A DNA stretch of 39,252 bases, from the IMG/VR virus record IMGVR_UViG_3300024518_003127, positions 1-39,252 of that record. One strand, written 5' to 3'. This DNA comes from a virus. Below, piece after piece: positions 1 to 39,252 of this stretch. Within the stretch, counting starts at the first letter, position 1. The number at the start of each line of letters is the position of its first letter. The notes under the pieces are model-generated. The model had not been told where the DNA came from. It searched no databases and was given only the letters and a program-made list of their open reading frames with translations. A program made the translations under genes and the position numbers.

Positions 1-212
1 TGGACCAATCCAGCATCAACGCCCGCCTGAAGCGGGTGACCGACAACACGTATGAGGACGCTGTCCTGGCGGGTGTGGTGCAGGCCGGCTGGACCGAGGT
101 ATCGATCACGGTCATCACCGACGGGTTCCGGTACGTCATCCAGCGGGACGCGCGCCTCGACTACGAGACCGACTACAGCGGCGAGCTCGACGCGGGGGAC
201 CTCGTCCCGTGA
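1..212 (+). CDS. C-terminal end of an Ig-like virion protein (5' end cut by the window)
   Basis: An open frame runs from base 3 to a TGA at 210-212 with no start in the window, leaving about 69 residues. It contains the block AVLAGVVQAGW followed by ITDG and a hydrophobic strand pattern. The same pattern (AILNGVFQAGY..., AVLGGTIQSGW...) occurs in the Ig-like proteins at 38310-39252 and 10232-11080, so this is the last Big_5-like module of such a protein. It overlaps the connector gene by GTGA. The reading frame is compatible with the gene cut by the right end of the window, so I infer both pieces belong to one gene. The pieces do not fit perfectly if joined directly, because about 84 residues of a module would be missing. 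Confidence 0.75.
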   Translation, partial: DQSSINARLKRVTDNTYEDAVLAGVVQAGWTEVSITVITDGFRYVIQRDARLDYETDYSGELDAGDLVP

Positions 213-643
213 CCACGACCACGTACAATCTGAATTGGACCACCGGCCCCCAGTCCGGGAACTTCACCTCGTTCCCGTTCGGGTTCACGACGTCCGCGGC
301 TACCTTGATCCAGTGCTTTCAGGACAAGTTCCCGGAGTTCGACGCGGTCGACGTCCTGGACGTGGTCCAGCCGGCGCTCGACGACGCCTCGTGCTGGATC
401 AGTGAGTCCGCGTGGGGGAAGAAATACAAAGAGGCGGTGCTGCTGTACGCCGCGCACACCGTCTGGGACTGGACCCGCGACGAGCAGGACGGGCGCGGAA
501 ACATCACGTCTGAGAAGGTGGGGCCGCAGTCGAAGGCGTACGCGTCCGGCACCGACGAGGGTGACTACTGGCTGTCGCTGTCGAAGTACGGGCGCCAGTT
601 CATGTCGAAGCGCCGTCTGATCTTCGGGGCGAGGATCTGCTGA
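209..643 (+). CDS. Head-tail connector protein (DUF4054-like)
   Basis: 144 residues. The pattern FPEFDAV near the N-terminus, then ASCWIS..WGKKYKEAVLLYAAHTV, matches the DUF4054 head-tail connector family of myoviruses, in which a helical domain sits below the portal. The position fits too: it lies after the capsid and Ig-like genes and directly before the tail-completion genes. The GTG start at 209 overlaps the upstream TGA (GTGA) and the stop overlaps the next ATG (TGATG). The connector role rests on family resemblance and gene order. Confidence 0.75.
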   Translation: MTTTTYNLNWTTGPQSGNFTSFPFGFTTSAATLIQCFQDKFPEFDAVDVLDVVQPALDDASCWISESAWGKKYKEAVLLYAAHTVWDWTRDEQDGRGNITSEKVGPQSKAYASGTDEGDYWLSLSKYGRQFMSKRRLIFGARIC

Positions 644-1122
644 TGCCCGTGACCGAAACAGACTTCGGGCTGGACAAGCTCCTGAAGGGCTTTCAGAAGC
701 CCAAGAGCGCTGCGGTGCACATCGGAGTGTTTGGCGACGGCGCGCAGCGTGAGGACGACGAGGGGATTGACAACGTCCTGCTGGCCGCCGTTCACGAATT
801 CGGGCGCCGAGACGGCAGCATCCCGTCGCGGTCCTTTCTCCGCGCGACCATCATCGAGAATCGCCGAAAGTACGCGCGCATGTTCGAGCACTTCATCAAG
901 CGGTTCGGCGGCGACCCGGCAGGGATTCGAAAGACACTCGACGCGATGGGACTCCAGGTTGTCGGTGACGTCCAAAAGAAGATCTCCGACGGGATCAAGC
1001 CACGACTCGAAGACTCGACCCTGAAGGCGAAAAAGCGACGCTTCGGGAAAGAGTCCACGACGCCACTTGTCGCCACCGGAGATCTGCGCCAGTCCATCGC
1101 CAGCAAGGTAGTGAACACGTGA
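643..1122 (+). CDS. Tail completion / neck protein (HK97 gp10-like)
   Basis: 159 residues. It shows the hallmarks of the HK97-gp10 / virion-morphogenesis group: VHIGVFGDGA, then LLAAVHEFG, IPSRSFLRATI, and near the C-terminus TPLVATGDLRQSI. In characterised relatives such proteins sit at the head-tail interface. Start ATG 643 overlaps the previous stop, and the stop at 1120-1122 overlaps the GTG of the next gene. Lysine and arginine are abundant in the C-terminal third. Which ring of the neck it forms cannot be decided from sequence alone. Confidence 0.65.
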   Translation: MPVTETDFGLDKLLKGFQKPKSAAVHIGVFGDGAQREDDEGIDNVLLAAVHEFGRRDGSIPSRSFLRATIIENRRKYARMFEHFIKRFGGDPAGIRKTLDAMGLQVVGDVQKKISDGIKPRLEDSTLKAKKRRFGKESTTPLVATGDLRQSIASKVVNT

Positions 1123-1484
1123 GTGTGTCGTGCGCCATCGACGCGTTCCCCGAGCCCGTCACACTGCGCCGGCAGTCCGTGCCCACGTCCGTCAAGGGCA
1201 TCGTCACCGCGGGCCCGGAGACGTTGACGCCAGGTATCGTGATGAGCAGCTACCCTGCGCCAGGCGACCAGGTCCAGCGGCTCCCCGACGGGATCCGGCA
1301 CAATGACATCCGGAGCTTTCATTCGCGGGCGGAGCTCATCGGGGCAGATGACCCGGGCGGCCGGCTCCCCGACAGGCTCACCCGTGCCAACGGCGTCACC
1401 TACGAGGCGCTCCGCATCGACGACTACAGCGACCAGGGCGGCTACTGGCATGCGCTTGCGGTCCGGGTCCAGGTGCAACCATGA
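1119..1484 (+). CDS. Putative head closure (stopper) protein
   Basis: 121 residues, mostly beta-strand-like. The stretch around GDQVQRLPDGIRHNDIRSF resembles small head-closure proteins of contractile-tailed phages, which carry a 'lPEG.R' block followed by strands. It lies between a gp10-like protein and the tail terminator, the usual place of the stopper. GTG start coupled as GTGA to the upstream gene. The assignment rests on position and weak motif similarity. Confidence 0.5.
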   Translation: MSVSCAIDAFPEPVTLRRQSVPTSVKGIVTAGPETLTPGIVMSSYPAPGDQVQRLPDGIRHNDIRSFHSRAELIGADDPGGRLPDRLTRANGVTYEALRIDDYSDQGGYWHALAVRVQVQP

Positions 1485-2074
1485 GTGTCGACTGGAACGC
1501 AGTGAAGGACGCGCTCTACGACTTCGTAGAGACCGAGCTTGCGAGCCTCCCCGGCGGAGCTCCGCCCATTCTGTGGACGGGCCAGAAGGTCACCCGCGAC
1601 GCCTACCCGTACGTCCGCCTTGCGTGGCTGACCGGGGATATCCGAACGTCTTTCACGGACAGCACCAAGCGCACGTTCGACGACGGCCAGGCGCTCGGGG
1701 AAGAGCTCCTCGAAGAGAAGATCGGGCCGCGCGAGCGTGGGCTGTCGGTCACCTTCCACGGGGCCCCGAACGACATCACGACGCCACTGCAGGCGGTCAG
1801 CGACCTTGCTACGGCGCTTGAGCACGAAAGCGTCAACGACGCGCTGCGCACGGCCATTCCCGATCGGAGCGTGGTCCTGAACCCAGACGGGGCGGCCATC
1901 GCCGTTCCTGACGTCGCAAACGACGCCTACATCCACAGCGCCGTGCAGGACTTCATCGTGCGCGTTACGTCCGTCTCCGGGCGCCGCACTGGCTACGTGG
2001 AACAGATCGCCGTCACGGGTGATGTGAGCGGGATCGACATCTCCAAAACCTACGAGACAGAGGTAACGCCATGA
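1481..2074 (+). CDS. Tail terminator / neck protein
   Basis: 197 residues. The N-terminal helix (WNAVKDALYDFVETEL), the central strand YPYVRLAWLTGD, and the C-terminal GYVEQIAVTGDVSG are the pattern of phage tail-terminator proteins that cap the tube and sheath before head joining. Its position directly before the sheath gene agrees. ATG 1481 overlaps the upstream stop (ATGA), and its own TGA overlaps the sheath ATG at 2071. Confidence 0.6.
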   Translation: MSVDWNAVKDALYDFVETELASLPGGAPPILWTGQKVTRDAYPYVRLAWLTGDIRTSFTDSTKRTFDDGQALGEELLEEKIGPRERGLSVTFHGAPNDITTPLQAVSDLATALEHESVNDALRTAIPDRSVVLNPDGAAIAVPDVANDAYIHSAVQDFIVRVTSVSGRRTGYVEQIAVTGDVSGIDISKTYETEVTP

Positions 2075-3441
2075 GCTTGGATAGCGTCGTAGTCGTCAAC
2101 ATCAACCTGCAGACCAGTCCCCTCGAAAAGGCCGGCTTCGGCACGGCCATGATCGCGGGGTACACCGACGCCATCGCGGAGAGGGTGAAGACCTACACGG
2201 CGGCGACTGGGATCGCGGACATGCAGTCGGACGGGTTCGCGGCCGACAGCCCGCACGTGCGCGCGGCTCAGTCGCTTCTGGCGCAGGCCCCGAACGTTGT
2301 TCAGTATAAGGTCGGCCGGTTCGCGCTGGTCCCGACCATGTCGCACCTGATTACGGTGGACGCTGGATTCATCGGCGTAACCTACACGGTCGAGATCAAC
2401 GGCGAGGCTTTCTCGTTCACGGCTGTGACCGCGGACCCGATCGACATCGCGGCAGGACTCGACGCGGCAATCAACGCGGGTTCGGAGCCTGTCACCTCCG
2501 ACGACAGCGCGGCTGATGGGACGTTCACGCTGACGGCCGACGTCGCCGGCGACCTGTACACGCTGCTGATCTTCACCGACAACGAGCCGGAAGCGACCAT
2601 GTCGCAGCTCAACACCACGGCGGACCCGGGCATCGCGACGGACCTGGCCGCGGTGCTGGCTGCCGACGACGACTGGTACGGGCTCACGCTCACATCGGAG
2701 AGTCCCGACGAGATCGAAGCCGCGGCCGGATGGGTCAGCACGCTGGATAAGATCTTCGTGTCCCAGAGCGCGGACGGCAGCGTCCAGGATGCCCCGGACA
2801 CGGTGCCGCCTTCGGTGGACATCGGAGACGTCCTCTTCTCCAACTCCTACGCGAACTCCTCTCTGTGGGCGCACCGAGAAGAAGGCGCCTACATGGGCGC
2901 CGGAGTGCTCGGACGCATCCTCCCGACCGACCCGGGGAGCGCCACGGTCAACGGAAAGCGGCTGTCCGGCATCACGACCAGTTCGTGGAGCACGACCGAG
3001 ATCGCGAACATGGACGCCAAGAAGGTCAACCACTACGACCGCCTGGGCGGCGTCGGGTTCCTTCGCGAAGGCACGATGGCGTCCGGCCAGTTCATCGACA
3101 CGATCCGCGGCTCGCACTGGCTGAAGGCCAGACTTCAGGAGCGCGTCTTTGCCCTGATTGCGACGCTGCAGAAAATCCCATACACCGATGCAGGGATCGG
3201 GCTCGTCGTGGCAGAGGTTCGCGCCCAGGCGAACGAGGGCATCACGCAGGGCTACCTGTCCCCCGACCCGTACGACGAGGACAACGACATTCTGGACCCG
3301 TTCATCCTCACGTTCCCGCGTGCGTCCGACGTGTCCGACAACGACAAGGCGAATCGCATCCTCCCGGACATCGTCCTTCAGGCGAAGCTCGCGGGCGCCA
3401 TTCACAAGGTGATCCCGATCACCGTCACGCTTTCGCTGTAA
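2071..3441 (+). CDS. Tail sheath protein (DUF3383-like)
   Basis: 456 residues, a usual size for small myovirus sheaths. The N-terminus (SLDSVVVVNINLQTSPLEKAGFGT) and the later blocks WYGLTLTSESPDEIEAAAGWV and HYDRLGGVGFLREGTMASG are characteristic of the DUF3383 sheath family. The C-terminal part (roughly residues 350-456) would be the conserved subunit-linking domain. It forms the contractile outer tail layer. The tube gene follows after a 22-base gap containing a GGAGG ribosome-binding site. This gene defines the phage as a contractile-tailed virus. Confidence 0.85.
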   Translation: MSLDSVVVVNINLQTSPLEKAGFGTAMIAGYTDAIAERVKTYTAATGIADMQSDGFAADSPHVRAAQSLLAQAPNVVQYKVGRFALVPTMSHLITVDAGFIGVTYTVEINGEAFSFTAVTADPIDIAAGLDAAINAGSEPVTSDDSAADGTFTLTADVAGDLYTLLIFTDNEPEATMSQLNTTADPGIATDLAAVLAADDDWYGLTLTSESPDEIEAAAGWVSTLDKIFVSQSADGSVQDAPDTVPPSVDIGDVLFSNSYANSSLWAHREEGAYMGAGVLGRILPTDPGSATVNGKRLSGITTSSWSTTEIANMDAKKVNHYDRLGGVGFLREGTMASGQFIDTIRGSHWLKARLQERVFALIATLQKIPYTDAGIGLVVAEVRAQANEGITQGYLSPDPYDEDNDILDPFILTFPRASDVSDNDKANRILPDIVLQAKLAGAIHKVIPITVTLSL

Positions 3442-3463
3442 GCCAGCGACCGGAGGCCAGACC

Positions 3464-3883
3464 ATGACTTCGACCTACAACGCGCGAGACCTCAAGATCT
3501 CTTTCGGTGGCCAGCCGATCGAGGGGTTCGCTGATGGCGACTTCTTCGAGTTCGAGAAAGAGTCCGACGATTATTCTGACCGGGCCGGCACAGATGGTTC
3601 CGTGACCCGCAGCAGGATGAACGACCCCCGGGCAACCGCGACGCTCACCACCGAGCAGAGTTCGCTTGCGAACGACCAGCTCAACGCTGTGCGGCAGACT
3701 GGGCTCGCCACCGGGCTTCCGGTCGCATTCGAAGCGCTCGACCTGAACGGGGCTACGGTCCTGGCCGGTCTGGCGTGGGTCCAGAAGCCGGCGCCTGCCA
3801 GCTATGCCCGCGAGGCAGGCACCCGCGTGTGGCCGATCCGGATGGAGACGCTGGCTGAAAACTACGGCGGCATCCTGACGTGA
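3464..3883 (+). CDS. Tail tube protein (DUF3277-like)
   Basis: 139 residues. The opening TYNARDLKISFGGQPIEGFADGDFFEFE, the TDGSVTRSR block and the phrase SSLANDQLNAVRQTG match the DUF3277 tail-tube family found next to DUF3383 sheaths. Subunits stack as hexameric rings to make the inner tube. ATG 3464 follows a GGAGG motif in the short gap after the sheath gene. The stop overlaps the GTG of the tail chaperone. Confidence 0.8.
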   Translation: MTSTYNARDLKISFGGQPIEGFADGDFFEFEKESDDYSDRAGTDGSVTRSRMNDPRATATLTTEQSSLANDQLNAVRQTGLATGLPVAFEALDLNGATVLAGLAWVQKPAPASYAREAGTRVWPIRMETLAENYGGILT

Positions 3884-4338
3884 GCCAGCTCGAAAGCTAT
3901 CAGACCGAGATCGACGGCTGGTCCTATCGGATGAAGCACTTGAGCGTCCGCAAGTCGATGTGGGTGCTGACGCGGATCATGAAGGTGCTCGCCCCCGGCG
4001 TGGACTCGGCGAGCGACGCGGCCGAGCAAATCGCGCAGGCTGGTGCTGACTTCTTCGGGACGGTCGCCCAGAATCTGGACCCGGAAACGCTGTGGGCCAC
4101 GATGATGGACATGGCGGAGGTGTGCGAGGCAAAGCAGGGCGCGGGGCAATGGACCGAGCTTGCACCGATGTTCGAGCATCATTTCTTCGCGCGAGACATG
4201 GGGATGCTTCTGTGGTTCGTCTGGGCCCTGAAGTCGCAATACAGCCCTTTGCTCGCGGGTCTCGCCGCACGGAACGCCGAAGAGGCGGGGGACGAGGCCG
4301 GGGCGACGAACGAGACCACGACGACAAGCCCTGGCTGA
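3880..4338 (+). CDS. Tail assembly chaperone, short form
   Basis: 152 residues, GTG start overlapping the tube stop. The mostly helical protein carries an FEHHFFARDMGMLLWFVWAL block near residue 115, as in myovirus tail assembly chaperones encoded between tube and tape measure. It ends in a threonine-rich tail (NETTTTSPG). The reading frame one base back stays open across the stop and continues into a conserved-looking domain (next entry), so a minor -1 frameshift product is likely. The chaperone would coat the tape measure during tube polymerisation. Confidence 0.7.
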   Translation: MSQLESYQTEIDGWSYRMKHLSVRKSMWVLTRIMKVLAPGVDSASDAAEQIAQAGADFFGTVAQNLDPETLWATMMDMAEVCEAKQGAGQWTELAPMFEHHFFARDMGMLLWFVWALKSQYSPLLAGLAARNAEEAGDEAGATNETTTTSPG

Positions 4339-4481
4339 TGTGGCGGATCTGGGCGGAGGGAAAAGCAACGCTTCAGGAGCTCGATACGCACTGGGATCTG
4401 GGGGATGCGCTCGACGCTAACGAGGTCCTGGACGAGATTGCGGACGCGCAGGAGAGGGCGGAGAAGGAACGCGGGAGGTAG
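4338..4481 (+). CDS. Tail assembly chaperone, frameshift extension (or separate small ORF)
   Basis: An open frame reaching 4481 in the -1 frame relative to the upstream chaperone gene. The conserved part reads KPWLMWRIWAEGKATLQ then ELDTHWDLGDALDANEVLDE, typical of the second half of tail-chaperone pairs. The conserved stretch begins a few residues before the ATG at 4338 (TGATG overlap), which favours translation by frameshifting over independent initiation. A run of five G at 4287-4291 after GC offers a plausible slip point in the GGG codon at 4288-4290. Re-initiation at 4338 would give 47 residues. Confidence 0.6.
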   Translation: MWRIWAEGKATLQELDTHWDLGDALDANEVLDEIADAQERAEKERGR

Positions 4482-4487
4482 ACGGGC

Positions 4488-5957
4488 ATGGTCATAAAAG
4501 AGTTTCTCGTCTCTCTCGGGATCAAGACTGACGGCGCGGGCTTCCGCAACGTCCTGGGCTCACTTCAGGATCTCCGCGGCGCAGCCGGCGCGCTCGCCAT
4601 CGCTTTCGCCGGGATCAAGGCGGGCCAGCAGCTCGCAGCCATCACGGTCCAGGTCGCGAAGCTCGGCGACACCATCGACAAGACCGCGGGCCAGTTCGGC
4701 ATTGCCCGCGACGAGTTCCAAGAGCTGGGGTTCGTCGCTGGGCTCGGCGGCGTTTCCGCCGGCCAGTTCTCGAAGAGCCTCAAAGAGCTATCCAAGCGCG
4801 CAGGCGAAGCGGCGATCGGGCTCGGCGAGTCTTCGCGTGGGTTCGACTCTCTCGGGATCGACATCCGCGACGCCCAGGGGAAACTGAAGACGGCGCCGCA
4901 GCTCTTCGAGGAAGTGGCCGACGGGATCAAGGGGATCGAGGACCCGACCGCCCGCGTTCGTATCGCGTCGGATCTGTTCGGCCGCAGTGGCGCGAACATG
5001 ATCAACGTCCTGAAAAACGGCGCGGGAGCCATCCGAGAGCAGCGCAAAGAGTTCCGGTCCCTGGGCGGTGTGCTTGGGACAGATGTCGTTGACGCCTCGG
5101 TCCAGTTCATTGACGACCAGCTGCGCCTGGATACCGCCCTTCAGGGCATCAAAAACACGATCGCAAAGGGGCTGCTCCCGGCCTTCAACAGCGCACGCAA
5201 GGCGCTGATCGAGTGGACGAAGGCGAACGGGCCCGCCATCCGGTCGCAGCTTCTGCCCTTCATGCGCCGCCTCGGCAGGTTCGTCGGCAACCTGGCGACC
5301 GCCTTCGCCCGTGCGTCGGCGTTCATCGTCAAAAGCATCGGTCCCATGCGCGCCGCGTTCATCGCCTTGCTTGTCGTCGTGGGGCTTCTGGTTGCCGCCT
5401 TCGGGATCTGGCCGATCGTGATCGCCGTGGTCATCGGGCTGATCGCGGCAGTGATCGACGACCTCGAAGAGATGGGCAAGGGCGGCCGGTCCGTGATCGG
5501 TAGCCTGATTACGCAGTGGGACGCCTTCATTGAGTCGTTGCGGGAGCCGGTCAGCGGCGATGACCCGTGGTTCGTGACCGTAGCCAAGGACGCGGTGGCA
5601 GCATGGGATGCCGTGAACGCAGCGGTCGACGCCGCGCTCAAGAGCCTGAACGAAGCCATGTTTCAGGTTGAGAGCTTTTCCAGGAGGGTCGGGCCACTGG
5701 GTAACATCATTGGCGGCGGAGGAACTATTACCCGCAACCTGCCAAGGGCTTTCCGTGGTTCGGCTGCGGCCGGTGGCGTGGCGTCGGCGGGAGCCCGGAC
5801 CACATCCACCGTCGTCAACCAGACGAACAACACAACGATCAACGCCCCGAGCGGCGAGGCTGGCGCCATCGGTGGGGCTGTCCGGCGCAACGCGCGGACC
5901 TCAGATCGCAACCTGCGACGCACGGCTCAACAGCTGAGCCTGGAGCCGGCCCAGTAA
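4488..5957 (+). CDS. Tail tape measure protein
   Basis: 489 residues. A long helical N-terminal half with repeated glycine/alanine helices (KLGDTIDKTAGQFGIARDEF, LFGRSGANMINVLKNGAGAI) is followed by a strongly hydrophobic region at roughly residues 285-325 with two membrane-spanning-like helices, then a basic Gly/Asn-rich C-terminus. This is the usual make-up of tape measure proteins, which set tail length and are ejected during infection. Using the common rule of about 0.15 nm per residue, the tail would be roughly 70-75 nm. It sits just after the chaperone pair. Confidence 0.85.
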   Translation: MVIKEFLVSLGIKTDGAGFRNVLGSLQDLRGAAGALAIAFAGIKAGQQLAAITVQVAKLGDTIDKTAGQFGIARDEFQELGFVAGLGGVSAGQFSKSLKELSKRAGEAAIGLGESSRGFDSLGIDIRDAQGKLKTAPQLFEEVADGIKGIEDPTARVRIASDLFGRSGANMINVLKNGAGAIREQRKEFRSLGGVLGTDVVDASVQFIDDQLRLDTALQGIKNTIAKGLLPAFNSARKALIEWTKANGPAIRSQLLPFMRRLGRFVGNLATAFARASAFIVKSIGPMRAAFIALLVVVGLLVAAFGIWPIVIAVVIGLIAAVIDDLEEMGKGGRSVIGSLITQWDAFIESLREPVSGDDPWFVTVAKDAVAAWDAVNAAVDAALKSLNEAMFQVESFSRRVGPLGNIIGGGGTITRNLPRAFRGSAAAGGVASAGARTTSTVVNQTNNTTINAPSGEAGAIGGAVRRNARTSDRNLRRTAQQLSLEPAQ

Positions 5958-6511
5958 TGCCCACCCGCGTCATATTCGGCGGTGTGCTCTCGTTCGACTT
6001 CATCGACTTTGACGCCGATCTCCAGCGGACCATGACCGACACGAACACGGTTACCCGGCACAAGGTCGAGACCGGCGCAGACGTGACGGACCACATCCGC
6101 CGCGACCCCGCGACATACACGTTGCGCAGCGTCGTGAGCAACTCAGCCCTTCTCACGGCAGACCAGAAGGCACAGCAGCCGGCCGACCGTGCCGAAGAGG
6201 CATATCAGCGGATCCTGGAGAAGCTCGGAACCGTGGTTGCCGTAGAGACCCCGAAGCGCATCTACACGCAGATGGTGATCGAATCCATCTCGAACACCGA
6301 AGACGGCACCACCGGCGACGCGATGGACTTCGAGATCACGTTCGTTGAGCTGCGCCGCGCTGATTCTCAGGACGTCGCCGCGCCCGTGACCGAGGTGAAA
6401 CGCGCCAAGCCCGGCGAGAAGGCAGGAAGACAGGAGTCGACCGAGGCGAGCGCAGACAACGCGGACGCGGCGGGGCAATCTGTCCTGTCGTACGTTACGG
6501 GGATCGGCTGA
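5957..6511 (+). CDS. Dit-like tail/baseplate protein
   Basis: 184 residues. The core VTRHKVETGADVTDHIRRDPATYTLRSVV is the signature of the Dit-like N-terminal domain in small contractile tails ('E.GA.ItDH....P' pattern). The protein links tube and baseplate hub. The last 45 residues are charged and low in complexity (KRAKPGEKAGRQESTEAS). ATG 5957 overlaps the tape measure stop; the stop overlaps the plug gene start (TGATG). Confidence 0.75.
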   Translation: MPTRVIFGGVLSFDFIDFDADLQRTMTDTNTVTRHKVETGADVTDHIRRDPATYTLRSVVSNSALLTADQKAQQPADRAEEAYQRILEKLGTVVAVETPKRIYTQMVIESISNTEDGTTGDAMDFEITFVELRRADSQDVAAPVTEVKRAKPGEKAGRQESTEASADNADAAGQSVLSYVTGIG

Positions 6512-6852
6512 TGGCGGCGCTCGAGCTGGCGATTGAGACGGAGTTCCAGCGGTACCAGTATTCGGTGACCCTCGACGGCGTCGTGTTCCAGCTGGTATGG
6601 GTCTGGAGCGAGCGCGCGCAGCAGTGGTTTGTGGACCTCCTGGACTCCGACGGCAACGCCATCCGCTCGGGGCTGGCCGTCGTGACAGGGTTCCCGCTGT
6701 TCAGCCTCCTGGCCGAATCGTCTCGCCCCCTTGGTGAGATGGTGATCACGCAGGTGTCCAGCCCGAAGAGGGAGCCCGCCGAGACGGACCTTGGGGACTC
6801 GCACGCGATCGTCTACCTGGACGCCGATGAGCTTGCGGGGTTGTCGTCGTGA
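6511..6852 (+). CDS. Baseplate plug protein (Pam3 gp18-like)
   Basis: 113 residues, all beta in appearance. YSVTLDGVVFQLVWVWSERA, then WFVDLLDSDGNAIRSGLAV and GFPLF, fit the phage baseplate plug family described for the minimal baseplate of cyanophage Pam3. The plug sits in the tube lumen next to the hub. It is translationally coupled on both sides (ATG 6511; stop overlapping GTG 6849). Confidence 0.7.
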   Translation: MAALELAIETEFQRYQYSVTLDGVVFQLVWVWSERAQQWFVDLLDSDGNAIRSGLAVVTGFPLFSLLAESSRPLGEMVITQVSSPKREPAETDLGDSHAIVYLDADELAGLSS

Positions 6853-7676
6853 CGGAACTCATTGGCCGAAGCTATGAGCTCAACCTGGGCGGCACCCTGA
6901 TCCGCGAGCACGATATGGCGTTCGAGGTTGAGCGGTCCCTGTCTCGCGAGCACAACACGGCGACAATCACTGTCTTCAATCTCCCGAAGCGGAAGCGCGA
7001 CGGGCTGTCGACGGACGAGGACGTGCCTACATCCCTCCGCGCCGGGTACGGTAACCGGTTGGAAACGCTCTTCGTGGGTGACATGACGAACGTCCAGCAC
7101 GTTCGCGACGGCGGCGATTGGGTGACCACGATCGAATCAGGCGACGGAGCCAACGCGATCCGCCGCTCCCGGGTGGCGCTGTCCTTCCGTAAGGGGGCTA
7201 AGATCAAGGACGTGCTGACGGCCGCCGCGAAAGAGGTCGGGGCAGACATTGGGAACGTGATCCTGAAGGGCAAGGAAGGCGGGATCAAGGGGATCGCAGA
7301 CAACGTCGAGGAGTTCCTGGCGGGCCGTGTGCTCTCCGGTTCGGCCTACGACAATCTCGAAGAGATCGCTGACTCGCTGGGCTACCGGACGTCTATCCAG
7401 GACGGCGCGATCCAGCTGCTGGGCGACGATGAGACGAGTTCGAACGAGGTTGCTGCGCTGCTGTCTCCGTCCACCGGGCTCATCGGTTCGCCGGTCCGGG
7501 CTGAGAAGCGGCGCATCGAACTTCGCTCGCTGCTGCGCCGCGGGTTGCTGCCGGGCCGCAAGGTGAAGGTCGAGTCCAGGGACGTCAACGCCTTCTTCCG
7601 AATTGAAAAAGGGCAGTACAGCGGCTCGACCGACCAGGACGACTGGTTCGCGGATCTGGAGGTCAAGCAACTATGA
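6849..7676 (+). CDS. Baseplate hub protein
   Basis: 275 residues. The N-terminal strands (YELNLGGTLIREHDMAFEVE) and the phrase NTATITVFNLPKRKRDGL are typical of tail hub proteins of the gp27/XkdQ kind, which build the trimeric hub on which the spike sits. The middle resembles a LysM-like/knob region. Its placement between the plug and the Gp138-type spike supports the call. GTG start in a GTGA overlap. Confidence 0.7.
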   Translation: MTELIGRSYELNLGGTLIREHDMAFEVERSLSREHNTATITVFNLPKRKRDGLSTDEDVPTSLRAGYGNRLETLFVGDMTNVQHVRDGGDWVTTIESGDGANAIRRSRVALSFRKGAKIKDVLTAAAKEVGADIGNVILKGKEGGIKGIADNVEEFLAGRVLSGSAYDNLEEIADSLGYRTSIQDGAIQLLGDDETSSNEVAALLSPSTGLIGSPVRAEKRRIELRSLLRRGLLPGRKVKVESRDVNAFFRIEKGQYSGSTDQDDWFADLEVKQL

Positions 7677-8386
7677 CCGCCGGAGCGAACCCCACATGGG
7701 CCAGGATCATCAAGGACGCCGTCGACCGCGGAACCTTCAAGCTGCGCGTTGCTGTCCCGTGCCGTGTCGAGGCCGTCAACGTGGACGACAACAGCGTCGA
7801 CGTGAAGCCGCTCATCACGGAGCAACCACTACAGGGTGAGGCGCCTCAGTCGGTGCCCGTTGTGACGGATGTCCCCATCTGCATCTGGAGCGGGGGTGGT
7901 TTCTTCTCCTCGTTCCCTGCGGCCAAGGGTGACGAGGGGATCGCGCTGGTCTGCGACCGAGCGATCGATAGGTGGCTGGGCGGCGACGGGTCCGAGGTGG
8001 ACGCCTTCTTCAGGCGGCACCACAACATCAGCGACGCGGTGTTTCTGCCGGGCGGCCAGGCGTACGCTCGAGCGTTCAAAGACGTCCACGCAAAAAATGC
8101 GGTATGGGGCAAGGACGGCGGCGTTCAGATCCACCTGACGCCCGACGGCTTGATCTGCCTGGGCAGCAAGGATCCGGCGGACGCGCTGGCCCTGGCGGGC
8201 AAGGTGGACACGGAGATCGCGAACCTTCAGGCGCAGATCGACGCGCTGCTGGCGACGGTGGGGGCTAACGCCGGGGTCTACAACTCATTTGCGGCACACG
8301 CAGGTCCTCCAGCGAGCGTGTTCGCCATCCCTGCTCCGGGCACCCCGGGCAACCCTGTCGGCTCAAAGGTGGTGAAGAGTGACTGA
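7673..8386 (+). CDS. Baseplate spike, Gp138 N-terminal family
   Basis: 237 residues. The N-terminal OB-like part (LRVAVPCRVEAVNVDDNSVDVKPLI, VPICIWSGGGFFSSFPAAKGDEGIALVC, WLGG) matches the Gp138 N-terminal domain of membrane-piercing spikes. The segment GVQIHLTPDGLICLGS looks like a beta-helix strand repeat, followed by a coiled-coil-like DTEIANLQAQIDALLATVGA. A trimeric needle at the tail tip is expected. Overlaps the next gene by 8 bases. Confidence 0.75.
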   Translation: MTAGANPTWARIIKDAVDRGTFKLRVAVPCRVEAVNVDDNSVDVKPLITEQPLQGEAPQSVPVVTDVPICIWSGGGFFSSFPAAKGDEGIALVCDRAIDRWLGGDGSEVDAFFRRHHNISDAVFLPGGQAYARAFKDVHAKNAVWGKDGGVQIHLTPDGLICLGSKDPADALALAGKVDTEIANLQAQIDALLATVGANAGVYNSFAAHAGPPASVFAIPAPGTPGNPVGSKVVKSD

Positions 8387-8747
8387 CTTTCTGCTGACAG
8401 ACGAGGGCGAGCTGGACACCGACGGCGGGTTGACGCTCGTGACCGGCGTCCTGGCCACCGCCCAGAAGATCGTGATTCGGCTGCGCTTCTTCAAGGGCGA
8501 GTGGTTCCTCGACCTCGATACCGGCCTGGATTACATAGGCGTGATCCTGCGCAAGGGGACGCCGCTGCCCCTGATCGCGTCTCTCTATCGGGAGGCACTG
8601 GCGGAGACCCCCGGCGTTGAGTCCGTGATCTCTCTGGATCTGGAGTTCGACCGACCCACCCGCAACCTGCGCGTCTTCGGGTCCTGCGTGCACGCTGGAC
8701 TTGACGAGCCAATCAACTTCGACGTGCGATTCGTGGTAGGAGACTGA
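8379..8747 (+). CDS. Baseplate wedge, gp25-like (GPW/gp25)
   Basis: 122 residues. The order 'DEGELDTDGGLTLVTG', 'QKIVIRLRFFKGEWFLD', 'GLDYIGVILRKG', then 'IASLYREALAETPGV' is the gp25-like wedge pattern; these proteins start sheath assembly at the baseplate. Length is right for the family. ATG 8379 lies inside the end of the spike gene, and the J-like gene starts one base after the stop. Confidence 0.75.
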   Translation: MTDFLLTDEGELDTDGGLTLVTGVLATAQKIVIRLRFFKGEWFLDLDTGLDYIGVILRKGTPLPLIASLYREALAETPGVESVISLDLEFDRPTRNLRVFGSCVHAGLDEPINFDVRFVVGD

Positions 8748-8748
8748 C

Positions 8749-10230
8749 ATGGCCTTCGGCGTCACATCGACCGGGTTTGTGCTCAAGACTCAGCAGGACA
8801 TTTTCGACGAGCTGGTGGTGCGCTTGCGCGCCCGGTTCGGGGACGCCTTCGACACGTCGGCCGACTCAGTGGCGGGGAACTACACCGGCATCATCAGCGC
8901 CGTGGCTGCGGAGCTATGGGAGGTTGCGGCCGCGGTCTACCGCTCGCAGTATCCGAGTTCGGCTGTCGATGAAGCACTCGACAACGTGTGCGACCTCGTC
9001 GGGGTGCGGCGCCTGACTCCGCTGCCGTCCCTCGTGCCCCTGCTCCTCAACTTGGACAGCGGCGTTACCGCCCTGACCGGCAGTATCGTCAGCATCGGCG
9101 ACGCGGGCGCGCAGTTCGAGACGCTGGCTGACGCGGTGAACGCGGCCGGCGAGCAACGGCTGATCGCAGTCGAGGCGCAGTCATCGGACACCGGGCCTGT
9201 TGTCGCGAACGCGGGTTCGCTGGACACAATCAAGACACCGGTCGTCGGGTGGGTGGCGAAGGCTGCGGGGGTCAACAGCACCCTGGGTACGTTCGACCTC
9301 GACGACCTGGACGAGTTCCAGATCGAGGCCGACGACGGCACCCTTCAGACCGTCGTGGTCACCACCGGCGACTTTGTCGACATCGACCTTGCGACGGCCG
9401 CCGAGGTTGTGGCGGTCATTCTCGCGAACACCACAGGCCTGTCGATGTTCGTCCGCTCGGACGGGTTCATACACTACGAGAGCGACACGGACGGGCCCGG
9501 GTCAGCTATCAAGGTCGTGGGCGGCGATGTCGCGACCAAGTGCGGGTTTCCGCTTGAGCGATTCGCCGGCATGAACCGCAACGACGCGGAGCTCGGCCGC
9601 GACCTCGAAACGGATCCTGACCTCCGCGTCCGCCGCTCGCAGTCCCTACAGATCGTCGGGTCCGGAACACCTGGCGCCATCCGAGCGCGCTTGCTTAACG
9701 ACGTTGCTGGCGTGACTGCCGTCTTCGTGTTTCAGAATCGTAACGACGAGGTCGACTCGTTCGGCCGCCCGGGTCACTCGGTGGAAGCCGTGGTCCAGGG
9801 AGGGACGGACCAGGACATCGCCGATCTGCTGTGGGACATCGGGGGCGCGGGGATTGAGCTCTTCGGGTCCGTGTCCGTCGGGGTCGTCGACGACAACGGG
9901 GACGCGCAAACCGTCTTCTTCTCTCGGCCGGTTCCTGTGCCGATCGCGGTCGAGGTCGACGTAGAGACCGACTCGTCCTACGCCGTGGACGGCGACGACC
10001 AGGTGAAGGCGGCCATCGTCCTGTTCGGGGATGCGCTGGGCATCGGAACGGACGTCTTCATCAGCGCCCTGTACTGCGCGATCTTCGCAGTCGCCGGTGT
10101 GGTCAACGTCACGCGGATCGAGATCGGAACTCCGGGCCCGGCGGTCGGTTCGGCGGACATCGTGATCGACCCGGACGGCGTCTCGACTTGGGACACGTCG
10201 GATATCGTCGTTGCAGCGGTGGCGGTGTAG
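8749..10230 (+). CDS. Baseplate J-like protein
   Basis: 493 residues. The N-terminus (TGFVLKTQQDIFDELVVRLRARFGDAF, then SQYPSSAVDEALDNVCDLVGVRR) is the standard opening of Baseplate_J proteins, followed by the PLLLNLDSGVTALTGSIVSIG strands. Residues 295-330 contain the RVRRSQSLQI..GTPGAIRARLLNDVAGV block that begins the conserved C-terminal domain. It forms the wedge arms linking hub and fibres. One of the larger baseplate genes, as usual. Confidence 0.85.
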   Translation: MAFGVTSTGFVLKTQQDIFDELVVRLRARFGDAFDTSADSVAGNYTGIISAVAAELWEVAAAVYRSQYPSSAVDEALDNVCDLVGVRRLTPLPSLVPLLLNLDSGVTALTGSIVSIGDAGAQFETLADAVNAAGEQRLIAVEAQSSDTGPVVANAGSLDTIKTPVVGWVAKAAGVNSTLGTFDLDDLDEFQIEADDGTLQTVVVTTGDFVDIDLATAAEVVAVILANTTGLSMFVRSDGFIHYESDTDGPGSAIKVVGGDVATKCGFPLERFAGMNRNDAELGRDLETDPDLRVRRSQSLQIVGSGTPGAIRARLLNDVAGVTAVFVFQNRNDEVDSFGRPGHSVEAVVQGGTDQDIADLLWDIGGAGIELFGSVSVGVVDDNGDAQTVFFSRPVPVPIAVEVDVETDSSYAVDGDDQVKAAIVLFGDALGIGTDVFISALYCAIFAVAGVVNVTRIEIGTPGPAVGSADIVIDPDGVSTWDTSDIVVAAVAV

Positions 10231-10231
10231 C

Positions 10232-11080
10232 ATGCCGATCACAGTCACAGGGACAGACCCATCAAACGGGGCCGGGTCCGTCGCCGTCGACCGGCCGATC
10301 GACATGACGATCACGCACTCCGTCGGGACTGAGGTCATCGACGATGCGACGCTCTACGTTGACATCCAGTACGGGAGCGACCCCGTGCAGAATGCGATCG
10401 TTGCAGGTGTGATTCAGGCAGCGTTTGACGGCTTCGACGCTTCGATAGGCGGAGTCGGGACCGATCAGTTAGTGATTCGGATGCGCCCCATCTCGGACAT
10501 GCCCGAGGGTATAACCGTTACGATCACGTTCCCGCAGGACATCGACGACATCGCGCAGACGGGGCCGTTTCCGCTGACCGGCTTCTCCTTTGGTACGGAT
10601 GACGAGACGGCGCCCACCGTCGACATCCAGAAGCCGGCCAACGGGTCCGAGGTTCCCGCTGTCGGGCTCGAGCTGCTCGTGGACATCACGGACATATCAG
10701 GTGTCGACAGCACGTCCGTTGACGTTGAGATCCTGGAGTTGGCGGAGTTCGCGGTCCTCGGTGGCACGATTCAGTCTGGCTGGACGGGGACCCACACCGC
10801 GATCACGGACGGGCGCCGCGTCGACATCGTGCGAGACACGCCGCTTGACGAAGGGACATCCTACACGCTGGAGGTGACGGCCGAGGATCTCGTGTTCGCC
10901 AACGTTGCCGTCGAGACGTCTGAGTTTTTGACGTCGCTCCCCGAGTCCGTGCCGTTCCTGCCGCGGAAGTTTGCGCACGTGTCAGAGTCACAAGCGCGGC
11001 TCCTGACGCAGTTCCAGAAGGACGGTCACGAGGACTTCCTTGGGATCATGGTCGACCAGTTCAACGGGAGGAAGGCTTGA
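10232..11080 (+). CDS. Ig-like domain protein of the tail/baseplate
   Basis: 282 residues from ATG 10232, two bases after the J-like stop. Two Big_5-like immunoglobulin-fold modules are visible: one opening TDPSNGAGSVAVDRPIDMTI, the second PTVDIQKPANGSEVPAVGL; each contains an 'A(I/V)..G.IQ..(F/W).G' block (AIVAGVIQAAFDG, AVLGGTIQSGWTG). The C-terminus (LPRKFAHVSESQARLLTQF) is helical and probably anchors the protein. The same module type occurs in the gene cut by the window ends. Likely a surface decoration or attachment protein. Confidence 0.6.
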   Translation: MPITVTGTDPSNGAGSVAVDRPIDMTITHSVGTEVIDDATLYVDIQYGSDPVQNAIVAGVIQAAFDGFDASIGGVGTDQLVIRMRPISDMPEGITVTITFPQDIDDIAQTGPFPLTGFSFGTDDETAPTVDIQKPANGSEVPAVGLELLVDITDISGVDSTSVDVEILELAEFAVLGGTIQSGWTGTHTAITDGRRVDIVRDTPLDEGTSYTLEVTAEDLVFANVAVETSEFLTSLPESVPFLPRKFAHVSESQARLLTQFQKDGHEDFLGIMVDQFNGRKA

Positions 11081-11565
11081 GCTTCGACAAGATCGGCATG
11101 GGCGTCGAGGACGTCTTCGAAGAACTCTTCACCAAGCGCACCTTGGTCTCAGCGGAGGGCGTGCAGCTGGACGGGTACGGCGAGATCGTTGGCGTCGAAC
11201 GGTCCGGGTTGTCGGACGGGGATTACCGGCTGCGCATCGGGGTGCAGATCCTGATCAACCTGTCCGAGGGGAGCCGGCTCGACATCTTCGGAGTCGTCGC
11301 CGCACTGCTGCCTCCTGGCACCGAATGGACTTACGTCGAGCAGCACCCGGCCAGCTTCGAGGTCATCGTTGATGACATCTTCACGCAAAACAAGGAAGAG
11401 GTCGCGCGCAACGTCTGCCGTGCCGCACTTGCCGGCGTTCGGTGTATCCTGCGGACACGCGTAGACAATCCATTCGAGTTCGCGGGCGGCACCGACGGCA
11501 GCGGGTTCGGCGAGGACGGCGTCCCGGCGACGGGCGGAAACTTCGCATCGGCAACAGAGGGGTAA
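11077..11565 (+). CDS. Baseplate protein, DUF2612-like
   Basis: 162 residues. The features PPGTEWTYVEQHPASFEVIV, then EVARNVCRAALAGVRCIL, and an end of FEFAGGTDGSGFGED..TGGNFASA are those of DUF2612-like tail proteins that follow Baseplate_J genes and take the place of tail protein I. The start is TTG 11077, supported by a GGGAGGAAGG ribosome-binding site and a TTGA overlap with the upstream stop. A role linking wedge and fibre is inferred from position. Confidence 0.55.
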   Translation: MSFDKIGMGVEDVFEELFTKRTLVSAEGVQLDGYGEIVGVERSGLSDGDYRLRIGVQILINLSEGSRLDIFGVVAALLPPGTEWTYVEQHPASFEVIVDDIFTQNKEEVARNVCRAALAGVRCILRTRVDNPFEFAGGTDGSGFGEDGVPATGGNFASATEG

Positions 11566-11568
11566 ACG

Positions 11569-12864
11569 ATGTCTGATCAACCAGTACAGCAGCCGCGTTG
11601 GGCCGACGGTGGCGGGGCCGACGTGGTCGAGCCCCCCGGCGGAAAGAAGGATGACGGGTGGGTTGCGGGCGAGAAGCCCCCAGCGGAGTACTTCAACTGG
11701 CTGCACAACCGCGTGTACCAGTGGACACAGTGGCTCGAAGACACCTTCGGGGACGGTGCCAGCGCGGACCGCTACACGTCGCAGGGGCTCGACGCTACGG
11801 CCGTTGACACTGACGGCGACGGGGGCACGGGCCAGGGTGACGGGACCGGAGATGGGCTCGCGGGTACAGGGGGCGCCGGTGGTGGCGATGGCGTCGTCGG
11901 GACGGCCGGTTCGAACCTGGGCGCAGGTGTTCGCGGTATCGGCGGCGCGGCCGGGGGTGTCGGCGTTCGCGGTATCGGAACGGGCACCGGCGGCGAGGGC
12001 GGACGGTTCACGGCGGGCAACGCTGGCGGGACGGGCGACGCTCGCGGGGTCATCGGGATCAACCAGAGCGCGACCCTTGCGGCCGTCGATGGATTGAACC
12101 AGGGGTCCGGCCCGGGCGTCTTCGGGTCTTCGGCAAGCGGCGCGGGCGTCGAGGGGAGCAGCGACACGATCGCAGTCCAGGGCATCGCCACAACATCAGG
12201 CAAGGGCGTCTACGGTGAGGCCGGGCCGACCGGCGGCGAGGGCGTCGAAGGGTACGGCGGCACAGGTACGGCCGTCGGTGTGCGCGGTAGCGGCGGCGAC
12301 ACGGACGGGACCGGCGTTTTCGGAACCAGTGGCGGCGGAGGGGGCATCGGCGTGCGTGGCCTCTCGACCGGCACCGGGCCCGGGGTTCGCGGTGAAGGAA
12401 CATCCGGCCCCGGCGTCTGGGGTACCGCCAGCAGCGCGCCCGGGGTTCAGGGGACATCCACGAACGCGAACGCGGCAGTCTTCGGCGACAACACGAACGG
12501 TACCTACCACGGGATCGAGGGTGCGGCGGGCGGCGCGGGATTCTACGGCATCCAGGGCCGCAACAAGACAGGGCTGAATGGCGGTGGTGTCTACGGGTTT
12601 GTCGATGGCACGACGCCTATGGCTGCTGTCCGCGCCGAATTCAACTCGTCCAATGCGCTGGCGACAGCGATCGAGCTCGTGAAGGGGGGATCCGCGGATG
12701 CGACTGCACCGATCATGCGATGGTCGGGTTTGACTGACGACATAGGCTTTTTTGACGTGGACGGGAACGCGGGGATACCGGGATCAGGAGGGGGTGCTGA
12801 TGGCCGCATTGATGTCACCATCCCGGGCGTCGGCGACTTCGCCATCCCTCTTTACACCGTCTAA
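11569..12864 (+). CDS. Glycine-rich tail fibre
   Basis: 431 residues. Residues about 36-60 (PPAEYFNWLHNRVYQWTQWL) are the N-terminal virion-attachment helix seen in many phage fibres. Residues about 75-330 are glycine-rich with the recurring unit G-V-x-G (GVRGIG, GVFGSS, GVEGSS, GVRGLS, GVWGTA, GVQGTS), which suggests a repetitive trimeric shaft. The last 100 residues are less repetitive (AVRAEFNSSNALATAIELVK...) and may form the tip. ATG 11569 follows a GAGGGG site. Likely the host-recognition fibre. Confidence 0.7.
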   Translation: MSDQPVQQPRWADGGGADVVEPPGGKKDDGWVAGEKPPAEYFNWLHNRVYQWTQWLEDTFGDGASADRYTSQGLDATAVDTDGDGGTGQGDGTGDGLAGTGGAGGGDGVVGTAGSNLGAGVRGIGGAAGGVGVRGIGTGTGGEGGRFTAGNAGGTGDARGVIGINQSATLAAVDGLNQGSGPGVFGSSASGAGVEGSSDTIAVQGIATTSGKGVYGEAGPTGGEGVEGYGGTGTAVGVRGSGGDTDGTGVFGTSGGGGGIGVRGLSTGTGPGVRGEGTSGPGVWGTASSAPGVQGTSTNANAAVFGDNTNGTYHGIEGAAGGAGFYGIQGRNKTGLNGGGVYGFVDGTTPMAAVRAEFNSSNALATAIELVKGGSADATAPIMRWSGLTDDIGFFDVDGNAGIPGSGGGADGRIDVTIPGVGDFAIPLYTV

Positions 12865-12879
12865 CATGGAGGCATCAAA

Positions 12880-13257
12880 GTGAACGAAGAGAGAATCAAG
12901 CTCGTAGAGATCCAGCACTGGAAGAGCTCCTTTCTTGCCGAGATCTCTAAGCTGGCAGGGATTGCGGGATCGATAGACACCGACAACGCCTCGCTTGTGG
13001 CGGATGGGGCGATCGACGGCTTGCGGGCCAAGCTCACATACCCTGCCCCCACATACAACGACCCGGGCGACTCTTCGATGATTCACAAGCAAGAGTACGA
13101 CGCATGGGCGTGCGTGTACCGATGCGAGGCAACCAAGGTCGCGACCGTCCTGGACACGTCAGAGGTCACGGCGGCGAAGGCTGCGGCGGACGCATGTATC
13201 GCAGGACTCCGCGCCAAGCTCGGCTACACGGTTCCGTCCTACCCCGGGTCATGGTGA
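12880..13257 (+). CDS. Small protein with an internal duplication, after the fibre gene
   Basis: 125 residues from GTG 12880 (GGAGG eight bases upstream). Not recognised. Two similar segments are visible: DGAIDGLRAKLTYPAPTY (middle) and DACIAGLRAKLGYTVPSY (C-terminus), an internal repeat of about 20 residues separated by roughly 65 residues. It has no signal peptide or membrane segment. Its place directly behind the fibre suggests a fibre chaperone or a small tip protein, but this is only inference. Confidence 0.6.
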   Translation: MNEERIKLVEIQHWKSSFLAEISKLAGIAGSIDTDNASLVADGAIDGLRAKLTYPAPTYNDPGDSSMIHKQEYDAWACVYRCEATKVATVLDTSEVTAAKAAADACIAGLRAKLGYTVPSYPGSW

Positions 13258-13269
13258 TAGGCTGAGCCC

Positions 13270-13554
13270 ATGAGCGAGCTCGCGGCACTTGCAGAGGTCT
13301 TTCAGACGTTCGGGGGCTACGCATTCGCCGCCGTGATGACGATATTCTACGTCAAAGAGAAGTCCTACAGTCGCAAGCTGACCGTCGACCTGGTCTCACA
13401 CGCGGAGAAGCAGGGTGAGCACCTGGCGAAAATGGCGGGGGCCGCCGAGGCATCGAAGGAAACCAACCAAAAGCTAGACTCTCAGAGTCAAGCGATTACG
13501 GAGCTGGCGCACAAGGTCGACATGTTGCCCCGCTCGGAAGGGGGTCAGTCCTGA
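13270..13554 (+). CDS. Putative small membrane protein of the lysis cassette (holin candidate)
   Basis: 94 residues. One hydrophobic segment lies near the N-terminus (about residues 11-28, FQTFGGYAFAAVMTIFYV), followed by a charged, coiled-coil-like region to residue 85. It is the first gene of a run of small membrane-associated proteins ending with the endolysin, where a holin is expected. A single membrane helix with a long soluble tail is unusual for a holin, so other membrane roles remain open. The stop at 13554 abuts the next ATG (TGATG). Confidence 0.55.
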   Translation: MSELAALAEVFQTFGGYAFAAVMTIFYVKEKSYSRKLTVDLVSHAEKQGEHLAKMAGAAEASKETNQKLDSQSQAITELAHKVDMLPRSEGGQS

Positions 13555-13862
13555 TGTTTCGCCGCCTATTCAAACGCCGCAAGGATCCAGCGTCAGACGT
13601 GACGAGCGTCGGCCGGGTCCTCGTTGATCTCGGGTACATCTCCGCCGACCAGCTGGCCCACGCACTCGGGGCGCAGGGGCAGACTGGGGAGCGGCTTTGC
13701 ACCGCGCTCGTGGGGCTCGGGGTGATCACGAAGTGGCAGGCGCAGAATGCTCTCAACGAGCAGAAGATCCGGCGGGGGGACATCGCCCCGCGCGCCCACC
13801 TCCGGATCCAGAGAGAGCGGAACCAGCGCCTTGCGCAGTCGCTCGCGGCCCAGGTCAAGTGA
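13554..13862 (+). CDS. Stand-alone MshEN-like domain protein
   Basis: 102 residues. A basic N-terminus (FRRLFKRRK) is followed by two 24-residue repeats separated by exactly five residues: residues 18-41 (S-VGRVLVDLGYISADQLAHALGAQ) and 47-70 (RLCTALVGLGVITKWQAQ... to Q70). The 24+5+24 spacing and the pattern LGxxLVxxGxIxxxQLxxALxxQ are those of the MshEN/GspE N-terminal domain, which binds cyclic di-GMP in MshE-type ATPases. The first-motif arginine is replaced by serine and the second RLG reads RLC, so ligand binding is uncertain. No ATPase domain follows. Encoded between two membrane proteins of the lysis cassette. Confidence 0.65.
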   Translation: MFRRLFKRRKDPASDVTSVGRVLVDLGYISADQLAHALGAQGQTGERLCTALVGLGVITKWQAQNALNEQKIRRGDIAPRAHLRIQRERNQRLAQSLAAQVK

Positions 13863-14134
13863 GCGTATGGCGGAAGATCGGCATGGCCATCCTGTTCGCC
13901 GGGGCCGTAGTCGTTGCGATCCTCACGCTTGGCCGCGTGAAGCTGCGCCCTCCTGGGTCGGTCCGGCTGGCCGACGACGCCGAAAGCCTGGCGCGCAGGG
14001 AACGTCGCAGGACCGCGGACGCCGAAGACAAGGCGCACGCCGACGGGCTCACGAGCAACGAGCCGGAGAAGCTGGCGGGAGGGGAATCAGGTGCGGATTT
14101 TCTGCGTCGTGTTCGCGATCGCGATCGGGGCTAG
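13859..14134 (+). CDS. Inner-membrane protein, i-spanin candidate
   Basis: 91 residues from GTG 13859 (GTGA overlap). Residues 5-23 (RKIGMAILFAGAVVVAILTL) form a membrane helix preceded by a short positive N-terminus. The rest is highly charged and helical (ADDAESLARRERRRTADAEDKAHAD), as in Rz-type i-spanins. The downstream lipoprotein-like gene starts inside its 3' end at 14091, an arrangement like Rz/Rz1. The periplasmic part (about 65 residues) is short for a spanin. Confidence 0.5.
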   Translation: MSVWRKIGMAILFAGAVVVAILTLGRVKLRPPGSVRLADDAESLARRERRRTADAEDKAHADGLTSNEPEKLAGGESGADFLRRVRDRDRG

Positions 14135-14567
14135 CTGTGCTTCCCGATCCCTCACCATCCCGCCCACGGTCGCCTTCCCGGGGCCGCCAGACCCGCGGCT
14201 ATACCGGACGATCGATCCGTCCGTCTTCTTCCCTCGCTGGTGTGACGAGCCGCGGGAGCACCCGTGCGCGGTCGACCCGCCGAAGCTCGCGGAGCACTTC
14301 TGGGCGTGGGCCGTCGATGCGACCTCGGTTGCCGAATACATGTACGCGCACCTGGCGCGGCGCGAGGCGTCTTGGATCGACGTCGTTGCGTCCGTCCAGG
14401 CGCAGCGGGACACCTACGCGGAGGCGTACGATGATGCGAGCGCGGAGCCGCTTATCCCTGTCTGGGCGTGGGTCGCCTTGTCCGCGGCCGGCGCGCTGGC
14501 GCTCGGGTTCGTGGTCGGGGCGCAGCTCGGCGGCCAGGGGGTCGTCGTGATCGACGGGGGGAGCTGA
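14091..14567 (+). CDS. Signal-peptide protein with C-terminal membrane helix, u-spanin candidate
   Basis: 158 residues from GTG 14091, which has a strong GGGAGGGG site upstream. The N-terminus MRIFCVVFAIAIGASC looks like a lipoprotein signal (Cys16, although the -3 residue is Gly instead of Leu). The middle is proline-rich then helical, with two further cysteines (51, 59). Residues 123-144 form a membrane helix. An N-terminal lipid anchor plus a C-terminal membrane helix is the design of unimolecular spanins, which join outer and inner membranes in the last step of lysis. It could instead be an o-spanin partner of the preceding gene. Confidence 0.5.
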   Translation: MRIFCVVFAIAIGASCASRSLTIPPTVAFPGPPDPRLYRTIDPSVFFPRWCDEPREHPCAVDPPKLAEHFWAWAVDATSVAEYMYAHLARREASWIDVVASVQAQRDTYAEAYDDASAEPLIPVWAWVALSAAGALALGFVVGAQLGGQGVVVIDGGS

Positions 14568-15103
14568 TGATCGAGATCGTTGACATGACCGTCGCTTGCA
14601 TGAAGTACGGCCGACTCCCCCGGACGCGCGGGACCGAGATCGATACGGTGATTATCCACCGCTTCGGGCCGAAGATACCGAAGTGGGAAGACCTACACAC
14701 GGCCGCGGACATCGCCCGAGCGTTCGCGCATCATCCGGAACTCGCGCAGGCGTTCGGCCGCATGCCCTACCACTTCGTCGTCTGGCCAGACGGGCGCGTT
14801 GAGCAGGGCGTTCCCGTCAGGTTCCAGACCCCGCACGCCTACCGGTGGAACAACCGCGCGATCGGGGTCGCCGTGGTCGGGGACTTCAGGACGGAGCAGG
14901 CGACGCCGGAGGCTTTCCGGTCCACCGTCGAGCTATCGCAGGCGTTGTGCTCGTCCTACCAAGCGCGCTGTGGTGGGCACGACGAGTTTCCGAAGGCGTC
15001 AAAGGACTCGAACAAGGTGTGCCCAGGCCCGGGCATGCGGATGCACGAGTTTATGGAGCTGGTCAATCGGAGCCCGGAAGCGATCGCCGTGTGGGTCCAC
15101 TAG
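14567..15103 (+). CDS. Endolysin: N-acetylmuramoyl-L-alanine amidase (Amidase_2)
   Basis: 178 residues from ATG 14567 (overlaps the previous stop, GGGGGGAG upstream). An amidase_2/PGRP-type fold is indicated by IDTVIIHRF (His31), MPYHFVV (Tyr68-His69), WNNRAIGVAVVGDF, and GGHDEFP...KVCPGPGM (His138, Cys152). His31, His138 and Cys152 would hold the zinc ion. It cleaves the amide between muramic acid and the peptide stem. It has no cell-wall-binding domain and no signal peptide, so release by a holin is expected. The last gene of the late module; its end overlaps an opposing gene. Confidence 0.85.
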   Translation: MIEIVDMTVACMKYGRLPRTRGTEIDTVIIHRFGPKIPKWEDLHTAADIARAFAHHPELAQAFGRMPYHFVVWPDGRVEQGVPVRFQTPHAYRWNNRAIGVAVVGDFRTEQATPEAFRSTVELSQALCSSYQARCGGHDEFPKASKDSNKVCPGPGMRMHEFMELVNRSPEAIAVWVH

Positions 15104-15320
15104 CGCGCACCACGAAGTGATACGGGTCCCTGGCGTTTCTCGGGTACAGCAAGACACGTATCGCCTTTCGATGGATCTGGTATACCCGCGACGGCGTGAC
15201 CCCCATGCCCGTTGCGATGTCCCGAACAGACAAGGCGTCCATCCCTACCCCATGGATTCGCTCGACCACGTGTTGCTGCTGTAGAGACAGCGCGGACATT
15301 GCTGGGACCTCAATCCGCAC
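15063..15320 (-). CDS. Small helix-turn-helix protein (sigma region 4-like)
   Basis: 85 residues from GTG 15320; an internal ATG at 15299 is also possible. Residues about 29-57 (ALSVRDIATGMGVTPSRVYQ, then IHRKAIRVLL) match the helix-turn-helix of sigma-70 region 4 or related transcription factors. It is the last gene of the leftward operon and overlaps the nuclease gene stop by 11 bases. Its own 3' end overlaps the endolysin 3' end on the other strand by 41 bases. A regulatory role, perhaps in switching to late transcription, is inferred. Confidence 0.6.
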   Translation of the reverse strand: MRIEVPAMSALSLQQQHVVERIHGVGMDALSVRDIATGMGVTPSRVYQIHRKAIRVLLYPRNARDPYHFVVRASGPTRRSLPGSD

Positions 15321-16467
15321 TGTCCGCCACCTTCGACGCGTCCACCTCGTCCACCTTCTTGTACCCCGAGTCTTTCAGCCCGCCGCCAGCTCGCATCGCA
15401 CCGAAGACCTGATCCTGGTGGGACTTCAGCGTCCCGGTGATCGCCTCGGTCTTCTTCGCCTCGCGCAGCGCTTTGGTGATCGAGGACTTCGAGATCGAGA
15501 CCTTCGTCTCGGTCGCGGCGTCGGCGAACTCAGGGCCGTACACGTCGCGAACGATCTCGACGGCTAGATCGGGAACGACTGCTTCCTTGGGTACGACGAC
15601 CTCCGCCACCACCTTGCCGTCTCCGATCGGGACGGCGCCGAAGGTGCGCACGTACTCGCGGAGGACTCCCTTGACCTGGGTCAATACCTCCTCCGCCTGC
15701 TTCGCCTTGCGCCACACGTCGGGGAAGTTGTCGGGGGTCAGCGCCTTGGGCTCGTCGGCCGGTGGCTTGGCCAGCAGCGAGGCTATCCGCCCCTTGCCGG
15801 GACATGCGCCCCAGGCGTTGCAGTACTTGCACCACGGGCCCGCTCGCGTCTCGTGGTGCTCCTGGTCCGTGACCAGCTGGTACAACTCTTCCTCGAAGTC
15901 GTCGAGGGCGAAGCCGTCCATGACGTGGGTTTGAATGAACGGCCGCCCGTCGGAGGTGTCCCGCACGATCTGCACCTTCGCCGCGTCCAGTCCGTGCGCT
16001 CGAGCTACGCACATCGCCCCGAACCGGATCTGCCAGTTGAACTCGGCGGGAGGGATCCACCCCCATCCCGTCTTTAGGTCGGCGACGTACGCCGTGGCGC
16101 CGTCCTCAACCCCGACCATGTCGAACGTCCCGACGACGTCTGTGGGGAGCGCACCCGCTTCTTCGTACCGGCGCCCGATGCCCTGGCCGATACGATGCGC
16201 CTTCCGGGTGGCTGGGCTCCATGCGAAGGCGATCTCTCGCGACACGTCGCCGCGCAGCGCGAACTCCGACAGTCCCTCGGCCGCGGCGCGGTGTTCGTCG
16301 GGGAGCTCCTCGAGCGCAGCTTCGCGTCCGAGCTTCCGTGCATTCTCTGCGAACCAGTGCAGGGACGTTCCCCTTGCACTGTCGCGTGTGTCCTCGGATC
16401 GGTGCTGCGGCAGATTGTCCGACTCGCGACAGCGCGCGATACGGTCCAGTTGTGATGCTGAGATCAT
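15310..16467 (-). CDS. RecB/Cas4-like PD-(D/E)XK nuclease with four-cysteine cluster
   Basis: 385 residues, resembling the phage DUF2800 group. Motifs: Cys13; GTSLH (His37); GTFDMVGV (Asp116); ADLKTG (Asp130, Lys132); FNWQIRFGAM (Gln146); and WCKYCNAWGACPG (Cys213, 216, 222). One N-terminal plus three later cysteines is the iron-sulphur layout of AddB, Cas4 and related exonucleases. The enzyme would resect double-stranded ends for the annealing protein encoded two genes upstream. ATG 16467 overlaps the preceding stop (ATGA). The C-terminal 120 residues are rich in Lys/Val and unmatched. Confidence 0.8.
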   Translation of the reverse strand: MISASQLDRIARCRESDNLPQHRSEDTRDSARGTSLHWFAENARKLGREAALEELPDEHRAAAEGLSEFALRGDVSREIAFAWSPATRKAHRIGQGIGRRYEEAGALPTDVVGTFDMVGVEDGATAYVADLKTGWGWIPPAEFNWQIRFGAMCVARAHGLDAAKVQIVRDTSDGRPFIQTHVMDGFALDDFEEELYQLVTDQEHHETRAGPWCKYCNAWGACPGKGRIASLLAKPPADEPKALTPDNFPDVWRKAKQAEEVLTQVKGVLREYVRTFGAVPIGDGKVVAEVVVPKEAVVPDLAVEIVRDVYGPEFADAATETKVSISKSSITKALREAKKTEAITGTLKSHQDQVFGAMRAGGGLKDSGYKKVDEVDASKVADSAD

Positions 16468-16835
16468 GAGTCCTCTCCTTTCGTTTCGAGATCCTGCACG
16501 GACAGCCCATTGATCCGCAAGATGATATTGATGGCTGCCCGGACGTAGAAGGACTGTGTGATGCGGGTCCGCTTGCTGAGGCGCCGCAGCATCTCTACCG
16601 TGGCCGGCTCGACGTGCCAGCTGCTGGAAACCAGCTTCTCGCGCCGCACCACGCAGGCGTGCCGCCGGAAGCGCGGCCCCGCATACACCGAGGCCTCTTT
16701 CGCGGACAGCCGGACGAACCCGTCAAGCTCAACAGAGAAGGCGAACTGTCCGTCGCTGGAGGGAAAGCTGTCGACCACGGTCCCACCGTGTTGCAGCACG
16801 AACGAATCGCAGTGCTCGCAGAATTCAGGTCTCAC
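16464..16835 (-). CDS. Zinc-ribbon plus ribbon-helix-helix-like protein
   Basis: 123 residues from GTG 16835 (GTGA overlap with the annealing protein gene). The N-terminus has a CEHC motif (FCEHCDSFV). Residues about 80-112 (VEMLRRLSKRTRITQSFYV, then RAAINIILR) look like a ribbon-helix-helix DNA-binding motif. It is coupled on both sides to recombination genes. It may bind DNA as an accessory factor or operon regulator; the function is not known. Confidence 0.55.
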   Translation of the reverse strand: MRPEFCEHCDSFVLQHGGTVVDSFPSSDGQFAFSVELDGFVRLSAKEASVYAGPRFRRHACVVRREKLVSSSWHVEPATVEMLRRLSKRTRITQSFYVRAAINIILRINGLSVQDLETKGEDS

Positions 16836-17701
16836 GTCACCTCCCCCTGCCGCGCCTGGAACGCTGGTCGGATGGCGTCGCGTAGCTCCTGCGGGAGCGG
16901 CTTGATCCGCGGGCGCATGTCGTCGAGCTGGGCGCGCGTCTCGCACTCCTCGATCCACCGCAGCCACGTCTCGGGTTTGCTTTCGTCGTCGTCGCTCGCC
17001 GGGGCATCGGTGACCTCGCCGGTCTCCGGGTCCACGGTCTCGCTCGTCGTCGTCTTGTCGATGATGACGACGCCTTGCGGCTTGGGCTCAGGCTCCGCCG
17101 TCGCAGCAGCCGGCTCGTCTTCCGGCAACGGGGTCATGGCCGGGGCGCCGTCGCTCCACTCGCCTTCGATGACGGTCCCGAGCTCGTCGCGCAGGTACAG
17201 CCCGATCGACCGGTCCGGGTAGCAGATGCGCGCCAGATCGGCGGTGCACCTCGCCCTGAGCATGGCGGCCGGGAAGTTGCGCCAGTTGTCCTTTCCGCAC
17301 AGCCCCGCGGCCTTCGCCATGTCAATTGTCCACGTGTAGGGGGTCGGTGTCGGGTGGTCTCGGTGCTTCGTCTCGAACGTGGCGCGCACGTCGTCCGAGT
17401 GGACCATACGGAAGTACTCGCACTCAGGGGCCCGGGTGACGAAGGACGTCATCAGACGGGACGACAGGACGGCGCGCCCCTTGATGATGTGGATTTCAGC
17501 CAGCGCGATCATTGCGGACACGCCCAACTCGGCGCCCTTGCTCATGATCATCCACACGGACTCAGGCTTATTCGCCAGGGCGGACGGGCATAGGTTCGAC
17601 CGCGCTATGAACTGTGCGATCTTCCACCCCTGCTCGAACGTGGTTGGCTGGTACACGGCGGCGAGCTCGGCGCTCGCGGGTCTTCGGGCAAGTTCGCTCA
17701 T
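16832..17701 (-). CDS. Single-strand annealing protein (RecT-like)
   Basis: 289 residues from ATG 17701. The order of blocks TTFEQGWKIAQFIARSNLCP, ANKPESVWMIMSKGAELGVS, IHIIKGRAVLSSRLM, then AAGLCGKDNWRNFPAAMLRA and YPDRSIGLYLRDELG is that of RecT-type phage annealing proteins. The C-terminal third (from about residue 200) is acidic and low in complexity (TTTSETVDPETGEVTD) with a small helical end. Paired with the exonuclease in the same operon it would drive single-strand annealing recombination. ATGA overlap with the upstream small gene. Confidence 0.75.
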   Translation of the reverse strand: MSELARRPASAELAAVYQPTTFEQGWKIAQFIARSNLCPSALANKPESVWMIMSKGAELGVSAMIALAEIHIIKGRAVLSSRLMTSFVTRAPECEYFRMVHSDDVRATFETKHRDHPTPTPYTWTIDMAKAAGLCGKDNWRNFPAAMLRARCTADLARICYPDRSIGLYLRDELGTVIEGEWSDGAPAMTPLPEDEPAAATAEPEPKPQGVVIIDKTTTSETVDPETGEVTDAPASDDDESKPETWLRWIEECETRAQLDDMRPRIKPLPQELRDAIRPAFQARQGEVT

Positions 17702-17901
17702 CGTCTGGCCTCCTGGTTGTAGGCGTCGAGCCACTGCTGCGCGAGGGTGCGCCAGCGGCGCGCGTGGGTCATGTCGCCGCAGGATTCGCGGCGGTCGGCC
17801 GCCTCGGACATCTGGAGCGCCTTCGCGAACATGGCGCCCTGCGAGAATCCGCGGGCTTGCAATAGGGGGATGGGTCTGCCAGTCTTCGGGTTCGGGATCA
17901 A
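17698..17901 (-). CDS. Small basic protein, first gene of the recombination operon
   Basis: 67 residues, TTG start at 17901 with AAAGGAGG upstream at good spacing. Helical and charged (FAKALQMSEAADRRESCGDM, LAQQWLDAYNQEARR). Not recognised. It is coupled to the annealing protein by ATGA and directly follows the structured leader of the operon. The strong ribosome-binding site and coupling are the main support. Confidence 0.55.
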   Translation of the reverse strand: MIPNPKTGRPIPLLQARGFSQGAMFAKALQMSEAADRRESCGDMTHARRWRTLAQQWLDAYNQEARR

Positions 17902-17931
17902 TTCTGGTCCCTCCTTTCGTTTGGGTCACTG

Positions 17932-17970
17932 CCGCCCCCGACAAACCACCACGGTTTCCCACGGGGGCGG
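17932..17970 (-). promoter_or_regulatory. Strong leader hairpin before the leftward operon
   Basis: A perfect nine-base inverted repeat, CCGCCCCCG (17932-17940) and CGGGGGCGG (17962-17970), encloses a second small stem, AAACC / GGTTT (17943-17947 and 17953-17957). It lies between the operator and the TTG start at 17901, so it would fold in the 5' leader RNA of the recombination operon. No U-tract follows. It may act as an attenuator, an mRNA-stabilising structure or a protein site; the function is not shown by sequence. Confidence 0.6.
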
Positions 17971-18000
17971 TGGTCTCTTCTCGCCTATTGTTTCGTCTGT

Positions 18001-18018
18001 GTCAAGAAACTTCTTGAC
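18001..18018. promoter_or_regulatory. Perfect 18-bp palindrome, operator candidate
   Basis: GTCAAGAA-AC-TTCTTGAC: eight-base arms with a two-base centre. It lies in the divergent region between the recombination operon and the Cro/CI-like gene at 18051. A TTGACA hexamer on the minus strand (18005-18000) overlaps the palindrome, so a bound repressor could block leftward transcription. No good -10 element is visible at 16-18 bases. The natural ligand would be the regulator encoded 33 bases downstream. Confidence 0.65.
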
Positions 18019-18050
18019 GAATCGCAATCCCGCGTGAGAGTTAACAATCC

Positions 18051-18287
18051 ATGACGACAAAACGCGAACGTGGGAAGCGGCTCCGGGTCTACCTGGCTGC
18101 CAAGGATATCAAACAGAAGGACTTCGCGGCGCGATGCGAGGTGAGCGAAGCCACCGTCTCGAAGTGGTGCGCCGGCTCGCTGCCGACCGCTACGCACTTC
18201 GACCGGATCTACCAGGTGACCGACGGCGAGATCGGGCCCGACGCGTGGCTGTCTGAGGACGCTCGTGCCGAGGTCTCCGATGCATAG
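18051..18287 (+). CDS. Cro/CI-like helix-turn-helix regulator
   Basis: 78 residues. Residues about 10-55 (KRLRVYLAAKDIKQKDFAAR, then CEVSEATVSKWCAGSLP) form an XRE/Cro-type helix-turn-helix domain, with recognition helix SEATVSKWCAG. The rest is a short C-terminal tail with no oligomerisation domain, more like Cro than a full CI repressor. It is the first gene of the rightward early operon and lies just downstream of an 18-bp palindrome. It overlaps the helicase gene by 8 bases. No integrase accompanies it, so temperate life is not demonstrated. Confidence 0.75.
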   Translation: MTTKRERGKRLRVYLAAKDIKQKDFAARCEVSEATVSKWCAGSLPTATHFDRIYQVTDGEIGPDAWLSEDARAEVSDA

Positions 18288-19677
18288 CTATCAGGACTTC
18301 CTGCACGCCAAGCGGGCGACGGTCGCGCCCAGCGGTATCGACTCGCCGGGAACGATCAGTGGTTCGCTGTTCGAGTTTCAGCGCGATATCGTGAAGTGGT
18401 CGCTGAAGATCGGTAAGTCTGCGATCTGGGCTGACTGCGGGCTTGGCAAGAGCTGGATGGCTCTCGAATGGGCGAGGGTGGTCGCCGATCGAGGCCCGGT
18501 GCTGATTCTGACGCCCTTGGCTGTCGCCGCCCAGTTTGTTGCCGAGCACGGCAAGATGGGGTCATCGTGCCCCATTCGAATCATCACCGAGGCATCCGAC
18601 GTCGGGCCAGGCATCAACGTCTGCAACTACGAGAAGTTGCACAAGCTGGACCCGTCAGTATTCGCGGGAGTGGTCCTGGACGAATCCAGCATCCTGAAAA
18701 ACTACACGGCAAAGACCCGCAACGCACTCATCGAGGCGTTCGAGGTAACGCCGTTCAAGCTGTGCTGCACCGCGACGCCGTCGCCCAACGACTTCATGGA
18801 GCTCGGGAACCACGCCGAGTTTCTCGGGGCGATGACGCGCGCGGAGATGCTCGCGATGTTTTTCGTCCACGATGGCGGCGAGACTCAAAAGTGGCGACTC
18901 AAAGGCCATGCTGAGTCGGAGTTTTGGAAGTGGGTCTGCTCGTGGGCAGTGTGCCTGCGAACGCCCGGGGACCTCGGATACAGCGACGAGGGGTATCGGC
19001 TACCTCCGCTTATGATGCACCAGCACGTCGTGAGCGTGACAGACTCGATGGCACGCGAGACCGGCATGCTGTTCGCGCTCCCGGGGCAGACACTCATCGA
19101 CCAGAGGCGAGCCCGTAAGGCGTCAATATCCGAGCGGGTCAGGGTTGTCGCGGAGATGGTCAACGATAGCGACGTGCCGTGGTTGGTGTGGTGCGACCTG
19201 AACAAGGAGTCCGAGTCAGCGGTTGCTGCCATCGATGGCGCCGTAGAGGTCGCGGGGCGTCACACGACGGACTCGAAAGAGTCGCGCATGCTCGGGTTCA
19301 GTCGCGGCGAGACGCGGGTGCTGGTGACAAAGCCGAGCATCGCAGGGTTTGGCATGAACTGGCAGCACTGCGCGAACGTCGCGTTTCTCGGCATCACGCA
19401 TAGCTTTGAGTCATGGTACCAGGCGATCCGCAGATCGTACCGGTTCGGGCAGAAGTCTGACGTCCACTGCCACATCGTGGTGTCCGACGCCGAGATGGCC
19501 GTTGTGACCAGTCTTGAGCGGAAGCAGCGGGACGCCGAGACGCTCGCTCGCGAGATGGCCAGTCACATGGGCAGCCTATCGTCAGAGCACCTGAAGTCAA
19601 CTCAGAGATCCGAAACCAGATACAACGCTACAGGGGCAGTGAATGTCCCCTCGTGGCTCACCACGGAGGCAATGTGA
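18280..19677 (+). CDS. SNF2/DEAD-type helicase
   Basis: 465 residues from ATG 18280. Superfamily 2 motifs: FEFQRDIVKW (Q-motif-like, about 31-40), ADCGLGKSWM (Walker A, Gly-Leu-Gly-Lys-Ser near 54-58), LDESS (motif II, 133-137), CTATPSPND (motif III, 163-171), and near the C-terminus QAIRRSYRFGQ (motif VI). This arrangement is typical of phage SNF2-like helicases encoded next to a DNA methyltransferase. It probably remodels or unwinds phage DNA; a role in a restriction-type or modification complex is possible but not shown. The stop overlaps the methyltransferase GTG. Confidence 0.8.
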   Translation: MHSYQDFLHAKRATVAPSGIDSPGTISGSLFEFQRDIVKWSLKIGKSAIWADCGLGKSWMALEWARVVADRGPVLILTPLAVAAQFVAEHGKMGSSCPIRIITEASDVGPGINVCNYEKLHKLDPSVFAGVVLDESSILKNYTAKTRNALIEAFEVTPFKLCCTATPSPNDFMELGNHAEFLGAMTRAEMLAMFFVHDGGETQKWRLKGHAESEFWKWVCSWAVCLRTPGDLGYSDEGYRLPPLMMHQHVVSVTDSMARETGMLFALPGQTLIDQRRARKASISERVRVVAEMVNDSDVPWLVWCDLNKESESAVAAIDGAVEVAGRHTTDSKESRMLGFSRGETRVLVTKPSIAGFGMNWQHCANVAFLGITHSFESWYQAIRRSYRFGQKSDVHCHIVVSDAEMAVVTSLERKQRDAETLAREMASHMGSLSSEHLKSTQRSETRYNATGAVNVPSWLTTEAM

Positions 19678-20543
19678 ACGCGCTAGCGCAGACAATGACG
19701 GACGACTTCGCCCTGTATCATGGGGACTGCGTCGAGGTGGTGGGGGGACTACCGGAGTCCAGCATCCACTACTCGATATTCTCGCCGCCGTTCGCGTCGC
19801 TCTACACCTACTCGAACAGCGACCGCGACATGGGGAATTGCAAAAACCACGACGAGTTCGCGCGCCACCTAGCGTTCCTGGTGGACGAGCTGTTCAGGGT
19901 CACAATCCCCGGCCGGTTGCTGTCGTTCCACTGCATGAACCTTCCGACGTCGAAGGCGAGGGACGGGGTCATCGGGCTGACTGACTTCCGAGGTGATCTG
20001 ATTCGGATGTTTCGCGACGCCGGATGGATCTATCACTCCGAGGTCTGCATATGGAAAGATCCGGTAACAGCCATGCAGCGCACCAAGGCGCTCGGACTCC
20101 TTCACAAGCAACTCAAGAAAGACTCGTGCATGAGTCGCCAGGGCATCGCTGACTACCTCGTGACCATGCGCAAGCCGGGCGACAATCCCGAGCGGGTGAC
20201 GCACACCAACGAGACATTCCCGGTGCAGTCGTGGCAACACTACGCTTCGCCTGTCTGGATGGACATTGACCCGAGCCGCACGCTTCAGAAACACTCGGCG
20301 CGAGAGGCGAAGGACGAGCGGCACATCTGCCCGCTCCAACTCGATGTCATCGAACGCGCGGTGACGCTGTGGACGAATCCAAGAGACCGGGTGCTGTCGC
20401 CGTTCATGGGTATCGGCAGCGAGGGGTTTGTTGCCCGCGAGATGGACCGGCGTTTCGTCGGAGTCGAGCTCAAGGCGTCGTACTATCGCCAGGCCGTGGC
20501 CAACATCTCCGCGGCCGGCAAGCAGATGAGTCTGTTCGGATGA
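19674..20543 (+). CDS. DNA methyltransferase (N6-adenine or N4-cytosine, beta-type order)
   Basis: 289 residues from GTG 19674, with GGAGG just upstream and a GTGA overlap; an ATG at 19695 is an alternative start. The catalytic motif IV SPPF (37-40) precedes the S-adenosylmethionine motif SPFMGIGS (242-249), the order of beta-class amino-methyltransferases. FVGVELKASYYRQA follows as expected for motif II. It would modify phage DNA, plausibly for protection from host restriction. The target sequence cannot be read from the protein. Confidence 0.8.
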   Translation: MNALAQTMTDDFALYHGDCVEVVGGLPESSIHYSIFSPPFASLYTYSNSDRDMGNCKNHDEFARHLAFLVDELFRVTIPGRLLSFHCMNLPTSKARDGVIGLTDFRGDLIRMFRDAGWIYHSEVCIWKDPVTAMQRTKALGLLHKQLKKDSCMSRQGIADYLVTMRKPGDNPERVTHTNETFPVQSWQHYASPVWMDIDPSRTLQKHSAREAKDERHICPLQLDVIERAVTLWTNPRDRVLSPFMGIGSEGFVAREMDRRFVGVELKASYYRQAVANISAAGKQMSLFG

Positions 20544-20857
20544 TGCGTCTCGTGTTCATCTGCCATCCCTACGCTGGCGACATCGAAAAGCACGAGCGAT
20601 GCGTCCGGGATATCGCCATCAACATCGCGGCCGACCGGAAACGGGTGCCCATGGCGCCGCAAATCTATCTCCCTCAAATCTACGATGAAGCCACCGACCG
20701 CGCCCACGCGCTCGACGTCTGCGAGGATCTGTTGTGGCGGTGCGATGAGATCCGTGTCTATGGCGAGCCGAGCCCGGGGATGCGTCGGGAGATCGGGGCT
20801 GCGATGCGTCGTGGGATGAGGATTGTTCGAATCACACACACATGCGGAGATGCCTGA
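20543..20857 (+). CDS. DUF4406-like / nucleoside deoxyribosyltransferase-fold protein
   Basis: 104 residues (ATG 20543; ATG 20540 one codon earlier is equally possible). The pattern RLVFICHPYAGDIEKHERCV, YLPQIYDE, LLWRCDEIRVYGEPSPGMRREIGAAMRRG is that of the small Rossmann-like family related to nucleoside 2-deoxyribosyltransferases that is common in phages. Possible roles are nucleotide salvage or modification; activity is not established for this family. Overlaps both neighbours (TGATG). Confidence 0.65.
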   Translation: MRLVFICHPYAGDIEKHERCVRDIAINIAADRKRVPMAPQIYLPQIYDEATDRAHALDVCEDLLWRCDEIRVYGEPSPGMRREIGAAMRRGMRIVRITHTCGDA

Positions 20858-21177
20858 TGTGGATACTTGAAGACGGACAACCAAAAGAAGTGGGGCTAAC
20901 CGAGTTCACGCAGTGGGTGCGCGACAACTACAACGCCCCCGAAAACGGGGTGGACCCGCGGCGCGTGGCACTGGACGAGTTCGACGGGATAAGGGTCTCG
21001 ACCGTGTTCCTGATGGTCGATCACAGCCACGGGAGATGCGGGCCGCCGCTCCTCTTCGAGACGATGATCTTTGGGGGCGAGCACGACCAGGATCAGGAAC
21101 GCTACGCCACCCGAGAGGAAGCGGAGCTGCGGCACGCGGAGATCGTCGGGATCCTGAAGCGAGGGGGGCAGCTGTGA
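20857..21177 (+). CDS. Conserved phage hypothetical protein
   Basis: 106 residues from ATG 20857 (TGATG overlap). The block VSTVFLMVDHSHGRCGPPLL then FETMIFGGEHDQDQERYATR is a familiar signature of small proteins found in many phages and prophages ('STVFLG.DH....PPLLFETM.FGG'). No function is known to me. It is mixed alpha/beta, without membrane segments. Confidence 0.65.
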   Translation: MWILEDGQPKEVGLTEFTQWVRDNYNAPENGVDPRRVALDEFDGIRVSTVFLMVDHSHGRCGPPLLFETMIFGGEHDQDQERYATREEAELRHAEIVGILKRGGQL

Positions 21178-21392
21178 GCGAGGTTGTCGTCCACATCAAC
21201 CGCCCGCGAGCGTGGCAGGTCTTCCGGACCGACCCCGATGACCGCCCGACCCGGTGGTGCTTCAAGTGCCGGAAGCGACTCAGACATACATGGTCGCTTG
21301 AAGGTGAGCCGATGCCGACATGGTACGACCCGATGTGGATTTTGAGGTGCAGCGGGTGCCGTGGGAGTTGCACGCGCTTTCCGGGCACCTGA
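21174..21392 (+). CDS. Small zinc-ribbon protein
   Basis: 72 residues from GTG 21174 (GTGA overlap). Two cysteine pairs, CFKC (29-32) and CSGC (59-62), separated by about 26 residues and several tryptophans, suggest a zinc ribbon. The last gene before a hairpin. Function unknown; DNA or RNA binding is possible. Confidence 0.6.
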   Translation: MSEVVVHINRPRAWQVFRTDPDDRPTRWCFKCRKRLRHTWSLEGEPMPTWYDPMWILRCSGCRGSCTRFPGT

Positions 21393-21398
21393 AACGAA

Positions 21399-21433
21399 AA
21401 CGGGGGCTCAAGCCGCTCACTTGAACCCCCGTT
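21399..21433 (+). terminator. Hairpin after the helicase-methyltransferase gene group
   Basis: AACGGGGG..TCAAG (21399-21412) pairs with CTTGA.CCCCCGTT (21420-21433), leaving a seven-base loop and one mismatch. On the plus strand no U-run follows. On the minus strand the stem is followed by TTTTCGTTTC, a better terminator tail. It may weaken transcription in either direction, or process the early mRNA ahead of the replication genes. Confidence 0.55.
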
Positions 21434-21512
21434 GATCGCTCGTTCCCGTGGTGCTATGAGGAGGATTCCAGGCAACCTCAAAAGCGGCTCCGACCATAGC
21501 CGCAAAGGCTTC

Positions 21513-22595
21513 ATGGTGTCAAACGAGGCAGCACTCAAGTTCGTTCCGGTCGACCCCCGGATTAGCTCCAACAAGAAAACCCGAAAGCTCGCCAGGTTGC
21601 TCGGTGACGGCCGCCGCGCACATCACTACGTGCTCGATCTGCTGTTTTGGTTCGGCGTCAATGAACCGACGGGCGCAGCTGAGGATATGGACGCCGAAGA
21701 GGTAGCAGAGATCTGCGGGTGGGATGGAGACCCTGGGTGCCTGCTCGCAGCCCTGGTTTCGGCTGGGTGGGTAGCCTTCGATGGCGGCGTCTTGACCGTC
21801 CCGTCATGGCAAGAGCACGGCGGCAGGGCGGTGAAGGCTCGCGAAGACACTCGACAACGGGTCGCGAAGTCACGGGCCAAAAAACGCGATACAAAACAGA
21901 CCGATGCAGGCGGTAACGGCAATGTAACTGTTACACCCCCGAACCATGTACGGTCCTGTAACGCGACTAAGGTAGAGGTAGAGGTAGAGGTAGAGGAAAA
22001 AGAACCTGTAAAGCACAGCGCGCGCGAGGCCAGACCGACAGGCCCAGAATGGGACCAGGTCAAACCCGAAGACCACCAGGGCCATGTCTCGGCCGAAGAG
22101 CTCTACGGCGAGCAGCGGATCGCGGTCATCGCCCTGAACCGCCTCGAAGGCGCACCGCTCTGCTGGCCTCCCCTCGTCGCCCAGAAGTTTCACAGCAAGT
22201 TCACCGTCGCAGAGCCCCACTGCTTCGTCGGGGAGATTCTCGAAGAGGCCATAGGGAAGACGCAGCAGGGCGCCACAGGGAGCCCGATATCTTACCTGGT
22301 AGGGGCGTTGCACGGGTTGAGGTCCGAGATCGCTCAGAATCGAGCGAGAGACGCCTTGCCGTCGAAGAAAGACGCGGAGCTCGCAGCCTTCTACGGTCGG
22401 GACTGCGGACTCGACACCACGGTCTACGAGCCGACACCGCTGTCGCAGGACAAGCTGGCCCAAAAAGGCAGAGCGTTGCTTCGCGGCCTGGACATCGACG
22501 CCATCGACCGCGGAGATCTGACGTTCACCGATGACGGCGAGCCTGTATGGCTCAACCCCGAAGCCAAACCCGAAGACGAGGAGGTGGGATTTTGA
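21513..22595 (+). CDS. Replication initiator / replisome organiser
   Basis: 360 residues from ATG 21513. Residues 1-110 (FVPVDPRISSNKKTRKLARL, LDLLFWFGVNE, EEVAEICGWDGDPGCLLAAL, VSAGWVAFDGGVLTVPSWQEH) form a winged-helix domain typical of phage replisome organisers. A charged linker (about 120-175) includes a Glu-Val repeat and, in the DNA, a cluster of short repeats. The C-terminal half is helical. The following gene is a DnaC-like loader, as in lambda O-P-type pairs. It would bind the origin and recruit the loader. Confidence 0.7.
   Translation: MVSNEAALKFVPVDPRISSNKKTRKLARLLGDGRRAHHYVLDLLFWFGVNEPTGAAEDMDAEEVAEICGWDGDPGCLLAALVSAGWVAFDGGVLTVPSWQEHGGRAVKAREDTRQRVAKSRAKKRDTKQTDAGGNGNVTVTPPNHVRSCNATKVEVEVEVEEKEPVKHSAREARPTGPEWDQVKPEDHQGHVSAEELYGEQRIAVIALNRLEGAPLCWPPLVAQKFHSKFTVAEPHCFVGEILEEAIGKTQQGATGSPISYLVGALHGLRSEIAQNRARDALPSKKDAELAAFYGRDCGLDTTVYEPTPLSQDKLAQKGRALLRGLDIDAIDRGDLTFTDDGEPVWLNPEAKPEDEEVGF
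21912..22013 (+). other. Candidate replication origin inside the initiator gene
   Basis: This segment is visibly richer in A+T than its surroundings and holds repeated GTAAC/CTGTAA elements: GGTAACGG (21912-21919), the perfect 13-base palindrome TGTAACTGTTACA (21923-21935), CCTGTAAC (21955-21962) and CCTGTAAA (22005-22012). There is also a four-fold GTAGAG tandem repeat (21972-21995) coding for Val-Glu repeats. Phage initiators often bind repeats within their own gene. No replication data are available from sequence. Confidence 0.5.
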
Positions 22596-23503
22596 CGACA
22601 GGCAGAATGTCTTTCGAGTGCCCGGACTGCGAAGCCGGGTTCGTGATGGGGACCGTCGAGTACCCTGGCATCTGGACGTGCGACGTCTGCGGGTACGCGG
22701 GCGCGTTTCAGAAGGCCGACAGGCGGACGCCGACCAGACCCCACTACTCGCTTACCAGGGCGGAACGCGAAGACCACGACCGGCAATTCTACGAGACGGC
22801 GGAGAAACACCAGGACTCGCCCATCATGCAGCTCGTGGTCCGTGCTCGGCTCAAGTGGGAGGAGGAACAAGCACGCAACCCGACCCCGGCCACCCCGCGA
22901 CGAAGCCGCGACGACCAGCTCCGCGAGCTTCTACGGATGTCCGGGGTTCATCCGAGCGAGATCGACAAGCTGGCAGGCGCCGGGAACTTCGACCAGAGGT
23001 GGACCCGGCACGCAGTCGAAGCGACCCCGAAGGGGGGCTTGCTCCTGATGGGTCCGGCCGACTCAGGCAAGACCTTCGCCGCATGCCTTGCCATCCTGAC
23101 GCAGTGCTTCGAAGACGTCTCGAAAGAGCTCGCGACCCCCCGGGCCAGAATCTTCCACACGAGCCGCGTCCGGTCCCTCGACTGGAAAGACCCGAGCACT
23201 GCCGCCGTCTTCGAGACCATGCGGACCGTCCGAGTCCTCGTCATCGACGACCTGGGCACCGAGCAGGGCAGTGCACACGCTGGTTGGCTCGGGCGCCTCG
23301 ATGAGGTGATGGACCACCGCTTCCACCGCAAGGGGCTCCGAACCATCGTCACCACCAATGTCCTGGATCCCGCGGTCTTCCGTCGCCGATATGGCGACAG
23401 ACTTTGGCGGCGACTCGGCAAGAAAGCGACCGCCGATGGGATAATTGACGACGCAGGAAACGCCAGTGATATCAAGACTGAAGTCGAAGGCGCGTCGCGG
23501 TAG
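22592..23503 (+). CDS. DnaC-like AAA+ helicase loader with N-terminal zinc finger
   Basis: 303 residues from TTG 22592 (TTGA overlap with the initiator, GGAGGTGGG upstream); ATG 22607 is an alternative. Cys10, 13, 30 and 33 (CPDC...CDVC) form a zinc ribbon. Walker A is GPADSGKT (about 154-161), Walker B VLVIDDLG (about 215-222), and a sensor-like TIVTTNV follows. The combination is that of DnaC/DnaI-type loaders. No replicative helicase gene is present in the window, so it probably loads the host helicase. Confidence 0.75.
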   Translation: MTTGRMSFECPDCEAGFVMGTVEYPGIWTCDVCGYAGAFQKADRRTPTRPHYSLTRAEREDHDRQFYETAEKHQDSPIMQLVVRARLKWEEEQARNPTPATPRRSRDDQLRELLRMSGVHPSEIDKLAGAGNFDQRWTRHAVEATPKGGLLLMGPADSGKTFAACLAILTQCFEDVSKELATPRARIFHTSRVRSLDWKDPSTAAVFETMRTVRVLVIDDLGTEQGSAHAGWLGRLDEVMDHRFHRKGLRTIVTTNVLDPAVFRRRYGDRLWRRLGKKATADGIIDDAGNASDIKTEVEGASR

Positions 23504-23584
23504 TGTCGCTTTGTCGCGTTTCCGTGGTTGACATGTGGGGACAGGAAAGGCACCTGGTAAACAACCCAAACGAAAGGAGACCAC
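23504..23584 (+). promoter_or_regulatory. Intergenic region with a -35-like TTGACA
   Basis: An 81-base gap, long for this genome. It contains TTGACA at 23528-23533 but no convincing -10 hexamer at 16-18 bases. A strong AAAGGAG ribosome-binding site precedes ATG 23585. A promoter for the small-gene cluster is plausible because operon coupling is broken here. Confidence 0.35.
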
Positions 23585-24016
23585 ATGGGCAATTGGAGAT
23601 TCGTCAACATAGAAGGCACCTGCGACCTCTCAGACGTGCCAGCTCTGCGCGCCAGTCTGACGGTCGACCGCGACTACACGGACATGCACGCACTGAGCAA
23701 CACCGGTGGACTCGCCGGCTTGCCTGACTGGTCTGGGGAGCGGATAAGCGCGCAGGGCAACCTTGCGGAACGCGGGTACGATGAGGAGTGCGTCCTGGAG
23801 TGCCTGGAGGGTATCGCGAAAAAGGCCCCGTCTCTCGCTGTAAGGATCCACATGGGCGGCGACAACGAAGGGCGAGAGTGCGTCGCTACGGTTACTCTGG
23901 TGGGTGGCAAGGCGACCGTCGGCAAGCCGGGGGTGGAGACACTTGCCGATGCACCGGACAGTCAGGTGATGGACAACATGCGGACGCAGATGACGCGCCA
24001 GCGGTTGGGCGGTTGA
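23585..24016 (+). CDS. Hypothetical early protein
   Basis: 143 residues, ATG 23585 after AAAGGAG. Not recognised. It looks soluble, mixed alpha/beta, with acidic helices (ERGYDEECVLECLEGIAKKA) and a strand pair (ECVATVTLVGGKATVGKPG). The first gene of a series of small early genes; it has the best ribosome-binding site of the series, suggesting high expression. Confidence 0.65.
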   Translation: MGNWRFVNIEGTCDLSDVPALRASLTVDRDYTDMHALSNTGGLAGLPDWSGERISAQGNLAERGYDEECVLECLEGIAKKAPSLAVRIHMGGDNEGRECVATVTLVGGKATVGKPGVETLADAPDSQVMDNMRTQMTRQRLGG

Positions 24017-24019
24017 CCG

Positions 24020-24265
24020 ATGACTGACCGAGAGATCTGGCGGAAGTACTGCCGCGCGGCCCTGGACACCGGCGACACCGCGATGCTGATGACCGCGGCG
24101 AAGCTGACCAACCGGAACTTTGACGACGTCCGCGCAGGGTCCGCCGCTGCCGTGGCAGACCACCTTCTGGCGTGCGAGCGGGAACGCTTCCCCGGGGTGC
24201 TTCGCCGGGTCTGGCGGAGTTTGAAGCCGGCGGCGAAGCGTGGACGGGAGGAGCGCCGTGGATAG
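24020..24265 (+). CDS. Small helical protein of unknown function
   Basis: 81 residues from ATG 24020. Helical, basic at the C-terminus (VWRSLKPAAKRGREERRG). It contains DREIWRKYCRAALDTGD and a conserved-looking LTNRNFDDVRAG. No known domain recognised. Its stop overlaps the next gene by 8 bases. Confidence 0.55.
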   Translation: MTDREIWRKYCRAALDTGDTAMLMTAAKLTNRNFDDVRAGSAAAVADHLLACERERFPGVLRRVWRSLKPAAKRGREERRG

Positions 24266-24554
24266 CAGGAGTGCACACGACGACGCCGTGCCGCTGGTGG
24301 TGACATGCCTCGCTGATGTTCCGATCGGCAGTGAGATCGGCGAGTGGCTTCTTCTGGGATACTCGCCAGGCGAGGCGGCCTTGATAAACAAAGGTGCCCG
24401 CGAGGAGCGCGACGAGATTGTTAAGTGGCTACGAGAGACGGCGGCCGAGGATTCGCGGCTAAGCCAGTCGCTCGGGATCAGTGACGTGCTCCATGTCGTC
24501 GCCGACTTCATCGGTAGACGCAAGGGTAGTGGGCCCGTGAAGGACCAGGCGTGA
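24258..24554 (+). CDS. Small protein of unknown function
   Basis: 98 residues from GTG 24258, with GGGAGGAG upstream. Acidic and helical (GAREERDEIVKWLRETAAED). No membrane helix. The stop overlaps GTG 24551. Function not recognised. Confidence 0.55.
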   Translation: MDSRSAHDDAVPLVVTCLADVPIGSEIGEWLLLGYSPGEAALINKGAREERDEIVKWLRETAAEDSRLSQSLGISDVLHVVADFIGRRKGSGPVKDQA

Positions 24555-24724
24555 CTGAGCTAGGCCCCGCCGTCGGCAGCATGCACGCGAACACCGAGTA
24601 CCTCGCGCGGCTCCGTCGCCAGCTCCGCCGCGCCGAGTTCGCGATCGGGCTGCTGGTCCTCGGGCTCTTCGGGTCGTTCGCGTGCGGGTGGCTGTGGGGC
24701 GTGGCTTGCGGAGGTGCGCTGTGA
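24551..24724 (+). CDS. 57-residue membrane protein
   Basis: A short gene from GTG 24551 (GTGA) to TGA 24722-24724. The N-terminal half is charged (EYLARLRRQLRRAEF). Then comes one membrane helix, about residues 31-54 (AIGLLVLGLFGSFACGWLWG). The overlap with both neighbours by four bases supports it. It belongs to a row of similar tiny membrane proteins. Confidence 0.5.
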   Translation: MTELGPAVGSMHANTEYLARLRRQLRRAEFAIGLLVLGLFGSFACGWLWGVACGGAL

Positions 24725-25185
24725 GCAGGATTCTTTCCGCTTTGCGCGACGCGGCGGACAGGGCGCACGGGACCGACGAATACGAGGGTCTGGTCTCCGC
24801 AATCGAGATCACCGAAGGCATTGCCGCGGAGATGCAAAAGGGCGCGGTTATGCGCGCTCTGGCGATGCTTGTGCGCATGGCATGCGAGCACGACGACGAC
24901 CATCGCGGCGACGCGATGCGCGCGGCGTGTGTTGCGGGCCGTGACGAATACGACGCGATGCGCGCGCAGCTCGGCGCGTGGCTCGACGTGCGGCGCAGTC
25001 TCCCGCCGATAGGAACCGCCGTGCTGGGGCACCGCGACGGTTGGATCGACGTGGTGGCGCGCGGCGCGGACGGCGGATTTTTCTGCGCCAGCGAAGACGA
25101 CAAGGTGATGGTGTCACACTGGCGACCGCTGCCAGATCCGCCCGAGTGTGGCGCGGGAATGCGGGACCGAGGGGGTGCGCTGTGA
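24721..25185 (+). CDS. DUF551-containing protein
   Basis: 154 residues from GTG 24721. The first 90 residues are helical (SALRDAADRAHGTDEYEGLV, MQKGAVMRALAMLVRMACEH). The C-terminal part GHRDGWIDVVARGADGGFFC then VSHWRPLPDPPE matches DUF551, a small domain common in phage proteins with a conserved 'HW.PLP.PP' end. The function of DUF551 is unknown. GTGA overlaps on both sides. Confidence 0.65.
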   Translation: MSRILSALRDAADRAHGTDEYEGLVSAIEITEGIAAEMQKGAVMRALAMLVRMACEHDDDHRGDAMRAACVAGRDEYDAMRAQLGAWLDVRRSLPPIGTAVLGHRDGWIDVVARGADGGFFCASEDDKVMVSHWRPLPDPPECGAGMRDRGGAL

Positions 25186-25367
25186 ACCCTGACGATCTAG
25201 AAATCCGCCTGCAGGAGATCGAGGAAGAGCTCGCGGAGTGCCACGAGACGATCGCCCATCTCTGCAGGGACCTGCATTGCACGCGCATGGCGCAGCGGGC
25301 CGTGTCTTTGGTCGGCGTGACCCTTCTGATCGCAGCCTGTCTAGGCGCCGCGTTGGGTGCGCTGTGA
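25182..25367 (+). CDS. 61-residue membrane protein with N-terminal coiled coil
   Basis: GTG 25182 to TGA 25365-25367. The acidic helix LEIRLQEIEEELAECHETIA could form a coiled coil. A C-terminal membrane helix follows (AVSLVGVTLLIAACLGAALG). Four-base overlaps with both neighbours. Its architecture is the reverse of the 57-residue protein two genes upstream only in charge; both would sit in the inner membrane. Confidence 0.5.
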   Translation: MNPDDLEIRLQEIEEELAECHETIAHLCRDLHCTRMAQRAVSLVGVTLLIAACLGAALGAL

Positions 25368-25471
25368 ACGCGGGCGGCATGGGGTCGCCTGTTGGGTCGG
25401 GGCACGTTTTGCTCTTGCTTGGGTGCGGTGTGCCCCGACTCCTTAACCTCAAGACTGGGAGACGCCGATGA
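25364..25471 (+). CDS. Possible 35-residue peptide
   Basis: GTG 25364 (GTGA) to TGA 25469-25471. The sequence contains VLLLLGCGVP, a short hydrophobic stretch with a lipobox-like LLGC, and a basic end. Coding status rests only on exact overlap with both neighbours; otherwise this is a 100-base gap. Confidence 0.3.
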   Translation: MNAGGMGSPVGSGHVLLLLGCGVPRLLNLKTGRRR

Positions 25472-25647
25472 TCGCGCACCCGTGGCAGTTCCGAAGTAAG
25501 CGCCAGCCGTACGGGTTCCGCGCTGCCGTCCGAGACGCGAACCGGGCCGCCGAGCTCCGCGCATGGGGCGCGGTCGGGTTCGCTGTGCTCGTGGTCTGCG
25601 GCGCTGTGATGGCACTTTGGGTTTGCTCGGACGGACTGCGGCTATGA
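25468..25647 (+). CDS. 59-residue membrane protein
   Basis: ATG 25468 (ATGA overlap) to TGA 25645-25647. A basic N-terminal half (QFRSKRQPYGFRAAVRDANR) is followed by one membrane helix (AVGFAVLVVCGAVMALWVC). Positive-inside charge predicts a cytoplasmic N-terminus. A member of the tiny membrane protein row; function unknown. Confidence 0.5.
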   Translation: MIAHPWQFRSKRQPYGFRAAVRDANRAAELRAWGAVGFAVLVVCGAVMALWVCSDGLRL

Positions 25648-25895
25648 CAACGACAGGGGATAACGTGAACGAGAATCCGAAGCGAGAAGACCCGACCAGC
25701 GCGCCGGCCGCGTGGCTCCGTACGAACGTGGGCGACGTGTTCACGGTCAGCGGGGTGCAATGCCGACTCGCGCACGTGAACGGCGGGAAGCGCCGGCTGA
25801 CTCTCGACGTGCTGGGCGACGTCCCCATGCCCATCGGGCGGACGGCCTTCGCGGAGCGCATGAAGAGCGGCGCGTTGAAGAAGGCGGAAGCGTGA
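25644..25895 (+). CDS. Small beta-rich protein of unknown function
   Basis: 83 residues from ATG 25644 (ATGA overlap). Residues 23-60 (AAWLRTNVGDVFTVSGVQCR, then RRLTLDVLGDVPMP) look like an SH3-like barrel or similar beta structure. Basic C-terminus. No family recognised. Confidence 0.5.
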   Translation: MTTTGDNVNENPKREDPTSAPAAWLRTNVGDVFTVSGVQCRLAHVNGGKRRLTLDVLGDVPMPIGRTAFAERMKSGALKKAEA

Positions 25896-26146
25896 GCCGG
25901 TGCAATGTCAGCTCCAGGGTGAACACCGACGAGATCGGCGATCTGTATGTGGACGACGACGACGGTTGTCCTGTGATGCTTTGCTATGTCGATGTGCCGG
26001 GGTGGGTCGGGATACGGCTCGACACAGGGCGCCAGCGAGACGGTCAGGAGCACGGGGCGAACGATGGGCCGGCGCTCAAAGGGTTGCGTAAGCTGGCCCC
26101 TGGAGACTCCGTGAAGATAACTCAGACAGTGGGCGGTGACGGATGA
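25892..26146 (+). CDS. Small acidic protein of unknown function
   Basis: 84 residues from GTG 25892 (GTGA). Beta-rich start (EIGDLYVDDDDGCPVMLCYV) and a C-terminal LRKLAPGDSVKITQTVGGDG. No family recognised. The stop overlaps ATG 26143. Confidence 0.45.
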   Translation: MSRCNVSSRVNTDEIGDLYVDDDDGCPVMLCYVDVPGWVGIRLDTGRQRDGQEHGANDGPALKGLRKLAPGDSVKITQTVGGDG

Positions 26147-26287
26147 CTCCGGACAAAGCAAAGGCAAAGCTGTTCGCCATGTTCGTGCTCGTCGTTTCGT
26201 GTCCCATGCACCATGCTCTTCGCGAGTTACGACGTAGGCGGCGGCTTCATCGACGCGGTGCTTGCGCTGTTCGGGATGGAGCGATGA
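26143..26287 (+). pseudogene. Small membrane protein gene with an apparent +1 frameshift
   Basis: ATG 26143 is coupled to the upstream stop, and TGA 26285-26287 is coupled to the next ATG (26284), but the two lie in different frames. Read with one base skipped at the CCC of 26203-26205, the product is 47 residues: MTPDKAKAKLFAMFVLVVSC, then PCTMLFASYDVGGG and FIDAVLALFGMER. This is a coherent membrane-type peptide. Without the shift the frame turns into an Arg-rich stretch (RELRRRRRLHRRG) and runs into the MazG-like gene. A sequencing indel in a C-run, a real mutation or programmed shifting are all possible. Confidence 0.5.
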
Positions 26288-26970
26288 CACCACCAACCAG
26301 GACATCCAACGCGCTTTACTTCGGGTTCATGCTCGGAATCAGCTGCGCCGCGCTTCCCGCAACAGAGGGGCTCCCGCACTGGGCGAGGTCGTTCGGGGCC
26401 GCGGTCTGTGTGGCGGTGCTACTGGTCGCGGCGTGGAAGGCGAAACAGGAAGACGAGGCCATGGGACGTAAGTCCGCGCTGGAGCGCAAGGCTCTCAATA
26501 TATGGAAGAGCGCTGGCGACTGGTTTCAGATGGTCCTGGAGTTCAACCGCGCGATCGGCGCGCACATCGAGCCGGATACGTCGAACCTTCCGCCGCCAGA
26601 GGTTCGTCTTCTACGGGTTAGACTACTGATTGAGGAAATGGCCGAAACCTTCGACGCCATGGCCGGCGAGCGCCTATCGGAGGTGTGGGCGGAAATGGCG
26701 GTCGAAAAGTTCGCATCGTTTGGCGTCGAGTATCCGCACCCGAAGGACATCGAGGGTATTGCAGACGGGCTCGCGGATCTGATCGTGGTCGCCATCGGCA
26801 CCGCCCAGGCGTACGGCATCGACCTGCGCCCCGTCTTCGATGAAGTCCACGCGGCGAACATGCGCAAGCTCGACGGGCCCAAGCGCGCGGACGGGAAGCA
26901 GTTGAAGCCGGAAGGGTGGAAGGGGCCGGATATTCGTGCGGCGCTCGACCGCGGGGAGAATCTGGCGTGA
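26284..26970 (+). CDS. MazG-like NTP pyrophosphohydrolase with N-terminal membrane segments
   Basis: 228 residues from ATG 26284 (ATGA). Residues about 10-28 and 36-54 are hydrophobic (LYFGFMLGISCAALPA; FGAAVCVAVLLVAAW). From about residue 80 a MazG/HisE-type all-alpha domain follows: DWFQMVLEFNRAIGAH, RLLIEEMAETFDAMA (metal-binding Glu pair), IADGLADLIVVAIGTAQAYG (Asp), EVHAANMRKLDGPKRADGKQ, PEGWKGPDI. The enzyme would hydrolyse non-standard or alarmone nucleotides. An internal ATG 26461 preceded by GAGG could produce the soluble domain alone; fusion to membrane helices is unusual. Confidence 0.65.
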   Translation: MTPPTRTSNALYFGFMLGISCAALPATEGLPHWARSFGAAVCVAVLLVAAWKAKQEDEAMGRKSALERKALNIWKSAGDWFQMVLEFNRAIGAHIEPDTSNLPPPEVRLLRVRLLIEEMAETFDAMAGERLSEVWAEMAVEKFASFGVEYPHPKDIEGIADGLADLIVVAIGTAQAYGIDLRPVFDEVHAANMRKLDGPKRADGKQLKPEGWKGPDIRAALDRGENLA

Positions 26971-27176
26971 GAGCATGGGTGCTAGAGTGGGGAGGGATGA
27001 AGGCAGTCTATCGCGCCGAGACTCTTGGTCGAGCCCGGTACGCCGCAGCCATGTCCATATCAGAGTTTTTCGGGGTGACCGTGGGCCAAGCGCTGGTTGA
27101 GATGAAATGCAGGAGGACGCCACAAGACGATGGGCTTGGCCCAGGGCATGTACCCGAACACGTAAGGGCGGGATGA
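26967..27176 (+). CDS. Small protein of unknown function
   Basis: 69 residues from GTG 26967 (GTGA overlap), or 59 from ATG 26997. Contains KAVYRAETLGRARYAAAMSI and FFGVTVGQALVEMKCRR, resembling a short helical DNA-binding or adaptor fold, but no family is recognised. The stop overlaps the resolvase start. Confidence 0.45.
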   Translation: MRAWVLEWGGMKAVYRAETLGRARYAAAMSISEFFGVTVGQALVEMKCRRTPQDDGLGPGHVPEHVRAG

Positions 27177-27544
27177 GAGTGATCGCGTTCACTGTTCCCG
27201 GCCACCCGTCGGGCTACTACTCGCAGGGGCGAGGCCGCGAGAATCTGCGGGCCAAGCGCTACCATGCGTGGTGCCGGCGCGTGCGGGACTTCGCGATCAT
27301 GGCGGGCGTGCAACTACCGTTGACCTCGTCTCGCGAGCACCAGCTGATAGTGACCACGCGCGCCTACTACTACGACGGCAACCATCACGACCCAGAAAAC
27401 ACGCAAAAAGGAGTCTGTGATGCGCTATTCTATGGGGGTAAGGGGCGGCCCCGCGGCTCGGACAAGCACGTCGGGGGGTCGTACTCTCCGCCTTTGTACG
27501 ACAAAGAAAACCCACGAGTTGAAGTGGAAATTATGGAGGCATGA
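27173..27544 (+). CDS. RusA-like Holliday junction resolvase
   Basis: 123 residues from ATG 27173. The N-terminal strand IAFTVPGHPSGYYSQGRG, then HHDPENTQKGVCDALFY and SDKHVGGSY, follow the RusA layout. The Asp residues in the D-P-E-N-T-x-K-x-x-x-D-A-L motif and the later S-D-K-H-V are the expected metal-binding set. It would resolve branched replication or recombination intermediates before packaging. ATGA overlaps at both ends. Confidence 0.7.
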   Translation: MRVIAFTVPGHPSGYYSQGRGRENLRAKRYHAWCRRVRDFAIMAGVQLPLTSSREHQLIVTTRAYYYDGNHHDPENTQKGVCDALFYGGKGRPRGSDKHVGGSYSPPLYDKENPRVEVEIMEA

Positions 27545-28035
27545 CCGAGATGACAAAGGCACAGACAGAGGTCGAAGCGGCGCTCGAACGGAAGGCGAAG
27601 GCGGACGCTGACAGGGCGACCGCAGACGCAGCGAAGAAGCACGCGGAGGAGGCCAGGGATCAACGCGAGCTCGCAGCCAAGGCGCGCGCCGAGGTGACCG
27701 CGTCGCTGGCGAAAGAGTCCGAGGCGCAGGCCGTCAGGGACGAATCACGGATGGCGAAGACGGAGGCGCACGACAAAGCGCTGGCGGTCCAGGCGGAGGC
27801 CAGGGCGGACGCGGTGAAGAAGGAAGACTTCCTGCGGGCATACATCGGCAACGGGAAGACCGACGCCGCGGGTGCGGCAGTGGTCGCCGGGTACGGCGCC
27901 GTCGACGCCGAGCAGGTAGCCCGTAAACTCATGGATGACCCGGGCGTGAAAGCGGCCCTGGTGATCGATGCGGCCCAGGAGGAGGCCCGGGAGAAGGCGA
28001 AAGCGAAGGACGAAGCGGAGGCGGCAGGAGAATGA
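27541..28035 (+). CDS. Coiled-coil protein with a small-terminase-type HTH
   Basis: 164 residues from ATG 27541. Residues 1-95 are an alanine/glutamate-rich coiled coil. Residues 97-140 (FLRAYIGNGKTDAAGAAVVA, then GYGAVDAEQVARKLMDDPGV) closely resemble the N-terminal helix-turn-helix of the next protein; I count about 21 of 44 positions identical. The end is acidic (EEAREKAKAKDEAEAAGE). It is probably a duplicate of the small terminase DNA-binding domain fused to a coiled coil. It may help packaging or regulate it. Confidence 0.6.
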   Translation: MTEMTKAQTEVEAALERKAKADADRATADAAKKHAEEARDQRELAAKARAEVTASLAKESEAQAVRDESRMAKTEAHDKALAVQAEARADAVKKEDFLRAYIGNGKTDAAGAAVVAGYGAVDAEQVARKLMDDPGVKAALVIDAAQEEAREKAKAKDEAEAAGE

Positions 28036-28493
28036 ACGAGCGGCAGCGCGCCTTCGTCCGGGCTCACCTTGCCAACGGTAAGAGCAACGCCACAGCTGCG
28101 GCGATAGCGGCCGGCTATAGCGCGAAGGCGGCACGGCAGCAGGCTCACAAGCTACTCCAGAATCCCGAGATCGTGGCGGCGATCGATAGCGTCGTTGAGA
28201 TCGCCGTCTCCGACGAAGAGGTGATGGAGCAGATCGAACTGATGCGCTGGTGGTCCCACGTCGTCAGGACTGGGGAGCGACCGGTCACGCGTAAGCTCGG
28301 GCCCGGAGACTTCGCGAGCGCAGCCGAGTACGTGCAATATCTCGACGCCTTGCAGCTCGATTCGATGAAGGCGTCCGAGAATCTGGGGAAGGCGCTGGAG
28401 ATGTTCAGCCACAACCATAAGGTCGACATCGACGCGGACGGGGTCCAGCTTCAGATCGTCATCCCTGCGAACGGGTCGGAGATAGACGTATGA
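28032..28493 (+). CDS. terS: Terminase small subunit
   Basis: 153 residues from ATG 28032 (overlaps the upstream stop). Residues 1-50 (NERQRAFVRAHLANGKSNAT, AAAIAAGYSAKAARQQAHKL) are the terminase_2 helix-turn-helix with the 'AGYS' signature. The rest is helical with an oligomerisation region (VSDEEVMEQIELMRWWSHVV) and a C-terminal beta strand (VQLQIVIPANGSEI), likely the segment contacting the large subunit. It recognises phage DNA for packaging. One small gene separates it from the large subunit. Confidence 0.75.
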   Translation: MNERQRAFVRAHLANGKSNATAAAIAAGYSAKAARQQAHKLLQNPEIVAAIDSVVEIAVSDEEVMEQIELMRWWSHVVRTGERPVTRKLGPGDFASAAEYVQYLDALQLDSMKASENLGKALEMFSHNHKVDIDADGVQLQIVIPANGSEIDV

Positions 28494-28900
28494 CGAACGA
28501 GGAGTGGATCGCGCTCGGGCGGCGAGCGGTGGCGTGCAAGGGTTGGCGGTGGGAGCCGGGGATGCTTTGCGCCTGGGAGTCTGTGCGTGTCGAGGAAGGC
28601 GGGCGCGTGGGTGACCGCCTGTATATCATCGGTCACGGATCGAACGGACACGTCGATCGTGTCGCGGATTCGCGGTTCGACATTCCAGGCCTCTCCGACC
28701 CCGCGACACTGGGCTGTCTTCTGTCGCTGGTGCGCGGGGCATGGGGTGACGCGATGCTGTCGCCCAGCGTGTTCGCGGTCAACAAGCAGGGCGCGGCGGT
28801 CGAGTGGACGGTGATGGGTGTGGAGCGCGGTGGCGCCTTCACTGTCTACGGCGCCACCGAAGCCGAAGCGCTCGTCGCGGCGCTGGAGAAAGCACCCTGA
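28490..28900 (+). CDS. Hypothetical protein between the terminase subunits
   Basis: 136 residues from ATG 28490 (ATGA overlap). Contains CKGWRWEPGMLCAWE, then GLSDPATLGCLLSLVRGAWGD and GATEAEALVAALEKAP. This pattern ('P.l.DpaTlGCLl.LVR.aw') is common in small phage proteins of unknown function. No membrane segment. Its place inside the packaging module may be incidental. Confidence 0.6.
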   Translation: MTNEEWIALGRRAVACKGWRWEPGMLCAWESVRVEEGGRVGDRLYIIGHGSNGHVDRVADSRFDIPGLSDPATLGCLLSLVRGAWGDAMLSPSVFAVNKQGAAVEWTVMGVERGGAFTVYGATEAEALVAALEKAP

Positions 28901-28903
28901 CCA

Positions 28904-30286
28904 ATGGGCGCGGTCCTCAAGTTCGAGCCGCAGCCCGGCCCGCAGTGGAACTTTCTCGCGACGAAAGCGGATATCGCGATCTTTGGCGGTGCTGCCGGTG
29001 GTGGTAAGACCTGGGCGCTACTTCTAGACCCCCTCCGCAACTACCGTGCGCCGCATTACCGCGGGGTGATCTTCCGACGCACGGCCGCCCAGTTCAAGAA
29101 AGCAGGGTCCCTGTGGGACCAGTCGAGGCGCATCTATTCGCACCCGAAGCTCAGGGCCGAATCGAAGAAGAGCCCGTATTGCTGGACCTTCCCGAGCGGG
29201 GCCGAGGTCCACTTTGACGGACTGCAATACGAAAACGATGTCGAGGACTGGCAGGGGGCAGAGCTCACATGGGTGGCCTTCGAGGAGCTAACCCACTTCA
29301 CGGAATACCAGTTCCTGTACCTGTTCACCCGGGCCCGGTCGACCACCGGGATCCCGAAGATCCGTGCGACGTGCAACCCCGACGCGGACTCGTGGGTCAG
29401 GCAGTGGGTCGACTGGTGGATCGGCGAAGACGGTCTCGCCATCCCCGAGCGGTCCGGTGTGCTGCGATGGTTCACCCGCGACGAAGACGACAAGATCGTT
29501 TGGGCGAGCACGAAGGCAGAGATCGAATCACGCTACCCTGGCCGCCTGGCGCTGTCCTTCACGTTCATCCCGAGCAGGCTCGACGACAACCCTGCGCTGA
29601 TCGAGAAGGACCCGAACTACCGCGCGCGCCTGATGATGCAGGGCCGCGTCGAACGCGAGCGGCTCCTGGGCGCAAACTGGAACGTCCGCCACGACGTCGG
29701 CGAGTGGTTCAAGCGTCAGTGGTACGAGATCATAGACAGCGTCCCGGAGTACGTGATCGGGCGAACCAGGGGATGGGACAAGGCGGCCACGGAGCCAAGC
29801 CCGTCGAACCCCATGCCGAGCTGGACAGCCGGCGTGCGAATGTCGCGGCTCCCCTCGTCCGCCGGCGGGCTCTTCGTGATCGAGGACATGGTCGACTGTC
29901 AGCTGCGCCCGGCCGGGGTGATGGACATGATCGTGCGGACGGCCCAGGCCGACCCGATGGGGACTAAGCAGATCGTCTTTCAGGACCCCGCGCAGGCCGG
30001 CGTCGTCGACAGGGACGGCATGGCGACGGTCTTTCAGGACGAGGGGATCCGGCACGAGTTCGAGCGGCCCTGGACAAACAAAGAGAAGGCAGCCGAGCCG
30101 CTGTCCAGGGATTCGGAACACGGCAAGGTGGTCATCGTGAAGGGGGCCCACGTGGCCCGACTGCTCGGCCACATGGAATCGTTCAACCGATCTGGTAAAG
30201 ACCACGTGGACGCAGCGGTGCTGGCCCACTATGATTTGGGCGGCTCGGACACGTTCGAGGACTTCAGAGCTTTGGGGGCTATGTGA
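28904..30286 (+). CDS. terL: Terminase large subunit
   Basis: 460 residues. The ATPase domain has Walker A GGAAGGGKT (28-36) and Walker B LTWVAFEE (121-128, with the catalytic Glu pair). A coupling region with RATCNPD (about 154-160) follows. The C-terminal nuclease domain shows RTRGWDKAA (Asp292), FVIEDMVDCQLRPAG (about 324-338) and DHVDAAVLAHYD (Asp433/436), giving the RNase H-like acidic set. It pumps DNA into the prohead and cuts it. Length is normal for the family. The start overlaps nothing; the stop overlaps the portal start. Confidence 0.9.
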   Translation: MGAVLKFEPQPGPQWNFLATKADIAIFGGAAGGGKTWALLLDPLRNYRAPHYRGVIFRRTAAQFKKAGSLWDQSRRIYSHPKLRAESKKSPYCWTFPSGAEVHFDGLQYENDVEDWQGAELTWVAFEELTHFTEYQFLYLFTRARSTTGIPKIRATCNPDADSWVRQWVDWWIGEDGLAIPERSGVLRWFTRDEDDKIVWASTKAEIESRYPGRLALSFTFIPSRLDDNPALIEKDPNYRARLMMQGRVERERLLGANWNVRHDVGEWFKRQWYEIIDSVPEYVIGRTRGWDKAATEPSPSNPMPSWTAGVRMSRLPSSAGGLFVIEDMVDCQLRPAGVMDMIVRTAQADPMGTKQIVFQDPAQAGVVDRDGMATVFQDEGIRHEFERPWTNKEKAAEPLSRDSEHGKVVIVKGAHVARLLGHMESFNRSGKDHVDAAVLAHYDLGGSDTFEDFRALGAM

Positions 30287-31617
30287 TGGCAGAGACCGAG
30301 GGACGTAGCGTGATGCGCAGGATCGCAGACGGGTGGGTGAACGTCATCAGTGAGTTGGGGACGGACGCCGACAAGCGCACCGGGTTCCGGTTCCGACGCG
30401 GACGGATCGACCGGACGGCGCTGTCCCGGCGGTTCGTGACCGACGCTCTGACTTCGAGAATCGCGGAGCTCCCGGCGCGCGAGATGACCCGCAAGTGGGT
30501 GCGGCTGGACGTATCCGACGACCCCGACGCGATCTCTGAGATGACTCAGGAGTGGCGCCGGCTTGGCGTGCGCAGCAAGTTCCAGGAAGCAATCACGTGG
30601 TCGCGGCTCCACGGTGGGGCCGGTATCATCATGTTCGCCAGGGACGACGAGTCCGACATGTCGACCCCGCTAAACGTCGACAGCCTACAAGAGATCGAAT
30701 CCCTTAAGGTGGTGGACGGAGACGACCTGAAGGCGTGGAAATACTACCAGGACCCGGACGATCCGGAGAAGTTCGACACCCCCGAGCTATACACCCTGAA
30801 CACGGTCAGCCGCTCGAGCAAGGTCATTCACGAGACACGGGTCCTGATCTTCGACGGCGACCCGATCCCGAACCGTGAGCGGCGGGAGCGCGACGGGTGG
30901 GGGGCGTCCGCAGTCGAGCGGTCCGAGCAGCCGTTGGAAGACTATCTCCAGGGCGCCCACGGTATCGCCCACGCGCTGACCGACTTTGCCCAGGCAGTCC
31001 TGAAGATAAAGGGGCTTGCCAACATGCTGAAGCACGGCGAGGACGTGCTTGTGCGGAAGCGGATTCAGATGATGGACCGCCTTCGCAGCGTGATGAAGCT
31101 GGTACCGGTCGACGCGGATCTGGAGGACTTCAGCCGCGTCCCCACCCCGATGGCCGGCGTTCCCGAAGCACTCGACAGGCTGGCCGAACTCCTAAGCGCA
31201 TCGACCGAGATCCCGATCGCCTTGCTCCTCGGCCGTTCCGTCGGCGGTTTGAGCGACTCCGACAGCGCGGTGATTCGTGGCTTCTACGACTCGATCGCAT
31301 CGAAGCAGGAACGGCTAGTGGTTCCTCAGCTGACCGAGTTGACCCACCTTCTGTTCATCGCCAGCGACGGTCCGACGGGGGGCGAGGAGCCCGATAGCTG
31401 GCTGATCGAGACGGTGCCGCTCTGGCAGCTGGACGAGAAGGAAGAGGCCGAGGTTCGCAAGCTGACGGCGGAGACCGACCGCTCGTATCTTGAGGACGGG
31501 GTACTGCACGCGGACGAGGTCCGGACATCGAGGTTCGGGGGCGAGAGCTACTCCGTGGAGACGGTGATCGACACGAGCCTGGACGCCGCACTGACGGCCG
31601 CCGATGCCGACTCCTGA
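30283..31617 (+). CDS. Portal protein (DUF1073-like)
   Basis: 444 residues from GTG 30283 (ATG 30286 is the next codon). The sequence RRFVTDALTSRIAELPAREM, then WSRLHGGAGIIMFARDD, YYQDPDDPEKFDTPELYTLN, IHETRVLIFDGDPIPN and STEIPIALLLGRSVGGLSDSD are hallmarks of the DUF1073 portal family. It forms the dodecameric DNA gate. Some relatives carry a C-terminal anti-CBASS (2H phosphoesterase) domain; here the protein ends after the portal and no pair of H-x-T/S motifs is evident. Overlaps the next gene by 14 bases. Confidence 0.85.
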   Translation: MMAETEGRSVMRRIADGWVNVISELGTDADKRTGFRFRRGRIDRTALSRRFVTDALTSRIAELPAREMTRKWVRLDVSDDPDAISEMTQEWRRLGVRSKFQEAITWSRLHGGAGIIMFARDDESDMSTPLNVDSLQEIESLKVVDGDDLKAWKYYQDPDDPEKFDTPELYTLNTVSRSSKVIHETRVLIFDGDPIPNRERRERDGWGASAVERSEQPLEDYLQGAHGIAHALTDFAQAVLKIKGLANMLKHGEDVLVRKRIQMMDRLRSVMKLVPVDADLEDFSRVPTPMAGVPEALDRLAELLSASTEIPIALLLGRSVGGLSDSDSAVIRGFYDSIASKQERLVVPQLTELTHLLFIASDGPTGGEEPDSWLIETVPLWQLDEKEEAEVRKLTAETDRSYLEDGVLHADEVRTSRFGGESYSVETVIDTSLDAALTAADADS

Positions 31618-32488
31618 AACCACCCGGAAGCTACGCGAGGCCAAGCTGACGCGCCGCCGTGTGCCGACGGGTCCGAGCTCGCGCCTGATCGAGCGGTCCT
31701 ACCTGGGTCTCATCCTCGCCGACGTGGTCGAGCCCATGATCGAGATGATGCTGGCCGAGGTTCCCGCGCTCCTGGCCGCGGCCGGCGTCCGGTCCGATAG
31801 CCTGGACCTGACGCTCCGTGCCACCGTCGGTGACATCAGGATCCGCTTCGGTCAGCTGGTGACCCGCAACATCTTCGAACGGGCGCCGAGGTCCGCGGCA
31901 GGCGAGACTAACCGCCAGAGCAAGCGCATCATCCGACGTCAGGTGAAGGCTGCGCTGGGTGTGTCCATGGTCGACGCAGACGACGTGCAGACGGCCGCCC
32001 TTGTGGACGCATGGGTCGCGCGCAACGTCGCCCTGATACGTACGGTCGAGTCCCGATACTTCGAGACGATCCAGCGGAAGATTCTCGAACTCGCACCGGG
32101 CGGTACCCGAGCGGTGGGGCGCGAAGGTATCGCGGACGCCATCACCGGGGTCGTCGACAGCACCGGCCGCACGGCCCGATTCAACGCGGCGCGCATCGCC
32201 AGGGACCAGGCCGGCAAGCTAAAGGCGCAGCTCAACGTGAAGAGGCAGACAGACCTCGGTGTCACGGAATACACGTGGGACACGAGCAACGATGAGAGGG
32301 TGCGGGACCTTCACGCGGAGCGGGATCAACGCCGGTTCAAGTGGGCGGAGCCCCCGAACGAGACCGAAGACGACGGCCACCCCGGGGAGCCCATCAACTG
32401 CCGGTGTGTCGCGCGGCCCGTGTTCGACTTCACCGGACCGGAAGAGGCGCCGAGCCGACCGTTGACGGGGGCTCGGCCGAGCACGTAG
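31604..32488 (+). CDS. Minor head protein (Mu gpF / SPP1 gp7-like)
   Basis: 294 residues from ATG 31604. Mostly helical, ending in the diagnostic block VTEYTWDTSNDERVRDLHAE, RFKWAEPPN and HPGEPINCRCVA, the C-terminal motif of Mu gpF-like head morphogenesis proteins. The two cysteines of CRC are retained. It is placed directly after the portal as usual. In relatives a few copies are associated with the portal. Downstream, the head module is interrupted by an opposing operon. Confidence 0.8.
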   Translation: MPTPETTRKLREAKLTRRRVPTGPSSRLIERSYLGLILADVVEPMIEMMLAEVPALLAAAGVRSDSLDLTLRATVGDIRIRFGQLVTRNIFERAPRSAAGETNRQSKRIIRRQVKAALGVSMVDADDVQTAALVDAWVARNVALIRTVESRYFETIQRKILELAPGGTRAVGREGIADAITGVVDSTGRTARFNAARIARDQAGKLKAQLNVKRQTDLGVTEYTWDTSNDERVRDLHAERDQRRFKWAEPPNETEDDGHPGEPINCRCVARPVFDFTGPEEAPSRPLTGARPST

Positions 32489-32549
32489 GGTGGAGTCTTT
32501 CAACTTACCTGAAGACGTGAACCCTGATAGAGGTGGCGCGATGAGACCG

Positions 32550-32566
32550 CCCCGGGAAAGCCGGGG
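32550..32566. terminator. Hairpin between convergent operons
   Basis: CCCCGG (32550-32555) and CCGGGG (32561-32566) form a perfect six-base stem with a five-base loop. It lies between the stop of the minor head gene (32488, plus) and the stop of the accessory operon (32574, minus). The outer bases GACC and GGTC could extend it loosely. No U-tract is present on either side. Its position suits a bidirectional terminator. Confidence 0.5.
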
Positions 32567-32573
32567 TTCGTGG

Positions 32574-32798
32574 TCAACGCGACTCGTGCAGTCCTTCGGG
32601 CTCGGGTCTCAGCTTCCCGAGAAGCTCGTCGAGCAGCTCTTCTGCGTGACACCTACACAGGGTTGTCGCCGCCGTGTAGTGGTAGGTTTCGGACTGTCCG
32701 ATCTCTATGACGATCGGCGGGCTATCGTCACAGCTAGATCCCCACGCGTTGCACCTTCTGCCGAGATCGCGCCAGGTCAAATCTCGAACGCTGATCAC
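32574..32798 (-). CDS. Accessory operon gene 5, small protein
   Basis: 74 residues from GTG 32798, in GTGA overlap with the upstream gene. Beta-rich middle (SPPIVIEIGQSETYHYTAAT) and an acidic helical end (AEELLDELLGKLRPEPEG). The block 'TLCRCHAEELLDELLGKL' has a Cys-x-Cys pair. No family recognised. The last gene of the reversed operon, ending eight bases from a hairpin. Confidence 0.5.
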   Translation of the reverse strand: MISVRDLTWRDLGRRCNAWGSSCDDSPPIVIEIGQSETYHYTAATTLCRCHAEELLDELLGKLRPEPEGLHESR

Positions 32799-33841
32799 GA
32801 TTCACCCCGCACCATCGCGTCACACTCGCGCGCCCAAGCCCGTTCGCGGTCCTCTGCGGTCGCGTCGGGGATGTCCGCGTCCGTAGGTTCCGCGAGGAGT
32901 TCGCGCCGCCACTGCTCCATCTGGTGCGGCGTGCGGCCGTGCTCGGTGCAGCACTCGGCTATGACCATATACGTCAGGTGGACGACGCCGCTTTTTGCGC
33001 AATTCTCGTCTGCCGTGTTTCTGTGCATTGGTCCGAGCTTTCCACGGCTCGGTCCTGTGACGTCTGCGGCTTCGCGCGGGTCCAGGGCTTCGGCGACGAT
33101 CTCAGGACACAGCGACCGGTCGACGTCCGGGTTCGGGTGGCGTCGCCACCACGGGGTCACGGGCTCGCAGTCGGTCTCACCGCAGGATGGGCACGCCGGG
33201 CGGGCCTTGTCTCCTCCGGTACGGATGATGCCCGGAGACAGCGCAGGGGGCTCGCCGTCGGGGGTCGTGCTTTCGAACAGTCCACCACCCATGCCCGGAC
33301 CGACCGCTACGCACCGGCACTGGATACCCTCGGGCGGCACGTCTGGCACGTGGACCACCGCGGGGGATGGCTCAACCGTCGCCGCGATCCCGTTGTCCTC
33401 CGCGTTGATCTGGGCAGCCACGTGCTCCGCGTAGGTCTTTCCTGTCGCTTTGGGCTCGGGCGCCAGGGCGGTCAGCACGACGTCATCACGCCACCATTCT
33501 ATGCGGGTTCCGTCAGGCTCAAGCAGGCGGACCAACTCTCGGCCTTGTTTACTTGGCCCCGCAATTACCCCGAGGGTCCCGGCAAAAGGCTGTCCGCGAT
33601 CCCCGACAATCCGCACCTTCGCCCCGGGCACGCACAGCGGGTGGTTCCCGTCGACTGGGCGGAGTGATGTCTCTCCGAGCGCCATAAGTTTTCCGTCGGC
33701 AGGCATCACCCGTTCGCAGCTCCACCACGGAACACCGGTAGAGCTGTCATTGATGCATTCACGGACCCTGACTGTGCTTCCGTGGTAATCCGCCAGATCT
33801 CCAGACCGCATCGCGTCCCACGGTTTCGCTTTCTTGCTCAC
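32795..33841 (-). CDS. Accessory operon gene 4, multidomain protein of unknown function
   Basis: 348 residues from GTG 33841 (GTGA overlap with the zinc-ribbon gene). Residues about 5-65 and 70-120 look like two SH3/KOW-type beta domains (DYHGSTVRVRECIND; PGAKVRIVGDRGQPFAGTLG). Residues about 210-225 contain CPSCGETDCEP, a zinc knuckle. The C-terminal part is helical, with further cysteines (ENCAKSG, ECCTEHG). It is a mosaic of parts often seen in proteins of phage accessory operons. I cannot assign a function; nucleic-acid or translation-related binding is possible. Confidence 0.55.
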   Translation of the reverse strand: MSKKAKPWDAMRSGDLADYHGSTVRVRECINDSSTGVPWWSCERVMPADGKLMALGETSLRPVDGNHPLCVPGAKVRIVGDRGQPFAGTLGVIAGPSKQGRELVRLLEPDGTRIEWWRDDVVLTALAPEPKATGKTYAEHVAAQINAEDNGIAATVEPSPAVVHVPDVPPEGIQCRCVAVGPGMGGGLFESTTPDGEPPALSPGIIRTGGDKARPACPSCGETDCEPVTPWWRRHPNPDVDRSLCPEIVAEALDPREAADVTGPSRGKLGPMHRNTADENCAKSGVVHLTYMVIAECCTEHGRTPHQMEQWRRELLAEPTDADIPDATAEDRERAWARECDAMVRGES

Positions 33842-34140
33842 AGTGCCCCCGTCGCGTCCCGCGCATCCCATGCACAGTCGACGCAGTGTCCGTTGATGAT
33901 GAGTCCGTTCGCCTCGTCCCTGACCGACAGATCGCACCCGCACCCGCGGCAGTTGCGGACCACGGTACACCCGGCGCACAGCGTCGATGAGGTCGCGTCA
34001 CCGTCCGCGATGCGGCGCAACGTGATCGTGGTCTCGCATCCTTCGCACGTGCCTACGACGTCGGTGCAGTCGTGGTCCATGGACTCGCCCAGTAAGGGCG
34101 TCTCGAACTCGCAGTCGCCGCAGTGGTAGGTGCCGATCAT
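33838..34140 (-). CDS. Accessory operon gene 3, cysteine-rich zinc protein
   Basis: 100 residues from ATG 34140 (ATGA overlap). Four CxxC-like pairs are visible: CGDC (7-10), CEGC (32-35), CAGC (55-58), then CRGCGC and CVDC. Together they could bind two zinc ions as paired zinc ribbons. It is likely a nucleic-acid or protein interaction module. No catalytic motif. Confidence 0.6.
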   Translation of the reverse strand: MIGTYHCGDCEFETPLLGESMDHDCTDVVGTCEGCETTITLRRIADGDATSSTLCAGCTVVRNCRGCGCDLSVRDEANGLIINGHCVDCAWDARDATGAL

Positions 34141-34658
34141 GGTTCGAACCCGCTGTCCACCAGATCGAAGGTGGGACCAAAGCGAGCGGCGTCAGGGGCC
34201 ACCTTGTCCATCGCGTAAGCAGCATCCGTGAGCGCTTGGCGCAGACGTCGCACCTCACGCTCAAGCCTTGCGTTTTCTGTGCGCCCGGCTGCGGTCTCCA
34301 GAGCTGTGAGTTGTGCGGCTTGCTCCAACTCGCGCACTCTCGTGAGCAGAGTGCGAACGTCGGTGGGCGCGTGGGCGATGAACTCTGCGTTTTGACGACC
34401 ATGGTGAGACACGGCCCCGTCTTCATCACCTGTCACAGCGAGGTGTGTGTAAGTAGCGACCGTTTCAATGAAAAATCCCGTCTCTTCATCGAAGTCTTCG
34501 CGCTCGAAATATCCGGATAGTTGGCGGTCCTCCTTGTCCACAGCGACACCCACCAGCCAGGCCGGGCCACCTTTCCCGCCGGCATTGTTCCATGCCCACG
34601 GTCCTGGCTCGGCAGCTTCGAGCCTCGCCTCGATGGCTTTGAGATCGTCTGCGGTCAC
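34137..34658 (-). CDS. Accessory operon gene 2, Ead/Ea22-like protein
   Basis: 173 residues from GTG 34658 (GTGA overlap). The opening LKAIEARLEAAEPGPWAW and the later QNAEFIAHAPTDVRTLLTRV follow the Ead/Ea22 family layout ('TPGPW ... AeFIA.anP..v..LL'), found in accessory regions of many phages. A coiled coil follows (REVRRLRQALTDAAYAMD). The role of this family is not established. The start was moved inward from a longer open frame because of the exact overlap. Confidence 0.6.
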   Translation of the reverse strand: MTADDLKAIEARLEAAEPGPWAWNNAGGKGGPAWLVGVAVDKEDRQLSGYFEREDFDEETGFFIETVATYTHLAVTGDEDGAVSHHGRQNAEFIAHAPTDVRTLLTRVRELEQAAQLTALETAAGRTENARLEREVRRLRQALTDAAYAMDKVAPDAARFGPTFDLVDSGFEP

Positions 34659-35131
34659 GCGGCACCCCCGTCGTGCAGGTCGCGCGACACGAGCCAAGCG
34701 CGGGCATCGTCTGCGGTGATACGTCCGGCCGTCGTGGTCTTCAGGGCGCCCTTGCGGATGTGGTACGCGAGCCCCTGGATCGACATCGAGGAAAGCCGAG
34801 CGACGTCGGCGACGGTGACGGAATCCCCCTTGTCGATGCGCGCGCGGGCGACGCAACACCGCGCGAGAAGGGTCGGCAGCTCCCCGTCGATGTGTTCGCG
34901 CACGATGTCGACGGGGAGAATCCAGCGGCAGGTCGCGCCCGTCTGAGCGAATCGCACCGCCTCTGTGATGGCTACTGCGAGCTCAGCGACGGACTTGTCT
35001 GGGCGCGGGATCTGGCTGTCGAAACACATCGTCATGGTGTGCACGGTCTTGCGCCAGATCGTCTCGGCGCAGAGAGTCCCGACGGTGCCGGGGTCCAGGT
35101 CGCTGAGTCGAGTTTCCTTTGGTGCGTTCAT
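34655..35131 (-). CDS. Accessory operon gene 1, excisionase-like HTH protein
   Basis: 158 residues from ATG 35131, with AAAGGAG ten bases upstream. The frame is open far further upstream, but this start has the best ribosome-binding site. Residues about 104-150 (SVTVADVARLSSMSIQGLAY, HIRKGALKTTTAGRITADDA, RAWL) match a MerR/excisionase-type winged helix. The N-terminal part (DSQIPRPDKSVAELAVAITE) is helical. The first gene of the reversed operon, so it may regulate it. Confidence 0.6.
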   Translation of the reverse strand: MNAPKETRLSDLDPGTVGTLCAETIWRKTVHTMTMCFDSQIPRPDKSVAELAVAITEAVRFAQTGATCRWILPVDIVREHIDGELPTLLARCCVARARIDKGDSVTVADVARLSSMSIQGLAYHIRKGALKTTTAGRITADDARAWLVSRDLHDGGAA

Positions 35132-35266
35132 ACGCTGATCTCCTTTCGGGTTTGGGTGCCTGCACCATAGCGCGGTTACCCCATCCGAGCAATACAGAAA
35201 ACAACTCAGAGTGAACTTTTCCGGTCTTGGTGACATTGCACGTAGGGCATGGCCGAATAGGCGCCA
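35132..35266. promoter_or_regulatory. Divergent intergenic region, likely promoters
   Basis: 135 bases between the reversed accessory operon and the protease gene. Compared with the surroundings the segment 35185-35235 is A+T-rich (ACAGAAAACAACTCAGAGTG). TTGTTT and TTCACT hexamers on the minus strand could serve as -35 elements, but no clear -10 element is seen. The accessory operon needs its own promoter here because the flanking genes run the other way. Confidence 0.4.
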
Positions 35267-36430
35267 ATGACACGGGTGGGCAGATTCGACCGCGGAACCC
35301 TTCGGGGTGCCGAACGCACTGACGCAGGCTTCTTGCGCGCAGACGCCGCGCTGACCCGCGTAGGCGTGTTCCGCTACCGCCTGGCCGACGGCACCGAGCG
35401 GCGCGAACTCCGCCCCCCTGACGAGGTGATGAAGGCCGTCTCGCTGGCAACCATGCGCGGCGTCCCCGTCACTGACGGCCACCCCCGCGACTTCGTTACG
35501 GCTGACAACGCCCGGACCCTGGGGCGCGGACACGTCGGCGAGGATGTGCGCGAGGACCGCGGCATGGTCGCGGCGACGCTGACCGTCGAGGACGGCGACC
35601 TGATTCGGAAGATCGAGGGCGGGCTGCGGGAGATCTCTTCGGGCTACACCGCCATGTGCGACGAGACCGCCGGCACGTTCAACGGTGAGCGCTACGACGC
35701 CATCCAGCGGGACATCCGCTACAACCATGTGGCGTTCGTCGACAAGGGCAGAGCAGGCCCCGCGGTGCGTCTCCGCGTCGACAGCCAGGACGCCGAACAA
35801 ATCACAGACACGGAAACACCGCCGGAATCCACCGGCGGCGACACGGAGGGCACAAAGATGCCTACGATCAAGATCGACGGGGTCGACTTCGAGTGCCCCG
35901 AGCAGCTGAAGCAGGTTCTGGAAACTCGCGAGGCCAAGCGCGACGCCATCGGGAAGGCCGCGGCCGACGAGAAGGCGGAACTGGATTCGAAGGTGTCCGA
36001 GCTCGACGGCAAGGTTAAGGCGCTCGAATCTGAAGTGTCCACCGAGAAGACGCGCGCAGACGCGGCCGAAGCTCCAGCCGCCGTATCCAAGCGGGTGCGC
36101 GAGCGCCTGGCGCTGGTCCAGCAGGCCGATCGCTGGCTCGACGAGTCCGCGAAGGTCGACGAGATGACCGACACCGAGATCCTGCGGGCCATCGTGAAGG
36201 CGGCCGAGCCCGAGATCAAGGTCGACGACGCCGATGAAGCCGCCGTTCGCGGCATGTTCGCGGTCATCTCGAAGCGAGAGACCCCGAAAGAGAAGGTCGC
36301 CAAGCAACGCGGCGACACGCGGACCAACGACGACGGCGCCGACAAGTCCCCCGACGCCCGAGCCGACGCACGCGACAGCCAGCGGAAGGCACATCAGTCG
36401 AAGTACGGACGAACCCAACTCGCCAGCTGA
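35267..36430 (+). CDS. Prohead protease-scaffold fusion (DUF2213-like)
   Basis: 387 residues from ATG 35267. Residues about 20-170 (GVFRYRLADGTERRELRPPD, GVPVTDGHPRDFVT, GLREISSGYTAMCDETAGTF, NHVAFVDKGRAG) are the DUF2213 domain, a prohead-protease-like fold; the conserved His in DGHP and Ser in SSGY may be catalytic. Residues 190-387 are acidic and helical with a coiled coil (DSKVSELDGKVKALESEVST), as expected for a scaffold. The scaffold part can be made separately (next entry). Confidence 0.7.
   Translation: MTRVGRFDRGTLRGAERTDAGFLRADAALTRVGVFRYRLADGTERRELRPPDEVMKAVSLATMRGVPVTDGHPRDFVTADNARTLGRGHVGEDVREDRGMVAATLTVEDGDLIRKIEGGLREISSGYTAMCDETAGTFNGERYDAIQRDIRYNHVAFVDKGRAGPAVRLRVDSQDAEQITDTETPPESTGGDTEGTKMPTIKIDGVDFECPEQLKQVLETREAKRDAIGKAAADEKAELDSKVSELDGKVKALESEVSTEKTRADAAEAPAAVSKRVRERLALVQQADRWLDESAKVDEMTDTEILRAIVKAAEPEIKVDDADEAAVRGMFAVISKRETPKEKVAKQRGDTRTNDDGADKSPDARADARDSQRKAHQSKYGRTQLAS
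35858..36430 (+). CDS. Internal in-frame start: free scaffold protein
   Basis: ATG 35858 lies in the same frame as the protease gene and is preceded by GGAGGG at 35845-35850, ideal spacing. The product would be 190 residues: a short beta start (MPTIKIDGVDFECPEQ), a coiled coil and an acidic-basic tail. It corresponds to the nested scaffold arrangement known from lambda C/Nu3. The linker just before it (TETPPESTGGDTEG) is low in complexity, as expected at a domain border. Confidence 0.65.
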   Translation: MPTIKIDGVDFECPEQLKQVLETREAKRDAIGKAAADEKAELDSKVSELDGKVKALESEVSTEKTRADAAEAPAAVSKRVRERLALVQQADRWLDESAKVDEMTDTEILRAIVKAAEPEIKVDDADEAAVRGMFAVISKRETPKEKVAKQRGDTRTNDDGADKSPDARADARDSQRKAHQSKYGRTQLAS

Positions 36431-36470
36431 AGGCTGACGCGACCACACCAAAGCCAAGGAGACTCAGGCG

Positions 36471-36959
36471 ATGACGGTACAGACCACATACGACAACGAG
36501 CAGGTCAAAGGCCTCGCCGGCATGAAGTACGGCAACGGCCACAAAGAAATCCAGAATGCGGTCAACGAAGAGGCGGCGACGGTGCCCTTCGGCGTCCTCA
36601 TGGTTCGGGGCTCCGCTCCGGGCAAAGTGGAAAACCCGAACGCGCTGCTGCCCACGGGCGCGGCGGACGACGTCCTGGGCGTCGTGCTTCGCACCCTCGT
36701 GGACGAGACACCTGCTGGTGTCGCGGCCGACTCGGCGCTAGACCTCATGAAGATCGGTCAGTGTTGGGTCCTCTGTGAGGCGGCAGTCACGCCCGGCGAC
36801 GACGCCTTCTTCCAGTTCACGACCGCCAACGCGGGTCAGTTCAGAGCGGACAACGACGGCGGCCAGGCGGCGCAGCTTGTTCGGGCCCGATTCGAGACGA
36901 CCGCCGGTGCTGGCGAGATCGCTCTACTCACACTCGAAGGCGTAGCCAACAACGGCTGA
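36471..36959 (+). CDS. Structural cement / decoration protein (DUF2190-like)
   Basis: 162 residues from ATG 36471, AAGGAG upstream. Beta-rich, with AATVPFGVLMVRGSAPGKVE, ADDVLGVVLRTLVDE, GQCWVLCEAAVTPGDDAFFQ and a C-terminal strand series. This follows the pattern of capsid cement proteins encoded just before the major capsid gene ('G..v..G.....v....Ga...GV'). It would clamp neighbouring capsomers. It is separated from the capsid gene by a 33-base gap containing AAAAGGAGAAGG. Confidence 0.65.
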   Translation: MTVQTTYDNEQVKGLAGMKYGNGHKEIQNAVNEEAATVPFGVLMVRGSAPGKVENPNALLPTGAADDVLGVVLRTLVDETPAGVAADSALDLMKIGQCWVLCEAAVTPGDDAFFQFTTANAGQFRADNDGGQAAQLVRARFETTAGAGEIALLTLEGVANNG

Positions 36960-36992
36960 TCCACCGCAAACGCAAGAAAAGGAGAAGGAACG

Positions 36993-37910
36993 ATGAAGAT
37001 CAAATCGAACATTGCGGCCTTGCGGCAGGATGCGGATCTGAATCCGTTTTTCGGTCGTGAGCTCGAACACGTCCAGGGGCAACTTGAGAAGGTTGAGCAC
37101 CCCGAGCTGCTGGCTCGCACCATCATCCCGAGCGATCCCGATCCGGGCCCGGCTGGCGCAGACACGCTGACCTACCAGGTGATCGAGCATTTCGGGAAGG
37201 CTGCCCGCGGCAGGGCTGCCCCCACCACGATTCCGCGTGCGGACATCGCTGGCGCCGAGGTGACCCAGAAGGTCGTGCGGATGTACGACGCCTTTGGGTA
37301 CGAGGTGGAGGAGATCGAAGCCTCGAACATGGCCGGGAAAAACCTGGACGTTGAGCGAGCGTTCGCGGCCGAGCAGGCGTTGGCCGAGGACATCGACGAC
37401 CTGATCTCCCTGGGCGACGCTGCCTATGGGTTGGAGGGGTTCCTGAACCACTCCAGCGTCGACGCCGAAGCATCCTCGGGGGCATGGGACGCGCCCGCAT
37501 CCGCTGACACCATCCTAGCGGAAGTGTCGCTCCTGGTATCCCAGATCTTCACCGACACCAAGGGCATCTTCCAGGCGACAGACCTCGCGCTTCCGCTCGC
37601 GGCCTACTCGCACATCTCGACAACCGCCCGCAGTACGACTTCGGACACCACGATCCTTCAGTACATCCTGCAGAATTTCCCGAGCCTGAACACGATCTTC
37701 CCGTGGTACCGGCTCGACGACGTCGGTGGCGCCACGAAAGCAGTAGCGTTCGCGGCCAGTCCCCGGGTGGTCCGTCAGGCCGTGCAGCTCGAGCCGAGCA
37801 TGTTGCCCCCACAGGAGCAGAATTTCGAGATCGTCGTGAACATGCGTGCGAAGTCGAGCGGCGTGCAGGTGCGTCACCCGAAGGCGATGCACTACCTCAC
37901 GGGCCTCTAA
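36993..37910 (+). CDS. Major capsid protein (DUF2184-like)
   Basis: 305 residues from ATG 36993 with a very strong purine-rich ribosome-binding site. HK97-fold capsid features include DTLTYQVIEHFGKA, IPRADIAGAEVTQKVVRMYD (typical of the DUF2184 capsid family: 'P.vd......t.pv..i..g..y'), EQALAEDIDDLISLGDAAYG and a C-terminal LPPQEQNFEIVVNMRAKSSG. The protein starts directly at the mature part, so no long scaffold region is fused; the separate scaffold gene upstream agrees. Confidence 0.8.
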   Translation: MKIKSNIAALRQDADLNPFFGRELEHVQGQLEKVEHPELLARTIIPSDPDPGPAGADTLTYQVIEHFGKAARGRAAPTTIPRADIAGAEVTQKVVRMYDAFGYEVEEIEASNMAGKNLDVERAFAAEQALAEDIDDLISLGDAAYGLEGFLNHSSVDAEASSGAWDAPASADTILAEVSLLVSQIFTDTKGIFQATDLALPLAAYSHISTTARSTTSDTTILQYILQNFPSLNTIFPWYRLDDVGGATKAVAFAASPRVVRQAVQLEPSMLPPQEQNFEIVVNMRAKSSGVQVRHPKAMHYLTGL

Positions 37911-37914
37911 GTCG

Positions 37915-38313
37915 ATGCCCACGGTTACCTGGAAAGGCAAGGCACGGCAGGGATACTTCCGGCTGTGCATGCTTGGCCCCGGCCGCAACGTCGTTCCCGA
38001 CGACGTGTGGGCCGAGGTAATGGCGGTCGACTCCCGCCAACGCGCTTGCGGCGAGCGTGGCCAGGTGACTTTGGACATCGAAAACGGGCTTCTGTTGGTC
38101 GGCGACCAGGAGCCCCAGACCGAGCCTCCGCTTGGTCTGGGTGCTCTGAAGCACGCCGCAGCGAAGGATCTGATTGCGTCCACGGAGACCATTGAAGACC
38201 TGCTGACCCTGAAGGATCAGGAGCAGGCGCGGGCTCCGACCCGTAAGACGATCATGAAGGCGATTGCGATCCGCTTGGCAGATCTCGAAGGACTAACCGA
38301 GGTGACGCCGTGA
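37915..38313 (+). CDS. Small virion-module protein after the capsid gene
   Basis: 132 residues from ATG 37915. The first 50 residues are beta-like (MPTVTWKGKARQGYFRLCML, GPGRNVVPDDVWAEVM), and the rest helical (TIEDLLTLKDQEQARAPTRK, TIMKAIAIRLADLEG). No family is recognised with certainty. Position between capsid and connector genes suggests a head completion or decoration role. The stop overlaps the GTG of the Ig-like gene. Confidence 0.55.
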   Translation: MPTVTWKGKARQGYFRLCMLGPGRNVVPDDVWAEVMAVDSRQRACGERGQVTLDIENGLLLVGDQEPQTEPPLGLGALKHAAAKDLIASTETIEDLLTLKDQEQARAPTRKTIMKAIAIRLADLEGLTEVTP

Positions 38314-39252
38314 CCATCAGCATCACAGCAAGCGACCCCTTCGACACGGAAACGAACGTAGGCGTCAACAAGATCGTTTCCTTCACGCTTGAGTCAGACG
38401 CGGGAGACATTGACCTCGGCGAACTAAACGTCCAGATGGACCCGATCGGCGAGGGTCTCGTTGACGTCATCACGGCGGGTCTGTTCGAGCCCGGCTGGGA
38501 AGGTCCTTCGAGTTCGGTGTCTCAGGGGGTCGGACCTGAAGAGATCATCGTTGAAATAGAGTATGAGTCCCTCCCCTACCTGAACTCTGAAAGCATTTCT
38601 GTGAATATCCAGGCGGACGAGTCAGGCGGTGGCGCTCCGTTTTCAGAGGTGATTTCGTTCGTCACAGAGGCCGCCGCGCCCGTAACGGACCCTGTCTTCA
38701 CGAGCCACTCGCCAGCGCCAGGAGCGACCGACGTTGACCCGGCCGGGCTGATCTCGGTCACGATCGACGCGCAGAATGCGGGCGAGAGCTTCGACCTGTC
38801 TTCGCTACAGATGACAGTCGGTGCCGTCGCTGCGGTCTCCAACGGCGTGGTTGACTCTGGTTTCGACGGCCCCTCCGCAAACCTGTCCGGAGATGGGACG
38901 GACACGATCGTTATCGTCCTGGACCCGAGCGGGGCGCCTCTGCCGGGCGGCACTTTGACCGAGGTGACCGCGGACATCAACAACGGAAACCTTGACGGCC
39001 CGTGGCTGCCGACGCCGTACGACTTCACGACTGCCGCAGCGGCGTCCGGTGTGTCGTTTGCGAATCAAGATCCAGCGGCCGACGCTACCGGGGTCGCTAT
39101 CTCCACGGGTATCGCCTTCGACCTTGTGCTGGCGGGCGGCGACAACCTGGATACTTCGACACTCAGTGTCAGCGTGGGCCCACCTCAAGCGATCCTCAAC
39201 GGCGTATTTCAGGCAGGGTACACCGGCACGATCACGGGCGACGGTACGCCGA
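38310..39252 (+). CDS. Ig-like (Big_5-type) virion protein, cut by the window end
   Basis: 314 residues from GTG 38310 to the window end, no stop. Three modules are visible, starting near residues 9 (SDPFDTETNVGVN), 134 (SPAPGATDVDPAG) and 254 (DPAADATGVAIST), 120-125 residues apart. Each carries the block ITAGLFEPGW, VSNGVVDSGF or ILNGVFQAGY. Such modules decorate capsids or tails and may bind carbohydrate or other polymers. The piece at 1-212 looks like the missing C-terminus. Located between the capsid and connector genes, it is a likely head decoration or head fibre. Confidence 0.7.
   Translation, partial: MTISITASDPFDTETNVGVNKIVSFTLESDAGDIDLGELNVQMDPIGEGLVDVITAGLFEPGWEGPSSSVSQGVGPEEIIVEIEYESLPYLNSESISVNIQADESGGGAPFSEVISFVTEAAAPVTDPVFTSHSPAPGATDVDPAGLISVTIDAQNAGESFDLSSLQMTVGAVAAVSNGVVDSGFDGPSANLSGDGTDTIVIVLDPSGAPLPGGTLTEVTADINNGNLDGPWLPTPYDFTTAAAASGVSFANQDPAADATGVAISTGIAFDLVLAGGDNLDTSTLSVSVGPPQAILNGVFQAGYTGTITGDGTP

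Follow-up and report, generated by a model that had tools for sequence, protein, structure and literature searches.

The 39,252-base stretch of DNA analysed here (the window) is a virus record, that of a contractile-tailed phage, and encodes a tail sheath, tape measure, baseplate, terminase, portal, head protease and major head protein. Within its lysis block lies a gene for a small protein resembling MshEN, the domain by which bacteria sense the messenger cyclic di-GMP (c-di-GMP). A corresponding block is present in a second phage, L034 (IMGVR_UViG_3300024520_000166, 42,129 bases), which was found by a search with the endolysin. The features of the block in the window are listed below, with homologues referring to L034.

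13270..13554, + strand: single-transmembrane (TM) protein of 94 aa, TM at about 10-28 and charged C-terminal tail by hydropathy, holin candidate; 52% identical syntenic homologue at L034:6376-6660
13554..13862, + strand: stand-alone MshEN_N-like protein of 102 aa, by an NF053729 match of 50.5 bits, a 67% identical syntenic homologue, AlphaFold models and PDB fold matches
13554..13583, + strand: basic N-terminal tail MFRRLFKRRK of the MshEN-like protein, predicted disordered (pLDDT <50 at residues 1-4 and 6-9); LF[KR]RRKDPA is common to both phages
13605..13676, + strand: Motif I, residues 18-41, first two positions changed from Arg to Ser and from Leu to Val (repeat and pocket comparison)
13677..13691, + strand: five-residue linker GQTGE (internal repeat analysis)
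13692..13763, + strand: Motif II, residues 47-70, with Gly changed to Cys and the Leu54 equivalent to Ala (repeat and pocket comparison)
13788..13856, + strand: extra C-terminal basic helix, predicted at residues 79-101 (79-100 in the homologue), replacing the MshEN_C (ND1) subdomain
13859..14134, + strand: second single-TM protein, 91 aa, TM 7-25 by hydropathy, i-spanin or second holin candidate; 60% identical homologue
14091..14567, + strand: spanin-like protein with an N-terminal lipoprotein-like signal and a C-terminal TM; 60% identical homologue; 44-nt overlap with the previous gene
14567..15103, + strand: endolysin, N-acetylmuramoyl-L-alanine amidase (Pfam Amidase_2, E 6.7e-17; PHROG lysis amidase); 51% identical homologue

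The open reading frame for the MshEN-like protein is confirmed as a real gene. Its ATG start shares bases with the upstream stop codon (TGATG), its own stop codon runs into the GTG at which the downstream gene begins (GTGA), and its third-position GC of 0.85 is the same as that of the other genes of the window. No sigma-70 type promoter-like site was found in 12700-15400. The protein lacks a TM by hydropathy, and residues 71-102 are basic, with 9-10 Lys or Arg against 2 Asp or Glu. The basic N-terminal tail is possibly a segment that contacts the membrane or a partner.

The labels of the neighbouring membrane proteins are drawn from topology and gene order, and those of holin and spanin are used here for candidates. 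The 13270..13554 protein, whose holin role is a guess from topology, had no family match over the cut-off in Pfam or PHROGs. In the 14091-14567 protein, a signal-like N-terminus with a Cys and a weak lipobox is followed by two further Cys and the C-terminal TM. Unimolecular spanins have been reported without further periplasmic Cys (PMC6139136). This unusual spanin-like protein is conserved in both phages and had no match in 50,697 phage records. A search with PADLOC returned weak, unrelated matches only. Beyond the endolysin, a leftward block (15310-17962, - strand) runs against most of the genome and encodes a PD-(D/E)XK exonuclease, a ribbon-helix-helix protein and a RecT-like annealing protein.

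Residues 18-70 of the protein form a true MshEN_N domain. The two repeats, SVGRVLVDLGYISADQLAHALGAQ (residues 18-41) and RLCTALVGLGVITKWQAQNALNEQ (residues 47-70), are both 24 residues long and are separated by a spacer of 5 residues. This pair, beginning at 18 and 47, is exactly the best internal 24-mer pair (9 identities, score 28), a result reached in none of 400 shuffles. In a profile search, NCBIfam NF053729.1 (‘c-di-GMP_motif, MshE-related’; model length 53, cut-off 38 bits) matched residues 20-70 at model positions 3-53 of 53 with E 1.3e-13 and 50.5 bits, although Pfam gave no MshEN match at E <= 1. The L034 homologue also exceeds the cut-off (47.6 bits, E 1.1e-12). By sequence, the nearest solved structures are MshE and PilF (phmmer E 1.5e-5 to Vibrio cholerae MshE, 5htl), while PHROGs holds no phage family for the protein.

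Predicted structures point to the same family. The AlphaFold2 model (pLDDT 78, pTM 0.66) places helices at 12-26, 31-44, 48-54 and 60-74, followed by the extra helix at 79-101, with residues 1-9 disordered; the model of the L034 homologue (pLDDT 81) has the same layout. These models partly depend on the MshEN assignment, because bacterial MshEN rows were included in the input alignment. The top PDB matches in Foldseek are PilF GSPII-A, GSPII-B, MshE and the PilB N-domain, all with E >0.05, and superposition on PilF GSPII-B gives about 1.0 Å over 53 residues. With VIA, MshEN-type domains reach Z ~9 and unrelated fumarase-type helices 7-8, barely lower. The fold alone is thus not decisive for MshEN identity; profile and fold jointly decide. 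Chance convergence of a helical repeat, for which the missing Pfam match and the middling scores of helical bundles against unrelated proteins such as fumarase C-termini could be cited, has a negligible probability and is considered refuted by the match of the L034 protein to the profile, since two diverged homologues match almost the entire 53-residue model with E 1.3e-13 and 1.1e-12 and the sequence-aware fold matches are led by MshEN-type domains.

The protein is a variant form of an already known domain. Like V. cholerae MshE and Thermus thermophilus PilF GSPII-B (NF053729), it has two 24-residue motifs, a 5-residue linker, the four-helix ND0 fold and the Leu, Gly and Gln positions. In contrast to these, it is phage-encoded and stands alone without an ATPase or ND1, carries the changes R9S, L10V, G40C and L54A (MshE numbering), and has a new basic N-terminal tail and C-terminal helix. 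It does not belong to the traffic ATPases (MshE/PilB/GspE), as the open reading frame stops after the ND0 bundle and one helix.

The homologue in the second phage (L034:6657-6965) is 67% identical over nearly its full length, and its gene is flanked by the same two TM genes, which it overlaps by a few bases at start and stop codons. Five genes follow the same order in both phages, encoding a single-TM protein, the MshEN-like protein, a second TM protein, the signal/TM spanin-like protein and the amidase, and their identities are 52, 67, 60, 60 and 51%, respectively. The two genomes are largely collinear (terminase 47%, portal 55%, head protease 59%, tail sheath 47%), and no other full-length protein in the comparison is as well conserved as the MshEN-like one. 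Its gene has a dN/dS of ~0.28 (Nei-Gojobori) with dS near 1, and is therefore under purifying selection. The original prediction, which was made from the window's sequence, had described a stand-alone MshEN-like domain in a phage lysis cassette, built of two 24-residue repeats (18-41 and 47-70) with a five-residue gap, and had named as checks a profile search, a structure prediction and a search of other phages' lysis cassettes. The repeats are confirmed, and the domain in its cassette is borne out by the profile match, by leading fold matches to the PilF GSPII, MshE and PilB N-domains, by synteny, and by a block position that is conserved in two phages beside an endolysin assigned by Pfam.

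The tail fibre at 11569-12864 (+ strand, 431 aa) has an N-terminus that matches tail-fibre families, with 69% identity over 65 residues to a stretch of the L034 phage, and a very glycine-rich middle. A further record from the same metagenome as L034, IMGVR_UViG_3300024520_001015, has 99% DNA identity to window positions 1077-11236. Most of its genes are 100% identical to those of the window, and an Ig-domain protein (10211-11080) stands out with 93% amino acid identity; the record belongs to this virus or a closely related strain, and the tail protein changes fast.

The ligand pocket of the phage domain has been altered. MshE stacks the first Arg of each motif against a guanine, and the Gly at position 3 provides a hydrogen bond from its backbone; there are two hydrophobic clusters, L10/L54/L58 and L25/L29/L39, and Q32 and Q61 touch ribose and phosphate (PMC5013675). 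Both phages keep the equivalents of G11, L25, L29, Q32, L39, L58 and Q61, and thus the two Gln that contact the ligand and four out of six Leu. Four changes are common to the two proteins: R9 to Ser, L10 to Val, G40 to Cys and L54 to Ala, of which three (L10, G40 and L54) belong to the half of the pocket that takes the second guanine. The original prediction had noted partly changed binding residues; the Ser for Arg and the RLC for RLG that it named are present, but its list lacked the changes at L10 and L54. The Ser, Val, Cys and Ala are seen at these positions in none of 27 unique bacterial domains, a small sample picked by similarity. The motif II Arg of the window protein is Gln in L034. 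The proteins of the window and L034 have 7 and 6 of 10 canonical key positions, respectively, and bacterial domains have 8-10. Neither of these phage proteins carries the c-di-GMP receptor consensus RLG...L...L..Q in both motifs, and the contact made in MshE by Asp108, from the MshEN C-terminal subdomain, is missing.

Published variants indicate what such changes can cost. The MshE variants G11L and G40I are not stabilised by the ligand, and L10A loses 36 fold in affinity (PMC5013675). PilF GSPII-A constructs no longer bind when Ser occupies the motif II Arg position, and lose 10-30 fold when Ala occupies that of the Gly (PMC12002112). PilF GSPII-B has Lys and Leu in place of the two Arg and still binds c-di-GMP at 6 nM (PMC11731258), and loss of Arg alone is therefore no proof of lost binding. 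The first helix of GSPII-B is extended in the apo state and unwound on binding (PMC11731258); the extended first helix of the phage models was accordingly set aside as an argument against binding. Degenerated pockets within the MshEN fold, either non-binding or without the motifs, are likewise found in PilF GSPII-A, the Xanthomonas citri PilB ND0 and the XpsE N-domain, though these are parts of large ATPases and differ in the set of changed pocket residues (PMC12002112, PMC8389850, PMC5013675). Judged by its residues, the phage protein probably has weak or no c-di-GMP binding at cellular levels. As its pocket is altered alike in both phages, the domain was probably recruited for another job.

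The best reading of that job, held tentatively and at somewhat below an even chance, is that a recruited and probably c-di-GMP-blind MshEN_N fold works in the cytoplasm with the lysis membrane proteins, as their partner or regulator. A phage lineage would have recruited one MshEN_N (ND0) four-helix bundle from the bacterial c-di-GMP-receptor family, and the bundle would then have gained its new basic N-terminal tail and new basic C-terminal helix. Its nucleotide pocket would have been rebuilt, with the response to c-di-GMP at cellular levels probably lost. At the inner membrane face, the bundle may attach to the cytoplasmic portion of either the holin candidate or the second TM protein, and could set or modulate the time of lysis in the manner of a cytoplasmic antiholin. 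Gene position and co-conservation suggest such a role in lysis timing, which appears the most likely one; a regulator is favoured because the tight, conserved and overlapping linkage to lysis membrane genes is the strongest remaining evidence. A precedent for a cytoplasmic antiholin exists in T4 RIII (PMC8385771), a small cytoplasmic protein acting with the holin; the likeness is one of functional analogy only and does not imply kinship. If holin regulation proves true, the protein would represent a novel type of lysis regulator in the cytoplasm. In any event, the lysis-block copies of two uncultured tailed phages tie a second-messenger receptor fold to phage lysis in a small, directly testable protein.

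A possible though doubtful alternative is that the protein serves a different late process, such as virion assembly, membrane targeting or nucleic-acid binding, as a scaffold or adaptor, and that its location in the lysis operon is incidental. Its conservation above that of the surrounding lysis proteins could mean a partner outside the block, and with its basic tails it could attach to nucleic acid or membrane. In both phages, however, the gene keeps its place between two membrane genes of lysis type and overlaps their ends, which argues against an incidental location.

Mimicry of a pilus or secretion ATPase, which the original prediction had raised, is unlikely. The fold is that of the ND0 of PilB, MshE and PilF, and small phage proteins linked to the pilus ATPase are known, Tip, Aqs1 and Zip, which target PilB and PilZ (PMC11656802). 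However, ND1 contains most of the mapped PilZ interface and of the GspL/EpsL-binding region (PMC8389850), and the idea is weakened because ND1 with these docking surfaces is absent from the phage protein. Tip, Aqs1 and Zip bind the ATPase or PilZ, and none is described as reproducing the N-domain of that ATPase; moreover, Tip and Aqs1 are presented as inhibitors expressed by prophages (PMC11656802), whereas the MshEN-like gene is embedded in a lysis block.

The original prediction had also proposed sensing or sequestration of c-di-GMP. A working sensor or sponge for c-di-GMP or another cyclic dinucleotide would read the sessile or motile state of the host for lysis timing, or soak up the messenger. 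The above-cut-off match to a c-di-GMP-binding family and the retained Gln, Gly11 and Leu25/29/39/58 equivalents fit such a function, and isolated MshEN_N binds c-di-GMP well (PMC12002112), as does GSPII-B in spite of its missing Arg. The proposal is nonetheless disfavoured, and improbable overall, because the losses at R9, L10, G40 and L54 are common to both phages and similar changes lower or abolish binding in MshE and PilF (PMC5013675, PMC12002112); the Gln for motif II Arg in L034 and the absent Asp108 contact add to this. There is a slim chance that the altered pocket is still a ligand site, for host c-di-GMP at a high level or for another cyclic dinucleotide, coupled to holin triggering. 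Binding of a nucleotide there would connect host signalling to lysis timing.

The family that these two proteins represent currently has no further known members, and the two phages may have their host or habitat in common. The collections searched yielded no other stand-alone MshEN domain encoded by a phage. With the MshEN-like protein as query, tblastn against the 50,697 phage records gave chance-level matches only. With MshE as query, it gave three unannotated faecal ‘Bacteriophage sp.’ scaffolds at E <1e-3; MT836441 and MT835655 were rejected as phage relatives, as both encode full-length bacterial-type GspE/PilB ATPases and hence are probably bacterial DNA. Viral contigs, searched with the MshEN-like protein alone, two MshEN alignments and the two-phage alignment in pattern-based scans that may miss diverged members, yielded only L034. 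No further member was found in 50 contigs from the best 80 terminase relatives, and plasmids gave no credible match. Among 193 genomes from the phylum of a Myxococcales locus, 122 have matches to the MshEN-like protein; none of the matches listed is a stand-alone short open reading frame, the shortest being 145 aa, at a contig end. The bacterial relatives examined are pilus and secretion ATPases and signalling proteins with receiver domains. A host search by portal protein in two phyla found distant matches only. At the DNA level, the sole megablast match of the window's first 25 kb to phage records is a stretch of 110 bases (20311-20420) that shares 78% identity with a DNA methylase gene from Synechococcus phage S-LBS1.

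Among viral structures, the best fold match to the MshEN-like protein is A0A516LYM6 (E 0.011). A fold-library hit of 119 aa from Shewanella phage Spp001, probably Spp001_60, was rejected, having no MshEN profile match. This hypothetical protein (48185-48544, - strand, of the Spp001 record, L042) adjoins endolysin genes and has an internal repeat of its own, LLIACxDSxTxxxDVAxHI.
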